The notes under the pieces are model-generated. The model did no database searches, had not been told where the DNA came from, and worked only from the letters and a program-made list of their open reading frames with translations. DNA of 64,000 bases from Ensifer adhaerens (GTDB lineage: Bacteria > Pseudomonadota > Alphaproteobacteria > Rhizobiales > Rhizobiaceae). Where the stretch lies: contig NZ_LAZS01000005.1 of NCBI RefSeq assembly GCF_002007205.1, forward strand, positions 62,001-126,000. Direction: 5' to 3'. The position numbers and the translations under genes are program-made. Position 1 is the stretch's first letter, and each line of letters opens with the position of its first letter. This document shows, one piece after another, positions 1 to 64,000 of this stretch.

Positions 1-1651
1 TGCCGCGCGCCAGTTCGCGGTACTTCGGCAGGGGATCCGGGTTTTCCGGCTCGGGTACGACGATCTCCCGATGGGCGCCGAGCAGCGGAAGTGCAAGCGA
101 CAGGCTCGCCGTATCGATCGAAAGGCCGGGATCGGTCGGCTGAGGCAGGATCAGCGGCCAGTAGGCGGTCGACAGCGACACGCGGATGCGGTTGCCCGCG
201 CGGAAGCGGTAGCCGCAGGCGTCGAGCGTAAGCGTGATCCGCGTCCTGCGGCCGGGTTCCATCGCCCGAGGGCTGGCATTGCCGTCGCGGTGCGAAAGGT
301 TGAGTACGCCGAAGGCGACGCGGGTCGCCGTGCCATCCGGATGCACGTCGACGAGGCGGACGGCAAGATTGGCGTTTGCCGCCTGGCAGGTGACGTCAAC
401 CGTCAGCGTCGGCTGGCCGAGATAGTCGGCAGCAGCCAGCAGCGGCGCCGTCTCAAACGTAAGCGAACCGACATCATCGATGCGCTGGTCGCCGGCCATT
501 TCGGCATCGGGCTTCAGCGTGAAATACTCGCCGGATGCGGTGCCGGTATCGAGCGGCGATTTCAGATAGATCTCGCCGATGCCAGTGCCACCGGCCGACG
601 GCGTCAGCCTGTTGTCATGCGAAACGCCGAAGAGCTGCATTTCCGGCGTTGCCCAGGCGTCCTTCGCCACCCAGCGGCCGGGATCGCTGTCACGTCTCAG
701 CGACGGGCGCGGACCGTCGAGGATGTAGGCGCGGACCTGCGGCCCTTTCTCGGCGCCGTTTTCGTCGTCGCGCAGCCAGCGGTTCCACCAGCGGATCGCC
801 TCGCCATGAAAATCGGCGCGGGGCTTGGGGAAGGCGAAATGCGGATACTTGTGCACCCAGGGGCCGATCAGCGCCTTGGCCTTGTTGCCAAGGCCCTCGA
901 CCGCCTTCAAGGGCGTGTTGCGGTAGCCGTCGGCCCAGCCGGCAATGACCAGGGCCGGGATCTCGACCTTGTCGAAATCTTCTGAGATCGAGCCGTGCTG
1001 CCAGAAGGCGTCGCGGCGCTGGTGCTCCAGCCACTCCTCCATGAAGTAGGGTTCGTTCTCCAGCCGCTCCATCCACATCGCCTTCCAGCGGTCGCCGACG
1101 ATATCGGGATCGGGTGAGCGCGACTGGTAGGCAAGCATCGTCGCTGCCCAGGAAAGCTGGGCGGAGAGGTGGCAGCCGTTCTTGTAGTGGATGTCGTCGT
1201 TGTAGCGGTCGACGGTGGACGCGATGGAGATGACGGCTTTGAGCGCTGGCGGCTTCAGGGCCGCGACCTGCAGGCAGTTGAAGCCGCCCCAGGAGATGCC
1301 CATCATCCCGACCTTGCCATTCGACCAGGGCTGGGCGGCGATCCATTCGATGATCTCGCAGCCGTCGGAAAGCTCACGCGGCGTATATTCGCCGTCGATC
1401 ACGCCCTCGCTTTCGCCGGAACCGCGGATGTCGACGCGCACACCGGCAATGCCGGCGGCGGCAAAGACCGGATAGGTGGATTCGTCACGCAGGCTGGTGC
1501 CGCCCTGCTTGCGGTAGGGCAGATATTCGAGCACGGCCGGGACCGGCTCGCTATTGGCGCCATCCGGCATCCAGATGCGGGCGGCAAGCACGGTGCCGTC
1601 CTTCAGCCGGATCCATTCGTTTTCGATGACTGTGAATTCGCGTTCTGACAT
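1..1651 (-). CDS. CocE/NonD family hydrolase (partial, C-terminus off the left edge)
   Basis: This is a serine hydrolase of the X-Pro dipeptidyl-peptidase/cocaine esterase-like family, which cleaves esters or amides. About 550 residues are visible of the roughly 650-700 usual for the family. The N-terminus begins MSEREFTVIENEW. The oxyanion-side motif VRVDIRGSGESEG lies near residues 71-83 and the nucleophile elbow GISWGG places the catalytic Ser at about residue 120. No stop is reached before the window edge. The gene lies 75 bp behind a peptide-type binding protein on the same strand, so the substrate may be an imported peptide or ester. The ATG at 1651 is chosen because it precedes the first conserved segment; its ribosome binding site is weak. 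The family call is firm and the substrate unknown. Confidence 0.85.
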   Translation of the reverse strand, partial: MSEREFTVIENEWIRLKDGTVLAARIWMPDGANSEPVPAVLEYLPYRKQGGTSLRDESTYPVFAAAGIAGVRVDIRGSGESEGVIDGEYTPRELSDGCEIIEWIAAQPWSNGKVGMMGISWGGFNCLQVAALKPPALKAVISIASTVDRYNDDIHYKNGCHLSAQLSWAATMLAYQSRSPDPDIVGDRWKAMWMERLENEPYFMEEWLEHQRRDAFWQHGSISEDFDKVEIPALVIAGWADGYRNTPLKAVEGLGNKAKALIGPWVHKYPHFAFPKPRADFHGEAIRWWNRWLRDDENGAEKGPQVRAYILDGPRPSLRRDSDPGRWVAKDAWATPEMQLFGVSHDNRLTPSAGGTGIGEIYLKSPLDTGTASGEYFTLKPDAEMAGDQRIDDVGSLTFETAPLLAAADYLGQPTLTVDVTCQAANANLAVRLVDVHPDGTATRVAFGVLNLSHRDGNASPRAMEPGRRTRITLTLDACGYRFRAGNRIRVSLSTAYWPLILPQPTDPGLSIDTASLSLALPLLGAHREIVVPEPENPDPLPKYRELARG

Positions 1652-1686
1652 GTGGTTCTAACGATCTCTTTGTTTTCTCGGGAAGT

Positions 1687-1710
1687 GCCGGACGCGAACC
1701 TGCGTCCGGC
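1687..1710 (-). terminator. Stem-loop between binding protein and hydrolase
   Basis: A perfect 9-bp stem (GCCGGACGC/GCGTCCGGC) with a 6-nt loop lies between the stop of the binding-protein gene and the CocE-like gene. It lacks a long T-run. It may protect the 3' end of the binding-protein message or attenuate readthrough. Confidence 0.5.
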
Positions 1711-1725
1711 TTTCGTCGCAATCGC

Positions 1726-3330
1726 TTAGCTGTCGAACCAGACGCGGCTGCCGACGTAGCCGTTCGAGAGGTCGTTGCCGATGTCGTCGACGAAGCCCTT
1801 GAGCGATGCCGAGGCGGCGTTCACGTAGTCGTTGAAAACCGGCAGGATCAGGCCGCCTTCGTCGCGCACCGTCAATGCCATGGTGTGGTACATCTCCTTG
1901 CGCTTTGCATCGTCGAGCTCGGAGCGGGCCTGAAGCAGCAGCTTGTCGAAATCCTCGCGCTTGAAGCGCGTGTCGTTCCATTCGGCGGTCGAGAGATAGG
2001 AGGTCGAGTAGCGCGAATCCTGCGTCGGCCGGCCGCCCCAATAGGAGGCACAGAAGGGCTGCACGTTCCAGACATTGGTCCAGTAGCCGTCTTCCGGCTC
2101 GCGGCGCACTTCGATCTCGATGCCCGCCTTCCTGGCGCTTTCCTGGAAGAGCACCGCGGCGTCGGCAGCACCCGGGAAGGCGGCGTCGGAGGTGCGCAGC
2201 AGGATCGGCCGGTCGTGGCCGGACTTCTTGAAGTGGAAGGCGGCCTTATCGGGATCATAGGCCCGCTGCTCGATGCCTTCCGGAGCGAGCGCGTAGTTGC
2301 CGTTGACCGGATAGTCGTTGCCGAGCGTGCCGAAGCCGCCGAGCACCCGGTCGAGGATCGCCTGGCGATCGACCGCATATTTCAGCGCCAGCCTCAGATC
2401 GTTGTTGTCGAAGGGTGCGGTGTCGCAATGCATCAGGAAGCTATAGAAGCCCTTGCCGGCGGTTCTCAGGATTTCGACGCGCGGCGCCCGCTTCAGAAGC
2501 GGCACGGTCTTCGGGTCGATGTTGTTGATGAAATGGACCTGACCGGAGGAAAGGGCTGCGATGCGCGCCGTCGTGTCGTTCATCACGATGATCTCGACAC
2601 TGTCGACGAAGCCGCGGTCGGAGCGCCAGTCATCGGCGTTCTTCTCGAAGGTGGCGCGCAGGCCCGCCTCGTAGCTTGCAAGCTTGTAAGGACCGGTGCC
2701 GATGGGCGAGGCCGGATTGTCGACGCCGCCCTTCGGCTGGATGATCAGGTGATAGTCGGTCAGAAGCAGCGGCAGGTCGGCATTGCCCTCGGTCAAGGTC
2801 AGCACCAGGCTGCCTGCCTTTTCCTCGATCGTCTTGATCGAGCGCATCAGCCCGAGCGCGCCGGACTTGGAGCCTTCGTCCGCGTGGCGCTTCAGTGTCG
2901 CGACGACGTCGGCAATCGTCAGCTTGCTGCCGTCATGGAAGCTGACGTCGCTGCGGATCTTGAAGGTCCACTCAGACGCGTCGGCCGAAGGGGTCCAGGA
3001 TTCGGCAAGGGCCGGCAGCGGCGCGCCGGTCTTCGGGTCGGATTCGACCAGCGTGTCGCCCCAGAGATGGCCGATGACGAAGGAGACGGAACCGCTATAG
3101 GCGGCCGGATCGAGCGAGTCCGTGGTGGCGCCGCCCTTGAGACCGAGCTTCAGATGGCCGCCGCGCTTCGGTTCCTGAGCCCTTGCGTCGGTGGCGGCGA
3201 GCGTGCCGCCGAAACCGGCCGCAAGGCCCAATGCTGCGGTGCCGGCCAGGAAGCCGCGCCGGCTGAGGCCGGCCGAGGCCATGCCTGCCGGAACGAGGAG
3301 GCCGTCGGGGCGCTTCGTAAATTCGGTCAT
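1726..3330 (-). CDS. ABC transporter substrate-binding protein, family 5 (peptide/nickel type)
   Basis: This is a periplasmic binding protein of the SBP_bac_5 family, 534 residues, the usual length. The N-terminus carries a twin-arginine signal (LSRRGFLAGTAALG, about residues 22-36) and a cleavage region near ARAQEP. The mature part starts KRGGHLKLGLKGG and shows the family landmarks PALAESWTPS and FHDG. The start is supported by AAAGGGAA about 9 bases upstream. It strongly resembles the second binding protein at 12,465-14,054, with long shared stretches throughout, so the two are paralogues. No permease gene adjoins this copy, so it may feed the DppBCDF-like system 5 kb away. The divergent XRE regulator at 3,491 is a candidate controller. 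Confidence 0.9.
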   Translation of the reverse strand: MTEFTKRPDGLLVPAGMASAGLSRRGFLAGTAALGLAAGFGGTLAATDARAQEPKRGGHLKLGLKGGATTDSLDPAAYSGSVSFVIGHLWGDTLVESDPKTGAPLPALAESWTPSADASEWTFKIRSDVSFHDGSKLTIADVVATLKRHADEGSKSGALGLMRSIKTIEEKAGSLVLTLTEGNADLPLLLTDYHLIIQPKGGVDNPASPIGTGPYKLASYEAGLRATFEKNADDWRSDRGFVDSVEIIVMNDTTARIAALSSGQVHFINNIDPKTVPLLKRAPRVEILRTAGKGFYSFLMHCDTAPFDNNDLRLALKYAVDRQAILDRVLGGFGTLGNDYPVNGNYALAPEGIEQRAYDPDKAAFHFKKSGHDRPILLRTSDAAFPGAADAAVLFQESARKAGIEIEVRREPEDGYWTNVWNVQPFCASYWGGRPTQDSRYSTSYLSTAEWNDTRFKREDFDKLLLQARSELDDAKRKEMYHTMALTVRDEGGLILPVFNDYVNAASASLKGFVDDIGNDLSNGYVGSRVWFDS

Positions 3331-3490
3331 CTCAAGGTTCCCTTTGGAGTGATGCTTGTTAAGGAAAACCTAGCGCTTGCCGGCCAGCGCACAATTTCGC
3401 GACTTGACGCTTCTTTACGCTCTTTTACGCTGTTTGAGCGCTTCGATCGGACAGAGCCAGTGGCGCGTTGAATGAGGGCCGGAAAGCACC

Positions 3491-4285
3491 GTGCAGGACA
3501 TCGAAAACTTTGCCGCCAATCTTCGTTTCGCCTGTGCGACGCGACGCTCGATCTCGCAGATCTGCCGCGAGATCGGCATCAACCGCCAGCAGTTCAACCG
3601 CTATATCGGCGGCGAGGCGCGGCCTTCGCCGCACAACGTGGCGCGCATCGCCCGCTTCTTCGGGCTGCAGGCGCAGGATTTCTCGCTGCCGGCAAAGCAG
3701 TTCGAAATGCGCATGACCCGCCCGGACCACGATCGGTCGGATGCCGGCCTGTTGCTCGAAGGCTTTCCCGGTGACATCGCCGGCCTCAGGCGGCACATCG
3801 GCTACTACCAGACCTATCACGTGTCGCCCTCCTGGCCGGGCCTCGTGGTCTGCTCCTGCGCAAGGATCTACGAGGAAGCAGGCTCGGTCCGGGTCAAGTC
3901 GATCGAGCGCATCCGCGATCCCGCAAACGAGATCCAGCAGTTCTCGAAATATGTCGGCCTTGTCACCTTCTGGCGAAACCGCATCTTCATCGCCGAGCGC
4001 AGCATCGGGCGCGAGCCGATGCTGGCGCAGACGATCCTGTTGCCGTTCGAAGTGCACCAGCGGGTTTATCTGCGCGGCACCACCATGGGTGTCTCCTGGC
4101 GCAAGGAAAACCTGCCCTACGCGTCGCGGATGATCTGGCGCTCGCTTGGGGGGCAACCGGATCTCCGGCAGATGCTGTCGCGCTGCGGCGTACTTTCCTT
4201 CGGCTCGCGGAATTTGCCGCAGACGGTGCGAGCCTTCCTCGATACGCCCGATGCAGAACTTTTGACCGTGCCGACCGAATATTGA
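3491..4285 (+). CDS. XRE-type helix-turn-helix transcriptional regulator
   Basis: 264 residues from a GTG start. Residues 5-60 form an XRE-like helix-turn-helix (SISQICREIGINRQQFNRYI followed by PSPHNVARIARFFGL). The remaining 200 residues, with repeated aromatic residues such as GYYQTYHVSPSWPG, look like a ligand-sensing or dimerisation domain that I do not recognise as a named family. The gene is divergent from the binding-protein gene at 3,330 with 160 bp between the starts, which suggests it controls that importer and hydrolase. The GTG start is taken because the HTH begins almost immediately after it. Confidence 0.8.
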   Translation: MQDIENFAANLRFACATRRSISQICREIGINRQQFNRYIGGEARPSPHNVARIARFFGLQAQDFSLPAKQFEMRMTRPDHDRSDAGLLLEGFPGDIAGLRRHIGYYQTYHVSPSWPGLVVCSCARIYEEAGSVRVKSIERIRDPANEIQQFSKYVGLVTFWRNRIFIAERSIGREPMLAQTILLPFEVHQRVYLRGTTMGVSWRKENLPYASRMIWRSLGGQPDLRQMLSRCGVLSFGSRNLPQTVRAFLDTPDAELLTVPTEY

Positions 4286-4339
4286 GCCGGCGCGGCCATG
4301 TGATAGGTTTCGCCGAAACGGAACGATGAAGGAGGGATC

Positions 4340-4681
4340 ATGAAATCTGTTGTGGCCGCCATCGCCTGCGTTTGCATGGCCTTGCCGTTGTCAGCGGCAA
4401 TGGCCGAGGAGGCGCGCGCACCGATCCCGACCTGCGCGCTTTCGGGTGCTTCCAGCGTAATGATCGGCGGCCAGCCGGCGCTGAGATTGTCCGACGTCGC
4501 CAATTGCCCGCCGGAACTCTACGAGGTGGTGCCGAGCATCATGGTCGAAGGCCAGCCGGTGGTGCATTTTCGCGCCGGCAGCGGCAAAAAGGGCGATTGC
4601 TCCGCCAAGGGCGAGGCGACGGTGACCTTCGAAGGCGAGGCGGCGCAGAGGGTCGGCGACGTCGATTGCCGGCAGAAATGA
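4340..4681 (+). CDS. Small exported protein with PAAR-like repeats
   Basis: 113 residues with a clear Sec signal peptide (KSVVAAIACVCMALPLSAAMA, cleavage near residue 22). The mature part contains two or three similar units: SSVMIGGQPALRLSDVANC, PSIMVEGQPVVHF and TVTFEGEAAQRVGDVDC. These match the PAAR consensus of a hydrophobic strand, G-x-P and a GD-V-x-C turn. PAAR proteins cap type VI secretion spikes but normally lack a Sec signal, so this is a periplasmic or surface relative rather than an ordinary spike tip. The four mature cysteines could form disulfides. The start has an excellent AAGGAGG site. No secretion genes are nearby. The family is an inference from the motif alone. Confidence 0.7.
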   Translation: MKSVVAAIACVCMALPLSAAMAEEARAPIPTCALSGASSVMIGGQPALRLSDVANCPPELYEVVPSIMVEGQPVVHFRAGSGKKGDCSAKGEATVTFEGEAAQRVGDVDCRQK

Positions 4682-4807
4682 CGGTTTTCCAGCCCTCTCT
4701 AGAAGATCCTTCTGCGCCACGCGACTTCACATGTCCATTCCGACTGAACGAGCCGGAGGGCCCACTGGCTTTCGCCAAAGCAGCCGCCCCGGCTCCGCCT
4801 CAGGGCG

Positions 4808-5782
4808 TCAGTTCATGTACTTGGCAAGATACGACAGCACCTTCTCGGGGTGGCGGCCGAACCAGTTGTAGCCGTCCTCGAAGCGCTTGGTCGTACCCTC
4901 GATCCAGTAGAGTTCCTTGTCGGTGCTGGCCAGGGCGTCAAACGTGCTCTGCGCGTCGCTCGGATTGTTGATCACGGCATCGTCGAGCACCTGCCACATC
5001 AGGACCGGCAGCTTGACGTTCGGAGCCCACAATCTGCCCGACATGTCAGCGGCGGCAAAACCGCCCAGCTTGAGAAGCTCCAGGTCGATCAGTTCCTGGT
5101 ACTGCGCGATGCCTTGGTAGCCCGAGAGCTTGGCGAAGACCGACGTCATGTTGGGAACCAGCGGGCTGAGCAGGCACTTGACGTTCTCGAACAGTTCGGG
5201 GCGCCTGGTGATCGCCGCATATTGCGAAACCCCACCCAGGCACTGACTGAACAGGGCAACGTCCATCTTGCTCAGGCGCGGATGGGCATCGACGAACTTC
5301 TTCACGCCGACGCAGTCGCGCCATTCCCATTGGCCGACGCCGCAGACCCCGCCGTTGGCAGCGCCACTCTGCCCGTGATTGCGGAAGTCGTAGGTCAGGA
5401 CGTTGTAGCCCGCATCGGTCAGGTGCTTGTACTGAATGACGAAGTCGATCTCGACCGGTTCGATGAAGTTGCTCCACGGCTCGCCCATATGGCCTGGATA
5501 GCCGGCGCGGCACATCGGGAGAGCGTGGTTGAAGATCACGAGTTTGTTGCTCTCTCCACCCTTGGCCGGGATGTACCAGGCTTCGAGAGGCGTGCCGTCG
5601 TCCGACGGGATGGACAGGTCGTACCATCCTTCCATGCCGTACTCGTCGGGGTTCTTGAAGATGAAGCTGCGCGGCATCTTGACCATGCCGGCCAGCGCCT
5701 TGACCTTGGCGTGATCTTCCGGGGAGATGGTTTTTTCCTGCTCCCGAGCCTTCTGCATTCTTTCCTTGGAAATTCCGGTCAT
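4808..5782 (-). CDS. Alpha/beta hydrolase with Cys in the nucleophile position
   Basis: 324 residues from the ATG at 5,782, which has AAGGAG 7 bases upstream; longer readings extend through the divergent promoter region. The alpha/beta-hydrolase fold is shown by VIFNHALPMC (oxyanion strand, about 82-91), YDFRNHGQSG (131-140), the elbow FSQCLGG (178-184), an acid VLDD (265-268) and the terminal His in FGRHPE (311). In the elbow the residue normally Ser is Cys181, as in dienelactone hydrolases. There is no signal peptide, so it is probably cytoplasmic. It is divergent from a LysR regulator, the usual arrangement for a regulated catabolic enzyme. The substrate is unknown. Confidence 0.85.
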   Translation of the reverse strand: MTGISKERMQKAREQEKTISPEDHAKVKALAGMVKMPRSFIFKNPDEYGMEGWYDLSIPSDDGTPLEAWYIPAKGGESNKLVIFNHALPMCRAGYPGHMGEPWSNFIEPVEIDFVIQYKHLTDAGYNVLTYDFRNHGQSGAANGGVCGVGQWEWRDCVGVKKFVDAHPRLSKMDVALFSQCLGGVSQYAAITRRPELFENVKCLLSPLVPNMTSVFAKLSGYQGIAQYQELIDLELLKLGGFAAADMSGRLWAPNVKLPVLMWQVLDDAVINNPSDAQSTFDALASTDKELYWIEGTTKRFEDGYNWFGRHPEKVLSYLAKYMN

Positions 5783-5914
5783 AACAACACTCCTTTGTCT
5801 GCCCGAAGATGCCGCACCTCGACCGTATCGGCGTGCCGAGACGTGATGTCGGCGGGTATGGGCTGATTTTAGCGGGGAAATGGGTCGGATAAACCACTTG
5901 GACATGACATCAGT

Positions 5915-5927
5915 GTTAAGTGATAAC
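5915..5927. promoter_or_regulatory. Candidate LysR operator (GTTA-N5-TAAC)
   Basis: A short inverted repeat GTTA-AGTGA-TAAC lies between the divergent hydrolase and LysR genes, just ahead of the LysR ATG at 5,935. Position and dyad shape fit an autoregulatory LysR site. This is inference. Confidence 0.35.
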
Positions 5928-5934
5928 TGACAAT

Positions 5935-6870
5935 ATGTCCCTTGATCCCTCTCTGCTTCCCGCCATGGCGTGGTTCGTTCACGTGGCCCGCCGCCGCAGC
6001 TTCACCAAGGCCGCCACGGAAATGGAAGTGACGCGCGCGACTGTGTCGCAGCACCTGAAGTCGCTGGAGCGGCACCTGAACGTGCGGCTGCTGCACCGTA
6101 CGACGCGCGACATGTCTCTGACCGAGGAAGGCCAGCGTCTGTTCGATGTGCTGCAGCCCGCATTTGCCGCGATCGAAGCCGCTGTCACGGACCTCGGAGA
6201 AAGCGGCGCGGAGCCATCGGGCACGATCCGGCTATCCGTCTCGCGCGTCGCCGCCCGATCGCTGATCGAGCCGCATATGGCGGAGTTTCTGGCACGCTAT
6301 CCGAAGCTGCGGCTGGAACTGGTGACCGACGACGGCTTCTCCAACATCGTGGCCGAAGGGCTCGACGCCGGCATTCGCTTGGGTGAAAGTCTCGACGAGC
6401 ACGTGGTTGCGGTGCCCATCACGCCGCCGCTGGAGATGGCGATCGTCGGCTCGCCCGCGTATTTCGAACACCACGGTGTTCCCGAGACGCCCCAGGAGCT
6501 GAAGCACCACAACTGCCTGTCCTATCGCTTCACCTCGAGCGGCATCATCGATCGCTGGACCTTCCTCACACCTGACGCAGAGGCGCGCGCGGTGGTCTAC
6601 GAACCCCAGGGCAACGCCATCTTCAACGACGACGACAGCATGTTGCGTGCGGCACTACAGGGCGTCGGACTGGTGCAGCATCTCGACTTGTGCATACGTC
6701 CGTATTTGGAGGACGGCACGTTGGTGCGTGTCCTTCTCCCGTGGGTTCATCCCCGCCCCGCCTTCTTTCTTTACGTGCCATCGCGCGCCCAGATGCCCGC
6801 CAAGACCCGTGCGCTCATGGACTTTCTTGTCGAGCAGCGCAAAAAGCTGGCACGAAAGGTGGCTCCATAG
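5935..6870 (+). CDS. LysR family transcriptional regulator
   Basis: 311 residues. The winged HTH occupies residues 5-62 (FVHVARRRSFTKAATEMEVT, then ATVSQHLKSLERHLNVRLLHR and the beta-wing TTRDMSLTEEG). The effector-binding domain follows from about residue 90. Two starts are possible, GTG at 5,920 and ATG at 5,935. The ATG is preferred because it puts the HTH at the usual distance from the N-terminus and leaves the palindrome at 5,915-5,927 outside the gene. It is divergent from the Cys-type alpha/beta hydrolase, its likely target. It belongs to the HTH class seen in aromatic and stress catabolic operons; the effector cannot be told from sequence. Confidence 0.9.
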   Translation: MSLDPSLLPAMAWFVHVARRRSFTKAATEMEVTRATVSQHLKSLERHLNVRLLHRTTRDMSLTEEGQRLFDVLQPAFAAIEAAVTDLGESGAEPSGTIRLSVSRVAARSLIEPHMAEFLARYPKLRLELVTDDGFSNIVAEGLDAGIRLGESLDEHVVAVPITPPLEMAIVGSPAYFEHHGVPETPQELKHHNCLSYRFTSSGIIDRWTFLTPDAEARAVVYEPQGNAIFNDDDSMLRAALQGVGLVQHLDLCIRPYLEDGTLVRVLLPWVHPRPAFFLYVPSRAQMPAKTRALMDFLVEQRKKLARKVAP

Positions 6871-6884
6871 CGTTTGCTTGGGCT

Positions 6885-8360
6885 TCATGCCGTCGAAGCG
6901 GGGTCGGGGAAACCAAGCCTCGCCAACCGGGCACCCTCCCGAACGGCTGAAAGCGCCGGCGGATTGGAGATAGGATAGCCGGCAATGAAGCCGTCGACCG
7001 TGAACGACGGGAACTGGGTTCGCAGCCGCGACACGACCTCTGCCGCCTCATCCATCTCGCCAAGGTACGCGTGCGCCATCGCCTGGAACATCAGTGTGTT
7101 GGGCGATTCCTGCGAACTCTTTTCAAGCGCGGACAGGCACTCGCGATAGCGCCCGACGACGAAGAGAACGCGCGCGAACATGCCATAGTACCAGGGCGGG
7201 CCGAGCGGGTTGAGCGAGAGGGCGCGCTCGATGAAGGGAACCCCATCGGCGGGATCGCCGACGATCAGGGCCTTGGCTCCCGCGAGCAGCGCCAGCGTAT
7301 CGGCGTTGTTCCTGCCATAGTCGAGCGCCCGGGCGTGGGCCTCGGCGGCACCCGCCAGATCACCGATGCAGGCTTTGAAATCGCCGATACAGGTATGGCC
7401 GGCCGGATCCGTCGGATCGAGCCGCAGCGCCTCCTCGGCGGCGCTGCGCCAGTTCTTTCTTGCGCTTTCGAGGTCGTCGCCGAAGCCGTTCGCCGCCTGG
7501 ATGGAGTGGGCATAGGCAAGTTCGGTCCAGGCGCGCGCCCGCCCCGGATCGAGCTCGATCGAGCGCGTCAGCAATTGCATGGCGGCGGCGTTGCCATCCG
7601 GGCTGAAGCGATTGTGCTGTTCGACGCCCAGCAGGAAGTAGTCATAAGCTTGCAGGCTGCCCGGCGGCTTTTGCCGGCTCGCCTTGCGGCCGATGGCGGC
7701 CAGCGTGCCGAAGCAGCCGGCGAGCACGTTGATGACGCTTTCGGTGAGGCTGTCCTGCAGCGTCAGCACGTCCTCCATCGTGCGCTCGTAGCGCTCGCTC
7801 CAGAGCGTCATGCCGGTGCGCGTATCGGAAAGCTGGATCGTCAGGCGGACCCGCCGGTCGTCCGCGCGCAGCTGCCCGGTGATGGCATAGGTGGCGCCGA
7901 CCGCCTGGACATGGTCCTCGAAGCTTTCCGGCCGGTTGCCGAGCAGCTTCATCGTATGGAAAGCGATCACCGGGATGTCGGCGAAGCGCGCGAGGTCGAC
8001 GCAGATATCGGACGACAGGCCATCGGCAAAGCGGCGCCAGCGTTCCTCCGGGTTGAGGCTTTCAATGGGAAAGACCGCGAGCGTTGGCGAGGCCGGCTCG
8101 GCCACCCGCGACGGTGCTGCGGCTTCGCTTGCCGTTCTGCCGGCCACCATCTGCGCGACCCAGGAGGCGAGCTCGATCTTGTTGCGAACACCGAGCTTGC
8201 CGTAGATCGTCGCAAGATGCGTGCGCACGGTCGACGGCGCGATAAACAGCGCCTTTCCGATTTGGCGATAGGTCAGGCCGGCGGCAAAACGCTCGGCCAC
8301 GGCGCGCTCGCGGTCTGACAAGGCTTCGGTGACGACCTGTGGTGTCGGGATACGGTTCAT
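6885..8360 (-). CDS. LuxR-HTH regulator with TolB-like and TPR domains
   Basis: 491 residues. Domain order is a GerE/LuxR HTH at 11-75 (LSDRERAVAERFAAGLTYRQ, then STVRTHLATIYGKLGVRNK), a TolB-like/CadC-associated domain at about 95-215 (TLAVFPIESLNPEE through LWSERYERTMEDVL), and several TPR-like repeats to the C-terminus (SIELDPGRARAWTELAYA, EALRLDPTDPAG). This architecture is common in rhizobial signal-responsive regulators. The frame continues upstream to 8,831, but the ATG at 8,360 follows GGAAG and begins the HTH, whereas the upstream part is a shadow of the DUF1127 gene. It is cytoplasmic, with no receiver domain, and convergent with the LysR gene before it. Confidence 0.85.
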   Translation of the reverse strand: MNRIPTPQVVTEALSDRERAVAERFAAGLTYRQIGKALFIAPSTVRTHLATIYGKLGVRNKIELASWVAQMVAGRTASEAAAPSRVAEPASPTLAVFPIESLNPEERWRRFADGLSSDICVDLARFADIPVIAFHTMKLLGNRPESFEDHVQAVGATYAITGQLRADDRRVRLTIQLSDTRTGMTLWSERYERTMEDVLTLQDSLTESVINVLAGCFGTLAAIGRKASRQKPPGSLQAYDYFLLGVEQHNRFSPDGNAAAMQLLTRSIELDPGRARAWTELAYAHSIQAANGFGDDLESARKNWRSAAEEALRLDPTDPAGHTCIGDFKACIGDLAGAAEAHARALDYGRNNADTLALLAGAKALIVGDPADGVPFIERALSLNPLGPPWYYGMFARVLFVVGRYRECLSALEKSSQESPNTLMFQAMAHAYLGEMDEAAEVVSRLRTQFPSFTVDGFIAGYPISNPPALSAVREGARLARLGFPDPASTA

Positions 8361-8582
8361 GGCTGCTTCCTGCCATCTGACCGGGCCGTTTTCAATGGCG
8401 ACATACGGCAAGGTGCCACAGCGCCCCTTGCGCGTCCAACGGCGCGCGCGGTGCTTCCGGCAAAATACTACAAATGCAGGAGAGGAAAACACAGCAACTG
8501 CGCGATGTGGAACGCGTGCCACGTGCCTAGAGTTCCGACAGTGTTTCAACGCCCTGACGGGCAAGAAGAGGTGGGAACGGCG

Positions 8583-8837
8583 ATGAGCAGCCTGCTTTCC
8601 GGAATGTCCGAATTCTATCACGCCGTCCGGCTGGATCTGCGCCAACCGGCCAAACATCTCGCCGACAGCCTCGGCCGCCACGATCCTTTCCGGATCCTTT
8701 TCATATGGGATGATCGCATTCGTGTCCGCGAACAACTGCAGTTGATGGCTGATCAATATCCGGAGCGGCTGAGGGATATCGGACTGACCCGCGCGCAGGT
8801 TCGCGCGGAGACTAACAAGGCCTTCTGGCAACGCTGA
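8583..8837 (+). CDS. DUF1127 domain small protein
   Basis: 84 residues. The C-terminus (PERLRDIGLTRAQVRAETNK followed by FWQR) matches the DUF1127 signature, an Arg-rich L-x-DIGLTR helix ending in an aromatic-Arg pair. DUF1127 proteins in alphaproteobacteria affect phosphate, carbon and RNA metabolism and often respond to stress. This copy has an N-terminal extension of about 40 residues relative to the minimal form. The start follows a purine-rich AAGAGGTGGGAA. It is divergent from the LuxR-TPR regulator with 222 bp between the starts, suggesting shared control, and is followed by a strong terminator. Confidence 0.75.
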   Translation: MSSLLSGMSEFYHAVRLDLRQPAKHLADSLGRHDPFRILFIWDDRIRVREQLQLMADQYPERLRDIGLTRAQVRAETNKAFWQR

Positions 8838-8855
8838 CGTTGCGAAGGAAGATGG

Positions 8856-8892
8856 GAGACGGCGGCGCGCGATCGTGCCGCCGTCTCGTTTT
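8856..8892 (+). terminator. Intrinsic terminator after the DUF1127 gene
   Basis: An 11-bp GC-rich stem (GAGACGGCGGC/GCCGCCGTCTC) with a 10-nt loop is followed by GTTTTT. This is a classical rho-independent terminator on the plus strand, 19 bp after the stop codon. Confidence 0.8.
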
Positions 8893-10524
8893 TCAGTTGC
8901 CGGCGCTTTCCATCCGGCGTGTCTTCAGCACCCGCTCCAGCCAGCCGATTTCCATCTCCGGAACCGACTTCAGAAGCAGGTCCGTGTAGTCGTCGAAGGG
9001 CGGCGACAGCACCTTCGACTTCGGCCCGAAGCGCACGAGGCGGCCTCGATGCATGACCGCGACGCTGTCGGCGATCGCCCGGACGATGGCGATGTCGTGG
9101 GTGATAAAGACATAGGAAACAGCGGTTTCCTCCTGAAGCTTCAAAAGCAGATTCAGGATGCCTTCGGCCACGAGGGGATCAAGTGCGGAGGTCGGCTCGT
9201 CGCAGAGGATCAGCTCCGGTTTGGCTGCGAGCGCCCTTGCGATCGCCACGCGCTGCTTCTGGCCGCCCGAAAGTTCGGCCGGATAACGATCGAGGAAACG
9301 CGTTCCCATTTCGATCTGGTCGAGCAGCTCGTTGACCCGCTCCGTCTTCTTCTGGCCGTGCAGGCCGAAGTAGAAGGAGAGCGGACGGCCGACGATTTCG
9401 CGCACCGTCTGGCGCGGGTTCATCGCCGTGTCCGCCATCTGGTAGATCATCTGGATGCGGCGGAGCTCGTCGTTGCTGCGGCCCTTGAGGGCCGGCGGCA
9501 GCTCCTTGCCCTCAAAGGTGATGCGGCCTTCGCTCGGCGGCAGAAGGCCGGTGATGACGCGGGCAAGCGTCGACTTGCCCGAGCCGCTTTCGCCGACGAT
9601 CGCCAGAGTCTGGCCCTTCGGCAGATGCATCGAGACATCGTGCAGCACCTTGAAGCCGTTGGCATAGCCGGCGCTGATGTGCTCGATCTTCAGCTGCGCG
9701 CCGGTCTGGTCGGCCGCCTCGTCGCGCTTGGTCTGGCGGACGCTGACGAGTGCGCGGGTGTAATCCTCCCGCGGCGCCTCGATGATCTGCTTCGTCGAGC
9801 CGTATTCCACCGTCTTGCCATGGCGCAGCACCATGATGTCGTCGGAGATCTGGGCGACGACCGCGAGATCGTGGGTGATGTAGAGCGCCGCCGTGTGCGT
9901 CTCCTCGATCGCATGCTTGATTGCGGCAAGCACGTCGATCTGGGTCGTCACGTCGAGCGCGGTCGTCGGCTCGTCGAAGACGATCAGTTCCGGGTTGGGG
10001 CAGAGCGCCATGGCGGTCATGGCGCGCTGCAACTGGCCGCCGGAGACCTGGTGCGGATAGCGCTCGCCAAAGGTTTCCGGATTGGGCAGGCCGAGCACGC
10101 GGAAGAGATAGAGCGCCCGCTTCTTAGCCTCCTCGCGGCTCATGATGCCGTGGCGGAGCGACGCCTCGATCACCTGGTCTCCGAGCCGGTGCGCCGGGTT
10201 GAAGGCGGCGGCGGCCGATTGCGCGACGTAGCAGACGCGGGCACCGCGGATCGAGCGGATGCCGTTCTTGTCGAGCGTCAGGATGTCCTTGCCGTCGAGC
10301 AGGACCTCACCGCCGGTGATGCGCACGCCGCCGCGGCCGTAAGCGAGCGCCGAAAGGCCGATGGTCGACTTGCCGGCGCCGGACTCGCCGATGAGGCCGA
10401 GCACCTTGCCTTTTTGCACCGTGAACGAGACGCCCTCGACGAGGGTGACGACCTTGGGCGGTTCGCCCGGCGGGTAGCTCGTCGCTTCGATCTTCAGGTT
10501 CTTGACGGAGAGCATCTCAGGCAT
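8893..10524 (-). CDS. ABC transporter ATP-binding protein, fused DppD-DppF type
   Basis: 543 residues containing two complete nucleotide-binding domains. Domain 1 (about 5-255) has Walker [10 protein letters not shown], signature SGGQLQRA, Walker [13 protein letters not shown] and ITHD. Domain 2 (about 285-520) has Walker [10 protein letters not shown], signature [26 protein letters not shown] and FITHD. All catalytic motifs are intact in both. In most peptide importers these are two genes; fusion is frequent in rhizobia. It energises the permeases encoded just upstream, whose last gene it overlaps by 8 bp. A cytoplasmic membrane-associated location is expected. Confidence 0.93.
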
Positions 10525-11344
10525 CGCCGCGTCCTCCCTTGAGGCTGGAGGTTCGTTTCATCAGCCAGTCGACGACGAGGTTGACGCAGATCGCGAGCGT
10601 GGCGATCGCCGCACCCGGGACGAGCGCTGCCGAGATACCGAAGATGATGCCGTCCTTGTTGTCCTTGACCATGCCGCCCCAGTCGGCTGCCGGCGGCTGG
10701 ATGCCGAGGCCGAGGAAGGAGAGGGTGGAAAGAAACAGGATCGAGAAGGCGAAGCGCAGGCCGAATTCGGCCAAGAGCGGCGACAGCGTGTTCGGCAGGA
10801 TCTCGCGGAAGATGATCCAGAGCGAACCTTCGCCGCGCAGCCTTGCCGCTTCGACGAACTCCATGACCGCGACATCAAGGGCGACGGCGCGGCCGATGCG
10901 GAAGACGCGGGTACTATCGAGCACCGCCATCACGAGGATCAGGATCCACAGATGCTGCGGCAGCACGGCGAGAACGACGAGGGCGAAGATCAGTGTCGGG
11001 ATCGCCATCATCAGGTCGTTGAAGCGGGAGAAGAGCTGGTCGGTGAAACCGCCGACGACGGCGGCGGTGAAGCTCAGGAGCATGCCCAGCGAGAACGAAA
11101 GCACGGTTGCCGCCAGCGCCACGAAGATGGTGGTGCGGGCGCCATAGATCAGACGCGAGAGCAGGTCGCGGCCGAGATTGTCGGTGCCGAGCAGGAAGTC
11201 GCCACCGGGCGGAAGCCAGACGTCGCCGACGACGTCGCGTTCGCCGAAGGGAGCAATCATGGGCGCGAAGAGCGCGCAGAAGATCGCGATCGCAATGCCG
11301 GCGATGCCGATCCAGGCGCTGAAGGGGATGGATCTCAGGTTCAT
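10517..11344 (-). CDS. ABC transporter permease, DppC type
   Basis: 275 residues, a typical DppC/OppC length. There is an N-terminal membrane segment (WIGIAGIAIAIFCALFAPMI), then the conserved periplasmic lead-in LLGTDNLGRDLLSRLIYGAR, then the BPD_transp_1 core. The EAA-type coupling loop EAARLRGEGSLWIIFREILP is seen near residues 165-185. The gene overlaps the DppB-type gene by 4 bp (ATGA) and the ATPase gene by 8 bp, so translation is coupled. It forms the inner-membrane channel together with its partner. Confidence 0.93.
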   Translation of the reverse strand: MNLRSIPFSAWIGIAGIAIAIFCALFAPMIAPFGERDVVGDVWLPPGGDFLLGTDNLGRDLLSRLIYGARTTIFVALAATVLSFSLGMLLSFTAAVVGGFTDQLFSRFNDLMMAIPTLIFALVVLAVLPQHLWILILVMAVLDSTRVFRIGRAVALDVAVMEFVEAARLRGEGSLWIIFREILPNTLSPLLAEFGLRFAFSILFLSTLSFLGLGIQPPAADWGGMVKDNKDGIIFGISAALVPGAAIATLAICVNLVVDWLMKRTSSLKGGRGDA

Positions 11345-12468
11345 CGCGGATGCCTCAGTCTGGGGTTGGCGATGATTGCCAGAATGTCGGCCGCCATGTT
11401 CAGGAAGATGTAGAAGGCGGCAAAGATCAGGCCGCAGGCCTGAACGACCGGCATGTCGCGCACGGTCACCGCATCCACCATGTATTGCCCCATGCCCGGA
11501 TAGACGAAGACCACTTCGACCACGACGACGCCGACGACGAGATAGGCAAGATTGAGCGCAATGACGTTGATGACGGGCGCCACGGCGTTGGGAGCGGCAT
11601 GGCGCGCGATGATGCGGAACATGCTGAGCCCCTTCAGCTCCGCCGTCTCGACATAGGCCGACGACATGACGTTGAGGATGGCAGCCCGGGTCATGCGCAT
11701 CATATGGGCGAGCACGACGAGGACGAGGGTCGCGACCGGAAGGGCGATCGCCGAGAGCCGTTCGGTGAGGGTCATGCTGTCATAGACGGTCGCGGGGAAG
11801 GTCGCGACGCCGTATTGGACGGCAAAGAACATGATCAGGAGATAGCCGACGAAGAATTCGGGCAGCGAGATCGCCGCGAGCGAGACGACGTTGATGATCT
11901 TGTCCGGCAGCCTATTGCGGAACTGCACTGCCAGCATGCCGAGACCGACGGCGAGCGGCACGGAGACGAGGGCCGCGAAGAAGGCGAGGAACAGCGAATT
12001 GCCGAGGCGCTTGCTGATCTGTTCGCCAACCGAGTTCTTGCTCGCCCAGGAGGTGCCGAAGTCGCCCTGAACGGCGCCGCCGAGCCAGGAGAGGTAACGT
12101 TCGCTCCAGGGCTTGTCGAGGCCGAGATCCTTGCGGATGTTTTCGACCGCCTGCGGCGTTGCCGACTGACCGAGATAGGTGGTGGCGAAATCGCCGGGGA
12201 GTGCTTCGATGCCGCCAGATATCATCAGCGATACGGCAAAGAGCAGCCCGACGCTCAAGCCCAGGCGCTGCAGGATCAGCGCCACGAGCGGGCGACGGAA
12301 GGTGAAGCGGCGCCAGAATGTGCCGTCAATATCGCCGTTCGAGGGGTTGGCGGTGCCAGGGTTGGGTTTTGCTGGTACTCCGGAAAGTTCGGCAGGGCGC
12401 GGATGGGTTCCATCCGCGCTCCCGTCCGTCGGAACCGGACCAGTGAGCGGTCCGCTTTCCATCATCAT
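11341..12468 (-). CDS. ABC transporter permease, DppB type, with N-terminal extension
   Basis: 375 residues from the ATG at 12,468, which overlaps the TGA of the binding-protein gene as ATGA; a further in-frame ATG at 12,480 would add four residues. Residues from about 65 are a standard DppB/OppB permease: ILQRLGLSVGLLF for the first membrane helix, then the EAA loop ETAELKGLSMFRIIARHAAP and terminal segments. The first 60 residues are rich in Pro, Gly, Ser and Asp and resemble no part of usual DppB proteins (about 310 residues). The extension may be unstructured cytoplasmic sequence, or translation may begin later. Confidence 0.88.
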   Translation of the reverse strand: MMMESGPLTGPVPTDGSADGTHPRPAELSGVPAKPNPGTANPSNGDIDGTFWRRFTFRRPLVALILQRLGLSVGLLFAVSLMISGGIEALPGDFATTYLGQSATPQAVENIRKDLGLDKPWSERYLSWLGGAVQGDFGTSWASKNSVGEQISKRLGNSLFLAFFAALVSVPLAVGLGMLAVQFRNRLPDKIINVVSLAAISLPEFFVGYLLIMFFAVQYGVATFPATVYDSMTLTERLSAIALPVATLVLVVLAHMMRMTRAAILNVMSSAYVETAELKGLSMFRIIARHAAPNAVAPVINVIALNLAYLVVGVVVVEVVFVYPGMGQYMVDAVTVRDMPVVQACGLIFAAFYIFLNMAADILAIIANPRLRHPR

Positions 12469-14054
12469 GCGTCCAGCCATACCCGAGTTGCGACATAACC
12501 GTTCGACATGTCGTTGCCGATATCGTGCACGTAGCCCTTCACCTGCTTGGTGGAGGCGTTCACGAAGTCGTTGAACATCGGCAGGATCAGGCCGCCTTCG
12601 TCACGCACCATCATGGCCATGGTGCGGTACATGTCCTTGCGCTTGGCCTCGTCGAGTTCGGCGCGGGCCTCGAGCAGGATCTTGTCGAAGTCCTTGCGCA
12701 GGAAGCGGGTGTCGTTCCAGTCCGCGCCGGAGTGGTAAGCCGTCGAGTACATCTGGTCCTGGGTCGGGCGGCCGCCCCAGTAGGAGGTGGAGAAGGGCTG
12801 GACGTTCCAGACATTGGTCCAGTAGCCGTCGCCCGGCTCGCGCTTGACCTCGATCTCGATGCCGGCCTTCTTGGCACTTTCCTGGTAGAGCACGGCCGCG
12901 TCGACAGCACCCGGGAAGGCGACGTCGGAGGTGCGCAAGAGCACCGGACCGCTGTGGCCCGACTTCTTGTAGTGGAAGGCGGCCTTGTCCGGATCATAGG
13001 CGCGCTGCTCGATGCCCCCGGGGAAGAGGGCGTAGGTTTCGTTGATCGGGAAGTCGTTGCCGACCTTGCCGTAGCCGCCGAGGATGCGCTGGACCATGGT
13101 CTCGCGGTCCATCGCGTATTTCAGCGCCATGCGCAGGTCGTTGTTGTCGAAGGGCGCGGTGTTGCAATGCATGATGAACACGTAGTGGCCGCGGCCGGAC
13201 GTGTTCAGGATCTCGACCGTCGGCGCCTTCTTCAGAAGGTTGACCGTCTTCGGGTCGACTCGGTTGATGTAGTGCACCTGGCCGGAGGAAAGGGCCGCGA
13301 TGCGGGCCGTCGCATCGTTCATGGCGATCAGTTCGACCGAATCCACGTAGCCGCGATCCGTGCGCCAGTCGTCGGCATTCTTCTCGAAGGTGGCGCGGAC
13401 GCCGGCCTCGAAGCTCGTGACCTTGAAGGGGCCGGTGCCGATCATTGCGTCGGGCGCGTCGATGCCGCCGCCCGGCTGGATGATCAGGTGGTAGTCGGTG
13501 AGAAGCAGCGGCAGGTCGGCATTGCCTTCCGTCAGCGTGAGCACCAGCTTGTCGCCGTCGGCCTTGATCTCCTTGATCGACTTCATCACGCCGAGCGCGC
13601 CGGATTCCGACTTCTCGTCGGTGTGGCGCTGCAGGGTCTTGATGACGTCGTCGAGCGTCAGCTCCTTGCCGTCATGGAACTTCACGCCCTTGCGGATGGT
13701 AAAGGTCCAGGTCGATGCGTCGGCTGACGGCTCCCAGGATTCGGCCAATGCCGGCACCGGCGAGCCTGTCGTCGGATGGCTTTCGACCAGCATGTCGCCC
13801 CAGTTGCGGCCGACGACGAACATGAATTGCGAGAGCGCCTTGGCCGGATCCTTCGAGTCGGTTGCCGCCGCACCTTCGAGACCCAGTTTCAGGTGACCGC
13901 CGCGCTTGGGCTCCTGCGCTGCAGCGCTGGTGGCAAACAAAGTGCCGGCCGTCGAGGCGAGAATGCCGGCAGCCGCCGCGCGGCCCAAAAACTCGCGCCG
14001 GTTCATCTTGCCGAGCATGACCTGTCGTGTGAGGTAATCCTTGTAATCGCTCAT
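12465..14054 (-). CDS. ABC transporter substrate-binding protein, family 5
   Basis: 529 residues. The start is the ATG at 14,054, preceded by AAGGGAACAGGGGA. The N-terminus holds a twin-arginine signal (MNRREFLGRAAAAG at about 17-30) and a cleavage site near SAAAQ. The mature domain starts EPKRGGHLKLGLEGAAAT and carries the SBP_bac_5 pattern. It heads an operon with DppB, DppC and the fused ATPase, so it is the cognate receptor. It lies co-directionally behind the carnitine enzymes with a 370-bp gap, so a trimethylammonium compound is a possible ligand, but the family usually binds peptides, opines or nickel chelates. It is a paralogue of the protein at 1,726-3,330. Confidence 0.92.
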   Translation of the reverse strand: MSDYKDYLTRQVMLGKMNRREFLGRAAAAGILASTAGTLFATSAAAQEPKRGGHLKLGLEGAAATDSKDPAKALSQFMFVVGRNWGDMLVESHPTTGSPVPALAESWEPSADASTWTFTIRKGVKFHDGKELTLDDVIKTLQRHTDEKSESGALGVMKSIKEIKADGDKLVLTLTEGNADLPLLLTDYHLIIQPGGGIDAPDAMIGTGPFKVTSFEAGVRATFEKNADDWRTDRGYVDSVELIAMNDATARIAALSSGQVHYINRVDPKTVNLLKKAPTVEILNTSGRGHYVFIMHCNTAPFDNNDLRMALKYAMDRETMVQRILGGYGKVGNDFPINETYALFPGGIEQRAYDPDKAAFHYKKSGHSGPVLLRTSDVAFPGAVDAAVLYQESAKKAGIEIEVKREPGDGYWTNVWNVQPFSTSYWGGRPTQDQMYSTAYHSGADWNDTRFLRKDFDKILLEARAELDEAKRKDMYRTMAMMVRDEGGLILPMFNDFVNASTKQVKGYVHDIGNDMSNGYVATRVWLDA

Positions 14055-14424
14055 TCCCCTGTTCCCTTTTCTCGTCGGCATTCGCCGTTCGTTGTGGTTG
14101 GTAGAGATTGTATCGATGGCTTCGGACCGGCCCAAAGCGGCCGCTTCTTGTTCTTCCGGGTTCTTGTTTCTCCTTCCTTCGGACCGGGCGTCTTCTTTCA
14201 GATCGATAAGCGTAATCGCTGGAACTCTTGTTGTAACGCCCTAAATTACAATTTATTTCCATAAGCTTGGCTTATGGATGCGCGTTTGATGGCGCGCGGT
14301 TTCGCCCGCGCGTCTCGTCACGTTCCGGTGCCGGTCGTCCGGCTCTGTTACCTGCGCCGCCAAGGCTTGGCCGGCGCTGTTCAAGCGGGATGCGGGGGAA
14401 AACCGCCCACACCTTTCATCCCGC
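14055..14424. promoter_or_regulatory. 370-bp intergenic region upstream of the Dpp-type operon
   Basis: This gap separates the carnitinyl-CoA hydratase gene from the importer operon. It is more AT-rich around 14,230-14,265 than its surroundings, as expected for a promoter. It contains a perfect 8-bp palindrome, annotated separately. No coding sequence is supported here. Confidence 0.5.
14259..14277. promoter_or_regulatory. Perfect palindrome, candidate operator
   Basis: CCATAAGC-TTG-GCTTATGG is an exact 8-bp inverted repeat with a 3-nt centre, within an AT-rich stretch about 205 bp upstream of the importer operon start. It could bind a dimeric repressor or activator. No regulator can be assigned. 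Confidence 0.4.
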
Positions 14425-15216
14425 TCAGCGGCCCTTCCAGACGGGGTCGCGCTTCTCGGCGAAGGCGCGCACGCCTTCCAGCTGGTCTTCGCTCGAATAG
14501 AGGATGTCGACGCTCTTGAACTGCCGCTTGGTGATCTTGTTCATCGTCGTCTGGAAGGTCTCGCCCTCGGCGGCGCGGACCACTTCCTTGATCGAGGCGT
14601 AGACCAGGGGCGGGCCGCTTTCGAGCAGGCGGGCGAGTTCCCAGGCGCGTTCCATAAGTTTGTTCGCCGGCAGGATCTCGTTGGCGAAACCCCAGCGGTG
14701 GGCCTCGACCGCATCGAGCCAGCGGCCGGTCAGAAGCATGTCCATGGCGATGTGGTAGGGGATGCGTTTCGGCAGTTTGATCGAGGCGGCGTCGGCGACG
14801 GTGCCGGAGCGGATCTCGGGCAGGGCGAAGGTCGCATGCTCGGCGGCAAGGATCAGGTCGGTCGAGAGCGCGATTTCGAGGCCGCCGCCACAGCAGATGC
14901 CGTTGATCGCCGCAATGATCGGCTTGTTGAGGTCGCGCAGTTCCTGCATGCCGCCGAAACCGCCGACGCCATAGTCGCCGTCGACTGCGTCACCCGCAGC
15001 GGCTGCTTTCAGGTCCCACCCCGGACAAAAGAACTTTTCGCCGGCGCCGGTTACGATCGCGACGCGCAACGTGTCGTCGTCGCGGAAATCTCGGAAGATC
15101 TCGCCCATGACCCGGCTGGTCGCCAGATCGATCGCATTGGCCTTCGGCCGGTCGATGGTGACTTCGAGGATGCCGCCTTCGCGGCGGGTGCGGATCGGTC
15201 CGGTCATATCAGTCAT
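14425..15216 (-). CDS. caiD: Enoyl-CoA hydratase/isomerase, crotonobetainyl-CoA hydratase type
   Basis: 263 residues of the crotonase family. The CoA-oxyanion motif is seen at AGEKFFCPGWDLKAAA (about 57-72) and the second oxyanion strand at INGICCGGGLEIALSTDLIL (about 104-123); ALPEIRSG carries the acid Glu. It resembles CaiD, which interconverts crotonobetainyl-CoA and L-carnitinyl-CoA. The gene overlaps the acyl-CoA ligase gene by 4 bp and ends an operon with carnitine dehydrogenase, which supports that reaction. A general enoyl-CoA hydratase is the alternative. The ATG at 15,216 is the overlapping start; ATG at 15,207 is also possible. Confidence 0.85.
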   Translation of the reverse strand: MTDMTGPIRTRREGGILEVTIDRPKANAIDLATSRVMGEIFRDFRDDDTLRVAIVTGAGEKFFCPGWDLKAAAAGDAVDGDYGVGGFGGMQELRDLNKPIIAAINGICCGGGLEIALSTDLILAAEHATFALPEIRSGTVADAASIKLPKRIPYHIAMDMLLTGRWLDAVEAHRWGFANEILPANKLMERAWELARLLESGPPLVYASIKEVVRAAEGETFQTTMNKITKRQFKSVDILYSSEDQLEGVRAFAEKRDPVWKGR

Positions 15217-17267
15217 TTCCTCCGGCGGATCAGGGCGTCGGCGGCAACGGCACCCTGGCCGTTCGGCAACACCATCAATGGATTGATATCCAGTTCTTCG
15301 AGTTTCGAAGCGTTTGCAACGACATAGGATGCCGCTGCGGCGACAGCCTCGGTCAATGCTGCATAATCGGCGGTTGGCGCGCCACGATAGCCGTCCAGCA
15401 GCTTGCGGATCTTCAGTCCGCCGATCGCCTCACGGATTGCTTCTGATGTCGTCGGCAGCGTCAGGATGGCGGAATCGTCGAGCAGTTCCACCAGGATGCC
15501 GCCAGCGCCGATGGTCAGAACAGGTCCGGCGACCGGGTCGCGCATGGCACCGATGATGAGTTCGGCGACGGGCTTGCCCACCATCTTCTCGACGAGGTAG
15601 CCCGAGGCAACCGCGGCCATGGCCTTTGCCGCGGCATGGACCTCGTCGCGGCTCGCAAGGTTGAGCTTCACCGCGCCGGCTTCCGTCTTGTGGGCGACGC
15701 CGAGACCCTTGAGCACCACGGGGAAACCGAGTGCTTCGGCCGCATTTGCGGCTTCTTCGGCGGTCGTGGCTGTCCTTCCTTCGGGCACCTTCAGGCCTGA
15801 CGTGGCAAGCTCCAGCTTGGCCTCATGTTCGCTGAGCGTGATCGCGTCACCGGCATCACCAACGACTTCCAGCAGACGGGGCGGGGCCGGCTTTGCCCAG
15901 GCGGCACCGATGTCGGCGGCGGTCTCGATGGCGTCCAGCGCCTCCTCGATGCCGAAGAAGGGCACGACGCCGGCCTTCATCAGGAAGAGGGCGGTGGCTT
16001 CGGGCATGTTCTCGCCAAGGCTGGCGACGATGCCGGCGCGGGCGCCGGTCGCCCGTGCCGCGTCGATCACCGCATGACAGGTGGTCTCCCAGTCGGCCGG
16101 ATCGCAGCGGTCGAGCCGCGGGAAGTCGAGCACGAGCAGATTGATCGCATAACCGCCCTTCATCATGGCGGCAAAGGCGGTCGTCTGCTTCTCGCGATTG
16201 CCCCAGACGAAGGTGTGGTAGTCGAGCGGGTTGGCGATCGTAACCATCTCGCCGAGCGCGTCCTTGAGCGGCTTCTTCTGCTCGTCGCGCAAGGGGCGGT
16301 AGTTCACCCGGTAACGCTCGCCGGCATCCGCCATCAGCGAGGCCTCGCCGCCGGAGCAGCTCATCGAGGAGATGTCGCGGCTCGCGAGCGGGCCTGCGAC
16401 ATGCAGGAGCTTCAGCGTTTCCAAGAGTGCCGGCAGGGTGTCGACGCGGCCGATGCCGAGACGGGCAAGAAGGGCGGAGGAGACGCGGTCGTTGCCGGCA
16501 AGCGATGCGGTGTGCGACACGGTCGCCAGCTGGGCTGCTTCCGACTTGCCGACCTTGAGCGTGACGACCGGTTTGCCGAGTTCTCGGGCGCGGGTGGCCA
16601 GCCGTTCGAGTGCTGCCACGCTGTCGAAGCCTTCGATATGCAGGCCGACGGCGGTGACGCGCGGATCCTCGAGCACGGCGCAGGCGATGTCGGACAAGCC
16701 CGTCTGCGCCTGGTTGCCGGCGGTCATGACATAGGCGAGCGGCAGGCCGCGCGTCTGCATCGAGATGTTGCAGGCGATGTTGGAGGACTGCGTCAGGATC
16801 GCGACGCCCTTTTCGATGCGCAGCATGCCGTGCTGGTCCGGCCAGAGCAGGGCGCCGTCGAGCATGTTGATGAAGCCGTAGCAATTCGGCCCGACAATCG
16901 GCATGTCGCCGGCAGCCGCCACCAGCGCCTCCTGCATGTCGTTGCCGTCGTCAAGCTCGCTCGCCGCCTCGCGAAAGCCCGAGGCGTAGCAGACGGCGCC
17001 GCCGGCGCCGCGGGCGGCAAGATCGCGGATGATGTCGATCGTCAGTTGCCGGTTGACGCCGACGAAGGAGGCATCCGGCGCACGCGGCAGTTCCGCCACG
17101 GAGCGGTAGCATTTGCGGCCGAGGATCTCCGCCTCGCGCGGGTGCACCGGCCAGATCTCGCCGGTAAAACCCATCTTGTCGCATTGTTCGATCACGCGCC
17201 GGGCTTCCTTGCCGCCGAAGACGGCGATGGTGCGCGGGCGGATCAGGCGGTCGAGGGGGCGGGTCAT
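15213..17267 (-). CDS. Acyl-CoA ligase, NDP-forming (acetate-CoA ligase family)
   Basis: 684 residues with fused alpha and beta parts. Order: CoA-binding Rossmann domain (about 5-130, TIAVFGGKEARRVIEQC), succinyl-CoA ligase-like domains (150-450) with the phospho-His motif SHTASLAG, and a C-terminal ATP-grasp domain (LGFPVVLKGLGVAHKTEAGA). ADP-forming enzymes activate carboxylates to CoA thioesters. In this operon the probable substrate is gamma-butyrobetaine, crotonobetaine or carnitine. The ATG at 17,267 has GGGAGG upstream; an earlier in-frame ATG at 17,381 lies inside a repeat and is rejected. Confidence 0.88.
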   Translation of the reverse strand: MTRPLDRLIRPRTIAVFGGKEARRVIEQCDKMGFTGEIWPVHPREAEILGRKCYRSVAELPRAPDASFVGVNRQLTIDIIRDLAARGAGGAVCYASGFREAASELDDGNDMQEALVAAAGDMPIVGPNCYGFINMLDGALLWPDQHGMLRIEKGVAILTQSSNIACNISMQTRGLPLAYVMTAGNQAQTGLSDIACAVLEDPRVTAVGLHIEGFDSVAALERLATRARELGKPVVTLKVGKSEAAQLATVSHTASLAGNDRVSSALLARLGIGRVDTLPALLETLKLLHVAGPLASRDISSMSCSGGEASLMADAGERYRVNYRPLRDEQKKPLKDALGEMVTIANPLDYHTFVWGNREKQTTAFAAMMKGGYAINLLVLDFPRLDRCDPADWETTCHAVIDAARATGARAGIVASLGENMPEATALFLMKAGVVPFFGIEEALDAIETAADIGAAWAKPAPPRLLEVVGDAGDAITLSEHEAKLELATSGLKVPEGRTATTAEEAANAAEALGFPVVLKGLGVAHKTEAGAVKLNLASRDEVHAAAKAMAAVASGYLVEKMVGKPVAELIIGAMRDPVAGPVLTIGAGGILVELLDDSAILTLPTTSEAIREAIGGLKIRKLLDGYRGAPTADYAALTEAVAAAASYVVANASKLEELDINPLMVLPNGQGAVAADALIRRRK

Positions 17268-17657
17268 GCGGCGCCTCCCGCGAAGGCGATGCGGGTTTGC
17301 GGGGCCGCGGATACCCCCCTCTGCCCTGCCGGGCATCTCCCCCACAAGGGGGGAGATTGGATGGGGCGCTGTGGTCGCCAAGCATTGGTCGTCGAGGAAG
17401 CAGACATTTTCAAGCGGCGGATGGTGGACGAGATGCCGAAGCGCACCGGGTTGCGATGGTGGCGGCCCCGGACGCCGCTGCTATCTGCGGGATGGTTGGG
17501 ATCGCCGGCGGTGGTTGCTCCGTCGTCGCGCTTCCGATCTGCCGGGACGCGACGATCGAGGGAAACCGGCGTGGGTGCATCTGGCCGATCTCCCCCCTTG
17601 TGGGGGAGATGCCCGGCAGGGCAGAGGGGGGTAACTCGCTCAAAACGACCCATCCCG
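17268..17657. repeat. 390-bp gap with a pair of inverted palindromic repeats
   Basis: Two copies of one element stand at about 17,311-17,357 and 17,588-17,634 in opposite orientation. Each contains CTGCCCTGCCGGGCATCTCC or its complement next to the hairpin CTCCCCC-ACAA-GGGGGGAG. They resemble rhizobial intergenic mosaic elements and could fold into a large cruciform between the dehydrogenase and ligase genes. No gene is supported here. Confidence 0.75.
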
Positions 17658-18818
17658 TCACGCCCCCAGCGGCCGAAGCAAGTCGCGGCTGATGATGTGG
17701 CGCTGGATTTCAGAGGTGCCGTCCCAGATGCGCTCGACGCGGGCGTCGCGCCAGAAGCGGGCGAGGGGCAGGTCGTCCATCAGGCCCATGCCGCCGAAGA
17801 TCTGGATCGCCTCGTCGGTGACGCGGGCGAGCATCTCGGTGGCAAAAACCTTGGCCGAGGCGATCTCGCGGTTCGACGGCAGGCCGTTGTCTAGCCGCCA
17901 GGCGGCCGACAGCGTCAGCAGGTCGGCGGCGTCGATGTCGGTGATCATGTCGGCGAGCTTGAAGGAGACGCCCTGGTTGGCGCCGATCGGCTTGCCGAAC
18001 TGCTTGCGATCGGCAGCATAGTTCAGCGCATAGTCGAAGGCGCGGCGCGCCCGGCCGACAGAGGTCGCGGCCACCGTCAGGCGGGTGGCGTAGAGCCAGT
18101 CATTGGCGACGTCGAAGCCCTTGTGCACTTCGCCGAGGATCTGGGAGGAGGGCAGGCGGCAATCGTCGAAGGTCAGGATGCAGTTGTTGTAGCCGCGGTG
18201 CGAGACCGAGTTGTAGCCCTTGCGGATCTCGAAGCCCGGCGTGCCGCGGTCGACGAGGAAGCAGGTGATCTTCTTCTTGGGCCCGCGCGGCGTGTCTTCC
18301 TCGCCGGTCGCGATGAAGACGATGACGAAATCGGCGATGTCTGCATGGCTGATGAAGTGCTTGGTGCCGTTGACGATCCAGTCGTCGCCGTCCTTGCGGG
18401 CAAAGCATTTCATGCCGCGGACGTCCGAGCCGGCATCCGGCTCGGTCATCGCGAGCGCGTCGAACTTGTCGCCCTTGACCGCCGGGATCAGATACTTTTC
18501 GCGCTGCTCGGCATTGCAGCCCATCAGGATGCCCGAGGGGCGACCGAAGAAGACGGTGAGGCCCATGGAGCCGCGGCCAAGTTCGCGCTCGACCAGCGTG
18601 AAGGACGTGTGATCGAGGCCGGCGCCGCCCACTTCCTCAGGGAAATTGCAGCCAAAGAAGCCGATCTCCTTGCATTTGCGGGCGATCTCCTGGCCGAGCT
18701 CGCGCGGCACCACACCGGTGCGCTCGACCTCGTCCTCATGCGGATAGATTTCGGTTTCGACGAAGCTCCGGACCGTATCGACGATCATCTGCTGTTCTTC
18801 GGTCAGTGCGAAATTCAT
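17658..18818 (-). CDS. Acyl-CoA dehydrogenase, probable gamma-butyrobetainyl-CoA dehydrogenase
   Basis: 386 residues, the normal length of a FAD-dependent acyl-CoA dehydrogenase. Landmarks are the N-terminal helical domain from FALTEEQQMI, the FAD/substrate loop ALAMTEPDAGSDVRGM (about 130-145), WIVNGTKHFIS, DRKQFGKPI and QIFGGMGLM. In the segment RIWDGTSEIQR near residue 365, the base that is Glu in medium-chain enzymes (YEGT) is Asp. The position in a carnitine operon suggests oxidation of gamma-butyrobetainyl-CoA to crotonobetainyl-CoA. Related CaiA reduces the same pair in enterobacteria. The start has GAGGGAGAAC upstream. Confidence 0.85.
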   Translation of the reverse strand: MNFALTEEQQMIVDTVRSFVETEIYPHEDEVERTGVVPRELGQEIARKCKEIGFFGCNFPEEVGGAGLDHTSFTLVERELGRGSMGLTVFFGRPSGILMGCNAEQREKYLIPAVKGDKFDALAMTEPDAGSDVRGMKCFARKDGDDWIVNGTKHFISHADIADFVIVFIATGEEDTPRGPKKKITCFLVDRGTPGFEIRKGYNSVSHRGYNNCILTFDDCRLPSSQILGEVHKGFDVANDWLYATRLTVAATSVGRARRAFDYALNYAADRKQFGKPIGANQGVSFKLADMITDIDAADLLTLSAAWRLDNGLPSNREIASAKVFATEMLARVTDEAIQIFGGMGLMDDLPLARFWRDARVERIWDGTSEIQRHIISRDLLRPLGA

Positions 18819-18890
18819 TGTTCTCCCTCGCTTTTCTGTCTGCCTGCCTGGTGGCCGATCTCCCCATCGACCATTGGCGTGCTTGTCTTG

Positions 18891-19053
18891 CCCCTCACCC
18901 TAGCCCTCTCCCCGCAGGCGGGGAGAGGGGACGCCTCTCATGCAGCGCAACGCTGCGGCCCTAAAACCGCTGCGACCTTTGGAGGAACGAGCGGTCACCG
19001 CTTGTCCCTTCTCCCCGCTTGCGGGGAGAAGGTTGCGGCAGCGGGATGAGGGG
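18891..19053. repeat. RIME-like composite palindromic element
   Basis: The element is bounded by CCCCTCA on the left and TGAGGGG on the right and contains two hairpins: CCCTCTCCCCGC-AG-GCGGGGAGAGGG at 18,904-18,929 and CCTTCTCCCCGC-TT-GCGGGGAGAAGG at 19,007-19,032. It lies between the dehydrogenase genes and fills most of that gap. Confidence 0.85.
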
Positions 19054-19084
19054 CCTTCGCCCGACATTGCCCGCTTTGGCGCAG

Positions 19085-20575
19085 TCAACGCTTCTGGCCG
19101 ACGAAGCGTCCGGCACCATCCGGCGTCGGCAGCTGTGCATGCGCTTGCGTGATCGCGCGGAGCTTGCTCAGCACCGCCTCGGGTGCCGCCACCGCCTTGC
19201 CGGCCTTGCTATCGACATGCAGCATCATCTGTTCGGCGGTCGCCACGGCCTCGTTGGTGGCCGCGTTGTAGATCGTCGAGAAGATGTGCAGGCGCTTTTC
19301 GTCCGACGACAGGATCTGGCATGTCGAATAGAGCGCCTCGCCGAGCTTGGCTTCGCCGAGGTTCCGGATATGGGTCTCGACCGTATAGTAGCTGTGGCCG
19401 TCGCGGACATAGTCGAGGTCGACGCCGATCAGACGCAGCACGCCGTCGGAGGTGTCGCCGAAGACCTGGAGATAGCGGTGCTCGGTCATGTGGCCGTTAT
19501 AGTCCACCCAGGCGGCGCTGACCTTGGTGTCGAGGATGCGCAGCGGCTTGACGTCGCCGAGGTTCGCTTCCGGCTTCTTCGCGTTGGCCCAGAGCTTGGC
19601 CTCGAAATCGGCAAGCAGCTTGCCCGCACCCCAGCCTTCGCCGCCATTACCGGATTTCAGTGCATGCATGATGCCGACGAGATTTTCGTCGCGGATGCGC
19701 TCGAGCTCGCGGATCGAGCGACCGGCGGCCTGCGCGTCCGATTGGGCGCCGATCTTTTCGACCAACGCATCGTCGAGGTCGACGACGTCGGTGAACTTCG
19801 TCCAGGGCCATTTGAGACACGGGCCGAACTGGGCGAGGAAGTGGCGCATGCCGGCCTCGCCGCCGGCGATGCGATAGGTCTCGAACAGGCCCATCTGCGC
19901 CCAGCGCATGCCGAAGGAGTAGCGCATGACGTTGTCGAGCGTTTCGGTATCGCAGATGTCGTCCTGGATTAGCCACAGCGCCTCGCGCCAGAGCGCTTCG
20001 AGCAGCCGGTCGCCGACGAAGGCCTCGATCTCCTTGGCGATGACGACGCCCTTCATGCCGATCTGCTCGACGCCCAACATGGCGCGCTCGATCGTCGCCT
20101 TCGACGTCTTCTTGCCGCCGACGAGTTCGACCAGCGGCAGCAGGTAGACGGGGTTATAGGGATGCGCCACGAACATGCGCTCGGGGTGGTGCATCTCGGA
20201 CTGCAGGTCGGAGGGAAGAAGGCCCGAGGTGGAGGAGCCGATCAGCGCATCGGGGCGCGCTGCCGCATCGATCTTGGTGATGACGCCGCGCTTCAGCTCC
20301 AGCCGTTCCGGCACGCTTTCCTGAATCCAGTCAGCACCTTCGACCGCTTCCTCGATGCTCTTGCAGAAGGTGAGTTTGCCCTTCGGCGGCAGCGGCGCCA
20401 TGGTCAGCATGGCATAGGCGCGCTCGGCATTGGCCATGACTTCGCCGATGATGCGTTCGGCTTCCGGATGCGGGTCGAAGATCTTCACGTCGATGCCGGC
20501 GAGCGCGAAGCGCGCCACCCAGGCGCCGCCGATGACGCCGCCACCGACACAGGCTGCTTTTTTGATTTCGGTCAT
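19085..20575 (-). CDS. L-carnitine dehydrogenase fused to a hot-dog thioesterase
   Basis: 496 residues in two enzymes. Residues 1-320 form a 3-hydroxyacyl-CoA dehydrogenase-like protein: NAD motif GGGVIGGAW at 10-18, catalytic His in FVAHPYNPVYLLPLVE, and the C-terminal helical domain. This subgroup oxidises L-carnitine to 3-dehydrocarnitine. Residues from about 345 are a 4HBT/hot-dog thioesterase (VSAAWVDYNGHMTEHRYLQV), in line with the betainyl-CoA thioesterase encoded separately as cdhB in Pseudomonas. Fusion would link the first and last steps of carnitine conversion to glycine betaine. The start has AGGTGAGGA immediately upstream. The next gene encodes the cleavage enzyme. Confidence 0.9.
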   Translation of the reverse strand: MTEIKKAACVGGGVIGGAWVARFALAGIDVKIFDPHPEAERIIGEVMANAERAYAMLTMAPLPPKGKLTFCKSIEEAVEGADWIQESVPERLELKRGVITKIDAAARPDALIGSSTSGLLPSDLQSEMHHPERMFVAHPYNPVYLLPLVELVGGKKTSKATIERAMLGVEQIGMKGVVIAKEIEAFVGDRLLEALWREALWLIQDDICDTETLDNVMRYSFGMRWAQMGLFETYRIAGGEAGMRHFLAQFGPCLKWPWTKFTDVVDLDDALVEKIGAQSDAQAAGRSIRELERIRDENLVGIMHALKSGNGGEGWGAGKLLADFEAKLWANAKKPEANLGDVKPLRILDTKVSAAWVDYNGHMTEHRYLQVFGDTSDGVLRLIGVDLDYVRDGHSYYTVETHIRNLGEAKLGEALYSTCQILSSDEKRLHIFSTIYNAATNEAVATAEQMMLHVDSKAGKAVAAPEAVLSKLRAITQAHAQLPTPDGAGRFVGQKR

Positions 20576-20607
20576 TCCTCACCTCGACTTCTAAAATTGC
20601 AAAACTG

Positions 20608-20717
20608 CCCCTCACCCTAACCCTCTCCCCGCAGGCGGGGAGAGGGGGCTGAGCGCCTTCGGCTTGCTGCCTTCTCCCCGTCTTGCGGGGAGAAGGTGCC
20701 GGCAGGCGGATGAGGGG
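20608..20717. repeat. RIME-like composite palindromic element
   Basis: This compact copy (110 bp) is bounded by CCCCTCA and TGAGGGG, with the hairpins CCCTCTCCCCGC-AG-GCGGGGAGAGGG and CCTTCTCCCCG-TCTTG-CGGGGAGAAGG. It lies between the cleavage-enzyme and carnitine dehydrogenase genes. Confidence 0.85.
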
Positions 20718-20762
20718 CGATTCCCCTCACCGTGAGGATAAGGGGCGCTCCCCTCGATCACT

Positions 20763-21665
20763 TCAGCGCTTCGTCAGCTTCAGTTTCTCGCGGACCTCTT
20801 TCGGTCCGATGATCTTGGCGCCCATGCCCTCGATGACGCCGACGGCTTTCTCGACGAGCTGGCCGTTGGTCGCAAGCTGGCCCTTGCCGATGTAGAGGTT
20901 GTCTTCGAGACCGACGCGAACGTTGCCGCCGGCAAGGATGGCTGCCGCCGGATAGGCGAGCGCGTTGCGGCCGATGGAGAAGGCCGAGAAGGTCCAGTTG
21001 GCGGGCACGTTGTTGACCATGGCCATGAAGGTGTTGAGGTCGTCAGGCGCGCCCCACGGAATGCCCATGCAGAGCTGGATCAAGACCGGGTCTTCGATCA
21101 GCCCTTCCTCGACCAGCTGCTTGGCGAACCAGAGGTGGCCGGTGTCGAAGGCCTCGATCTCGGGGCGAACGCCGAGCGCGGTCATCTGCCGGGCCATTTC
21201 CCGCAGCATAGACGGCGTGTTGGTCATGACGTAGTCGCCGAGCGAGAAGTTCATGGTGCCGCAGTCGAGCGTGCAGATCTCGGGCAGGCACTCTGCCACA
21301 TGGGCGACGCGCTCGGTGGCGCCAGCCATGTCGGTGCCCTTCTCGTTGAGCGGAAGCGGACTTTCGACATTGCCGAAGATGAGGTCACCGCCCATGCCGG
21401 CGGTCAGGTTCAGTACGATGTCGATATCGGCCGAGCGGATGCGATCGGTCACTTCCCTGTAGAGATCGAGCCTGCGGGCCGGCGCGCCGGTCTCCGGATC
21501 ACGAACGTGGCAATGGACGACGGCAGCGCCGGCCTTGGCCGCCTCGACCGCCGCTTCGGCGATCTGCTTCGGCGTGATCGGAACGTGGCTGGACTTTGAA
21601 ACGGTGTCTCCCGAGCCGGTGACGGCACAGGTGATGAATACCTCGCGGTTCATGCTGAGCGGCAT
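20763..21665 (-). CDS. BKACE enzyme, dehydrocarnitine cleavage (3-keto-5-aminohexanoate cleavage family)
   Basis: 300 residues of the beta-keto acid cleavage family. The zinc-binding HxH motif VVHCHVRDPETG lies at 49-60, with LDCGTMNFS and EAFDTGHLW further on. BKACE enzymes condense a beta-keto acid with acetyl-CoA; the carnitine-linked member converts dehydrocarnitine to betainyl-CoA and acetoacetate. The neighbour, carnitine dehydrogenase-thioesterase, makes this assignment likely. The ATG at 21,665 has GGGAGA 6 bases upstream; upstream in-frame codons lack that support. The gene is divergent from a GlxA-type regulator over a 108-bp promoter region. Confidence 0.88.
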   Translation of the reverse strand: MPLSMNREVFITCAVTGSGDTVSKSSHVPITPKQIAEAAVEAAKAGAAVVHCHVRDPETGAPARRLDLYREVTDRIRSADIDIVLNLTAGMGGDLIFGNVESPLPLNEKGTDMAGATERVAHVAECLPEICTLDCGTMNFSLGDYVMTNTPSMLREMARQMTALGVRPEIEAFDTGHLWFAKQLVEEGLIEDPVLIQLCMGIPWGAPDDLNTFMAMVNNVPANWTFSAFSIGRNALAYPAAAILAGGNVRVGLEDNLYIGKGQLATNGQLVEKAVGVIEGMGAKIIGPKEVREKLKLTKR

Positions 21666-21720
21666 TGCTGTCTCCCTTTTATTGCGCTCATTACGAGCCA
21701 AGAAAGGTCTCTCTGCTTTT

Positions 21721-21751
21721 CATTATCGGCTTCATCTTATACATTATCGGC
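21721..21751. promoter_or_regulatory. Two direct repeats of CATTATCGGC, candidate CdhR binding sites
   Basis: CATTATCGGC occurs at 21,721-21,730 and again at 21,742-21,751, a 21-bp period or two helical turns, in the promoter region between the divergent carnitine operon and its GlxA-type regulator. AraC-family proteins commonly bind such direct repeats. Confidence 0.5.
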
Positions 21752-21773
21752 GACAAGGCGGAGAAGTTTGGAC

Positions 21774-22745
21774 ATGGATCAGAACGTTTCGCAGGTGCAG
21801 CACGTCGATATCCTGGTCCTGCCGGAAACCAATCTGATCCTCGTCGCCTCCGTCATCGAGCCGATGCGCGCGGCCAACCGCATCGCCGGGCGCCCGCTCT
21901 ACGACTGGACGATCTTCAGCCCTGATGGCGCGCCGATCGAAACGAAGAGCGGCATCCCCATTCCGGTCTCAGGCGCCTTCCGGCCGCAGCGCGAGACGTC
22001 GCCGCTTTTCATCCTCTCGAGCTACAACTGGCGGCGCAGCGCCACTTCGCAATTGAAGATGATGCTGTCCCAGACCGCCCGGCACCGCGAGATGATGGCG
22101 GGCATCGAATCCGGCTCCTGGCTGCTGGCCGAAACCAGCCTGCTCGACACGTCCAAGGCCACCACACATTGGGAGGATTTCGAGGATTTCACCGCCACCT
22201 ACCCGCAGGTGACGATGGTGCGCGAGCGCTTCGTCATCGACGGCAAGCGCATCACGACAGGCGGCTCGCTGCCGACGCTCGACCTGATGCTGGAGCTCAT
22301 TCGCCGGGCGCATGGCTATTCGCTGGCGCTCGAAGTGTCGCGCCTGTTCATCTACGAGCAGGAGCGGACCCGCGGCGACCTCCTGCAAATGCCGGCGATC
22401 GGCAACATGCGCATCCTCGATCCGCGCGTGGGTGCTGCTGTCAAGCTGATGGAGGAAACGGTGGAGTTGCCGCTGACGCTGGCAAGGCTTGCTCGCCGCA
22501 TCGGCGTCAGCACCCGGCATCTTCAGGACCTCTTTCGCGACACGATGGGGGTTGCACCGCATGAGCACTACCTGGCGCTCCGTCTCAATGCGGCGCGGCG
22601 CAAGGTGATCGAGACGCGGATGGAATTTGCCGACATCGCCGCAATCTCCGGCTTCAACTCGTCATCCTCCTTCTCCCGCAGCTACCGGGCGCACTATCGC
22701 GAAAGCCCGAGCGAGACCAGGCGACGGCTGAAGCTGAAGGGTTGA
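21774..22745 (+). CDS. GlxA/AraC family transcriptional regulator, CdhR-like
   Basis: 323 residues. The N-terminal DJ-1/PfpI-like domain spans about 8-190 (VDILVLPETNLILVASVIEP), and the C-terminal AraC DNA-binding domain spans about 220-320 (LPLTLARLARRIGVSTRHLQ and FADIAAISGFNSSSSFSRSY). CdhR of Pseudomonas, an activator of carnitine catabolism, has the same architecture and gene neighbourhood. The ATG at 21,774 is preferred to the TTG at 21,768 because GGCGGAGAAG stands at a good distance. It probably senses carnitine and activates the divergent operon through the repeats at 21,721-21,751. Confidence 0.88.
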   Translation: MDQNVSQVQHVDILVLPETNLILVASVIEPMRAANRIAGRPLYDWTIFSPDGAPIETKSGIPIPVSGAFRPQRETSPLFILSSYNWRRSATSQLKMMLSQTARHREMMAGIESGSWLLAETSLLDTSKATTHWEDFEDFTATYPQVTMVRERFVIDGKRITTGGSLPTLDLMLELIRRAHGYSLALEVSRLFIYEQERTRGDLLQMPAIGNMRILDPRVGAAVKLMEETVELPLTLARLARRIGVSTRHLQDLFRDTMGVAPHEHYLALRLNAARRKVIETRMEFADIAAISGFNSSSSFSRSYRAHYRESPSETRRRLKLKG

Positions 22746-23058
22746 ATGCGCGCTTCAAGTGGTGAATCAGATGGTGATTCACAGAGTCGTTTCAGACGGT
22801 TGGGGGCGGATGATCAGGAACTGATTCCGATGCCGGTGCGCAAGATACGGAGCTTGTTGCTTTGGCCTGTGTCCCTTCCTCCGTCATTCCTGTGCTTGTC
22901 ACAGGAATCCAGTCGAGGCGCGTCGGCGCGTCGAAAAGGCTCTTTTCAGCCCAAGGACTTGGGCTGGCTAGATTCCTGTGACAAGCACAGGAATGAGGGT
23001 AAGGGAGGAGTCTCACTCACGAAATTTTTTGCCGTGGCCTGAATGACCCGACAAAGCG
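22746..23058. repeat. 313-bp gap with a palindromic repeat cluster
   Basis: Two oppositely oriented copies of a 23-bp hairpin (ATTCCTGTG-CTTGT-CACAGGAAT) stand at 22,886-22,908 and 22,972-22,994, with a third hairpin AGCCCAAG-GA-CTTGGGCT between them. The same hairpin recurs at 32,252-32,274. The region lies between convergent regulator genes and may act as a bidirectional terminator. No gene is supported. Confidence 0.75.
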
Positions 23059-24237
23059 TCAAATCGGTGCGCTCATCTTCATCATCGCAATCATCAGTTC
23101 GCCGATCTCCCCGGCAAAGGCGCCGCGCGGCCAGACGAGGGTGAGCGATTGCCGGTAGGCTGGGCCGAGCCGGATCATCGCCGGCGGGAAGTGCACGCGA
23201 GCGAGCGAAGAGTGCGGCAGCACCGAGAGATAGCCGTGCTGGCAAACGAGGTTGATGATCACGGGGATGGAATCGACCTCGACGAGGGTGATGCGCCGCC
23301 GTTCGGTCTCGCTCAGCGTGTCGTCGAGGAAGCGCGCGGCTTCGCGCCGAAGCCCGCTCCTGACGCTCGGCACCGCGATCGGGCAGGCGGCAAGCAGCCG
23401 CGGCAGGTCGCCGCCGTGTTCGGAAAGGGCGGATGCCGGGCCGGCGAGCACCAGCGGCGTTTGCGACACCAGCCGGCCGTCACAATCCAAGGGGATCTCG
23501 GCGACATCGAGCAGGGCGGCATCGAAGCGGCGGCTGCGGAGACCGGCGAGCAGTTCGTCGGCAGTGGTGCTGGAGATGAACAGCGGCTGGCGCGGGCGGG
23601 TGCGGTGCCAGTTCGCCGTCAGGGTCGCGAGCATACGGGCGATTTCGCTTTCCGGGCCGAGCGGCATGACCGCGCCGAGCCGCCAGGTGGCGACGTCGCG
23701 GCGAAAGCGATCGGCGGAGGCGTGGGTCAGCCGCGCCCAGATATCGAGCAGGGCCTCGGTCAGCGGGATGACCCGTTCGGCGGTTGGCGTGCAAAGGATG
23801 CCGCCATGCGAGCGCTCGAACAGACGGCAGCCAAGGTGACGTTCGAGGTCCGCCATCTGCCGTGTCAGTTGCGGCTGGCCGAGACCGAGCGCCTTGGCCG
23901 TGGCGCGGATGCTGCCGGCGCGGGCGATGCGGACGAAGCGGTCGAGCGCGACGAGACCGATCGACGGTACGGGGGCCGTCGCCTCCTGTCCGACCTCTTC
24001 GAGAATGGCGGTGATCTTCATGGTCGCCTGCTGCACGTCGACGGCGCGCGCACGCGCTTCGAGCGTCACCACCAGCGCCGTTTCTTCCCGACGGAAGAGC
24101 GGCATGGAAATCGCCTGTTCGAAGCGCTTGACCGCGGCGCTGACACTCGACGGCGCTCGGCCGCAAAGGGTTGCGGCGCGACGAACGCCACCTTCGCGAA
24201 GCACCGCATCGACCAAGGCGATCGTTGCCATATCCAT
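23059..24237 (-). CDS. LysR-type regulator with two N-terminal HTH domains
   Basis: 392 residues, about 90 longer than usual LysR proteins. Residues 8-62 read as a LysR HTH (ALVDAVLREGGVRRAATLCG, then SSVSAAVKRFEQAISMPLFR). Residues 96-155 are a second, more canonical one (ALDRFVRIARAGSIRATAKA, then QLTRQMADLERHLGCRLFER). An effector-binding domain follows to the end. It is divergent from the ergothionase-like gene with 209 bp between the starts, so it probably controls that operon. The second of three ATGs (24,237) is chosen because CGGAG is then 8 bases upstream. A tandem HTH could bind extended or paired operators. Confidence 0.85.
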   Translation of the reverse strand: MDMATIALVDAVLREGGVRRAATLCGRAPSSVSAAVKRFEQAISMPLFRREETALVVTLEARARAVDVQQATMKITAILEEVGQEATAPVPSIGLVALDRFVRIARAGSIRATAKALGLGQPQLTRQMADLERHLGCRLFERSHGGILCTPTAERVIPLTEALLDIWARLTHASADRFRRDVATWRLGAVMPLGPESEIARMLATLTANWHRTRPRQPLFISSTTADELLAGLRSRRFDAALLDVAEIPLDCDGRLVSQTPLVLAGPASALSEHGGDLPRLLAACPIAVPSVRSGLRREAARFLDDTLSETERRRITLVEVDSIPVIINLVCQHGYLSVLPHSSLARVHFPPAMIRLGPAYRQSLTLVWPRGAFAGEIGELMIAMMKMSAPI

Positions 24238-24319
24238 TCCCATGACTCCGGACGCGGCACCATCACCCCGCGCGTTCTGAAATCCGCATCACCCGTTCCG
24301 GATTTGGGATATAGCACGG

Positions 24320-24336
24320 ATGCGCGATAAGCGCAT
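24320..24336. promoter_or_regulatory. Inverted repeat in the LysR/ergothionase promoter region
   Basis: ATGCGC-GATAA-GCGCAT is a perfect 6-bp dyad with a 5-nt centre, between the divergent tandem-HTH LysR gene and the ergothionase-like gene. The size fits a LysR-type site. Binding is inferred from position only. Confidence 0.4.
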
Positions 24337-24446
24337 AGCATGCATGGAGCATCCCGGCATTTTCGAGCGTCGGTTGCGAGACATCAGAGCATCCGCGCAC
24401 CGTTTCGAAACCGAAGCGCGCTCGGCGCGGAAGGGTATCTATCGGC

Positions 24447-25985
24447 ATGCTGCACCAGGTCAAAACCACCGTTCTCTGCGGGAAACCGCTGGATTTCGCG
24501 ACGCTCGAGGATATCGGGGCGGGCAGGGTCCGACCGGTGGCGGACGAGGGCGGCATCGAGCGGGTGGCCGCCGCCCACAAGGTGGTTGCCGATCGTGTCG
24601 CGATGGGGCTTCCCGTCTACGGCTCCAACACCGGCGTCGGCTCGATGAAGGACCGGCTGTGGACCGCGGACGATCTTGCCGAGTTCAACAATGCGCTGGT
24701 CAGAGCCCATCATTTCGGCACCGGCGAATTCTTCGCGCCGGCGATCGTGCGCATGGCGATCGCCATCCGCGTCAACACTGCGATGCGTGGCCACACAGGC
24801 TGCAGCCCGGAGCTGATCCGGGCGTTTCTGGCGCTCAGCGAACACGACATCATTCCGGCGGTGCGCCGCCACGGCTCGATGGGCTGCGCCGATATCGGCC
24901 TGATGGGGCAGATCGCCTCGGTGCTGACAGGCGTCGGCGAGGCCTATTATCAGGGACGCCTCGTTTCGGCCGAGACGGCGCTCGCGGAGGCGGGGCTGAA
25001 GCCCTTCGTCATGCAGCCGCGCGACGCGCTGGCGGCGCTCAGCGTCAACGCCATTTCCTTCGCGGCGGCGGTCAACGTGCTGCGCGAGGCGGCGTCCGCC
25101 ATTCGGGTGTTGCTCGTCACCGGCGTCATGTCTTCTTTGGCGCTTGGCGCCTCGGCCGATCCCTGGCGGGTGGCGGCGACACTCTCGACCCGCGGCGAGG
25201 CGCTGGTCGGCTCCTGGCTCTATGGCCAATCCGGTGTTGCCGACTGGCCGGTGCCGACGGCGATTCATGATCCGCTCAGCCTGCGCATGACCGCCCAGGT
25301 CTTTGGCGCTGTCGTCGATACGCTGCTGGTCGCCGCCGGGCGGCTGGTGGAGCAGACCTATCTCTCCGACGACAATCCTGTTGTGATCGGTGGGCAGGTG
25401 CATTCCTCCGGCGCGTCGCTGCCATTGACGACGACGCTTTACATCGAGGCGGCGCAGATCGCCTTTTCCCATGCGGCGCGCAACGTCTTGAACCGCTGCA
25501 TCCTTCTCTCCAACGGCGGACGCCGCAATCTCTCGGTCAACCTGGTGGCGCCGGGGGAAGTCGCGACCGGGCTCGGGCCGCTGATGAAGCTCGCCGTCGA
25601 ACTCTACATGCGCGTGCAGTCGCTCGCCGTTCCGCTCTCGGCCCAGTCGATCGTGGTCGCCGGCGGGCTCGAAGAGGAGGCGACCTTCCTGCCGCTGATC
25701 GTCGAGCGCATGGAAACGCAGGTGCGGGATCTCCGCCAGCTTGCCGCCATCGAGGCGATGCTGTCGGCCCAGGCGATCGATCTCGTCGGCGACCAGCCGG
25801 AAGGGGTCGTCAAGCGCGCCTATGACCAGACGCGCTCGGTGAGCGCCATGTATCTCAAGGATCGGCCGCTCTCGAAGGAGATCGAGGCGCTGCAGGATGC
25901 GTTCACCTGCCACGACCTGTTGCGCTCCTTCGTCGCTTCAGCGCCGATGCCGGAGTTCGACGACTTCTTTGCGCTCGGTAAATAA
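24447..25985 (+). CDS. Ergothionase-like trimethylamine lyase (HAL/PAL fold, no MIO group)
   Basis: 512 residues of the aromatic amino acid lyase fold, the normal length for histidine ammonia-lyase. The catalytic Tyr loop is present (VYGSNTGVG, Tyr58). The MIO-forming segment, GSVGASGDLAP in HutH, reads GSMGCADIGLM here (residues 143-153), so the Ala-Ser-Gly triad is absent. The YSLR motif reads LSLR, and the HutH region NQEDHVSMG reads AQSIVVAGG. MIO is needed to expel ammonia, but not trimethylamine. Known ergothionases share this fold, lack MIO and convert ergothioneine to thiourocanate plus trimethylamine. The downstream genes supply the other four pathway steps. A lyase for hercynine or another betaine is the alternative. 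Confidence 0.82.
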   Translation: MLHQVKTTVLCGKPLDFATLEDIGAGRVRPVADEGGIERVAAAHKVVADRVAMGLPVYGSNTGVGSMKDRLWTADDLAEFNNALVRAHHFGTGEFFAPAIVRMAIAIRVNTAMRGHTGCSPELIRAFLALSEHDIIPAVRRHGSMGCADIGLMGQIASVLTGVGEAYYQGRLVSAETALAEAGLKPFVMQPRDALAALSVNAISFAAAVNVLREAASAIRVLLVTGVMSSLALGASADPWRVAATLSTRGEALVGSWLYGQSGVADWPVPTAIHDPLSLRMTAQVFGAVVDTLLVAAGRLVEQTYLSDDNPVVIGGQVHSSGASLPLTTTLYIEAAQIAFSHAARNVLNRCILLSNGGRRNLSVNLVAPGEVATGLGPLMKLAVELYMRVQSLAVPLSAQSIVVAGGLEEEATFLPLIVERMETQVRDLRQLAAIEAMLSAQAIDLVGDQPEGVVKRAYDQTRSVSAMYLKDRPLSKEIEALQDAFTCHDLLRSFVASAPMPEFDDFFALGK

Positions 25986-26028
25986 TTCTGGGCAAGTGAG
26001 CCAAACCTGACACCCCAGGGAGAACAGC

Positions 26029-27432
26029 ATGTCCGATTTCGATCTCGTTCTGAAAGGCACCGTCGTTCTCCCGCACCGGATCGTCGAAGGCGGCCATGTT
26101 GCCGTTCGCGACGGCAAGGTGGTGCATGTCGGCCAGGGTGCGGTACCGGCGGCGCGCGATCGGCACGATCTCGGCGATGCGCTGATCCTGCCGGGTGCCG
26201 TCGATGCACAGGTGCATTCGCTGTCGCAGAAGAACCAGGAGGATTTCATCTGGTCGACGCGCTCGGCGGCGGCCGGCGGGGTCACCACCATCGTCGACAT
26301 GCCCTATGACGAGGGCAATCTCGTCTGCTCTGCCGAAGCCCTTCGCCGCAAGATCGACCATGCGGGACCGCAGGCGCGCGTCGACTTCGCGCTCTATGGC
26401 ACCGTGGACCCGGAGGAGGGACCGGCGCGTATCGGCGAGATGGTGGAGGCGGGTGTCGCCGCCTTCAAGTTCTCGACCTTCGGCACCGATCCAAAGCGCT
26501 TTCCCCGCATTCCGGCAGCGCTTCTCGAAGACTGCTTCCGCGCCATCGCGCCAACCGGGTTGGCCGCCGGCGTGCACAACGAGGACGACGAGGCGGTGCG
26601 CGCGGCGATCGACAAGGTCAAGGCGGCTGGCATTGCCGACTACCGCGCCCATGGGCTGTCGCGTCCGCCGCTCACCGAACTGCTTGCCACCAACCAGATC
26701 TACGAGACGGGTGCCGCCACCGGCTGCCCGGCGCATGTGGTGCACTGCTCGCTCGGGCGCGGCTATGAGATTGCCGCCGCCTATCGCGCCCAGGGATACA
26801 AAGCGACGATCGAGTGCTGCATCCACTACCTGACGCTCGACGAAGAAAACGATGTTCGCCGTCTCGGCGGCAAGGCCAAGATCAACCCGCCGATCCGCCC
26901 GCGCGCCGAGGTGGAAAAGCTCTGGCGGCATGTGGCGGACGGTACGGTGACGATGGTTTCGACCGATCACGTGAGCTGGTCGGAGGACCGCAAGACCAAT
27001 CCGGATATGCTCGCCAATTCTTCGGGCGTGCCGGGGCTCGAAGTCATGGTGCCGCTCTTCGTCAAGGGCGCGTTGGAACGCGGCATCCCGCTGACGCGGG
27101 CGGCGGAGCTGATGACGCTGAACCCGGCCCGGCATTTCCGCCTGGATCACCAGAAGGGTGCGCTCGAAGCCGGCAAGGACGCCGATATCATCGTCATGAC
27201 GCCCGAGCCCTATGTCTATGACGCGTCGGCAAGCGGTCACAACGTCGTCGGCTGGTCGCCCTATAACGGCATCCGGCTGCCCTGGCGTGTGTCGGCGACC
27301 TATCTGCGCGGCAGGCTCGCCTTCGATGGTCGTCAGGTTTTGGCCGAGCCCGGCGCCGGACAGTTTGTCCGGCCGCTTGCGACCTTGGTACTGCAGAGCG
27401 GTTTTCCGCCCGCATCCCGGGTCGAGATCTAG
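26029..27432 (+). CDS. Hydantoinase-like cyclic amidohydrolase (dihydroorotase/dihydropyrimidinase family)
   Basis: 467 residues of the metal-dependent amidohydrolase superfamily. Visible ligands are Lys147 (VAAFKFSTFG, carboxylated bridging Lys), His183 (GVHNED), His239 (VVHCSLGRG) and Asp313 (STDHVSW). The first metal motif, usually HxH, is Gln61-Val-His63 (DAQVHSLSQ), a variant also seen in some dihydroorotases. These enzymes open hydantoin or dihydropyrimidine rings. In this operon the expected substrate is hydantoin-5-propionate, giving N-carbamoylglutamate. The gene starts 43 bp after the lyase stop and is followed by the carbamoylase after 8 bp. An allantoinase role is less likely. Confidence 0.82.
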   Translation: MSDFDLVLKGTVVLPHRIVEGGHVAVRDGKVVHVGQGAVPAARDRHDLGDALILPGAVDAQVHSLSQKNQEDFIWSTRSAAAGGVTTIVDMPYDEGNLVCSAEALRRKIDHAGPQARVDFALYGTVDPEEGPARIGEMVEAGVAAFKFSTFGTDPKRFPRIPAALLEDCFRAIAPTGLAAGVHNEDDEAVRAAIDKVKAAGIADYRAHGLSRPPLTELLATNQIYETGAATGCPAHVVHCSLGRGYEIAAAYRAQGYKATIECCIHYLTLDEENDVRRLGGKAKINPPIRPRAEVEKLWRHVADGTVTMVSTDHVSWSEDRKTNPDMLANSSGVPGLEVMVPLFVKGALERGIPLTRAAELMTLNPARHFRLDHQKGALEAGKDADIIVMTPEPYVYDASASGHNVVGWSPYNGIRLPWRVSATYLRGRLAFDGRQVLAEPGAGQFVRPLATLVLQSGFPPASRVEI

Positions 27433-27440
27433 GAAGCGTG

Positions 27441-28724
27441 ATGAGCAAAAGTGCCCACAACAAGGTTCCCGCCAACCTGCCGGTCAATGCCAGCCGTATC
27501 GCAGGAATCGTCAACGGTCTCGCGGGGATCACCGAACCGGACCGGCCCTATACGCGCCGCGCCTTCACGCCGCTGTTCCTCGAAGGCCGGGCCTTTCTCG
27601 ACCGGCGTTTTCGCGCGGCAGGGCTCGAAACCCGGATCGATGCCGCCGGCAACCTGATCGGCCGGCGCAAGGGGAAAAAATCGGCGCTCGGCACCATCCT
27701 GCTCGGCTCCCATTCCGACACGGTGCCGGATGGCGGCCGCTTCGATGGCATCGCCGGCGTGGCGGCGGCGCTTGAAGTGGCGCGCGCGCTTTCCGACAAC
27801 GGCATCGACCTCGACCACGATCTGGAGATCGTTGATTTCCTGGCCGAGGAAGTGTCGATCTTCGGCGTTTCCTGCGTCGGCAGCCGCGGCATGGCCGGTG
27901 TTCTGCCCGATGGGTGGCTCAGCCGCACGCAAGGGGATCTGAGCCTCAGGCAGGGTATCGTCGAGGTGGGCGGTGACCCCTCCAGGCTTTCCGGCTCGAA
28001 ACGCTCCGACATCAAGGCCTTCCTCGAACTGCACATTGAACAGGGGCCCATACTGGAGACTGGGCGGCTCGATGTCGGGGTGGTTACCGCCATCTCGGGC
28101 ATCACCCGCATCGAGATCATCGTCGAGGGCCAGGCGGACCATGCCGGTACGACTCCGATGGGGCATCGGCGCGATGCGCTGGTTGCCGCCTCGCATCTGG
28201 TGCTGGAGATCGAGCGGCTGGCGACAGAATTTTCTCACGGCGACGGGCACTTCACCGCGACCGTCGGCGAGTTTTCGATCGAGCCGAATGCGGCCAATGT
28301 GGTGCCGTCGAGGGTGCGGCTGCTGATCGATGCGCGTGCCGAGCTGCGTCCGCAAATGGAGCGGTTCCTGGCAACGCTTGGCTCCCTTTGCCAGGGTGTC
28401 GCCGAGGCATCTGATGTGACGATCGCGCCTGCCAATGTAATCTCGGACAACCACCCGACGCCGGGCGATCCGCTCCTGCTTTCAACGCTCGAAGAAAGCT
28501 GTGACGCGATCGGCGCCAAGCACCGGCGCATGGCCTCCGGTGCCGGCCACGACACCGCCTGGATGGGACGCATCACCCGCTCGGCGATGATCTTCATTCC
28601 CTGCCTCGGAGGGCGCTCGCATGCGCCGGAGGAGTGGGCAGAAAACGACGATATCGCGCTCGGCGCGGCCGTTCTCTTCGATGCGGTGAAGCGGCTCGAC
28701 AAGAAATTGCAGGAGAAGGTGTGA
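27441..28724 (+). CDS. M20 family N-carbamoyl-amino acid amidohydrolase, probable N-carbamoylglutamate hydrolase
   Basis: 427 residues of the HyuC/AllC-type M20 metallohydrolases. Metal and catalytic motifs are intact: GSHSDTVPDGGRFDG (His91, Asp93, Asp102) and FLAEEVSIFG (Glu136, Glu137), with the dimerisation domain giving HIEQGP and ADHAGTTPM. The family removes carbamoyl groups from N-carbamoyl amino acids, releasing carbon dioxide and ammonia. In this pathway the product would be L-glutamate. The ATG at 27,441 follows AGGAAGCG; the overlapping GTG three bases earlier is not needed. It is tightly packed between the hydantoinase and DUF917 genes, indicating one transcript. Confidence 0.85.
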   Translation: MSKSAHNKVPANLPVNASRIAGIVNGLAGITEPDRPYTRRAFTPLFLEGRAFLDRRFRAAGLETRIDAAGNLIGRRKGKKSALGTILLGSHSDTVPDGGRFDGIAGVAAALEVARALSDNGIDLDHDLEIVDFLAEEVSIFGVSCVGSRGMAGVLPDGWLSRTQGDLSLRQGIVEVGGDPSRLSGSKRSDIKAFLELHIEQGPILETGRLDVGVVTAISGITRIEIIVEGQADHAGTTPMGHRRDALVAASHLVLEIERLATEFSHGDGHFTATVGEFSIEPNAANVVPSRVRLLIDARAELRPQMERFLATLGSLCQGVAEASDVTIAPANVISDNHPTPGDPLLLSTLEESCDAIGAKHRRMASGAGHDTAWMGRITRSAMIFIPCLGGRSHAPEEWAENDDIALGAAVLFDAVKRLDKKLQEKV

Positions 28725-28725
28725 G

Positions 28726-29823
28726 ATGGGCCGGATACTGAAGGAAAAGGACGTCGAGGCAGCGGTCAAGGGCGGTTCCGTCTATGCCGCCGGGGGCGGC
28801 GGATGGGCCGATCACGGCCGCATGCTGGGATACGCTGCGGTCTCGATCGGCAAGCCGGAGCTCGTCTCGATCGATGAGCTCGATGCCAACGACTGGGTGG
28901 CGACGGCGGCCGCGATCGGCGCGCCGGCATCGACCACGCCCTGGGAGATGCGCGGCGTCGACTACGTCAAGGCGGTGCAACTGCTGCAGGAGGCGCTCGG
29001 CGAGAAACTTTCGGGGCTGATCATCGGCCAGAACGGCAAGTCCTCGACGCTGAACGGCTGGCTGCCCTCGGCGATCCTCGGCACCAAGGTGGTCGACGCG
29101 GTCGGCGACATCCGCGCGCACCCGACCGGCGACATGGGCTCGATCGGCCTTGCCGGCTCGCCCGAGCCGATGATCCAGACGGCGGTCGGCGGAAACCGCG
29201 AGGAGAACCGCTACATCGAGCTGGTGGTGCGCGGCGCCACGGCCAAGGTCTCGCCGGTCTTGCGGACCGCCTCCGACATGTCCGGCGGCTTCATTGCCTC
29301 CTGCCGCAATCCGGTCAGGGCATCTTACGTGAAAGCCAATGCGGCGCTGGGCGGCATCTCGCTGGCGCTGGCGCTCGGCGAGGCGATCATCGCGGCGGAA
29401 GCGAAGGGCGGCAGCGCGATCATCGACGCGATCGTCAAGACGACCAATGGCGCGATCCTCGCCGAGGGCACGATCACCGACAAATCGGTCGTCTATACCA
29501 AGGAAGCATTCGACATCGGCACGGTGACGCTGGGGAAGGGCGCTGACTCAACGGTATTGCACGTGATGAACGAATACATGGCGGTTGACTCTGGGGAAGG
29601 CACGCGGCTTGCGACCTTCCCCGACGTCATCACCACGCTGTCGCCGGAGGGCGAGCCTTTGAGTGTCGGGCAGCTGCAGGTGGGCATGAGGATCTTCGTG
29701 CTGCATGTGCCGAAGACGGTGATACCGCTTTCGTCCAGCGTGCTCGACCCGACGGTCTATCCGTCGGTCGAAAAGGCGATGGGCATCGAGCTTGCCCGCT
29801 ACGCGCTTTCCGGCCGGAACTGA
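28726..29823 (+). CDS. DUF917 family protein, probable thiohydantoin desulfurase
   Basis: 365 residues covering the whole DUF917 family: the glycine-rich start VYAAGGGGWADHGRML, LVSIDELDANDWVATAAAIG, and C-terminal LSVGQLQVGMRIFVLHVPK. Pfam now describes this family as S-methyl thiohydantoin desulfurase domains. In the reconstituted bacterial ergothioneine pathway a new enzyme type removes sulfur from a thiohydantoin between the hydratase and hydantoinase steps, and that is the step missing from the other genes here. The gene begins one base after the carbamoylase stop. There is no signal peptide. The sequence match to DUF917 is firm; the reaction is assigned from family and context. Confidence 0.8.
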   Translation: MGRILKEKDVEAAVKGGSVYAAGGGGWADHGRMLGYAAVSIGKPELVSIDELDANDWVATAAAIGAPASTTPWEMRGVDYVKAVQLLQEALGEKLSGLIIGQNGKSSTLNGWLPSAILGTKVVDAVGDIRAHPTGDMGSIGLAGSPEPMIQTAVGGNREENRYIELVVRGATAKVSPVLRTASDMSGGFIASCRNPVRASYVKANAALGGISLALALGEAIIAAEAKGGSAIIDAIVKTTNGAILAEGTITDKSVVYTKEAFDIGTVTLGKGADSTVLHVMNEYMAVDSGEGTRLATFPDVITTLSPEGEPLSVGQLQVGMRIFVLHVPKTVIPLSSSVLDPTVYPSVEKAMGIELARYALSGRN

Positions 29824-29835
29824 CGGGAGAGGACG

Positions 29836-30165
29836 ATGGCGCGCGATGCCGGACTGGAAGAGCTGATCCGCGAAGAACTCGGCGATCGCGCCGGGCTTTC
29901 GGAAAAGGCGATGTTCGGCGGCTGGGCCTATCTGCTGCACGGCAACCTGCTGCTCGGTGCGCGCGAGGGATCGCTGCTGGTCCGGCTCGGCAAGGGCAAT
30001 GACGGCTGGGCGCTGGCTCTGCCCGATATCGAGCTGATGGTGATGAACGGGCGGGCGATGCACGGCTGGGTGCGGGCAGGGGCGGATGCCTATGGCGATG
30101 ATGCCTTGCGCAAGCGGCTGCTCGCTGGCGCGATTGCCTTTGTCGAGACGCTGCCGCCGAAGTGA
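29836..30165 (+). CDS. TfoX N-terminal domain protein
   Basis: 109 residues matching the TfoX/Sxy N-terminal domain: LSEKAMFGGWAYLLHGNLLLG followed by LLVRLGKGND and MHGWVRAGADA. In other bacteria the domain occurs in competence regulators and in many small proteins of unknown role. It starts 12 bp after the DUF917 stop with GGGAGAGGACG before the ATG, so it is co-transcribed with the pathway genes. A function in sulfur or ergothioneine metabolism is possible but has no support beyond position. It lacks the C-terminal TfoX domain. Confidence 0.8.
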   Translation: MARDAGLEELIREELGDRAGLSEKAMFGGWAYLLHGNLLLGAREGSLLVRLGKGNDGWALALPDIELMVMNGRAMHGWVRAGADAYGDDALRKRLLAGAIAFVETLPPK

Positions 30166-30226
30166 GAATTGGTGGCTCGGCGATGGGCTGCGAAGTTTGG
30201 CCCTCACGCTTGAGTTTGGTGGTTTG

Positions 30227-30419
30227 CCCCTCACCCTAACCCTCTCCCCGCTTGCGGGGAGAGGGGACGAGATTGGCGGTCAGCCGCAGAGCATGTGGCA
30301 AGCGCTGAGCCATTCTCTCGCCCGACGCGGGACGAGGAAATGCCACGGTGGTTGGGCCGGCGCGGCAAGCACAACGCATCCCCTCTCCCCGCCTGCGGGG
30401 AGAGGGCTAGGGTGAGGGG
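30227..30419. repeat. RIME-like composite palindromic element in a 354-bp gap
   Basis: CCCCTCA at 30,227 and TGAGGGG ending at 30,419 bound this copy. Both internal hairpins are of the CCCTCTCCCCGC type, in opposite orientation. It sits between the TfoX-like gene and the urocanase-like gene and fills most of the gap 30,166-30,519, which otherwise shows only a ribosome binding site. Confidence 0.85.
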
Positions 30420-30519
30420 CCTTTGCCACCCGTCGCCACAAACGTGAGGGCGGCGACCTCCCGCCGCCGTGAATGATTGGGGCAACCACCCCGCCAACAC
30501 AACAACAAGGAACGAGACG

Positions 30520-32178
30520 ATGCCCAAGGCCAATCCCCGTCATCCTGGTTTCCCCATTCCCGGCGGGCCGGAGCTGCGTGCCAGGGGCTGGCGGCAGGAG
30601 GCGCTGCTGCGGCTCTTGGAAAACGTGCTTTCGGTCGGCGAGGATCCGGACAATCTCGTCGTCTATGCAGCCCTCGGCAAGGCGGCGCGCAACTGGCCGG
30701 CGCATCGCGCCATCGTCAAGACGCTGATCGAGATGGACGAGGACCAGACGCTGCTCATCCAGTCCGGCAAGCCGGTGGGGCTCTTGAAGACCCATGCCAA
30801 GGCGCCGCTCGTCATCATGGCCAATTGCAACATCGTCGGGCAATGGGCGAAGGCTGAGGTGTTCTACGAGCTGCAGCGCAAGGGGCTGATCTGCTGGGGC
30901 GGGCTGACGGCCGGCGCCTGGCAATATATCGGCAGCCAGGGGGTGATCCAGGGCACCTACGAGATCTTCATGCGCATCGCCGAACGCCGTTTCGGCGGCG
31001 ATCTCTCCGGCCGTTTCGTGCTGACGGCGGGGCTCGGCGGCATGGGCGGCGCGCAGCCGCTTGCCGGCCGCATGGCGGGGGCTGCCATTCTCTGTGTCGA
31101 CATCGACGCGGAGCGGGCGAAGAAGCGCCGGGAGATCGGCTATCTGCAGGAGATCGCGCCCGACCTCGATGCGGCACTGGCGATGATCGACGCGGCGGTC
31201 AAGGAGAAGCGGGCGCTCTCCGTCGGCCTCGTCGGCAACGCGGCGGAAATCTATCCGGAAATCGCACGGCGCGGCATCGTGCCCCATGTGGTCACCGACC
31301 AGACCTCGGCCCATGATCTTGTCTACGGCTATGTGCCGAAGGGCATGAGCCTCGACCAGGTGAAGTCGCTGCGCGACGACGGCCAGGGCCAGTTGATGGC
31401 GGCAAGCCGCGCCTCGATCGTCGAGCACGTCAAGGCGATGCTCGACTTCCAGGCGAAGGGCGCGGAAGTCTTCGACAACGGCAACCTGATCCGCACCCAG
31501 GCGCGCGAGGGCGGCGTCACCAATGCCTTCGACATCCCGATCTTCACCGAAGCCTATCTGCGCCCGCTCTTTGCCCGCGCCATCGGTCCGTTCCGCTGGA
31601 TGGCGCTTTCCGGTGAAGAGAGCGACATCGCCCGCATCGACGACCTGCTGCTCGACATATTTCCGCACAACAGGATCGTCACCAACTGGATCAGGCTCGC
31701 GCGTCAGCATATTCCCTTGGAAGGCCTGCCGGCGCGCATCGCCTGGCTCGGGCACGGGGAGCGCACGGCCTTGGCGCGGCGCGTCAACGAACTGGTGGCG
31801 ACAGGAGAGCTCAAGGGGCCGGTTGCTTTTTCGCGCGACCATCTCGACGCCGGCGCCATGGCGCATCCAAATATCATGACCGAGCGGATGAAGGACGGGT
31901 CGGACGCGATCGCCGACTGGCCGCTTCTCGACGCCATGCTGCTCTGCTCGTCGATGGCCGATCTCGTCGTCGTCCATTCCGGCGGTGGCGGCTATGCCGG
32001 CTACATGACAAGCTGCGGCGTCACGGTCGTTGCCGATGGCACGGTCGAGGCCGACGAACGGCTCGACCACGCGCTCACCAACGATACGTCTCTCGGTGTG
32101 ATCCGCTATGCCGATGCCGGCTATGAAGATAGTTTTGAGGAGATTGCCGCCAAGGGCATCGGGCATGTGAAGGTCTAG
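30520..32178 (+). CDS. Urocanase homologue, probable thiourocanate hydratase
   Basis: 552 residues, close to the 557 of Pseudomonas urocanase and alignable along its length. Shared landmarks are GLTAGAWQYIGSQGVIQGTY, the NAD+ loop LTAGLGGMGGAQPLA, FSRDHLDAGAMAHPN and MKDGSDAIADWPLLDAML. Two active-site changes separate it from HutU: the essential Cys410 of LPARICWLG is Ala408 (LPARIAWLG), and VHHGGGVGMG reads VHSGGGGYAG. Thiourocanate hydratases of the ergothioneine pathway are NAD-dependent relatives of HutU with such specificity differences. The start has AAGGAACGAG upstream. No HutI or HutG gene is nearby, which argues against ordinary histidine use. Confidence 0.82.
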   Translation: MPKANPRHPGFPIPGGPELRARGWRQEALLRLLENVLSVGEDPDNLVVYAALGKAARNWPAHRAIVKTLIEMDEDQTLLIQSGKPVGLLKTHAKAPLVIMANCNIVGQWAKAEVFYELQRKGLICWGGLTAGAWQYIGSQGVIQGTYEIFMRIAERRFGGDLSGRFVLTAGLGGMGGAQPLAGRMAGAAILCVDIDAERAKKRREIGYLQEIAPDLDAALAMIDAAVKEKRALSVGLVGNAAEIYPEIARRGIVPHVVTDQTSAHDLVYGYVPKGMSLDQVKSLRDDGQGQLMAASRASIVEHVKAMLDFQAKGAEVFDNGNLIRTQAREGGVTNAFDIPIFTEAYLRPLFARAIGPFRWMALSGEESDIARIDDLLLDIFPHNRIVTNWIRLARQHIPLEGLPARIAWLGHGERTALARRVNELVATGELKGPVAFSRDHLDAGAMAHPNIMTERMKDGSDAIADWPLLDAMLLCSSMADLVVVHSGGGGYAGYMTSCGVTVVADGTVEADERLDHALTNDTSLGVIRYADAGYEDSFEEIAAKGIGHVKV

Positions 32179-32591
32179 GGCTGGTGCCTGTGGGCCTTGG
32201 CGTGCGGGGCGTGTAGCAGCGTGTAGCAGCGTTGCCCCATTCACAGACCTCATTCCTGTGCTTGTCACAGGAATCCAGCAGCGCCGCGTCGGCGGCGCCA
32301 GGAACCCGTTACCGTAGCAGAAGAGTTCATTCACGGCGCGGACGCGCCGTGGCTGGATTTCTGTGACGAGCATAGACATGAGGGAGGGTAACGCTCCGCC
32401 TTTTCGGGCGAACTCTCAGATCGGGGCGCGGATGGTCCGTTTCACGCAACGCAGCGGAACAGACAGCTCTCGCAGACGATCCGGCAGCCGTTCCTCTCGC
32501 ATAGCCCTTGACGAACTCGCTTCGGATGCGCGTGGTTTGGTGCGTGGCCCGCCGCGCGCTAATATGCCGCCTTTGCTGGCTGGAGGCGATC
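32179..32591. repeat. 413-bp gap with palindromic repeat copies
   Basis: A perfect copy of the 23-bp hairpin (ATTCCTGTG-CTTGT-CACAGGAAT) stands at 32,252-32,274 and a degenerate inverted copy at about 32,354-32,391, flanking a GC-rich core. A short direct duplication, GTGTAGCAGC, occurs at 32,211-32,230. It probably ends the upstream operon. Nothing in it supports a gene. Confidence 0.65.
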
Positions 32592-33398
32592 ATGACGTCG
32601 AGCTTCAATGTGCAGAGTGCGGATGGCTATGACCAGTTGATGGGCCGGTGGAGCCGGCAGCTGGCGCCGCTGTTCATCGATTTTGCGGGTATTGCCGACG
32701 GCGAGCGGGTGCTCGACGTCGGCTGCGGGACGGGCAGCCTGACATTTGCGCTGCCGCGTGCGGCTAACCTCAGCGAGATTACCGCGATCGATTTTTCACC
32801 TGTCTTCGTCGCGGCGACGATCAAGGCTAACAGCGACCCCAGGATCAAGGTCCAGCAGGCCGATGCCTGTGCGCTGCCCTTTGCCGATGCGTCCTTTGAT
32901 CGGGCGCTGGCGATGCTGGTGCTGCATTTCGTGCCGGAGGCGGGAAAGGCCGTTGCCGAAATGCGGCGGGTCACCAGGCCGGGTGGGGTGGTTGCCGCCG
33001 TCGTCTGGGATCATTACGGCGGCATGCCGGGCATGCGCATGGTGCTCGATGTGGCAACCATGCTCGACGTCAATGCCGAGCAGGTGCGCAGCCGCTACTG
33101 TTTCCAGCCGATGATGCGGCCGGGCGAGATGATACAGAGCTTTGCGGCGCATGGCCTCGTGGATATCGTGCAAACGTCGTTGATGATCCGCATGGACTAT
33201 CAGTCGTTCGAGGATTTCTGGCAGCCGATCGCGGCGGGCGAGGGACCGCTCGGCAAATATGTGGGCTCACTGGACGCGGGATTGCGGGCCAAGCTCGATG
33301 CGGCGGTCAAGGCCGCCTACCAGGCGGGCCAATCGGATGGCCCGCGGTCGTTTGCGGCGGTGGCTTGGGCTTGTCGGGGCGTCGTTCCCGGGGTGTGA
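32592..33398 (+). CDS. Class I SAM-dependent methyltransferase
   Basis: 268 residues. Motif I is RVLDVGCGTGSLTFALP (about 39-55), the acidic end of strand 2 is AIDFSP, then QQADACALPFADASFDRALA (motifs II/III) and VTRPGGVVAAVVWDHYGG (motif IV region). This is the Methyltransf_11/UbiE-like group that methylates small molecules. The start at 32,592 has GGAGGCG. It lies downstream of the thiourocanate hydratase on the same strand but 413 bp away behind repeats, so it may be a separate unit. Because the DUF917 family is named for S-methyl thiohydantoins, an S-methylating role in the pathway is conceivable. That is speculation. Confidence 0.85.
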   Translation: MTSSFNVQSADGYDQLMGRWSRQLAPLFIDFAGIADGERVLDVGCGTGSLTFALPRAANLSEITAIDFSPVFVAATIKANSDPRIKVQQADACALPFADASFDRALAMLVLHFVPEAGKAVAEMRRVTRPGGVVAAVVWDHYGGMPGMRMVLDVATMLDVNAEQVRSRYCFQPMMRPGEMIQSFAAHGLVDIVQTSLMIRMDYQSFEDFWQPIAAGEGPLGKYVGSLDAGLRAKLDAAVKAAYQAGQSDGPRSFAAVAWACRGVVPGV

Positions 33399-33413
33399 TA
33401 GGGCAATCGTTCG

Positions 33414-33791
33414 TCACTGCGGTGCGGTCGCCTTATCGGAGCTTTCGATTAGCAGAGGGACCGCGGCCTCTCTGCTTTGCAAAGAGAGCGAGGTGCGAGC
33501 CGCAGCGCAGAACCCGTCGAGGTCGCGCTTTATCTCTTCGTGGGCCTTTTCCATAGAGTCGCCAAATGCGCGATGAAACTCAGGCGCAACCCCAGTCGCG
33601 CGCACGTATCCGTTCGCAAACTGTTCATTGGCAGCCAAACCTGGGCAGGCAGCAGCAGCGACCGCTGCCGTTCCCAGATATGACAAGAACTGGTCTTCGG
33701 GAAGTTTCCTGCGTGGGTAGTCTATGTCCCGAGCAAGTACACTGGTGGCGCTGCTGGCAGCGATCACAAGCGAGAGGCACAGTATCTTCAT
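33414..33791 (-). CDS. Small exported protein of unknown function
   Basis: 125 residues with a convincing Sec signal peptide (MKILCLSLVIAASSATSVLA, cleavage before RDIDYP). The mature part is about 105 residues, mostly helical by composition, with two cysteines (AACPGL and GFCAAA) that could pair. I recognise no family. The start has AAGGG at a good distance. It is convergent with the methyltransferase gene, 15 bp apart. Lower GC and more irregular codon choice than its neighbours suggest it may be a recent arrival or weakly constrained. Confidence 0.6.
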   Translation of the reverse strand: MKILCLSLVIAASSATSVLARDIDYPRRKLPEDQFLSYLGTAAVAAAACPGLAANEQFANGYVRATGVAPEFHRAFGDSMEKAHEEIKRDLDGFCAAARTSLSLQSREAAVPLLIESSDKATAPQ

Positions 33792-33933
33792 GTCAGACCC
33801 TTGTTGTTACGGGGAGGTCGCTGCGCGTATGTGCACCGCCTTCTGTGCAACCTGATCGATAGTGCCGATATCGCTTTCAATCAATCGCAAGAATGCCCAG
33901 CGCGCTCGTCATCAACTTCCCAAAGTCTGGCAA

Positions 33934-34695
33934 TCACACCACCGTCTCGCCGCCATCCACCACCAGGATCTGGCCGGTCATGTAGGAGGAGCGGTCGGAG
34001 ACGAGGAAGAGGATCGACTCGGCGATCTCGTCGACGCTGGCCCAGCGGCCGAGCGGCACTTTTTCGCGGATATAGGATTCGATTGCGCCGCGGCCGCCCA
34101 TCTGGGCGATGAAGGGTTCGTTGAAGGGGGTGTCGACCCAGCCGGGGCAAAGCGCGTTGACGCGGATGCCGTGGCGGGCGTAGTCGCCGGCCATCTGCTT
34201 GGTCATGGCGATGACCGCGTGTTTGGTGGTCGTATAGGCGATCATCTCGCGGTCGTAGAGCACGCCCGAGGATGAGGAGGTGTTGAGGATGACGCCGCGG
34301 CCGGCGGCGCGCATCGACGGCATGACCAGCCGCGCTGCCATGAAATGGGCGCGGACATTGAGGTTCCAGGAGCGGTCGAAGCCGGCGACCTCGACCTCTT
34401 CCAGGTCCCCCGCGACCTGGGCACCGGCATGATTGTGCAGGATGTCGATGCGGCCGTGGCGATAGAGGATATCGGCGACGCCATCGGAGAGAGCCGCGTC
34501 ATCCGTGACGTCGATTGCGAGCGCCTCAGCGCTGCCGCCCTTTTCGGCGATCGCCTCGACGGCGGTTGCAGCTGCCGCAAGGCTGCGGTCGACGACGACG
34601 ACGTGGGCGCCCTCGCGCGCCATGATGGCCGCACCCGCCTGACCGATCCCGGAGCCCGCTCCGGTCACGATCGCGACCCGGTCTTTCAGGATCAT
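33934..34695 (-). CDS. Short-chain dehydrogenase/reductase (SDR)
   Basis: 253 residues of the classical SDR family: NAD(P) motif TGAGSGIG at 11-18, an Asp at the end of strand 2 (VVVVDRS) favouring NAD, the NHAG variant of the NNAG motif, the catalytic Ser in NTSSSSG and the YTTTK pair. It follows the second permease gene of the Pot-type importer by 4 bp and has GGGGAG ahead of its ATG, so it belongs to that operon and may oxidise the imported compound. The substrate is unknown; 3-hydroxy acids and polyols are common for this subgroup. Confidence 0.9.
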   Translation of the reverse strand: MILKDRVAIVTGAGSGIGQAGAAIMAREGAHVVVVDRSLAAAATAVEAIAEKGGSAEALAIDVTDDAALSDGVADILYRHGRIDILHNHAGAQVAGDLEEVEVAGFDRSWNLNVRAHFMAARLVMPSMRAAGRGVILNTSSSSGVLYDREMIAYTTTKHAVIAMTKQMAGDYARHGIRVNALCPGWVDTPFNEPFIAQMGGRGAIESYIREKVPLGRWASVDEIAESILFLVSDRSSYMTGQILVVDGGETVV

Positions 34696-34699
34696 GGTT

Positions 34700-35518
34700 T
34701 CACTCCCCGGATTTCGTTTTCTTTTCCCGCATCAGGATGCGGGCGGTCAGGATCAGAAGCAGCGAGGCGACGAGCACCAGCGTCGCGATCGCGTTGATCT
34801 CGGGCGTCACGCCGCGGCGGATCGAGGCGAAGACGTAGATCGGCAGCGTGGTCTTCGAGCCCGCGACGAAGAAGGCGATGATGAAATCGTCGAAGGAGAA
34901 GGTGAAGGCCAGAAGAAAGCCGGCAAGGATCGACGGCAGGATTTGCGGCAACACGATCAGCCGGAAGGTGGTGAGCGGCGTTGCGTAGAGATCGCTCGAG
35001 GCCTCGACGATATCGCGGCCGAGGCTGGCGATGCGGGCCTTCACGATCATCGTCACCAGCGCCATCGAGAACAGGCCGTGAGCGGCGATGATCGAGCCGT
35101 AGCCAAGGCCGAGCTGCGGCGGCTGGTCGCCAGGCCAGATCGTTGCCAGCGCCGGGTTGACGAAGGAGAAGACGGCAACGAGCGCGACCAGCGTCGCGAT
35201 GCCGATGACGACGCCGGGCACGACGATTGCGGCTGCAAACAGCGCATCGAAGATCGCCCGGTTGCGCGGCGCCATCCGCTCCATGCCAAGGGCTGCCATG
35301 GTGCCGAAGATTGCGGCGAGCGTGGCGCTGGTAAAGGCGATCAGCAGGCTGTTCTGCAGCGCCGAAACCAGGAAGGTATTTCCAAGCGCCTTGCCGTACC
35401 AGGCGGTCGAAAACCCGGTGAACTCGCTCGCATTGCGTCCCGCATTGAAGGAGAACAGGACGACCAGCGCGATCGGGGCGTAGAGGAAGAGATAGACGGA
35501 GGAGATGAAGGCGCGCAT
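34700..35518 (-). CDS. ABC transporter permease, PotC/PotI type
   Basis: 272 residues of the BPD_transp_1 family with six predicted membrane segments beginning FISSVYLFLYAPIALVVLFS and ending VLVASLLLILTARIL. The EAA-type loop is EASSDLYATPLTTFRLIVLP (about residues 180-199). It is the second permease of a spermidine/putrescine-type importer. The start overlaps the previous stop as TGATG, so translation is coupled. The transported compound cannot be read from the permease. Confidence 0.92.
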   Translation of the reverse strand: MRAFISSVYLFLYAPIALVVLFSFNAGRNASEFTGFSTAWYGKALGNTFLVSALQNSLLIAFTSATLAAIFGTMAALGMERMAPRNRAIFDALFAAAIVVPGVVIGIATLVALVAVFSFVNPALATIWPGDQPPQLGLGYGSIIAAHGLFSMALVTMIVKARIASLGRDIVEASSDLYATPLTTFRLIVLPQILPSILAGFLLAFTFSFDDFIIAFFVAGSKTTLPIYVFASIRRGVTPEINAIATLVLVASLLLILTARILMREKKTKSGE

Positions 35519-36384
35519 CAGACGAGATCCACCTGTCTTGTGCCGGCGACGCGGAAGGCGATGCGCATCGCCACCATCAGGATCACCACGACGACGGCAA
35601 CCAGCGTGACGGCGATCGCCGAGCCGAAGGGCCAGTTTCGCGATTGCAGGAAGAGATCGACCAGCGCATTGCCGATGAAGAAGACCTTGCCGCCGCCCAA
35701 GAGCTGTGGGATCAGATATTCGCCGAGCAGCAGGATCGTCACCAGCGCCACGCCGGTCATGACACCGGGCAAGGAGAGCGGCAGGGTGACGCCGAAGAAG
35801 GTCGAGACCGGCTTGGCGCCGAGATCGGCGGAGGCTTCGAGCAGGCGGCGGTCGAGTTTTTCAAGGCTGACATAGATCGGCATGATCATCAGCGGCAGGT
35901 AGCCGTAGACGATGCCGAGAAGCACGGCGCCCGGCGTGTTCAGCATCCTGACGTCCTCGATGCCGATCATCGAGAGCAGATTGGGGATCCCGCGCGAGCC
36001 AAGAATGTACATCCAGGCATAGGTGCGCACGAGCAGGCTCGTCCAGAAGGGCACGACGACGAGCGACACGAGGATCAGCCGGTAGCGCGGGTTCGCCTTG
36101 ACCGCCAGATAATAGGCGACCGGATAGGCGATCATCAGGCAGGCGAACGCGCCGACCGGCGCGAGGATCAGCGTGTTCCAGAAAGCCGCCGCACGCGTCG
36201 GCAGGTTGGCGAACTGGGCAAAGGTGAAGGCCGCCTGATAGCCGCCTTCCGGTGCGCGTTCGCCGAAGGCGAAGACCAGCATGGCGATGAAGGGCAGCAC
36301 GAGGAAGATCATCAGCCAGGCGGCAGCCGGCGCCACCAGCGCCGCCGTCACCAGGTTTCTCTTCGTGTTCGTCGCCGCGGTCAT
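35518..36384 (-). CDS. ABC transporter permease, PotB/PotH type
   Basis: 288 residues from the ATG at 36,384; an upstream in-frame ATG at 36,516 lies in the repeat-side leader and is less likely. The first membrane segment is ALVAPAAAWLMIFLVLPFIA, and the coupling loop is EASADLGAKPVSTFFGVTLP. It pairs with the PotC/PotI-type protein encoded next. The ribosome binding site is weak. The 322-bp gap before it carries a repeat element, which may lower permease output relative to the binding protein. Confidence 0.9.
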   Translation of the reverse strand: MTAATNTKRNLVTAALVAPAAAWLMIFLVLPFIAMLVFAFGERAPEGGYQAAFTFAQFANLPTRAAAFWNTLILAPVGAFACLMIAYPVAYYLAVKANPRYRLILVSLVVVPFWTSLLVRTYAWMYILGSRGIPNLLSMIGIEDVRMLNTPGAVLLGIVYGYLPLMIMPIYVSLEKLDRRLLEASADLGAKPVSTFFGVTLPLSLPGVMTGVALVTILLLGEYLIPQLLGGGKVFFIGNALVDLFLQSRNWPFGSAIAVTLVAVVVVILMVAMRIAFRVAGTRQVDLV

Positions 36385-36706
36385 GTGGTTATCCGTTTGA
36401 GTGTCACTTGTATTTCGGTTTTCCCTCAGGGCGGCGAGGGAGCCCGTCATCCGCGCGGTGAGGTGAGCTCCCCATCCGCACGCTAAGGGAAGCCCCTCAT
36501 CCGGCCTGCCGGCCACCTTCTCCCCGCTTGCGGGGCGAAGGGGACTTGTGGCGCCCGCTCGGTCCCTCTCTTCCGGCAGAAGCGAGGGGCAGGGAGCCTG
36601 CCGTTTGTCCCTTCTCCCCGTCAGAACGGGGAGAAGGTGCCGGCAGGCGGATGAGGGGCCATGCCCAGACCGCGCGGGTCACCGCGTGGGGCAGTCACAT
36701 GCCAGA
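36385..36706. repeat. 322-bp gap with a RIME-like element (36,493-36,658)
   Basis: CCCCTCA at 36,493-36,499 and TGAGGGG at 36,652-36,658 bound two hairpins: CTTCTCCCCGC-TT-GCGGGGCGAAG (one mismatch) and CCTTCTCCCCGT-CAGA-ACGGGGAGAAGG. The element separates the binding-protein and permease genes of one operon. No gene is supported. Confidence 0.8.
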
Positions 36707-37867
36707 TCAAGCCGACTTGAAGCGCGCCATCAGCTCGGCGCGGCCGGGGTCGGTGAGCGTCACGGCGGCGCCGAATTCGAGCGGCGTCAGCGCGGCTTCG
36801 TCCGGATAGACGATCTTGTTTCCGGTCACGTCGACCGGAAGCAGCCTCATGACGCGGCTGTCGGTCGTCGGCGCGCCGTTGGCAATGTGCTCCTTCATGG
36901 CGTTTTCCGGCGCCATCAGATAGTTGAGCAGGGCGTAGCCGGCGGCCTTGTTGGCGGCACTCTTCGGGATCGCGTAGAAGTCCGACCAGATCTCGCCACC
37001 ATCCTTGCCGAGCACGAACTGGATTTCCGGCATGTCGCGGTTGAGCTGGGCGCCGTCATTGGTCCAGCACATGGTCATCCAGGCATCGGTCGCGCGCATC
37101 GACGGCTGGTAGTCGCTGTTGATGGCGTAGAGATGCGGCTTCACCTTGATCAGCAGTTCCTCGGCCTTGGCGAGTTCGTCCGGCTTGATCGAGTTGAAGG
37201 AGTAGCCGAGCGAGACCAGCGCGTTGCCGATGGTGGTGAGCTGGTAGTCGTGCACCATGGCGCGGCCGTCGCCCTCGGTCATGGCGATCTCGAAGAATTC
37301 CTTCCAGCTTGTCACCGGCTTCTTGATCTTCGCCGAGTTGACCGCGATGCCGGTCGTGCCCCAGTTCTTCGGCACGGCATAGGTCTTGCCGTCGACGATG
37401 CCCTCGTTGGTGAAGCGGGCCGTCTCGGTCGCGGCGTCGTAGTTCGGCAGCTTGGACATATCGAGCTCGTCGATGAGGCCGAGCTTCACATAGGTCGAGA
37501 TCGTGTAGTTGGTGGGAACGAAGAGATCCCAGCCGGTGCCGCCCGCCTGGAGTTTCGCCAGCATCTCTTCGTTGGAGCCGAAGACATTGACCTCGACGGC
37601 GACGCCGGTTGCGGCCTGGAAGGCCTCGAAGGTCGCCGGATCATGGTAGTTCGGCCAGGTGGCGATCGACATCTGCGTGCCGAGGTCGCCGGCAAAGGCG
37701 GTGGAATTGAAGAGGCCGGGCTGGCGCGCGAGCACGGCGGTCGCAAGACCGAGGCCGGTGACGCCGAGGAAGTGGCGGCGGGTGACCGAGCCGCGCTTCA
37801 GGCGCATCAGTTCGTCGGAGAGCTGATCGGCTGTGATAGGGGCATTTTCTCTGTACCATTTGCTCAT
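36707..37867 (-). CDS. ABC transporter substrate-binding protein, PotD/PotF type
   Basis: 386 residues of the COG0687 family. A twin-arginine signal lies at about 34-55 (VTRRHFLGVTGLGLATAVLA). The mature protein shows SIATWPNYHDPATFEAF, FVPTNYTISTYVKLGLIDEL and NWGTTGIAVN, as in polyamine-type receptors. The family binds polyamines but also other cationic or zwitterionic molecules. The importer is flanked by the ergothioneine-type cluster on one side and a LuxR gene on the other, so a betaine or imidazole ligand is possible. The start has AAAGGGAAC upstream. Confidence 0.9.
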   Translation of the reverse strand: MSKWYRENAPITADQLSDELMRLKRGSVTRRHFLGVTGLGLATAVLARQPGLFNSTAFAGDLGTQMSIATWPNYHDPATFEAFQAATGVAVEVNVFGSNEEMLAKLQAGGTGWDLFVPTNYTISTYVKLGLIDELDMSKLPNYDAATETARFTNEGIVDGKTYAVPKNWGTTGIAVNSAKIKKPVTSWKEFFEIAMTEGDGRAMVHDYQLTTIGNALVSLGYSFNSIKPDELAKAEELLIKVKPHLYAINSDYQPSMRATDAWMTMCWTNDGAQLNRDMPEIQFVLGKDGGEIWSDFYAIPKSAANKAAGYALLNYLMAPENAMKEHIANGAPTTDSRVMRLLPVDVTGNKIVYPDEAALTPLEFGAAVTLTDPGRAELMARFKSA

Positions 37868-37937
37868 GACGCTGTTCCCTTTATCGTTTGACGTTCATGC
37901 GTAGGCGGCAGAACCGGCTTGATAAGGCCGGGAGATT

Positions 37938-39020
37938 TCAGGCTGGAAAGATGTGCAGCGCGTTCGGATCGAAGGCGAGGCCGACCTTTTCGCCAGGCTC
38001 GACCAGCTCGCTGTCGCCGAGCGTGCGGCGGTCGGCCGTCACGAGGAAGTCGCCGAGACCGTCGACCGCGACGGAATATTCGACCGCTGACCCCAGGAAG
38101 ATCCGGTGGGTGACGGTGCCGGCCAATGTCTCGGCGGTCGCCGCGCCGTTGCGCGTCAGGCGGATCGCCTCGGGCCGGAGTGCCACCATGGCCGCCCCAC
38201 GTGTGCCGTTGACCGCGGGGGCGGCAAAACGCGTGCCGTTGGCGAGCTCGATCGAGGCGTTGCCGTCGACGGTCGCCGAGATGCGGTTGGTCTTGCCGAC
38301 GAAATCGGCGACGAAGAGGCTTGCAGGCCGGTCGTAGATTTCCTGCGGCGGGCCGACCTGGACGATGCGGCCGGCATTCATGACGCAGACGAAATCGCTC
38401 ATCGACAGCGCTTCCTCCTGGTCGTGGGTAACGAGCACGAAGGTGATGCCGAGTTCGCGCTGCAGCGTCTGCAGCTCGATCTGCATGGCGGTGCGCAGCT
38501 TCTTGTCGAGGGCTGCCAAGGGTTCGTCGAGCAGAAGCACCTTCGGCTTGTTGACGATGGCGCGGGCGAGCGCCACGCGCTGCTGCTGGCCGCCGGACAT
38601 TTCGTGGATGCGGCGTTTGCCGAAGCTGCCGAGCCGCACCATTTCCAGTGCCTCCTGGGCGCGGCGGGAAATCTCCGATCCGGCGATGCGCGGCCGCATC
38701 TGCCTCAGGCCGTAGGAGACGTTGGCCTCGACATCGAGATGGGGGAACAGCGCATAGTGCTGGAACACCATATTGACCGGGCGGCGGTAGGCCGCAACGC
38801 CGTTCATCGGCTCGCCGCTGATGAACACCGTGCCCTCGCTCGGCTGCTCGAAGCCGCCGATCATGCGCAGACACGTGGTCTTGCCGCAACCCGATGGCCC
38901 GAGAAGCGCCATGAAGGCGCCGCGCGGCACCTGAAGATTGATGTCGGAAACGGCCGTCACGGCGCCATAACGTTTGGCGACCGAACGGAACTCGATGTCG
39001 TTCGTCGAAGCGGATGTCAC
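37938..39020 (-). CDS. ABC transporter ATP-binding protein, PotA/PotG type
   Basis: 360 residues from a GTG start with AGGGAACAG before it. All motifs are canonical: Walker A GPSGCGKTT, signature MSGGQQQRVALARAI, Walker B LLLDEPLAALD and VTHDQEEAL. A C-terminal TOBE domain spans about 275-358 (FAAPAVNGTRGAAMVALRPE). It is the first gene of the importer operon, 70 bp before the binding-protein gene. It is divergent from the LuxR gene at 39,208. Confidence 0.93.
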   Translation of the reverse strand: MTSASTNDIEFRSVAKRYGAVTAVSDINLQVPRGAFMALLGPSGCGKTTCLRMIGGFEQPSEGTVFISGEPMNGVAAYRRPVNMVFQHYALFPHLDVEANVSYGLRQMRPRIAGSEISRRAQEALEMVRLGSFGKRRIHEMSGGQQQRVALARAIVNKPKVLLLDEPLAALDKKLRTAMQIELQTLQRELGITFVLVTHDQEEALSMSDFVCVMNAGRIVQVGPPQEIYDRPASLFVADFVGKTNRISATVDGNASIELANGTRFAAPAVNGTRGAAMVALRPEAIRLTRNGAATAETLAGTVTHRIFLGSAVEYSVAVDGLGDFLVTADRRTLGDSELVEPGEKVGLAFDPNALHIFPA

Positions 39021-39207
39021 GTCTGTTCCCTGCGGTTGTTATCGGATGTCGCCAGGAATCTCCCGCCCTGGCGCTCCACCGTCATTGACACGCAGCCTAG
39101 TCACCGCGTGCCCTGCCGGTATATACCCCGAGAGAGGTATTTCAACGCAGATTGCTCTGTGTGAGGAGTATACCCTTGAAGCTGTTGGTATCGGCCGGGG
39201 GAGCGGA

Positions 39208-40011
39208 TTGAGCGTCGATCTCGAAGGATTTTTTCAGGTCATGGCGCCGCTGGTGGCGGGTGCTCCGCTTGAGGACGAGGCGGTCGGCACTGCCTATCGC
39301 CAGCTTATGTCGACGCTGATGACCTTCGACTACGTGGTCGTCTTTGCCTATCGCGGCAAGGAGCGGCCGATCGACCTCTACAGCACCTTCAACGCCAAGG
39401 ATCATGTGCTCTTCGTCAGCCTCTATCAGGCGGGTCCGTACCTGCTCGACCCCTTCTATCACGCGGCGATAAAGGGCGAGCCCGGCGTCTGGCGGATGCG
39501 GGAGCTTGCGCCGGACCGGTTCTTTTCCTCGGAATATTACCGCACCTACTACGTGCAGACCGGGCTTGCGGAGGAGGTTGGCTTCTTCGTGCCGGTCGAC
39601 GGGCAGATCACCGTGGTTCTGTCGCTGATGCGACGGGAGGCGACCGGCACGTTCAGTGCTGCCGAGTTTGCGCTGTTGAAGAAGGTCGAGCCGCTGGTCG
39701 CCGCGCTGGTGCGGCACCACTGGGCGGGGCTTGCTCGCCGGTTTGACGCGGCCCTCGCGAAAACCGGGCGCAGCAGGCGCAAGGCGACGCACCCGCCCGC
39801 TGACGGCGTCTGGCAGCACCTCAATCTGACGGACCGGGAATCCTCGATCATCGAACTGGTGTTGCAGGGCCATTCGTCAGAATCGATCGGCCTCAGGCTC
39901 GGCATCTCCACCGGTACCGTCAAGGTCCACCGCCGCAACGTCTATCGTAAGCTCGGCATTTCCTCGCAGACGCAGCTCCTGTCGCTCTATCTGAGAAACC
40001 TCGGGCAATAA
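39208..40011 (+). CDS. LuxR family transcriptional regulator
   Basis: About 267 residues. The N-terminal 170 residues form a sensing domain with many aromatics (FDYVVVFAYRGKERPIDLY, LLDPFYHAAIKGEPGVWRMR) and are not a receiver. The C-terminal GerE HTH runs over the last 65 residues (NLTDRESSIIELVLQGHSSE, then TGTVKVHRRNVYRKLGIS). The start is uncertain: TTG at 39,208 follows GGGGGAG, but the frame is open back to 38,974. It is divergent from the Pot-type importer, its likely target. It may respond to the imported compound rather than to a quorum signal. Confidence 0.8.
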   Translation: MSVDLEGFFQVMAPLVAGAPLEDEAVGTAYRQLMSTLMTFDYVVVFAYRGKERPIDLYSTFNAKDHVLFVSLYQAGPYLLDPFYHAAIKGEPGVWRMRELAPDRFFSSEYYRTYYVQTGLAEEVGFFVPVDGQITVVLSLMRREATGTFSAAEFALLKKVEPLVAALVRHHWAGLARRFDAALAKTGRSRRKATHPPADGVWQHLNLTDRESSIIELVLQGHSSESIGLRLGISTGTVKVHRRNVYRKLGISSQTQLLSLYLRNLGQ

Positions 40012-40187
40012 TCGCTCGATCCATGCACCGCTAACAGTCGGTTCGATCGTCCGCCTGCGCTGCCCTTTTCCGCTTTCAACAAGCCTACGCCGTCTGGCGC
40101 CCGCCGGCGGCTGCTGCCTTTGCGTGCGACCGTCGCGGCTGCTCAACCGTCTCTTCACAAACGTGATCGCTCATTTGCCAAACGCTA

Positions 40188-40260
40188 TTGACAAAATTTT
40201 CACGTCATGAAATTTCTTTCATCAGCGGATAAAAATATCACGTGGTGCAAAAAATATCAT
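40188..40260 (+). promoter_or_regulatory. Promoter/operator region of the polyol locus
   Basis: An AT-rich block contains TTGACA (40,188-40,193), a dyad TTTCA-CGTCA-TGAAA (40,198-40,212) and two direct repeats AAAATATCAC/T (40,232-40,241 and 40,251-40,260, 19 bp apart). Related AATATCAC and ATCACGT motifs stand upstream of the DeoR gene at 55,428. They are candidate sites for the SorC or DeoR regulator. Confidence 0.45.
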
Positions 40261-40288
40261 GCACCGCAACAAGAGCCGGGTGGAGACG

Positions 40289-41254
40289 ATGACGATTGGC
40301 GGGACGGGCATTCGTGACGACGAGACCAGCATGGCGACGCGGGCGGCCTGGCTGCACTATGCCGGCGGTCTGACCCAGGCGGAGGTCGCCAAGCGCCTCG
40401 GCCTTACCTCGCTCAAGGCCCACCGGCTGATCATGAAGGCCAACCAGGAAGGGCTGGTGAAGGTCTATATCGACGGCGAAGTCTCCGAATGCGTGGAGCT
40501 CGAGCAGACGCTTTCGGGGCGCTATGGCCTCGACTATTGCGAGGTCGTGCCGGACTTCGATTCCGACGATCTGCCGCTAAAGGCGCTCGGCATATCCGGC
40601 GCACAGTTTTTGAAGCGCGAGATCGAACGCGGCGAAACGGCACTGGTCGGCGTCGGTCACGGCCGCACGCTTGCGGCCTGCGTCGAATATCTTCCGCGCA
40701 TGACGAGCGGCAACACCCGCTTCGTCTCGCTGCTCGGTGGGCTCACCCGGAAGTTTTCGGCCAACCCGCATGACGTGATCCACCGGCTTGCCGAACGGAC
40801 CGGCGCGGAGGCCTATGTCATGCCGGTGCCGTTCTTCGCCAACACGGTCGAGGACCGCGATGTGCTCTTCAGTCAGCGCGGCGTGCGCGAGGTCTTCGAT
40901 CTCGCCAAGACCGCCGATCTCTTGATGGTCGGCATCGGTACCGCCGTGCGCGAGGCGTCGCTGGTTTCAACCGGCATGATCGAGACCAGCGAGATCGAGG
41001 ACATCCAGAAGGGTGGCGCGATGGGCGAACTGCTCGGCCACTTCTTCGACAGAGACGGCCGGCCGATCGAGACCACGCTTTCCGACCGCACGTTTACGCT
41101 GAGCCGCGAGGACCTGAAGAACCGCCGCACGGTCGCGGTTGCCGGTGGCAAGATCAAGGTTTCGGCCATCCGGGCGGTGCTGGCAAGCGGGCATTTGAGC
41201 GGGCTCATCACCGACGAGCGGACGGCACGGGCGCTTGCGGCCGACGGCGCATGA
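40289..41254 (+). CDS. eryD: SorC/DeoR-family sugar-binding transcriptional regulator, EryD-like
   Basis: 321 residues. An N-terminal HTH (AAWLHYAGGLTQAEVAKRLG, then LTSLKAHRLIMKANQEGLV, about 15-55) precedes a sugar-phosphate-binding domain (VGVGHGRTLAACVEYLPRM; LMVGIGTAVREASL; GAMGELLGHFFDRDGRPIE). It matches the SorC group to which EryD of the brucella/rhizobium erythritol loci belongs. The ATG at 40,289 has GGTGGAG upstream and is preferred to the one at 40,259, which overlaps the operator repeats. It heads the polyol locus and probably represses it until a phosphorylated tetrulose binds. The symbol is by locus analogy. Confidence 0.8.
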   Translation: MTIGGTGIRDDETSMATRAAWLHYAGGLTQAEVAKRLGLTSLKAHRLIMKANQEGLVKVYIDGEVSECVELEQTLSGRYGLDYCEVVPDFDSDDLPLKALGISGAQFLKREIERGETALVGVGHGRTLAACVEYLPRMTSGNTRFVSLLGGLTRKFSANPHDVIHRLAERTGAEAYVMPVPFFANTVEDRDVLFSQRGVREVFDLAKTADLLMVGIGTAVREASLVSTGMIETSEIEDIQKGGAMGELLGHFFDRDGRPIETTLSDRTFTLSREDLKNRRTVAVAGGKIKVSAIRAVLASGHLSGLITDERTARALAADGA

Positions 41255-41370
41255 GGCGCTGACACATCAGGACCATGAGGGCAGGGAGGATCTGCCCGCG
41301 GTCCTAAAGGGAGGAATACCGGTGGGGTAGCCGGCAGTCGCAATCATACCCGCAACGGAGGAGAAGACGG

Positions 41371-42816
41371 ATGTACGAGAAGGAGAAGGACCTCATCAGC
41401 GCATTCCTGCGTGGGGAGGTGGACCGCCGCGGCATGCTCAAGGGATTGGGCGCTGCAGGCCTGACCGTCGGCACTGCCGGCACATTGTTCAACATGATGT
41501 CGACGCAAACGCTTGCCGCCGATTTCGACTGGAAGGCGCATTCCGGCAAGAAGCTGAAGCTGCTTCTGAACAAGCATCCTTACGCCGATGCGATGATCGC
41601 CAACCTGCAGACCTTCAAGGATCTGACCGGCATCGACGTCACCTATGACGTCTTCCCGGAAGACGTCTATTTCGACAAGGTGACGGCGGCGCTGTCGTCG
41701 GGCTCGGCCGAATACGACGCCTTCATGACCGGCGCCTACATGACCTGGACCTATGGTCCGGCCGGCTGGATCACCGACCTCAAGGAATGGATCAACGATC
41801 CGGCGAAGACCAACCCGCAATATGCCTGGGACGACTTTCTGCCGGGCGTGAAGAATTCCTGCGCCTGGAACGGCCAGCCGGGCGGGGCGCTCGGCTCCGA
41901 CGACGCCAAGCAATGGTGCATTCCGTGGGGCTACGAACAGAACAATCTCTCGTTCAACCAGGCGATGTTCGACAAGGCGGGCGTTGCCGTTCCGAAGAAC
42001 ATCGACGAGCTTTCAGCGGCTGCCGCCAAGCTCACCAAGGATGTCGGTGGTGGCGTCTACGGCATCGGCGTGCGCGGCTCGCGCTCCTGGGCGACGATCC
42101 ATCCGGGCTTCCTCTCGGGCTACGCCAACTTCGGCCAGAAGGACCTGAACGTCGGAGCCGACGGCAAGCTTTCGGCGGCGATGAACACCGCCGAATCCAA
42201 GGCTTTCCACGCCAAGTGGGTATCGATGATCCAGGAAAGCGGCCCGAAGGACTGGTCGACCTATACCTGGTACCAGGTCGGCACCGATCTCGGCGCCGGC
42301 GCCTCCGCCATGATCTACGACGCCGACATCCTCGGCTATTTCATGAACGGCGGCGACAACAAGATGGCCGGCAAGCTCGCCTATGCGCCGTTTGCGGCCA
42401 ACCCGGCAGCGTCCGCCCCGACGCCGAACATCTGGATCTGGTCGCTCGCCATGTCCAATTTTTCCAAGGACAAGGACGCGACCTGGTACTTCCTGCAATG
42501 GGCGACAGGTCTCGAGCACGCGATCTTCGGCGCGACGAAGATGGACTTCGTCAACCCGGTCCGTGCTTCGGTCTGGAAGGACGAAATCTTCCGCGAACGG
42601 CTGAACAAGAGCTACCCCGGTTATGTGGAGATGCACGACGTTTCGGCGCCGGGCGCCAAGATCCACTTCACCGCGCAGCCGCTGTTCTTCGACGTGACCA
42701 CCGAATGGGCGTCGACGCTGCAGAAGATGGTCGCCAAGCAGGTGCCGGTCGATGAAGGTCTCGACCAGCTTGCAGAAAGCATCAACCGCCAGCTCCAAGA
42801 GGCGGGTCTCGGCTGA
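41371..42816 (+). CDS. Polyol ABC transporter substrate-binding protein (MptA/GlpV-like)
   Basis: 481 residues of the family 1 extracellular binding proteins. The N-terminus has an RR-type leader (EVDRRGMLKGLGAAGLTVG, about 18-36) that suggests Tat export. The mature protein contains LTGIDVTYDVFPEDVYFDKV and WGYEQNNLSFNQAMFDKAG. The gene heads an operon with two permeases and two ATPases, the arrangement of the S. meliloti MptABCDE polyol and R. leguminosarum GlpSTPQV glycerol importers. Erythritol, other tetritols or pentitols are likely ligands. A stem-loop follows the stop, as is common between binding-protein and permease genes. Confidence 0.9.
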   Translation: MYEKEKDLISAFLRGEVDRRGMLKGLGAAGLTVGTAGTLFNMMSTQTLAADFDWKAHSGKKLKLLLNKHPYADAMIANLQTFKDLTGIDVTYDVFPEDVYFDKVTAALSSGSAEYDAFMTGAYMTWTYGPAGWITDLKEWINDPAKTNPQYAWDDFLPGVKNSCAWNGQPGGALGSDDAKQWCIPWGYEQNNLSFNQAMFDKAGVAVPKNIDELSAAAAKLTKDVGGGVYGIGVRGSRSWATIHPGFLSGYANFGQKDLNVGADGKLSAAMNTAESKAFHAKWVSMIQESGPKDWSTYTWYQVGTDLGAGASAMIYDADILGYFMNGGDNKMAGKLAYAPFAANPAASAPTPNIWIWSLAMSNFSKDKDATWYFLQWATGLEHAIFGATKMDFVNPVRASVWKDEIFRERLNKSYPGYVEMHDVSAPGAKIHFTAQPLFFDVTTEWASTLQKMVAKQVPVDEGLDQLAESINRQLQEAGLG

Positions 42817-42830
42817 TAGGCCTCCCAAGC

Positions 42831-42860
42831 GATCCCCGGCGCTTGCGAGTGCCGGGGATC
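42831..42860 (+). terminator. Stem-loop after the polyol binding-protein gene
   Basis: GATCCCCGGC and GCCGGGGATC form a perfect 10-bp stem around a 10-nt loop, 14 bp after the stop. There is no T-run, so it more likely stabilises the message or attenuates readthrough than fully terminates. Confidence 0.6.
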
Positions 42861-43001
42861 CCGAGATGCCGGTAGAGCCGGCCCATGGTGATCCGTTTGA
42901 GATCGCGCCGAAATCAATCTGAGATGCCGAGGGACTGGCGCGGCGCCTGAAAGGCTCCCGCGTGCCGCGTGCTCTTTAAGACTTCAGGAACGGAGCTCGA
43001 C

Positions 43002-43925
43002 ATGGCTTCAACAGAAACCCTCCGCAGACCGGTCTCCGGTTTCAGGATCAGCAGGAAGATGCTTCCCTATGTGCTGAGCCTGCCGGCATTGCTCGTCTGC
43101 ATCGGCATCCTCATCCCGTTCTTCACGGCGGTCATCTATTCCTTCCAGCGCTACCGGCTGAGCCAGCCCTGGGCGCGCCAGTTCAACTGGGGCGAAAACT
43201 ATCTCAACTTCATCACCGACCCGGCCTTCTGGAACACGCTAAAAGTGTCGCTGCTCTATGCCGGCCTCACGGTGACGCTGGAACTGCTGCTCGGCCTCGG
43301 CATTGCGCTCTTGTTGCAGCGGCGCTCGACGGTCAACAACTTCATCTCGATCATGCTGCTCTTGCCGCTGATGATCGCGCCGGCGCTTGCCGCCTTGATG
43401 TGGAAGCTGATGACCAATCCGAGCTTCGGGATCCTCAGCTATCTCGCAAGCCTGATCGGGCTGCATGACTTCCGCTGGGCGTCCTCGCCGGATACGGCGC
43501 TTTTGACCGTCGTGCTCGTCGATATCTGGGTCTATACGCCCTTCATCATGATCCTGCTGCTTGCCGGGCTGCGCTCACTGCCGACCCAGCCTTTCGAGGC
43601 CGCAGCCCTTGACGGCGTGCCGCGCAGCTTCGTCTTCTTCCGCATCACGCTTCCGATGCTCACACCCTATATCCTGACGGCGACGCTCTTCCGGCTGCTG
43701 GACAGCATCCAGCAGTTCGACATCATCTACGCGATGACGCAAGGCGGCCCCGGCAACACGCTGACGGTGTTCCAGGTCGAGGCCTATCTCAACTTCTTCC
43801 AGTCGACCAATGTCGGCCGTTCGGCAGCGCTTCTGATCATCCTGTGGGCGATCACCTACACGCTGTCCAATGTCTTCATCAAGAACTGGCTGCGGCTGCG
43901 CGAACGCGCTCGCGGCGAAGCTTAA
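43002..43925 (+). CDS. Polyol ABC transporter permease 1 (MalF-like)
   Basis: 307 residues from the ATG at 43,002, with GGAACGGAG upstream. It is a BPD_transp_1 permease with an initial segment VLSLPALLVCIGILIPFFTA and the EAA loop EAAALDGVPRSFVFFRITLP (about 204-223). The GGPGNTLT motif near residue 260 is typical of MalF/UgpA-type subunits of CUT1 importers. It forms the inner-membrane pore with the next protein. Confidence 0.92.
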   Translation: MASTETLRRPVSGFRISRKMLPYVLSLPALLVCIGILIPFFTAVIYSFQRYRLSQPWARQFNWGENYLNFITDPAFWNTLKVSLLYAGLTVTLELLLGLGIALLLQRRSTVNNFISIMLLLPLMIAPALAALMWKLMTNPSFGILSYLASLIGLHDFRWASSPDTALLTVVLVDIWVYTPFIMILLLAGLRSLPTQPFEAAALDGVPRSFVFFRITLPMLTPYILTATLFRLLDSIQQFDIIYAMTQGGPGNTLTVFQVEAYLNFFQSTNVGRSAALLIILWAITYTLSNVFIKNWLRLRERARGEA

Positions 43926-43936
43926 GGGAGGGATCG

Positions 43937-44794
43937 ATGGACACCATGTCTCCGCTCGAACGGGTTCTGCGCGGTCTTGCCCTCACGCTCGTCGTCGTCT
44001 TCTTCATGTTCCCGATCTTCTGGATCTTCCTGATGTCGTTCCAGACGAACGAGACGATCCTGGCGATCCCGCCGTCGATCGTGTTCTCACCGACGCTCTC
44101 GAATTACGCGGCGCTGATCACCGGCAAGCTGCAGACCGCCGCCGGAACGCTCGACATCGCCTTCATGCGCAACCTTGGAAACTCGATCTTCCTGTCGGTC
44201 GCCTCGGTTGCGGTAGCGCTGGTGCTCGGCGTGCCCGCCGCCTACGCCTTCGCCCGCCACAAGTTCAAGGGATCGGAAGACATCGCGTTCACGCTTTTGT
44301 CCTTCCGCTTCGCGCCGCCGCTCTTGGTGCTGCTGCCGCTGACCCAGTATTTCCAGTGGCTCGGCCTTTCCAACACTTACTTCGGGCTGATCTGGGTCTA
44401 CCAGCTCATCTGCCTGCCGCTGATCCTCTGGATCGTGCGCGGCTACTTCGAGGATATCTCGGCCGATGTCGAATATGCCTATCGCATCGCCGGTCATTCC
44501 TGGTTTGCGACCTTCCGCAAGATCGCGCTGCCGCTGGCCGGACCTGGTATTGCCGCTGCCGGCCTGCTCGCCTTCATCTTCGCCTGGAACAACTTCGTCT
44601 TCGCACTGGTGCTGGCGTCCGCTGACAAGCAGCCGGTGACAGTGGGGGCGCTTGCCTTCGTCACCTCCTCGGGCATCCAATACGGGCAGATCGCGGCGGC
44701 CATCGTGCTCTCGGTCACGCCGACGCTCGCACTAGCACTCTACGCCCAGCGCTACCTCGTCGAAGGCCTGTCGCTCGGCGCGGTGAAAGGGTAA
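43937..44794 (+). CDS. Polyol ABC transporter permease 2 (MalG-like)
   Basis: 285 residues from the ATG at 43,937, with GGGAGGGATC directly upstream, 11 bp behind permease 1. The first membrane segment is LALTLVVVFFMFPIFWIFLM. The coupling loop is EYAYRIAGHSWFATFRKIAL (about 176-195), in which the first Ala of the EAA motif is Tyr. MalG/UgpE-like length and order support the role as the second pore subunit. Confidence 0.92.
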   Translation: MDTMSPLERVLRGLALTLVVVFFMFPIFWIFLMSFQTNETILAIPPSIVFSPTLSNYAALITGKLQTAAGTLDIAFMRNLGNSIFLSVASVAVALVLGVPAAYAFARHKFKGSEDIAFTLLSFRFAPPLLVLLPLTQYFQWLGLSNTYFGLIWVYQLICLPLILWIVRGYFEDISADVEYAYRIAGHSWFATFRKIALPLAGPGIAAAGLLAFIFAWNNFVFALVLASADKQPVTVGALAFVTSSGIQYGQIAAAIVLSVTPTLALALYAQRYLVEGLSLGAVKG

Positions 44795-44797
44795 TTC

Positions 44798-45916
44798 ATG
44801 ACCACGCTGCAACTGAGGAATATCGTCAAGCGCTACAAGAGCCAGACTGTGCTCGACGACCTGACGCTCGACGTCGCAGATGGCGAGCGGCTGGTGCTCT
44901 TCGGCCCCTCCGGCGCCGGCAAGACCGTGCTGCTTCGGCTGGTGGCCGGTGTCATCGAACCGGACGAGGGCAGGGTGCTGATCGGCGGCGAAGACATGAC
45001 CGATGTCGATGCCGAGCACCGCGGTGTCGGCATGGCCTTCCAGAACTTCGCGCTGTTTCCGCATATGAGCGCCTTCGACAACATCGCCAGCCCGCTGACG
45101 GCGACGAAGTCGTCGAAGGAGAAGATTGCCGCCGGCGTGCAGAAGGTCGCCAAGCTCCTGAAGATCGACCATGTGCTGACGCATCACCCGAAGGCGCTTT
45201 CGAATGGCCAGAAGCAGAGAACGGCGCTTGCCCGCGCGCTCGTCGGCTCGCCGCCGCTGCTTCTGCTCGACGATCCCTTGCGCAACGTCGACGCGAAGCT
45301 CCGCTTCGAGATGCGGCTGGAACTGCCGCGGCTCTTGGCGGCGCAGGGCGCCACCGTCGTCTACGTCACCCAGGATTACAAGGAAGCGATGGCGCTCGGC
45401 GACCGGATCGCCGTCATGGCCGCCGGCCGTATTCGCCAGATCGGCACGCCGCAAGAGATCTACAACGCGCCCGCCGATATCGAGATCGGGCGGCTCTTCG
45501 GTGACCCCACCATCAACCTGCTCGATGTCACGCCGCAGCGCGGCGGCGGGGACGTTTTCGTCGAGCTGTCCAACGTTCGCGTGCGGCTTGCCGACTACGG
45601 CGCCGATGTTGTCGGCAGTCCGTGCGTGCTCGGGCTGAGGCCGGAGGCGATCAGCTTCGTCGATGCTGCGGCACCCGGTGCGATCCCTGTCACGGTCGAG
45701 GCGGAAACGCCGCTCAACGAAAAGACCGTGACGCTGGCACTGACCGCCCGCGGCCGCGAAATCCTGGTATCGCGCCCCGCCGGTACGCCTGGTCCGACCG
45801 CGGGACCTGCCCATATTGCCGTCAATGGCATGCAGGCCTTTCTCTTCGACAAGACGAGCGGCGCTCTTCTGCCGCGCGCCGACCTTGCAGCCAAGCGCAA
45901 TGGAGAAGCGGCATGA
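44798..45916 (+). CDS. Polyol ABC transporter ATPase 1, partly degenerate
   Basis: 372 residues of the UgpC/MalK type with a C-terminal regulatory domain. Walker A is intact (GPSGAGKTV), as is the Q-loop (MAFQNFALFP). Three other motifs deviate: the signature reads LSNGQKQR instead of LSGGQ, Walker B ends LLLLDDPLRNVD so that the catalytic Glu is Asp, and the switch His is Gln (VTQDYKEA). Its composite site is therefore probably slow or inactive. The partner gene overlaps by 4 bp and differs in other motifs, so the two likely form an asymmetric heterodimer. GlpS/GlpT and MptD/MptE-type systems also have two ATPases. Confidence 0.88.
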   Translation: MTTLQLRNIVKRYKSQTVLDDLTLDVADGERLVLFGPSGAGKTVLLRLVAGVIEPDEGRVLIGGEDMTDVDAEHRGVGMAFQNFALFPHMSAFDNIASPLTATKSSKEKIAAGVQKVAKLLKIDHVLTHHPKALSNGQKQRTALARALVGSPPLLLLDDPLRNVDAKLRFEMRLELPRLLAAQGATVVYVTQDYKEAMALGDRIAVMAAGRIRQIGTPQEIYNAPADIEIGRLFGDPTINLLDVTPQRGGGDVFVELSNVRVRLADYGADVVGSPCVLGLRPEAISFVDAAAPGAIPVTVEAETPLNEKTVTLALTARGREILVSRPAGTPGPTAGPAHIAVNGMQAFLFDKTSGALLPRADLAAKRNGEAA

Positions 45917-47037
45917 CCGACACCGCTCTTTTGATCAAGGACGTCGACAAGTTCTACGGTCCCGTCGACTACGGCGTGCATGCCGTGAAGAAGCTGAACA
46001 TGGATGTGCGCAAAGGCGAGATCATCGCGCTGCTCGGCTCGTCGGGCTGCGGCAAGACCTCGACGCTGCGCATGATCGCCGGCTTCGAGGCGGTTTCGCG
46101 CGGGACAATCTCGCTTGTTGGCAAAGAGGTTCAGACCCTGCCGCCGGTGCGCCGCAACGTCGCCATGGCGTTTGAGGGCTATTCGCTCTACCCGCCGCTG
46201 ACGGTGCGCGAAAACATCGCCTTTGCGCTGAAGGCCTCGAAGCTCTCGCAGGGTGTCGTCGACGAGAAGGTCGCTGGCATCGCCAAGCTGCTTGAGATCG
46301 AGGACATTCTCGGCCGTTACCCAAGCTCGATTTCCGGCGGCCAGCAGCAGCGCGCCTCGCTTGGCCGGGCGTTGATCCGCGATGCCAACCTGCACCTGCT
46401 CGACGAGCCGATGGGGCAGCTCGAGCCGCAGCTTCGGGCACTGCTTCGCGGCCGCATCAAGCATTTCATCAAGGAGCGTGGGCTGACGGCAATCCTCGTC
46501 ACCCACGACCAGACGGAGGCGAATGCGCTTGCCGACCGGATCGCCGTTATGGAAGGCGGCGTGCTGCAGCAGTTCGACACGCCGCAGAAGATCAAGGAGC
46601 GGCCGGCCAATCTGTTCACCGGCACCTTCGTCGGCGAGCCGCCGATGAACGTCTTCGAGGCCAGCGTCACCGGCTCGGAAAGCCGGATGGCCTTCGGCCT
46701 CAAGGATGGCGTGCGGCTCGAATATGCGGCTTCGGATTTCTCGCATGCGGTGCGCGACGAACTCATCAGACGGCAGAAGGTGGTGCTCGGCATCCGGCCC
46801 TATTCGGTGCGCCGCAGTGCCGATGGCGTCACCGGCCGCGTTGCGGTCAACCAGTGGCTCGGCGACCAGACCCATATCGCCGCGGATTTCGCCGGCGGCA
46901 CGATGGTGCTCGTCGAGCATGACCGCACGGAGCTCGATGTCGGCCAGCCGATCGGCATTCACCTCGACCCGTCGAGCCTGCATGTCTTCGACGGCGAGAG
47001 CGGCCGGGCGATCAGCCATGGACAGGAGCTTGCCTGA
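45913..47037 (+). CDS. Polyol ABC transporter ATPase 2
   Basis: 374 residues. Walker A (GSSGCGKTST), signature (ISGGQQQRASLGRAL), Walker B with catalytic Glu (LHLLDEP) and switch His (VTHDQTEA) are intact. The Q-loop Gln is replaced by Glu (MAFEGYSLYP) and the D-loop reads MGQLEP instead of the usual SNLDA. The changes are complementary to those in ATPase 1. The C-terminal TOBE-like domain begins about residue 240. The gene overlaps the first ATPase gene by 4 bp and the kinase gene by 1 bp, indicating translational coupling along the operon. Confidence 0.9.
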   Translation: MTDTALLIKDVDKFYGPVDYGVHAVKKLNMDVRKGEIIALLGSSGCGKTSTLRMIAGFEAVSRGTISLVGKEVQTLPPVRRNVAMAFEGYSLYPPLTVRENIAFALKASKLSQGVVDEKVAGIAKLLEIEDILGRYPSSISGGQQQRASLGRALIRDANLHLLDEPMGQLEPQLRALLRGRIKHFIKERGLTAILVTHDQTEANALADRIAVMEGGVLQQFDTPQKIKERPANLFTGTFVGEPPMNVFEASVTGSESRMAFGLKDGVRLEYAASDFSHAVRDELIRRQKVVLGIRPYSVRRSADGVTGRVAVNQWLGDQTHIAADFAGGTMVLVEHDRTELDVGQPIGIHLDPSSLHVFDGESGRAISHGQELA

Positions 47038-48614
47038 TGCGGGACATCCTCATCGGCATCGATGCGGGAACGTCGGTCATCAAGTCGGTGGCCTTCGATC
47101 TCGCAGGCCGGCAGCTCGCCTCGGCGGCGCTGCCGAACGCCTATGAGGCCGTCGGCCGCGCCGGCAGCGTGCAGGATCTCGACCGCACCTGGGCCGATGC
47201 GGCAACGACGCTGAAGCAGCTCTCGGACAAGATAGAAAATCTCGCCGGCCGCGTTGCCGCAATCGCGGTGACCGGGCAGGGCGACGGTACCTGGATGATC
47301 GACAAGGCCGGCGCGCCGGTCGGCAAGGGCTGGCTCTGGCTCGATGCGCGCGCCGGCGAGACCGTCGAGCGGCTGCGTGGTGACAGCGGCGATGTCGCCC
47401 GCTTCGAAAGCACCGGTTCGGGCCTTGCCGCCTGTCAGCAGGGGCCGCAGTTGCGCTGGATGAGCGACCATGCGCCCGAGATGCTCTCGGGCGTCGCCAC
47501 CACGTTCCATTGCAAGGACTGGCTCTATTTCAAGCTGACGGGAAAGCGGGCGACCGATCCGTCCGAGGCGAATTTCAGCTTCGGCAATTTTCGCACCCGC
47601 AGCTACAACGACGACGTCATTGCTTTCCTCGGTCTTGAAAAGCTCAAGCACGTGCTGCCGGAGATCGTCGATGGTGCGGTGACCCATCATCAGCTCTCGG
47701 CGGAGGCCGCCGGCATCACCGGCCTTACCGAGGGCACGCCTATCGTGCTCGGTTACGTCGATGTCGTCTGCACCGCGCTCGGCGCCGGGCTCTACGATCC
47801 GGGCACCGATACCGGCTGCTCGATCATCGGCTCGACCGGCATGCATATGCGGCTTGCCAACGGCGCCGACGATGTGCGGCTCAACCGGGACTTGACCGGC
47901 TACACCATGTGCATGCCGATCCCGGGCGCCTACGCGCAGATGCAGTCGAACATGGCGGCGACGCTCAATATCGACTGGATCCTGTCGCTGGCCTCAGGCC
48001 TCTTGAAGGGCATGGGGGTCGAGAAATCCAAGAGCGAGTTGCTCGCTTTTGTCGACGGCTGGCTGGCCGACGCCCGGGACACATCGCTGATCTTCCAACC
48101 CTATATCTCGGAAGCCGGCGAGCGCGGACCGTTCGTCGATGCCACGGCGCGCGCCTCCTTCGTCGGGCTCTCGGTCACCCATGGCTTTCCGGACATGGTG
48201 AAGGCGGTCTTCGACGGCCTCGCCATGGCCGCGCGCGATTGTTACGCCGAAATGGGGCCGCTTCCCGGTCGCGTCCGGCTGACGGGCGGTGCCGCCCGCA
48301 GCGCATCGCTCCGCCGCATCCTCGGTGCTGCCCTTGGCGCCAGCGTCCAGACGAGCGAGCGGGAAGAGGCAGGGGCTGCCGGTGCTGCGATGATCGCCGC
48401 CGTCTCGCTCGGCATCTATCCCTCGATGGCCGATTGCCTCGGCGACTGGGTCACCCCTTACCAAAGGCCGGCGGAGGTGCCCGACCCGGCGCTTGCCCGC
48501 CGCTTCGACGAACTTTTCCCCGCCTACCAGCAGTCGCGCGCAGCGCTCAGACCCGTCTGGCACGCACTCTCCCAATGTGCCGCCACGGAAGACCAACAGG
48601 AAAGACCGAAATGA
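47037..48614 (+). CDS. eryA: Erythritol kinase-like FGGY carbohydrate kinase
   Basis: 525 residues of the FGGY family: phosphate-1 motif IGIDAGTSVIKSVAFDL at 6-22, GQGDGTWMID, and the C-terminal signature VRLTGGAARSASLRRILGAA with adenosine-binding EEAGAAGAAMIA. Length and patterns such as CKDWLYFKLTG and PYISEAGERGPFV are those of EryA, which phosphorylates erythritol. The start overlaps the ATPase stop (TGATG). Other genes of the tetritol pathway follow. A related tetritol or pentitol kinase is the alternative. Confidence 0.85.
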   Translation: MRDILIGIDAGTSVIKSVAFDLAGRQLASAALPNAYEAVGRAGSVQDLDRTWADAATTLKQLSDKIENLAGRVAAIAVTGQGDGTWMIDKAGAPVGKGWLWLDARAGETVERLRGDSGDVARFESTGSGLAACQQGPQLRWMSDHAPEMLSGVATTFHCKDWLYFKLTGKRATDPSEANFSFGNFRTRSYNDDVIAFLGLEKLKHVLPEIVDGAVTHHQLSAEAAGITGLTEGTPIVLGYVDVVCTALGAGLYDPGTDTGCSIIGSTGMHMRLANGADDVRLNRDLTGYTMCMPIPGAYAQMQSNMAATLNIDWILSLASGLLKGMGVEKSKSELLAFVDGWLADARDTSLIFQPYISEAGERGPFVDATARASFVGLSVTHGFPDMVKAVFDGLAMAARDCYAEMGPLPGRVRLTGGAARSASLRRILGAALGASVQTSEREEAGAAGAAMIAAVSLGIYPSMADCLGDWVTPYQRPAEVPDPALARRFDELFPAYQQSRAALRPVWHALSQCAATEDQQERPK

Positions 48615-49648
48615 AGAAGATAGCGATCATCGGCGACCGGTTCATGCTGCCGGACGTTTTCCGCGACAAGATCGTCGAGGCGACCGGCAACGGCCATGAC
48701 ATTCGCACGCTCGAACTGCCCTGGCCGGATGTGCCGATGGAGCACGGCTATGCCGTCGAGGGCATGGACGGTCTCAAGGAATATCTCGGCAAGCCCGAGG
48801 ACATTATCGACTTCATCGGTGACGCCGAAATCCTGGTGACGCAACTGGCGCCGCTGTCGCGCGGAATGCTTGAGGCGTTGCCCGGATTGAGGCTCGTCGC
48901 CGTCTCGCGCGGGGGGCCCGTCAACATCGACATGGGCGCCGCAAGGGATGCCGGGGTGCGCGTCGTCAACACGCCCGGCCGCAACGCCAACGCCGTCGCC
49001 GAATTCACGCTCGGCGCCATTCTCGCGGAGACGCGACTGATCCGCACCGGTCATGAGGCGTTGCGCAAGGGTGAATGGCGCGGCGACCTCTACCGCGCCG
49101 ATCGCACCGGCCGCGAGCTCTGCGAAATGACCGTCGGCGTCATCGGCTACGGCAATATCGGCACCAAGGTCGTGCGTCTGCTGCGCGCCTTCGGCACCAA
49201 GGTGCTCGTACATGATCCCTATGTGCAGCTGTCCGCCGACGATCTCAACGCCGGCGTCGAGCAGGTCTCGCTGGACGCGCTGCTTTCCCGTTCCGACGTC
49301 GTGACCTTGCATCCGCGCGTGACCGAGGAGACGCGCAACATGATGAACGCCGAGACCTTTGCGAAGATGAAGTCCGGCGCGATCTTCGTGAACACGGCGC
49401 GCGGACCGCTCTGCGACTACGACGCGCTCTACGACAACCTAGTGAGCGGCCATCTTGCAGCGGCGATGCTCGAAACCTTCGCCGTCGAGCCGGTGCCGGA
49501 GGACTGGCCGCTTCTGCAGCTTCCGAACGTGACGCTGACGCCGCACATCGCCGGCGCTTCGGTGCGCACCGTCACCTTCGCTGCCGAAATGGCGGCCGAG
49601 GAAGTGCGTCGCTACATCGCCGGTCTGCCGCCGGTCAATCCGTGCTGA
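48611..49648 (+). CDS. D-2-hydroxyacid dehydrogenase family protein
   Basis: 345 residues of the 2-hydroxyacid dehydrogenase family. The NAD motif is VGVIGYGNIGTKVVRLLRAF (about 176-195). The catalytic Arg, Glu and His are in NTARGPLCD, LETFAVEP and LTPHIAGAS. It overlaps eryA by 4 bp, so it is part of the polyol operon, although core erythritol degradation does not need it. It may act on a four- or five-carbon sugar acid phosphate. There is no SerA-type ACT domain. The reaction is unknown. Confidence 0.88.
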   Translation: MKKIAIIGDRFMLPDVFRDKIVEATGNGHDIRTLELPWPDVPMEHGYAVEGMDGLKEYLGKPEDIIDFIGDAEILVTQLAPLSRGMLEALPGLRLVAVSRGGPVNIDMGAARDAGVRVVNTPGRNANAVAEFTLGAILAETRLIRTGHEALRKGEWRGDLYRADRTGRELCEMTVGVIGYGNIGTKVVRLLRAFGTKVLVHDPYVQLSADDLNAGVEQVSLDALLSRSDVVTLHPRVTEETRNMMNAETFAKMKSGAIFVNTARGPLCDYDALYDNLVSGHLAAAMLETFAVEPVPEDWPLLQLPNVTLTPHIAGASVRTVTFAAEMAAEEVRRYIAGLPPVNPC

Positions 49649-49665
49649 CGACAGGAGTGACGACG

Positions 49666-51180
49666 TTGGTTTCCGATACCGGAATATACGATCTGTTCGT
49701 CGTCGGCGGCGGCGTCAACGGCGCGGGCATTGCGCGCGACGCCGCAGGGCGCGGGCTCTCGGTCCTCCTGTGCGAGAAGGACGATCTGGCGCAAGGGACG
49801 AGCTCGCGCTCCGGCAAGCTGGTGCATGGCGGCCTGCGCTATCTCGAATACTACGAGTTCCGGCTGGTGCGCGAGGCGCTGATCGAACGCGAAGTTCTGC
49901 TTTCCTCCGCGCCGCACATCATCTGGCCGATGCGCTTCGTGCTGCCGCACAACCCTCAGGACCGGCCGGCCTGGCTCGTGCGTCTCGGCCTCTTCCTCTA
50001 CGACCATCTCGGCGGGCGCAAGCGTTTGCCGGGCACCCGCAGCCTCGATCTTGCGACAGCACCCGAGGGTGCGCCGATCAAGCGCGAGTATCGCAAGGCC
50101 TTCGAATATTCCGACTGTTGGGTGGACGACGCGCGTCTTGTCGTTCTGAACGCGCTCGACGCCCGCGCCCGTGGCGCCCGGGTGCTGACGCGAACCGCCT
50201 GCAGCGCGATCCGCCGGCGCGATGGGCTCTGGCATATCGAGATGACCGACACGCGCAGCGGCGTGAAGACCGAGGCAAGGGCGCGGTGCGTCGTCAACAC
50301 CGCCGGTCCCTGGGTCAACGACGTCATCGGCCGGATCGGGGGCTTGAACTCCACCCGCAGCGTGCGCCTCGTCAAGGGCAGCCACATCGTCGTGCCGAAA
50401 TTCTGGGAGGGGCGGCAGGCCTATCTGGTGCAGAACCCGGACAAGCGGGTGATCTTCATCAACCCCTACCAGAACGACCTGGCGCTGATTGGCACGACGG
50501 ATATTCCCTATGAGGGGCGGCCGGAGGACGTGGCCGCCGACGGCAACGAGATCGCCTATCTCTTGAAGTCGGTGAACCGCTACTTCAAGCAGCAGCTCAC
50601 TTCTGACGATATCGTCTACAGCTTCTCCGGCGTGCGCCCGCTCTATGACGACAATGCCGAAAATCCTTCGGCCGTCACCCGTGACTATATCTTCGAGGTC
50701 GACGCGGCCGATGGGCAGCCGCCTTTGCTTTCGGTCTTCGGCGGCAAGATCACCACCTTCCGCAAGCTCTCGGAACATGCGCTGGAGCGGTTGAAGCCGT
50801 TCTTCCCCAAGATGGGGCCGGCCTGGACGGCGAGGGCGCACCTGCCCGGCGGCGACATGGCTGAGGCCGATTTCGATCTGTTCCTGGGTGAGCTCAAGGC
50901 GCGTTATCGCTGGTTGCCCTCGGATCTCGCCAAGCATTATGCGCGGCTCTACGGCACGCGCACGCATGGGCTGCTTGCCGGCGCCACATCGCTCGACGAT
51001 CTCGGTCCGGCCTTCGGCCCGCATTTGCACGAGCGCGAGGCGCGCTTCCTCATCGAAAACGAATGGGCGCTGACGGCGGACGACATTCTCGACCGTCGCA
51101 CCAAGCATGGCCTGCACATGACGCCGGCCGAACGGCAGGCTTTCACCCATTGGCTGGAACGCCAGCAGCAAGCGGCCTGA
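49666..51180 (+). CDS. eryB: FAD-dependent polyol-phosphate dehydrogenase, EryB-like
   Basis: 504 residues from a TTG start at 49,666, which has AGGAG 8 bases upstream; GTG at 49,642 would add eight residues and overlap the previous gene. It is a GlpD-family enzyme: FAD motif DLFVVGGGVNGAGIARDAAG at the N-terminus, TSSRSGKLVHGGLRYLE, and C-terminal domain from about residue 385. GlpD oxidises glycerol-3-phosphate; in ery loci the homologue EryB oxidises erythritol phosphate to erythrulose phosphate. Neighbouring eryA and eryC-type genes favour EryB. It is probably associated with the inner membrane and passes electrons to quinone. Confidence 0.87.
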   Translation: MVSDTGIYDLFVVGGGVNGAGIARDAAGRGLSVLLCEKDDLAQGTSSRSGKLVHGGLRYLEYYEFRLVREALIEREVLLSSAPHIIWPMRFVLPHNPQDRPAWLVRLGLFLYDHLGGRKRLPGTRSLDLATAPEGAPIKREYRKAFEYSDCWVDDARLVVLNALDARARGARVLTRTACSAIRRRDGLWHIEMTDTRSGVKTEARARCVVNTAGPWVNDVIGRIGGLNSTRSVRLVKGSHIVVPKFWEGRQAYLVQNPDKRVIFINPYQNDLALIGTTDIPYEGRPEDVAADGNEIAYLLKSVNRYFKQQLTSDDIVYSFSGVRPLYDDNAENPSAVTRDYIFEVDAADGQPPLLSVFGGKITTFRKLSEHALERLKPFFPKMGPAWTARAHLPGGDMAEADFDLFLGELKARYRWLPSDLAKHYARLYGTRTHGLLAGATSLDDLGPAFGPHLHEREARFLIENEWALTADDILDRRTKHGLHMTPAERQAFTHWLERQQQAA

Positions 51181-51190
51181 AGGAGAGCGG

Positions 51191-52243
51191 ATGCGAAGTC
51201 TGGAATTCGAAGCGCTTCTCGATCTCTCGGCCCGCGTCGGGGCGGATCCGCTGCTGGTGCAAGGTGCGGGCGGCAATACCTCGATCAAGGAGGGCGGCAC
51301 GCTCTGGATCAAGGCCTCGGGCCTGTGGCTGGCGCATGCCCGCCAGCGCGATGTCATGGTGCCGGTGGCGCTCGAGCCCTTGCTTGAGGCGCTGGAAGCG
51401 AACGACCCTGCGACCGAAAAAACCCAGGATTTCGTCATTGCCGAGCGCAATCCCTCGGGCCTGCGCCCCTCGATCGAAACGACGGTGCATGCGCTGATGC
51501 CGCAGAAGGTGGTGGTGCATGTGCACTGCGTCGAGACGATCGCGACGGCGGTGCAGACCAATGGTGCGGCGATCGCTGCCGAGCGGCTTGCCGGCTACCC
51601 CCATGTCTTCGTGCCCTATGCCCGGCCGGGCTTGCCGCTTGCCAAGGCGATTGCCGAGCGGGTGCAGGACAACACGTCGGTTCTGGTGCTCGGCAATCAC
51701 GGCCTGGTCGTCGCTGCCGAAAACGTCGTCGATGCGGCGATCCTGCTGACGGACATCACCCGCCGCCTGACCGTCGCGCGGCGGCAGGCGCCGCCGGCCG
51801 ATGTGGCGGCGCTCTCTCGGCTTGCCGTCGACAGCGATTACCGGCTGCCGGAGGATGCCGGCCTGCATGCGGTTGCGGCCGATCTCGACAGCTGCCGCCT
51901 TGCCCCCGGTGGCAGTCTCTATCCCGATCATGTCATCTTCCTCGGCAAGGGCGTTGTGGTCGCCGCGCCCGGCGAGACCGCGCTTTCGATCGAGACGAAG
52001 CGGCGTGCGACCGGCGACAGCCTGCCGCCGCTCATACTCTTTCCTGGCAAGGGCGTGCTGGTGCAGAAGGAGATTTCCGCCGGCGCCTTCGCCATGGCCC
52101 GGTGCCTTGCCGACGTGATGGCCCGCATCCCGACGGATGCGCGGCTGCGCTACCTGACGGACGCCGAAAACGCCGAGCTTCTCGGCTGGGATGCGGAAAA
52201 GTATCGCCAGCAACTCAACCGGGCAGGGCAGGTGCTCCAATGA
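51191..52243 (+). CDS. Class II aldolase/adducin-fold protein
   Basis: 350 residues. The N-terminal 230 form a class II (zinc) aldolase fold: QGAGGNTSIK phosphate loop, HVHCVETIA with the HxH metal pair, and LGNHGLVV. The C-terminal 120 residues are an extra domain not present in fuculose- or ribulose-phosphate aldolases of about 215 residues; a similar layout occurs in the aldolase part of long rhamnulose-1-phosphate aldolases. S. meliloti polyol loci contain a gene called fucA1 of this class. It may cleave a ketose-1-phosphate to dihydroxyacetone phosphate. The start has AAGGAGAGCGG. Confidence 0.82.
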   Translation: MRSLEFEALLDLSARVGADPLLVQGAGGNTSIKEGGTLWIKASGLWLAHARQRDVMVPVALEPLLEALEANDPATEKTQDFVIAERNPSGLRPSIETTVHALMPQKVVVHVHCVETIATAVQTNGAAIAAERLAGYPHVFVPYARPGLPLAKAIAERVQDNTSVLVLGNHGLVVAAENVVDAAILLTDITRRLTVARRQAPPADVAALSRLAVDSDYRLPEDAGLHAVAADLDSCRLAPGGSLYPDHVIFLGKGVVVAAPGETALSIETKRRATGDSLPPLILFPGKGVLVQKEISAGAFAMARCLADVMARIPTDARLRYLTDAENAELLGWDAEKYRQQLNRAGQVLQ

Positions 52244-53526
52244 GCAGCCGGTCAGACAAACTCGTTGTCGGCATCGACATCGGCACCTCGGGCGCTCGGG
52301 CGGTCGCCATGGCTTCCGATGGCAGCGTCGTCGCATCCGGTGCGGCGAAGCTTTCGGCCTTTTCCGATGACCATCGCGATCCCGTCGGCTGGTGGAAGGC
52401 TGTGCAGGCGGCCCTCGAGGAAACGCTCGGCCGCGCCGACCGGCAGAAGGTCGCAGCGCTTGCGATCGACGGCACGTCGGGCACGATGCTGCCGGTCGAT
52501 GAGAGTGGCGCGCCGCTGGCGGTGCCGATGATGTACAACGATCCGGTTGGCGACCGCGCTCTTCTCGATGCGATCGCAGCCCATGCGCCGCGGGAGAGTG
52601 CTGCCCATGGCGCCACGTCCGGCCTTGCCAAACTTCTTGCCTTCCAGTCGCTGCCGGGCTTGTTCCGAGTGATCCATCAGGCCGACTGGCTGGCCGGGCA
52701 TTTCACCGGGCTTTACGACGTCTCCGACGAAAACAACGCGCTGAAAACCGGCTACGACCCGGTGGAGCGCCGCTGGCCCGATTGGATCGAGAGCACCGGT
52801 GCCCGCGTCGACCTCTTGCCCGATGCGCTGCCGGCCGGCGCGCCGGTGGCGACGATCAGCCCCTTGGCCGCCGAAGCTTTCGGTCTTTCAGGCGAAGTGG
52901 TGGTCGTTGCCGGCACCACGGACGGATGCGCATCGTTTCTTGCCACCGGCGCCGACCAGCCGGGCGACGGCGTCAGCGCGCTCGGCACGACGCTGACGGT
53001 GAAGATGCTCTCCGACCGCCCGCTGTTTGCGCCGGAATATGGGCTCTATAGTCACCGGATCGGCGAGATGTGGCTGGCGGGCGGTGCCTCCAATACGGGC
53101 GGGGTGGTGCTGGCGGAACATTTCTCGCCGGAGCGGATCGCGACCCTTTCGTCCGAGATCGATCCGGCCGTCGACACCGGGCTCGATTATTATCCGCTGG
53201 TGAAACCCGGTGAGCGTTTTCCCATCGCCGATCCGGATTTCCCGCCGCGCATGACCCCGCGGCCGGTCGATGACGCGACCTTCCTCAAGGCAATCTTCGA
53301 GGGCATCGCCGGCGTCGAGAGCCTCGCCTATCAGCGGCTGACGTCGCTTGGCGGGCCGGGGCTCCGATCGCTTCGCAGTGTCGGCGGCGGTGCCAAGAAC
53401 GCGGCCTGGAGCGCTATCCGGGCGCGCAAGCTCGGCGTGCCGTTTCTGCCCGTTCTGTCCGAGGAGGCGGCGGCCGGCACGGCACGGCTGGCGCTGGCTG
53501 GTGCCAGAAAGGCTGGTGTGCTGTGA
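52240..53526 (+). CDS. FGGY family carbohydrate kinase, second of the locus
   Basis: 428 residues, shorter than EryA and only distantly similar. The phosphate-1 motif is VVGIDIGTSGARAVAMA (9-25), followed by AIDGTSGTMLPVD and the C-terminal LRSVGGGAKNAAWSAIRA. This is a xylulokinase-like branch with a shortened C-terminus. It overlaps the aldolase gene by 4 bp (ATGA) and the phosphatase gene by 4 bp. Likely substrates are a ketose or polyol such as erythrulose, ribulose or xylulose, so the locus can feed in a compound other than erythritol. Confidence 0.85.
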   Translation: MSSRSDKLVVGIDIGTSGARAVAMASDGSVVASGAAKLSAFSDDHRDPVGWWKAVQAALEETLGRADRQKVAALAIDGTSGTMLPVDESGAPLAVPMMYNDPVGDRALLDAIAAHAPRESAAHGATSGLAKLLAFQSLPGLFRVIHQADWLAGHFTGLYDVSDENNALKTGYDPVERRWPDWIESTGARVDLLPDALPAGAPVATISPLAAEAFGLSGEVVVVAGTTDGCASFLATGADQPGDGVSALGTTLTVKMLSDRPLFAPEYGLYSHRIGEMWLAGGASNTGGVVLAEHFSPERIATLSSEIDPAVDTGLDYYPLVKPGERFPIADPDFPPRMTPRPVDDATFLKAIFEGIAGVESLAYQRLTSLGGPGLRSLRSVGGGAKNAAWSAIRARKLGVPFLPVLSEEAAAGTARLALAGARKAGVL

Positions 53527-54374
53527 CATTTGCTCAAACGAGTGCGATCGAGGGACTTGGCGAGATTGCCGATCGCTACGACGCCTTCCTGATCGATCAG
53601 TTCGGCGTGCTGCGCGATGGCTGCGGTCCCTATCCGGGGGCGGCCGAAACGCTCATGCGGCTGAAGGATGCGGGAAAGCGCGTCATCATTCTCTCCAATT
53701 CCGGAAAGCGCTCGGCGGAAAACGACCGTCGCCTCGTCGATCTCGGATTCGTCGCTGGAAGCTGGGACTGGTTTTTGACCTCGGGCGAAGTCGCCTGGCA
53801 GATCCTCAAGTGCGAAGGCGAGGCTGCTGCCGGCAAGCGGCGCAAGTGCCTGTTCATCAGCCGCGACGGTGACCTCTCGCCGCTGACGGGGCTCGATCTC
53901 GAACGCACGGAGAGCGGGGTGGATGCCGACTTCGTGCTGCTGGCCGCGAGCGAGGGTGACGTTCATCCGCTCTCCCACTACGAAGCGTTGCTGGCGCCGG
54001 CGGCCGCGCGCGGCGTTCCCTGCCTCTGCACCAATCCGGACAAGGTGATGCTGACGAAGACGGGGACCGCGTTCGGTGCCGGCCGCATCGCCGAACTTTA
54101 CGAGGAACTGGGCGGCACCGTCCGGTGGATCGGCAAACCTTTTTCCGACATCTATGCTGCGGCCCTCGAATTCCTCGGGCATCCCGATCCGGCACGGGTG
54201 TGCGCGATCGGCGACAGCATCGAGCACGATATCGCCGGTGCAGCAAGCGCCGGGCTTCATTCCGTGCTGGTGACGACCGGGATACTGGAGCGCGCCTCGG
54301 ACGCGGAGCGCCGCAAGCTCTTTGCCGAACACGGCGCCAACCCCGATTTCATCCTTCCGAAATTTCTCTGGTAG
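53523..54374 (+). CDS. HAD-IIA family phosphatase-like protein
   Basis: 283 residues from a GTG start that overlaps the kinase stop. HAD motif I is FLIDQFGVLRDG (about 20-31), motif II is ILSNSGKRS, and motif IV is GDSIEHDIAGAASAG. The residue two after the nucleophilic Asp, normally Asp, is Phe. This occurs in the NagD-like subgroup with a D-x-W-G-V-L-H-D-G pattern. Such proteins are weak or specialised phosphatases. In the polyol operon it may relieve sugar-phosphate stress or clear a dead-end phosphate. The substrate is unknown. Confidence 0.82.
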   Translation: MTFAQTSAIEGLGEIADRYDAFLIDQFGVLRDGCGPYPGAAETLMRLKDAGKRVIILSNSGKRSAENDRRLVDLGFVAGSWDWFLTSGEVAWQILKCEGEAAAGKRRKCLFISRDGDLSPLTGLDLERTESGVDADFVLLAASEGDVHPLSHYEALLAPAAARGVPCLCTNPDKVMLTKTGTAFGAGRIAELYEELGGTVRWIGKPFSDIYAAALEFLGHPDPARVCAIGDSIEHDIAGAASAGLHSVLVTTGILERASDAERRKLFAEHGANPDFILPKFLW

Positions 54375-54388
54375 CCGGGAGTAAGGTC

Positions 54389-55327
54389 GTGGCCTTCACG
54401 CTGTCGCTCAACACCAATCCGCTGGTCAACCGCTTCGCCGAGCCTGACGACCTGATCGACACGATCGCCGAGAAGATCCGCATCGGCTACGTCCAGCTAA
54501 CCCACGAGTTCGTCAATCCCGGCTGGCCGGCGGCAACGATCGCCAAGACCGTCAGGCAGTTTCGTCGGGCGCTCGACCGTACCGGCGTGAAGATCACCTC
54601 GGGCATGACCGGCCCCTATGGTCGGCTCAACCATTTCGGCCATCCAGACCCGGATGTCAGGCGCTACTATGTCGACTGGTTCAAGACCTTCGCCGATATC
54701 TCCGCCGAGCTTGGCGCCTCGGGCATGGGCACGCAGTTCGCGATCTTCACGCTCAGGGACTATGACGACCCGGTGCGGCGCGAGGAGATGATGCGGATCG
54801 CCATCGACTGCTGGCGCGAAGTGGCCGAGCACGGCAAGGCGGCCGGGCTCTCCTATGTCTTCTGGGAGCCGATGTCGGTCGGCCGTGAGTTCGGCCACAC
54901 GATCGAGGAATGCCGGGCGCTCGACCGGCGGCTCGCCGAAGCACATTTGCCGATCCCAATGAAAATGATGGTCGACATCGACCATGGCGACGTCACCTCC
55001 GACAACCCGGACGACATCGACCCCTATGCCTGGGCGGCGGCGTTCCCTGAGCGCTCGCCGATCATCCACATCAAGCAATCCTCGATGAACAAGGGCGGTC
55101 ATTGGCCGTTCACCGCCGCCTACAACCGCGATGGCCGCATCACGCCGGAGAAGCTGATCGGCGCGGTCAAGGCCGGCGGTGGAACCGACAACGAGATCTG
55201 CCTGGAGCTTTCCTTCCGCGAACGCGAGCCGACGGACCACAACGTCGTCGAGATGATCCGGGAGTCGGTCGAATTCTGGGAGCCGCATATCGATACGGGC
55301 TTCAATCGCACAAAAAAATCACACTGA
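54389..55327 (+). CDS. eryC: L-erythrulose-1-phosphate isomerase-like TIM-barrel protein, EryC
   Basis: 312 residues from a GTG start preceded by GGGAGTAAGG. It is an AP-endonuclease-2-type (xylose isomerase-like) TIM barrel with metal-binding residues in YVQLTHEFVNPGW, YVFWEPMSVGRE, MKMMVDIDHGD and IIHIKQS. EryC of rhizobia and Brucella is the matching isomerase, which converts L-erythrulose-1-phosphate to D-erythrulose-4-phosphate. The next operon encodes EryH/EryI-like isomerases that continue to D-erythrose-4-phosphate. The assignment is strong from family and context. Confidence 0.87.
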   Translation: MAFTLSLNTNPLVNRFAEPDDLIDTIAEKIRIGYVQLTHEFVNPGWPAATIAKTVRQFRRALDRTGVKITSGMTGPYGRLNHFGHPDPDVRRYYVDWFKTFADISAELGASGMGTQFAIFTLRDYDDPVRREEMMRIAIDCWREVAEHGKAAGLSYVFWEPMSVGREFGHTIEECRALDRRLAEAHLPIPMKMMVDIDHGDVTSDNPDDIDPYAWAAAFPERSPIIHIKQSSMNKGGHWPFTAAYNRDGRITPEKLIGAVKAGGGTDNEICLELSFREREPTDHNVVEMIRESVEFWEPHIDTGFNRTKKSH

Positions 55328-55328
55328 A

Positions 55329-55380
55329 AGATAACAAAATCACGTAGGATAAATTGAAATATCACAAATAAGTGTTATCT
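55329..55380 (+). promoter_or_regulatory. AT-rich promoter/operator of the eryR-tpi-rpi operon
   Basis: A 7-bp inverted repeat, AGATAAC (55,329-55,335) and GTTATCT (55,374-55,380), encloses AAAATCACGT (55,336-55,345) and AATATCAC (55,358-55,365). The inner motifs resemble those in front of the SorC-type gene at 40,289. The region is much more AT-rich than the flanking genes. Confidence 0.45.
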
Positions 55381-55427
55381 TCTCACGGTGAGCGCGGCCG
55401 AGGCTGCGTGAAATCGGGGCCGAGACG

Positions 55428-56207
55428 ATGAAGCCGGAAGACAGGCGACAGGCGATCATGGATGTGCTGATGGAGGCCGGAACGGCGTCCGTCGAAGACC
55501 TGTCGCTGCGCTTCGGCGTCAGCAAGATGACGGTGCATCGCGATCTCGACGATCTCGAACAGGCGGGTCTGCTGCGCAAGGTGCATGGCGGCGCCTCGAT
55601 CCAGTCCAGCCCGCAATTCGAAAGCGACTTTCGCTATCGCGAGAAGATCGCGATCTCCGAAAAGCGGCGGATCGCCGAACATGCCGCCTCGCTGATCGAG
55701 CCAGGACAGAGCATCCTCATCGACGACAGTTCGACGACCGGCGCGATCGCCGACTGCATCCGCGACATTCGTCCGCTGACGGTCATCACCAACAATCTCG
55801 GCGTGATTACCAGCCTTTCGGGTGCTGCCGGCATCAACGTCATCGCGCTCGGCGGGCAATACAGCAAGAAGTTCAACGGCTTCTTCGGCATCGTCACCGA
55901 CGAGGCGCTGCGGTCGCTGCGCGTCGACATCGCCTTTCTCTCGAGTTCGGCGATCGAGGGCACCACCGCTTTCCACCAGGACCAGGAGGTGGTGCAGGCC
56001 AAGCGCCTGATGGTGAAGGCGGCCAAGCGCAAGTACCTCTTGGTGGATCACGACAAATTCGGGCGCTCGGCGCTCCATTTCCTGACCGGGCTCGATGCCT
56101 TCGACGCGGTGCTGACCGGCGCCGAAGTGGCTGCGGAACATGCAGCGCCGCTCGAAGAGGCGGGCATCCGGCTGGTCAGGGTCGACAATTCCAAGGAGAA
56201 AGCATGA
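55428..56207 (+). CDS. eryR: DeoR family transcriptional repressor, EryR-like
   Basis: 259 residues. The DeoR HTH lies at 6-60 (RRQAIMDVLMEAGTASVEDL, then GVSKMTVHRDLDDLEQAGLL, with the typical VHGGA end). The C-terminal sensor domain contains ILIDDSSTTGAIADCI and VDHDKFGRSALHF, as in sugar-phosphate sensors. It precedes and overlaps (ATGA) the triosephosphate isomerase-like gene, as in ery loci of Brucella and Sinorhizobium. It probably represses this three-gene operon through the dyad at 55,329-55,380. Confidence 0.87.
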   Translation: MKPEDRRQAIMDVLMEAGTASVEDLSLRFGVSKMTVHRDLDDLEQAGLLRKVHGGASIQSSPQFESDFRYREKIAISEKRRIAEHAASLIEPGQSILIDDSSTTGAIADCIRDIRPLTVITNNLGVITSLSGAAGINVIALGGQYSKKFNGFFGIVTDEALRSLRVDIAFLSSSAIEGTTAFHQDQEVVQAKRLMVKAAKRKYLLVDHDKFGRSALHFLTGLDAFDAVLTGAEVAAEHAAPLEEAGIRLVRVDNSKEKA

Positions 56208-56971
56208 AAAAGTCAGGCCTTTGGGTCGGCACCAGCTGGAAGATGAACAAGACGCTCGCCGAGGCGATGGTCTTTGCCGATGGTCTTGCGGCCGCCGACG
56301 CGACGCGCGACGAGCGCATCCAGCGCTTCGTCATTCCGCCGTTCACCGCGGTGCGAGAGGTCAAGGCGCGGCTTGCTGCGACGAGCGTCAAGGTCGGCGC
56401 CCAGAACATGCATTGGGACGATGCCGGCGCCTGGACCGGCGAGGTGTCGCCACTGATGCTTAGGGATTGCAATCTCGACGTGGTCGAGCTCGGCCACAGC
56501 GAGCGGCGCGAACATTTCGGCGAGACGGATCGCACCGTCGGCCTGAAGACGGCAGCTGCCGTGCGCCATGGCCTGGTGCCGCTGATCTGCATCGGCGAGA
56601 CGCTTTCCGAGCGCGAGGCGGGCGAGGCGGACGAGGTGCTGAAGCGCCAGGTCGAGGGCGCGCTTAAGCTTCTCGAAGGCGAGGCGAAGGCGGCGACGAT
56701 CCTGCTTGCCTACGAGCCGGTCTGGGCGATCGGCGTCAACGGCATTCCGGCGACGGCTGATTATGCCGATGAGCGCCACAAGCGCATCGCCGAGGTTGCC
56801 GAAGCCGCGCTCGGCCGGCGCGTGCCGGTGCTCTACGGCGGCAGCGTCAATCCCGGCAATTGCGAAGAACTGATTACTGAGGCGCATATCGACGGCCTCT
56901 TCATCGGCCGCTCCGCCTGGGACGTCACTGGTTATCTCGACATTCTGCAGCGTGTCGCAAGGGCGATCTGA
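56204..56971 (+). CDS. eryH: Triosephosphate isomerase-like tetrulose-phosphate isomerase (TpiB/EryH)
   Basis: 255 residues, full TIM length. Active-site residues are all visible: Lys in GTSWKMNKT, His in VELGHSERREHFGE, Glu in LLAYEPVWAIG, and the phosphate-binding VLYGGSVNPGN. In erythritol loci the second TpiA paralogue acts as EryH, interconverting D-erythrulose-4-phosphate and L-erythrulose-1-phosphate or a related pair. It overlaps eryR by 4 bp and precedes the RpiB-type gene. Because it is fully intact, triosephosphate isomerase activity is also possible. Confidence 0.87.
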   Translation: MKKSGLWVGTSWKMNKTLAEAMVFADGLAAADATRDERIQRFVIPPFTAVREVKARLAATSVKVGAQNMHWDDAGAWTGEVSPLMLRDCNLDVVELGHSERREHFGETDRTVGLKTAAAVRHGLVPLICIGETLSEREAGEADEVLKRQVEGALKLLEGEAKAATILLAYEPVWAIGVNGIPATADYADERHKRIAEVAEAALGRRVPVLYGGSVNPGNCEELITEAHIDGLFIGRSAWDVTGYLDILQRVARAI

Positions 56972-57013
56972 GCCTCCGCGCGCCGCAGTTCATAAGAACG
57001 GAAAGGAACAATC

Positions 57014-57454
57014 ATGAAGATTGCAATCGGGGCGGACAGCGCCGGCAAGCCCCTGCTGGATGTCATCGCGGCCCATCTCGGCGGCCGGAGCGACGTGGAG
57101 GTCGTGGACCTCAGCCAGTCCGGCTTCTATGCGGACCTCGCGCAGAACCTGGCGCAGCAGGTCGTCGAGGGCAAGCACGACCGCGGCATCCTGTTCTGCG
57201 GCACCGGCATCGGTGTGTGCATCTCTGCCAACAAGGTGCCGGGCATTCGCGCGGCGCTGACGCACGACACCTATTCGGCCGAGCGTGCGGCGAAGTCGAA
57301 CAACGCCCAGATCATCACCATGGGCGCCCGTGTCATCGGCCCTGAACTGGCGAAGTCGATCGTCGACACCTGGCTCGCATCCGAGTTCGACCCGAACGGC
57401 TCTTCGGCCGGCAATGTCGAGGCGATCAATCGCCTGGATGCCGCCAGAGCCTGA
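57014..57454 (+). CDS. eryI: RpiB-type isomerase, D-erythrose-4-phosphate isomerase (EryI)
   Basis: 146 residues, standard for ribose-5-phosphate isomerase B. The catalytic Cys motif [17 protein letters not shown] and substrate loop [19 protein letters not shown] are present. In erythritol loci this paralogue (EryI/RpiB) converts D-erythrulose-4-phosphate to D-erythrose-4-phosphate, which enters the pentose phosphate pathway. It is the last gene of the polyol locus and is followed by a terminator. The start has GGAAAGGAAC. Confidence 0.88.
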
Positions 57455-57556
57455 TGAGGAAAAGTGTGGGCGGTTTTCCGCCCGCATCTGTTCCCGACGT
57501 CAAGGCCCGACCCAATCTCGCGATGCCGTTGATCCTCCCTCAGGCATCGTGACGAC

Positions 57557-57583
57557 ACGCCCGGCAGCGATGCCGGGCGTTTT
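57557..57583 (+). terminator. Intrinsic terminator ending the polyol locus
   Basis: ACGCCCGGCA and TGCCGGGCGT make a perfect 10-bp stem with the loop GCGA, followed by TTT. It lies about 100 bp beyond the RpiB-type gene. Confidence 0.75.
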
Positions 57584-57669
57584 CGTGTCCGGGCTTCCCC
57601 TTCGCCTTGACGAGGCTTCTGCAAATATTTGAATATTCTTGCGGATCGTCAAATGAAGGACGTCGCCGC

Positions 57670-58953
57670 ATGAGCGAAATGACCTCGACCGAGCCGCATC
57701 GAAGCGCGCACCATCATGTGGCGCGCATGAGCGGCCGCGACACGCATGAACATCACAGGACGGCGACGACGCTCGAACTCTTGTTCGACCTGACCTTCGT
57801 CATCGCCTTCAGCCTGGCCGCTTCGCAGCTTGCCCATTTCCTGGCGGAGGGGCACACCTTTTCCGGCCTGTTCGGCTTTGCGCTTGCGACTTTCTCGATC
57901 TGCTGGGCCTGGATCAATTTCAGCTGGTTCGCCTCCGCCTACGACACGGACGACTGGATTTTCCGCATCGTCACCATGGTGCAGATGGTCGGCGTGCTGA
58001 TCCTTGCGATCGGCCTGCCGCCGATGTTCGAGTCGATCGACAAGGGCGAACGTCTCGACAATGGCATCATGGTGCTCGGCTACGTCGTCATGCGGGTGGC
58101 GATGCTCTTCCAATGGCTGCGTGCCAGCCGGCAGGACCCGGCACGACGGGATGCCTCCATGGCCTATGTGAAGGCAATCAGCGTCGCCCAGCTCGGCTGG
58201 GTCGTACTGATCTTCTTCGATTTCTCGCTGCTGGTGACCTTCGTCATGGTCGTGGGGCTGACGGCGATCGAGATGCTCGGCCCCTATGTCGCCGAGATGC
58301 GCTATGGCGGAACGCCCTGGCATGCCCATCACATCGCCGAGCGCTACGGGCTGCTCGCCATCATCGCGCTCGGGGAAGGGGTGGTCGGCACGGTCGCCTC
58401 GATCTCCGCCGTGGTCGAAGGGCAGGGCTGGAACCTCGATGTCGCGCTCGTCTGCCTGGCGGGCACCGGGCTCACCTTCGGCATGTGGTGGATCTACTTC
58501 CTGCTGCCGAGCGCCGAGATCCTGCACCGGCACCGTGAAAAGCGGTCCTTCGTCTGGGGCTATGGCCACATGCCGATCTTCGCCTCGATCGTCGCCACCG
58601 GGGCCGGGCTGCATGTGGCAGCCTATTACATCGAGCACAAGGCGCATATCGGCTCGGTCGCAACCGTGCTGACGGTCGCGGTTCCCGTGGGGTTCTACAT
58701 CGGGCTGCTCTACGCGATGTATGCCTATCTCATGCAGCAGGTGGACCGCCTGCATCTCTGGTTGCTTGCTGCCGCTGTGCTGGTTTTGGCCGCTTCCGTC
58801 GCTGCGGCGATCGCCGGGCTCGGCATGGCCAAGTGCCTGATCATCCTGACGCTGGCGCCCGTCGTCGTCATCGTCGGCTACGAGGTGGCGGGACACCGGC
58901 ACCGCGTGGCGGCGCTGGAGCGCAGCCTGCACAAGGGTGAAGGAGTGCATTGA
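57670..58953 (+). CDS. Low temperature requirement A (LtrA) family membrane protein
   Basis: 427 residues with about ten to twelve hydrophobic segments. The LtrA hallmark ELLFDLTFVIAFS is at 37-49, after a His-rich leader (HHHVARMSGRDTHEHH). Further landmarks are HIAERYGLLAIIALGEGVVG and TFGMWWIYFLLPS. LtrA proteins were first linked to growth of Listeria in the cold; their transport or signalling role is unknown. The ATG at 57,670 has GAAGGA upstream. It lies after the terminator of the polyol locus and appears to be a single-gene unit, followed by a repeat element. Confidence 0.88.
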   Translation: MSEMTSTEPHRSAHHHVARMSGRDTHEHHRTATTLELLFDLTFVIAFSLAASQLAHFLAEGHTFSGLFGFALATFSICWAWINFSWFASAYDTDDWIFRIVTMVQMVGVLILAIGLPPMFESIDKGERLDNGIMVLGYVVMRVAMLFQWLRASRQDPARRDASMAYVKAISVAQLGWVVLIFFDFSLLVTFVMVVGLTAIEMLGPYVAEMRYGGTPWHAHHIAERYGLLAIIALGEGVVGTVASISAVVEGQGWNLDVALVCLAGTGLTFGMWWIYFLLPSAEILHRHREKRSFVWGYGHMPIFASIVATGAGLHVAAYYIEHKAHIGSVATVLTVAVPVGFYIGLLYAMYAYLMQQVDRLHLWLLAAAVLVLAASVAAAIAGLGMAKCLIILTLAPVVVIVGYEVAGHRHRVAALERSLHKGEGVH

Positions 58954-59285
58954 TTTTGCGAGTCGAAACAGCGGCTTGTGCGCCCAAGTTGGCGAGCCGA
59001 TTCAGGCCGTTCACAGGTTGATTCAGGAAACGGTGGCGGGTGTGGCAGCCCCTCACCCTAGCCCTCTCCCCGCAAGCGGGGAGAGGGGACGAGGTCTACC
59101 GCCTGCCTCGATGGCTCTGGTCGCGTAGGTTCGAAAACCAAGGGCAATTGGGCGGCAAGGGTGCGGCTTGCGTCCTTCTCCCCGCGCGCGGGGAGAAGGT
59201 GGCGGCAGCCGGATGAGGGGCAAGCCCTCACCGGGCGGATGAGGGGTAGCCGCGACGAAGAGACATTGGGCGGGCCGCCCGGGGA
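58954..59285. repeat. 332-bp gap with a RIME-like element (59,049-59,220)
   Basis: CCCCTCA at 59,049-59,055 and TGAGGGG at 59,214-59,220 bound the hairpins CCCTCTCCCCGC-AA-GCGGGGAGAGGG and CCTTCTCCCCGC-GC-GCGGGGAGAAGG. The element separates the convergent LtrA and lumazine synthase genes. No gene is supported. Confidence 0.8.
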
Positions 59286-60029
<744 letters not shown>

Positions 60030-60087
60030 TCAAACGCACGGTGCGACGAAAATGCCGGAAATCACGACAGATTTTTCCAGTGTTTGG

Positions 60088-60116
60088 AGCCATCGGAAGA
60101 AATCGTTCCGATGGCT
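60088..60116 (-). terminator. Stem-loop after the ABC ATPase gene
   Basis: AGCCATCGGAA and TTCCGATGGCT form an 11-bp perfect stem with a 7-nt loop, 10 bp beyond the ATPase stop. There is no strong T-run on the minus strand. It probably marks the 3' end of the importer operon. Confidence 0.6.
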
Positions 60117-60126
60117 TCCAATCCGC

Positions 60127-61188
60127 TTACTCGCGGATGACCAAGAGGTCCTTGGCGGCAAAGCGCAGCGTGACATTGTCGCCGGAGACCGGCGGGGCCA
60201 CGCCCGGATTGTTGAACATGTCGAAGGAGATGACGTCGCCGCCGACGCGAAGGCGGGTGCGGATGACCGAGCCGAGGAAGCTCGTCGAGACGACTTCGCC
60301 GGCCAGCGCCGTATCGCCCTTGGCGCCCTCGGCAATCGAGCCTGCCTCCGGGCGCAGCGCCAGCGAAATGCTGTCGCCGCCCTTCATGCCGGCAATCGGA
60401 TCCTTCAATGCGATCTGCTGGTTGCCGATCGTGACAGCACCTGCTGCCGGATCCGCGACCTTGCCCTCGATGATGCTGAGCGTGCCGACGAAGGACGCGA
60501 CGAAGCGCGTCGACGGCGTATTGTAGATCTCGAAGGGGGTGCCGATCTGGTCGGCGCGGCCGGCGTTCATGACGACGATGCGGTCGGAGATCGACAGCGC
60601 CTCTTCCTGGTCGTGGGTAACGAAGACCGTGGTGATGCCGAGCTGCTGCTGGATCTGCCGGATTTCCTCGCGCAGCGACACGCGGATCTTCGCGTCGAGC
60701 GCCGAAAGCGGCTCGTCGAGCAGCAGCACCTGCGGCTTGACCGCAATGGCGCGGGCAAGCGCAACGCGCTGCTGCTGGCCGCCGGAGAGCTGGTAGGGGA
60801 AGCGGTCCGCCAGGTGCTCAAGCTTGATCAGCCCGAGCATCTGCTTCACCCTCGCGTCGGTCTCCGACTTGTCTGTGCCCGCGACCTTGAGGCCGAAGGC
60901 GACGTTGTCATGCACGTTCATGTTGGGAAACAGCGCATAGGCCTGGAACACCATGCCGATGTTGCGCTGGTTGGGCTTGAGCGAATTCTGGTCGCGGCCG
61001 TTGATGACGATCTTGCCGCTGGTAGGGCTTTCGAAGCCGGCGATCATGCGCAGGACCGTGGTCTTGCCGCAGCCCGATGGCCCGAGGAACGAGACGAACT
61101 CGCCCTTTTCGATGTCCATGTTGAAATCGTGCACGACGTGAACCGGGCCGAAGGACTTCTTGATGCTGGTGAGTGACAGGAAACTCAT
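60127..61188 (-). CDS. ABC transporter ATP-binding protein, PotA/AfuC type
   Basis: 353 residues with canonical motifs: GPSGCGKTTV, LSGGQQQRVALARAI, LLLDEPLSALDAK and VTHDQEEAL. A C-terminal TOBE domain covers about 270-350. It is the last gene of an operon ordered binding protein, permease, permease, ATPase. All catalytic residues are intact, in contrast to the polyol ATPases. Systems of this layout carry polyamines, iron, thiamine or aminoethylphosphonate, and the substrate cannot be fixed here. Confidence 0.92.
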   Translation of the reverse strand: MSFLSLTSIKKSFGPVHVVHDFNMDIEKGEFVSFLGPSGCGKTTVLRMIAGFESPTSGKIVINGRDQNSLKPNQRNIGMVFQAYALFPNMNVHDNVAFGLKVAGTDKSETDARVKQMLGLIKLEHLADRFPYQLSGGQQQRVALARAIAVKPQVLLLDEPLSALDAKIRVSLREEIRQIQQQLGITTVFVTHDQEEALSISDRIVVMNAGRADQIGTPFEIYNTPSTRFVASFVGTLSIIEGKVADPAAGAVTIGNQQIALKDPIAGMKGGDSISLALRPEAGSIAEGAKGDTALAGEVVSTSFLGSVIRTRLRVGGDVISFDMFNNPGVAPPVSGDNVTLRFAAKDLLVIRE

Positions 61189-61199
61189 GGGTGCGGTCC

Positions 61200-61982
61200 T
61201 CAGGCCTTAGGAGGCGCGCTTTTCTGGAAGCGCGAGACGAGCTGGATGAGGCCGAGGCAGCCCCAGGTGATGCCGAATGCGATGACGGCGAGTGCTGCCG
61301 GCTCATAGGCGCGGTTGGCGCCCAAGAGCTGCATGTACGGGCCGAAGGCCGGGCGGTTGAGCAGGGCCGCCATGGTGAACTCGCCGATGACGATGGCAAA
61401 GGTCAGGAAGGCGCCCGAGAGCACCGCGACCAGCACGTTCGGCAGGATGATCTTGGCAAGGATCGTCGCCCAGCCGGCGCCGAGGCTCTGGGCGGCTTCG
61501 GTCAGCGTGGCGACGTCGATGGTGCGAAGCCCGGTATCGACGGCGCGGTACATGTAGGGAAGCGCGAGCGTCGCATAGCCGAACATCAGGAGGATGTTGG
61601 TGCCGGTCAGCGAGCCCGTCAGCGGCAGCCAGCTCGAGGTGTTGTAGAGCCGGATATAGCCGAAGACGATGACGATCGCCGGGATGACCAGCGGCAAGAG
61701 CGTGATGAACTCGATCACGGGGCGCAGCCGCGGCAGCTTGAGCCGGACCCAATAGGCTGTCGGTACGACGAGCAGCACGCCGAAGAGAATGGTGAACAGT
61801 GCCTGCATCACCGAATAGGTGAAGGTCTCCTGGAAGCGCGGATCGGCGAAGACCTTCTGGTAGGCGTCGAAGGAATATTCGCCGCGGCGCATCTTGAGCG
61901 AGAAGTTGGTCATGCCGATGAGCGGCAGGGTGAAATAGAGGAGGCCGAAAACGAGGGCTCCCCAGGCCCAGATCTTCTTCAT
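61200..61982 (-). CDS. ABC transporter permease (PotC-like)
   Basis: 260 residues from the ATG at 61,982, which overlaps the previous stop by ATGA. The longer open frame to 62,300 is a shadow of the upstream permease. It has six membrane segments starting IWAWGALVFGLLYFTLPLIG, and the coupling loop EAAQSLGAGWATILAKIILP (about 175-194). It is the second pore subunit of the importer. The ATPase gene follows after 11 bp. Confidence 0.9.
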   Translation of the reverse strand: MKKIWAWGALVFGLLYFTLPLIGMTNFSLKMRRGEYSFDAYQKVFADPRFQETFTYSVMQALFTILFGVLLVVPTAYWVRLKLPRLRPVIEFITLLPLVIPAIVIVFGYIRLYNTSSWLPLTGSLTGTNILLMFGYATLALPYMYRAVDTGLRTIDVATLTEAAQSLGAGWATILAKIILPNVLVAVLSGAFLTFAIVIGEFTMAALLNRPAFGPYMQLLGANRAYEPAALAVIAFGITWGCLGLIQLVSRFQKSAPPKA

Positions 61983-62860
61983 TTCAGCCACCTTTCGCTG
62001 CGGCTGCGCAGCCAGATGTAGATCGCGTTGGCGATGCCGGTGACGACGATCATGCCGAAGGCGAGCGCGTAACCGAGGTGCGGATTGCCGAGCACGTCGC
62101 CGCGGATCTGGGCAAAGAGCAGGATCGGCACGATCGACAGCGACGAGCCGGTGAGCGCGATCGCCGTCGCAACGGCGCCGAAGGCATTGGCGAAAAGCAG
62201 CGCCAGCGTGCCGAGCAGCGACGGAAGCAGGATCGGGAAGGCGACCATGCGCCAGTATTGCAGGCCGGTGGCGCCGAGGATTTCGGCTGCCTCGCGCCAT
62301 TCGCGCTTCAGACCGTCGAGCGCCGGCGTGATGATCAGGATCATCAGCGGGATCTGGAAGAACAGATAGGTGATCGTCAGCCCCCAGAAGGAGAGCAGGT
62401 TGAAGCCGAGCATCCTCAGATCAAAGCCGAAATTCGAGCGCAGGAAGACGGTGACGATGCCCACCGGGCCGAGCGTTGCCAGGAAGGCGAAGGCAAGCGG
62501 CACGCCGGCAAAGTTGGAGGCGACGCCGGAGAAAGTCAGGAGCGGGCCGCGGATCCCTTTCGGCAGGCCGCCGAAGACGATGGCGGACGCCATGGCAAAG
62601 CCGATCAGGCAGCCGAGAAGGGCCGAGGCGATGCTGATCTTGATCGAGATCCAGTAGGCCGCAAGGATCGACGGCGTGAACAGGCCGCGGATGTTTTCGA
62701 GCGTGAAGCTGCCATCCGGCGTCTGAAATGCGCCGACCACGATCTTCATCGTCGGCAGAAGCAGGAACAGCGTCACGAAGGCGGCGAAGGGAAGAATGCC
62801 CAGCCAGTGAAGCGGTAGGCGACGCGCCGGAGGGCTGGCGTCGGGTTTAGCAGATGACAT
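61979..62860 (-). CDS. ABC transporter permease (PotB-like)
   Basis: 293 residues. The first membrane segment is LGILPFAAFVTLFLLLPTMK, and the EAA loop reads EAAEILGATGLQYWRMVAFP (about 193-212). It pairs with the PotC-like subunit. The gene follows the binding-protein gene by about 180 bp, across a strong stem-loop, which may give more binding protein than permease. Confidence 0.9.
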   Translation of the reverse strand: MSSAKPDASPPARRLPLHWLGILPFAAFVTLFLLLPTMKIVVGAFQTPDGSFTLENIRGLFTPSILAAYWISIKISIASALLGCLIGFAMASAIVFGGLPKGIRGPLLTFSGVASNFAGVPLAFAFLATLGPVGIVTVFLRSNFGFDLRMLGFNLLSFWGLTITYLFFQIPLMILIITPALDGLKREWREAAEILGATGLQYWRMVAFPILLPSLLGTLALLFANAFGAVATAIALTGSSLSIVPILLFAQIRGDVLGNPHLGYALAFGMIVVTGIANAIYIWLRSRSERWLK

Positions 62861-62996
62861 TCCGTTCGCGCCCCTGAAGCCGCGTTGTCGACGCGGGCGT
62901 TATCGATTGTTGCAAGCAGAAGCGGGACGAAGAGGAAGCAGCGCATGGCTCCCAGATCTCGCTCCAAAGACTTGAATTTCTTACGAATAACCTATG

Positions 62997-63024
62997 CGCC
63001 CCGACCGGAAAACCGGTCGGGGCG
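62997..63024 (-). terminator. Strong stem-loop between binding-protein and permease genes
   Basis: CGCCCCGACCGG and CCGGTCGGGGCG form a perfect 12-bp stem with a 4-nt loop, 18 bp after the binding-protein stop. The position is typical for an element that stabilises or partially terminates a binding-protein transcript. Confidence 0.7.
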
Positions 63025-63042
63025 ACAGGACTGTGGAAAGGC

Positions 63043-64000
63043 TTACTGGACGTTCGCGCCGACGACGGAGTCCCAGCCGCCGGTGACGGCAGCCTTGTTG
63101 GCTTCGACTTCTTCGTTCGTCGGGAAGTAGGCCTTTTCGTAGGCGGCTGCCGGCGGCAGGGCGTCGATCAGGTCCTGCGGAACCTTGCCGGCCTTGACCA
63201 TGGCGTTGAAGCGTACCGGGTGGCAGAAGCCCTTGAGCCAGCCGAGCTGACCTTCATCCGAATAGAGGTGCTCCATCCACAGCTTGGCAGCGTTCGGGTG
63301 CGGCGCATAGGCCGAGATGCCCTGAACGTAGACGCCGGCGAGAACTTCGCCTGCCGGAACGACGACTTCGGTCGGCGGGTTGCCGTTGAGCGTCTTTGCC
63401 CAGCCGAGGGCGTTGTAGTCCCAGGCAACGACGATCGGGGTCGAGCCCTGCGCGAGCGTGCCGGACTTGCCGATAACCGGAACGAAGTTGCCGGCCTTGT
63501 TGAGCTCCGCGAAGTAGCCGAGGCCCGCTTCACCGGCTTCCTTGCCGGCCTTTGCACCCTTGGCGAGGCCAGCGGCGAGAACGCCGAGGATCGCCTGGTT
63601 CGAGGCGCGCGGGTCACCGGCAAGGGCGACCTGTCCGGCATATTCCGGCTTCAGGAGGTCCTCCCAGCTCTTCGGCGCGTTCTGGACGAGGTCCTTGTTC
63701 ACCAGGAACGACATCACGCCGTAATAGTCGCCGTACCAGAAGCCTTCCGGGTCCTTCAGGTTGTCCGGGATCTCGTCCCAGGTCGAAACCTTGTAGGGCT
63801 GTAGCAGGCCTTCGGCCTTCATGGACGGGCCGAAGGAGAGGCCGACGTCGACGACGTCAGGAGCCTGCGGGCCCTTGTTGTCCTTGTTCGCCTTGACGGC
63901 TTCGACTTCGTCGGCCGAGCCGGCATCCGGGTTCAGTTCGTTGACCTGGATTTCCGGATACTTGGCCTTGAAGGCGGCGATGACGTCGCCATAGCCGCAC
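63043..64000 (-). CDS. ABC transporter substrate-binding protein (partial, N-terminus off the right edge)
   Basis: About 318 residues of the C-terminal part are visible. The frame is open to the edge and reads CGYGDVIAAFKAKYPEIQVN at the entry, so the ATG at 63,822 is internal, not the start. Features are PDVVDVGLSFGPSMKAEGLL, WYGDYYGVMSFLVNKDLVQN and a conserved Trp in VVAWDYNALGW. It belongs to the COG1840-like group of periplasmic receptors. It heads the operon with two permeases and an ATPase. The ligand is unknown; the signal peptide lies outside the window. Confidence 0.88.
   Translation of the reverse strand, partial: CGYGDVIAAFKAKYPEIQVNELNPDAGSADEVEAVKANKDNKGPQAPDVVDVGLSFGPSMKAEGLLQPYKVSTWDEIPDNLKDPEGFWYGDYYGVMSFLVNKDLVQNAPKSWEDLLKPEYAGQVALAGDPRASNQAILGVLAAGLAKGAKAGKEAGEAGLGYFAELNKAGNFVPVIGKSGTLAQGSTPIVVAWDYNALGWAKTLNGNPPTEVVVPAGEVLAGVYVQGISAYAPHPNAAKLWMEHLYSDEGQLGWLKGFCHPVRFNAMVKAGKVPQDLIDALPPAAAYEKAYFPTNEEVEANKAAVTGGWDSVVGANVQ

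Follow-up and report, generated by a model that had tools for sequence, protein, structure and literature searches.

Does a run of six plus-strand genes in Ensifer adhaerens, which includes homologues of the histidine-utilisation (hut) enzymes HutH and HutU, serve the breakdown of ergothioneine instead? The original prediction was that it does, and that the run (homologues of HutH, an amidohydrolase, an M20 peptidase, a DUF917 protein, a TfoX protein and HutU) encodes a five-step route to glutamate. In the 64,000-nucleotide stretch of DNA analysed here (the window), we recovered all six open reading frames with their Pfam domains, every one on the plus strand, between positions 24447 and 32178.

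A probable gene run for five consecutive reactions

Five-step bacterial ergothioneine catabolism was reportedly reconstituted in vitro in a 2021 study by Beliaeva, Leisinger and Seebeck, and all five enzyme families of that pathway are encoded in the window in one run, here alongside a TfoX_N-domain protein and a neighbouring two-HTH LysR protein. The enzymes of steps 2–5 were assigned with NCBIfam 20.0 equivalog models at their curated cut-offs, and the features are as follows:

23059–24243, minus strand: LysR-type regulator with two HTH_1 domains (Pfam HTH_1 in two stretches, plus LysR_substrate)
24447–25985, plus strand: predicted step 1, ergothionase-type lyase without MIO (best PDB match 6S7J; MIO deletion)
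26029–27432, plus strand: predicted step 4, ErtD, hydantoin-5-propionate amidohydrolase (NF058538, 799.3 bits, cut-off 600)
27438–28724, plus strand: predicted step 5, ErtE, N-carbamyl-L-glutamate amidohydrolase (NF058540, 599.9 bits, cut-off 520)
28726–29823, plus strand: predicted step 3, thiohydantoin desulfurase, DUF917 / S-Me-THD (NF058529, 603.8 bits, cut-off 440)
29836–30165, plus strand: TfoX_N-domain protein of 109 aa (PF04993, 31.3 bits, barely over the cut-off of 30.1)
30226–30420, no strand assigned: intergenic palindromic repeat element with 42-nt inverted arms
30469–32178, plus strand: predicted step 2, open reading frame of the thiourocanate hydratase (NF058530, 1049.3 bits, cut-off 930)

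The first five genes, from the lyase to the TfoX_N gene, are separated by 43, 5, 1 and 12 nt. Their Pfam domains are Lyase_aromatic in the lyase, Amidohydro_1 in ErtD, Peptidase_M20 in ErtE and S-Me-THD_N/_C in the desulfurase (S-Me-THD being, we assume, the present name of DUF917), and the HutU homologue carries three urocanase domains. ErtE scores higher still against the 'Zn-dependent hydrolase' model NF009531 (686.6 bits, cut-off 486) than against NF058540. The hydratase probably starts at ATG 30520, inside its longer reading frame, because the relative at locus L057 has Met at the corresponding position, as judged by eye. The repeat lies upstream of this gene; its arms are 93% complementary, and each contains a 26-nt palindrome.

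Read from its sequence, the run is very probably a catabolic operon for ergothioneine, with five steps ending in glutamate. The MIO-less lyase would split ergothioneine into thiourocanate and trimethylamine, and the HutU homologue would hydrate thiourocanate to thiohydantoin propionate, in which the DUF917 protein would exchange sulfur for oxygen with release of sulfide; ErtD would then open the hydantoin ring to give N-carbamoyl-L-glutamate, from which ErtE would produce L-glutamate, CO2 and ammonia. In this strain the reactions would follow that order, catalysed by enzymes that are presumably co-transcribed and expressed, with the divergent two-HTH LysR protein as the probable controller of the operon. 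The assignment is well supported by family models, solved-structure relatives, fold ranking, signature residues, gene order and co-occurrence, and the window cluster is a further member of a pathway previously described in other bacteria. The pathway study by Beliaeva, Leisinger and Seebeck (2021) is listed as a reference in PMC9732360.

Signature residues of the lyase and the hydratase

With steps 2–5 over their equivalog cut-offs, the proposed pathway stood up at four of its five steps by family membership, and at the remaining one the lyase is closest, among solved structures, to ergothionase 6S7J. It belongs to the aromatic amino acid lyase family (PF00221, 5e-79 in the Pfam search). In a PDB sequence search, 6S7J came first (183.9 bits, 5.7e-53; runner-up 134.0 bits), and in a fold search three 6S7J chains led with TM 0.88–0.89 at 27–28% identity, followed by HAL at 0.87. 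The predicted loss of MIO is real and comes about through a one-residue deletion in the tripeptide ASG (GSMGC-ADIG aligned with GSVGASGDLA); 6S7J has the same deletion, as do all 25 lyases recovered at E<=6e-85 from 30 genomes that carry the hydratase, and ASG is kept in all five HutH-like controls of the alignment. The Treponema denticola ergothionase (PDB 6S7J, 6S7Q), for which four essential catalytic residues have been reported, shares with the window lyase its fold, the MIO deletion and the motifs DPLS[LF]R and DDNP, and differs from it in its low identity and its own long branch. In the lyase tree, all 26 lyases of the pathway fall into a single clade (support 100/100), with 6S7J placed weakly on their side of the HutH branch (91/80) and long branches flagged by the tree program; the T. 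denticola enzyme was the only verified ergothionase included. Absence of MIO is given as an ergothionase trait in PMC13405746.

The top PDB match of the hydratase is 7NED (5.9e-244, 814 bits), which we take to be the pathway's own thiourocanate hydratase. The two proteins have the motifs SAHDLVYGY, FDNGN and HSGGGGYAGYMTS in common and differ in them from urocanase. The claim that the HutU homologue has no essential Cys was likewise correct: Ala takes its place (RIAWLG; urocanase 1X87 reads RICWLG there, and the HutU that this genome also encodes reads RICWVG). Among 111 aligned rows, in which the window hydratase is counted twice (as WIN and as L001), this site is Ala in 108, Gly in 7NED and Cys in two urocanases. 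7NED itself was deposited under the name 'urocanate hydratase'.

The expectation that automatic annotation would file these genes under hut or leave them unnamed did not hold for four of the five enzymes, which NCBIfam 20.0 names, and did hold for the lyase, which passes the cut-off of no model in that release. Because the lyase step is left unnamed here, surveys that rely on automatic names may arrive at too low a count for it. Three plasmid-borne relatives of the lyase exceed 50% identity; the first carries the label 'aromatic amino acid ammonia-lyase', at the position of the second no gene is listed, and the third lies in a record without annotation.

Alternative substrates and occurrence across the order

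The homology of the lyase to HutH and of the hydratase to HutU in Pfam, together with a hydratase score well over the general HutU model (686.9 bits, cut-off 375), is what a duplicated hut cluster acting on histidine and urocanate would also produce. However, the lyase is without MIO and the hydratase without the urocanase Cys, the HutH models are far under their cut-offs with the lyase (201/539 and 210/524), and a separate HutH (730.6/539) lies near a Cys-bearing HutU on another contig, C2, so that we reject histidine catabolism as scarcely credible. The desulfurase and the hydantoinase are, moreover, foreign to hut, in which they have, to our knowledge, no place. A cluster dedicated to S-methylated ergothioneine, for which NCBIfam holds separate hydratase and desulfurase models, would find some backing in the fact that both of these match the window proteins, yet both stay under cut-off (NF058531, 731.2/880; NF058532, 285.2/450), whereas their non-methyl counterparts pass (1049.3/930 and 603.8/440), and we therefore set this pathway aside as hardly tenable.

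It is also most unlikely that a different histidine betaine (ergothioneine sulfonate or hercynine, for example) is the preferred substrate of the lyase, with the remaining enzymes handling the related product. The T. denticola ergothionase reportedly accepts ergothioneine sulfonate as well as ergothioneine. For Agrobacterium radiobacter, PMC13405746 cites work on a bacterial pathway for ergothioneine sulfonate. Against such a preference stand the downstream thiourocanate and thiohydantoin families, which need the thione sulfur, and the tight co-occurrence of lyase and hydratase. Several observations count against the ergothioneine reading, too: the lyase is only 27–28% identical to its verified relative and over no curated model, the placement of 6S7J beside the pathway clade is weak and involves long branches, some genomes hold the lyase or the hydratase alone or apart, the cluster comes without an importer, and the one model tried as a lead to methylamine use had no match over cut-off.

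The co-occurrence was established in 397 genomes of the order, where the hydratase passes its cut-off in 29 and the lyase is found at E<=1e-50 in 29, the two together in 26 (Fisher p 3e-34); three genomes have the lyase and no hydratase over cut-off, and three the hydratase without the lyase. In 22 of the 25 other genomes with both, the genes lie less than 9 kb apart, and in the remaining three they are separated by 18 kb, by 94 kb or on another contig. In a sample of the phylum, the hydratase was found over cut-off in 6 of 398 genomes, every one from the same order. Gene order recurs as well: 80 named loci retrieved by the lyase include the desulfurase at 79, ErtE at 78, ErtD at 78 and the hydratase at 77, and clusters of Ensifer, Sinorhizobium, Rhizobium, Shinella, Martelella and Devosia, with lyases 53–96% identical, are arranged as in the window. 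Since the TfoX_N protein is present at 50 of these 80 loci, it is not essential to the cluster. These results locate ergothioneine catabolism in the lineage of Ensifer and Rhizobium; if the genes are expressed, soil ergothioneine could supply such bacteria with carbon, nitrogen and sulfur. No paper on a Rhizobiales ergothioneine cluster appeared by title among the matches listed, which does not prove its absence.

Transport, regulation and loci without the lyase

Of the 'complete' cluster originally proposed, the five enzymes are all encoded, but the importer is not part of it: none was found within the cluster, and the gap between the lyase and ErtD genes is only 43 nt. A betaine-type ABC importer lies between these two genes at 6 of the 80 named loci, Martelella and Devosia among them, unlike in the window, and an importer stands beside the lyase in 19 of the 25 other lyase-positive genomes. 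On contig C2, an OsmF-like binding protein (OsmF model 507.7/400; EgtU match only ~2e-30) is 70–80% identical to lyase-adjoining ones in 18 relatives and 61% identical in a nineteenth, G288. Because 58 of 368 genomes without the lyase have this binding protein too, we dropped its ABC system as a relocated importer and leave it unassigned. PotD-type ABC genes at 34700–39020 stay near the cluster in some relatives (PotD at 15 and PotI at 24 of the 80 named loci), and they were not assigned as its importer either; their binding protein resembles polyamine-binding proteins. The single model tried on this point, TIGR03105, presumably a lead to methylamine use, gave no match over cut-off.

The LysR-type protein is encoded divergently from the lyase, has homologues at 59 of the 80 named loci with both HTH regions conserved, and is probably the regulator of the pathway. 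No paper on a two-HTH LysR protein was seen by title among the matches listed, which is no proof that none exists. Three genomes (G207, G294 and G236) hold the hydratase, desulfurase, ErtD and ErtE together with this regulator, at 25–43% identity, with ErtE over cut-off in all three; searches of these genomes returned no ergothionase and no OsmF-like binding protein of the group described above. We tentatively suggest, as a plausible though somewhat doubtful combination, that the LysR protein of odd architecture senses thiourocanate and that steps 2–5 operate elsewhere as a standalone module, scavenging thiourocanate left over by degraders in a form of soil cross-feeding. It is from the two-HTH regulator and these lyase-less loci that new insight could come. 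ABC importer genes adjoin the hydratase gene in all three lyase-less genomes, and in G236 the binding protein belongs to family 3.

Gene layout and the enzymes assigned to steps 2 to 5

As far as sequence allows, family models, alignments and co-occurrence bear out the original prediction that this locus would encode the five-step conversion of ergothioneine to glutamate, and the putative assignment is as strong as sequence evidence permits. The pathway is already known, and the cluster adds a new member. The chemistry assigned to it follows the original prediction and the family names. The primary paper on the pathway is cited in PMC9732360. All six predicted plus-strand reading frames are present at 24447-32178, and Pfam returned the expected families (S-Me-THD being, we assume, the new name of DUF917).

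Features of the cluster and its putative regulator, with Pfam domains and, where passed, NCBIfam equivalog scores and cut-offs
23059-24243, divergent: LysR-type protein; two HTH_1 stretches in tandem plus LysR substrate domain
24447-25985, plus: lyase (step 1); Lyase_aromatic
26029-27432, plus: ErtD, hydantoin-5-propionate amidohydrolase (step 4); Amidohydro_1; 799.3 bits, cut-off 600
27438-28724, plus: ErtE, N-carbamyl-L-glutamate amidohydrolase (step 5); Peptidase_M20; 599.9 bits, cut-off 520
28726-29823, plus: thiohydantoin desulfurase (step 3); S-Me-THD_N and S-Me-THD_C; 603.8 bits, cut-off 440
29836-30165, plus: TfoX_N protein
30226-30420: palindromic repeat upstream of the hydratase gene
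30469-32178, plus: thiourocanate hydratase (step 2); three urocanase domains; 1049.3 bits, cut-off 930

The first five genes are spaced by 43, 5, 1 and 12 nt; the hydratase frame opens at 30469, and the Met of a relative (L057) aligns by eye with 30520. The repeat at 30226-30420 and another intergenic one at 18904-19032 are made of 26-nt palindromes, presumably of the kind called RIME in rhizobia.

Four of the five enzymes are already named by current NCBIfam models, those for steps 2 to 5 (release 20.0, own cut-offs applied). The window proteins fall below the cut-offs of the S-methyl variant models and of a second ErtD model (382.6 bits, cut-off 650). ErtE scores higher with NF009531, 'Zn-dependent hydrolase' (686.6, cut-off 486), and the hydratase also passes the general HutU model (686.9, cut-off 375). 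The closest solved structure to the hydratase is 7NED (814 bits), followed by a urocanase (615 bits), and its motifs SAHDLVYGY, FDNGN and HSGGGGYAGYMTS match 7NED, unlike those of urocanase 1X87 and the genome's own HutU. The essential urocanase Cys, said to be missing, is indeed replaced by Ala: across 111 aligned rows, in which the window was entered twice, the position is Ala in 108, Gly in 7NED and Cys in two urocanases only. We take this Cys to be the catalytic residue, as did the original prediction.

A MIO-less lyase assigned to step 1

No NCBIfam model accepts the lyase, which scores 201 and 210 bits with the HutH models against cut-offs of 539 and 524. Its closest solved relative is the Treponema denticola ergothionase 6S7J (183.9 bits), ahead of a probable histidine ammonia-lyase (134.0 bits). 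A structure model built from 27 sequences reached a mean pLDDT of 87.7, with low confidence at residues 141-150, the expected MIO site, and 400-412. Foldseek placed the 6S7J chains at ranks 1-3 (TM 0.88-0.89, 27-28% identity) with histidine ammonia-lyase near (0.87), an order that helps the ergothionase assignment, though by a narrow margin.

The predicted loss of MIO is borne out, the tripeptide having gone through a single-residue deletion. In the alignment, from which fragment L094 was left out, this deletion is common to the window lyase, 6S7J and all 25 strong matches (E<=6e-85, from 25 of the 30 hydratase-bearing genomes searched); among the weaker matches aligned, five HutH-like proteins retain ASG; L035 and L091 are also without it, though in other ways, and were counted for neither side. 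The 26 pathway lyases form a single clade (support 100/100); the tree tentatively groups 6S7J with them and apart from HutH (91/80), but long branches meet there. PMC13405746 describes ergothionase as lacking MIO and lists organisms known to have the enzyme.

A third HutH homologue of this genome, on contig C1 (L179:9754-11247), likewise has no ASG and falls below the HutH cut-offs (468/524 and 457/539); its neighbours are hutF, hutC and ProV/ProX-like ABC genes. Judging from this sequence context, its substrate might be a histidine betaine such as hercynine, with the product entering the hut pathway.

Conservation and loci without a lyase

Within the order, the hydratase exceeds its cut-off in 29 of 397 genomes, and scores split clearly between positives (at least 977 bits) and others (at most 720), save for incomplete matches in G355 (848) and G367 (765). 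A lyase at E<=1e-50 likewise occurs in 29 of the 397; both are found in 26 (Fisher p 3e-34, uncorrected for relatedness), the hydratase alone in G207, G294 and G236, and the lyase alone in G119, G182 and G257. In the phylum sample, the 6 genomes (of 398) with the hydratase over cut-off all belong to this order. In 20-kb stretches around 30 hydratase places (less at contig ends), the order ErtD-ErtE-desulfurase-hydratase is repeated in most, with members absent in L042, L045, L055 and L057. Lyase and hydratase lie less than 9 kb apart in 22 of the 25 other genomes having both; elsewhere they are 18 kb (G288) or 94 kb (G359) apart, or on different contigs (G282).

Among the best 80 of 261 named lyase relatives (threshold for a match: 30% identity across 40% of the query), the loci contain desulfurase in 79, ErtE and ErtD in 78 each, hydratase in 77, the LysR gene in 59, the carnitine dehydrogenase in 51 and TfoX_N in 50. 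The hydratase is missing from L116 and L167 because their contigs end, and probably from L150 because the locus itself ends. These loci are not independent, since all are alphaproteobacterial by name and mostly Ensifer/Sinorhizobium, Rhizobium or Shinella; the closest named lyases are from Ensifer strains (96%). In the 50 loci with TfoX_N, its gap to the hydratase is -32 to 437 nt by tblastn coordinates. The window's TfoX_N protein, inside the putative operon, is small and by eye has no cysteine.

The three genomes with a hydratase alone may, from their gene content, be thiourocanate scavengers. Each carries a hydratase, a desulfurase and a LysR gene with two HTH stretches (loci L042 in G207, L045 in G294 and L057 in G236), ABC importer genes near the hydratase (the G236 binding protein being of family 3), and ErtD and ErtE over cut-off, adjacent to each other and away from the hydratase in G207 and G294, with ErtD alone adjoining it in G236. 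No lyase match in these genomes is more significant than 5e-41, and close OsmF-like proteins are likewise absent. Against scavenging in G294, its other MIO-less lyase, L091, could substitute.

Putative regulator, candidate transport and flanking genes

Extraction from 110 loci gave 64 matches to the LysR-type protein, and 56 of them (including L096, which was poorly extracted) cover both HTH regions at >=33% identity. Majority-residue fractions are 0.69-0.73 (residues 21-60) and 0.66-0.73 (residues 101-140), and therefore both regions are kept; the two halves showed no significant likeness to each other. Pfam also finds both stretches in the homologues next to the hydratase of G236, G207 and G294, and in G367.

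Of the 25 other lyase-positive genomes, 19 encode an OpuAC-type binding protein next to the lyase, with permease and ATPase genes preceding ErtD where the stretch covers them, and so do 6 of the 80 named loci; the window has none. A homologous ABC system lies elsewhere in the genome, on contig C2. The binding protein there scores above the OsmF cut-off (507.7 against 400) and is closest to glycine-betaine-type structures, with an EgtU match at about 2e-30. It occurs in 26 of the 29 genomes with the lyase; since it is also found in 58 of the 368 others, we regard this system simply as an importer candidate.

Directly upstream of the cluster, 17658-22745 holds genes for a carnitine 3-dehydrogenase that passes its cut-off, for BKACE and an acyl-CoA dehydrogenase, and for a GbdR-like AraC regulator that falls short of its cut-off. 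On the other side, polyamine-type ABC genes (34700-39020), convergent to the cluster and nearby in part of the relatives, adjoin a short-chain dehydrogenase gene (33934-34695).
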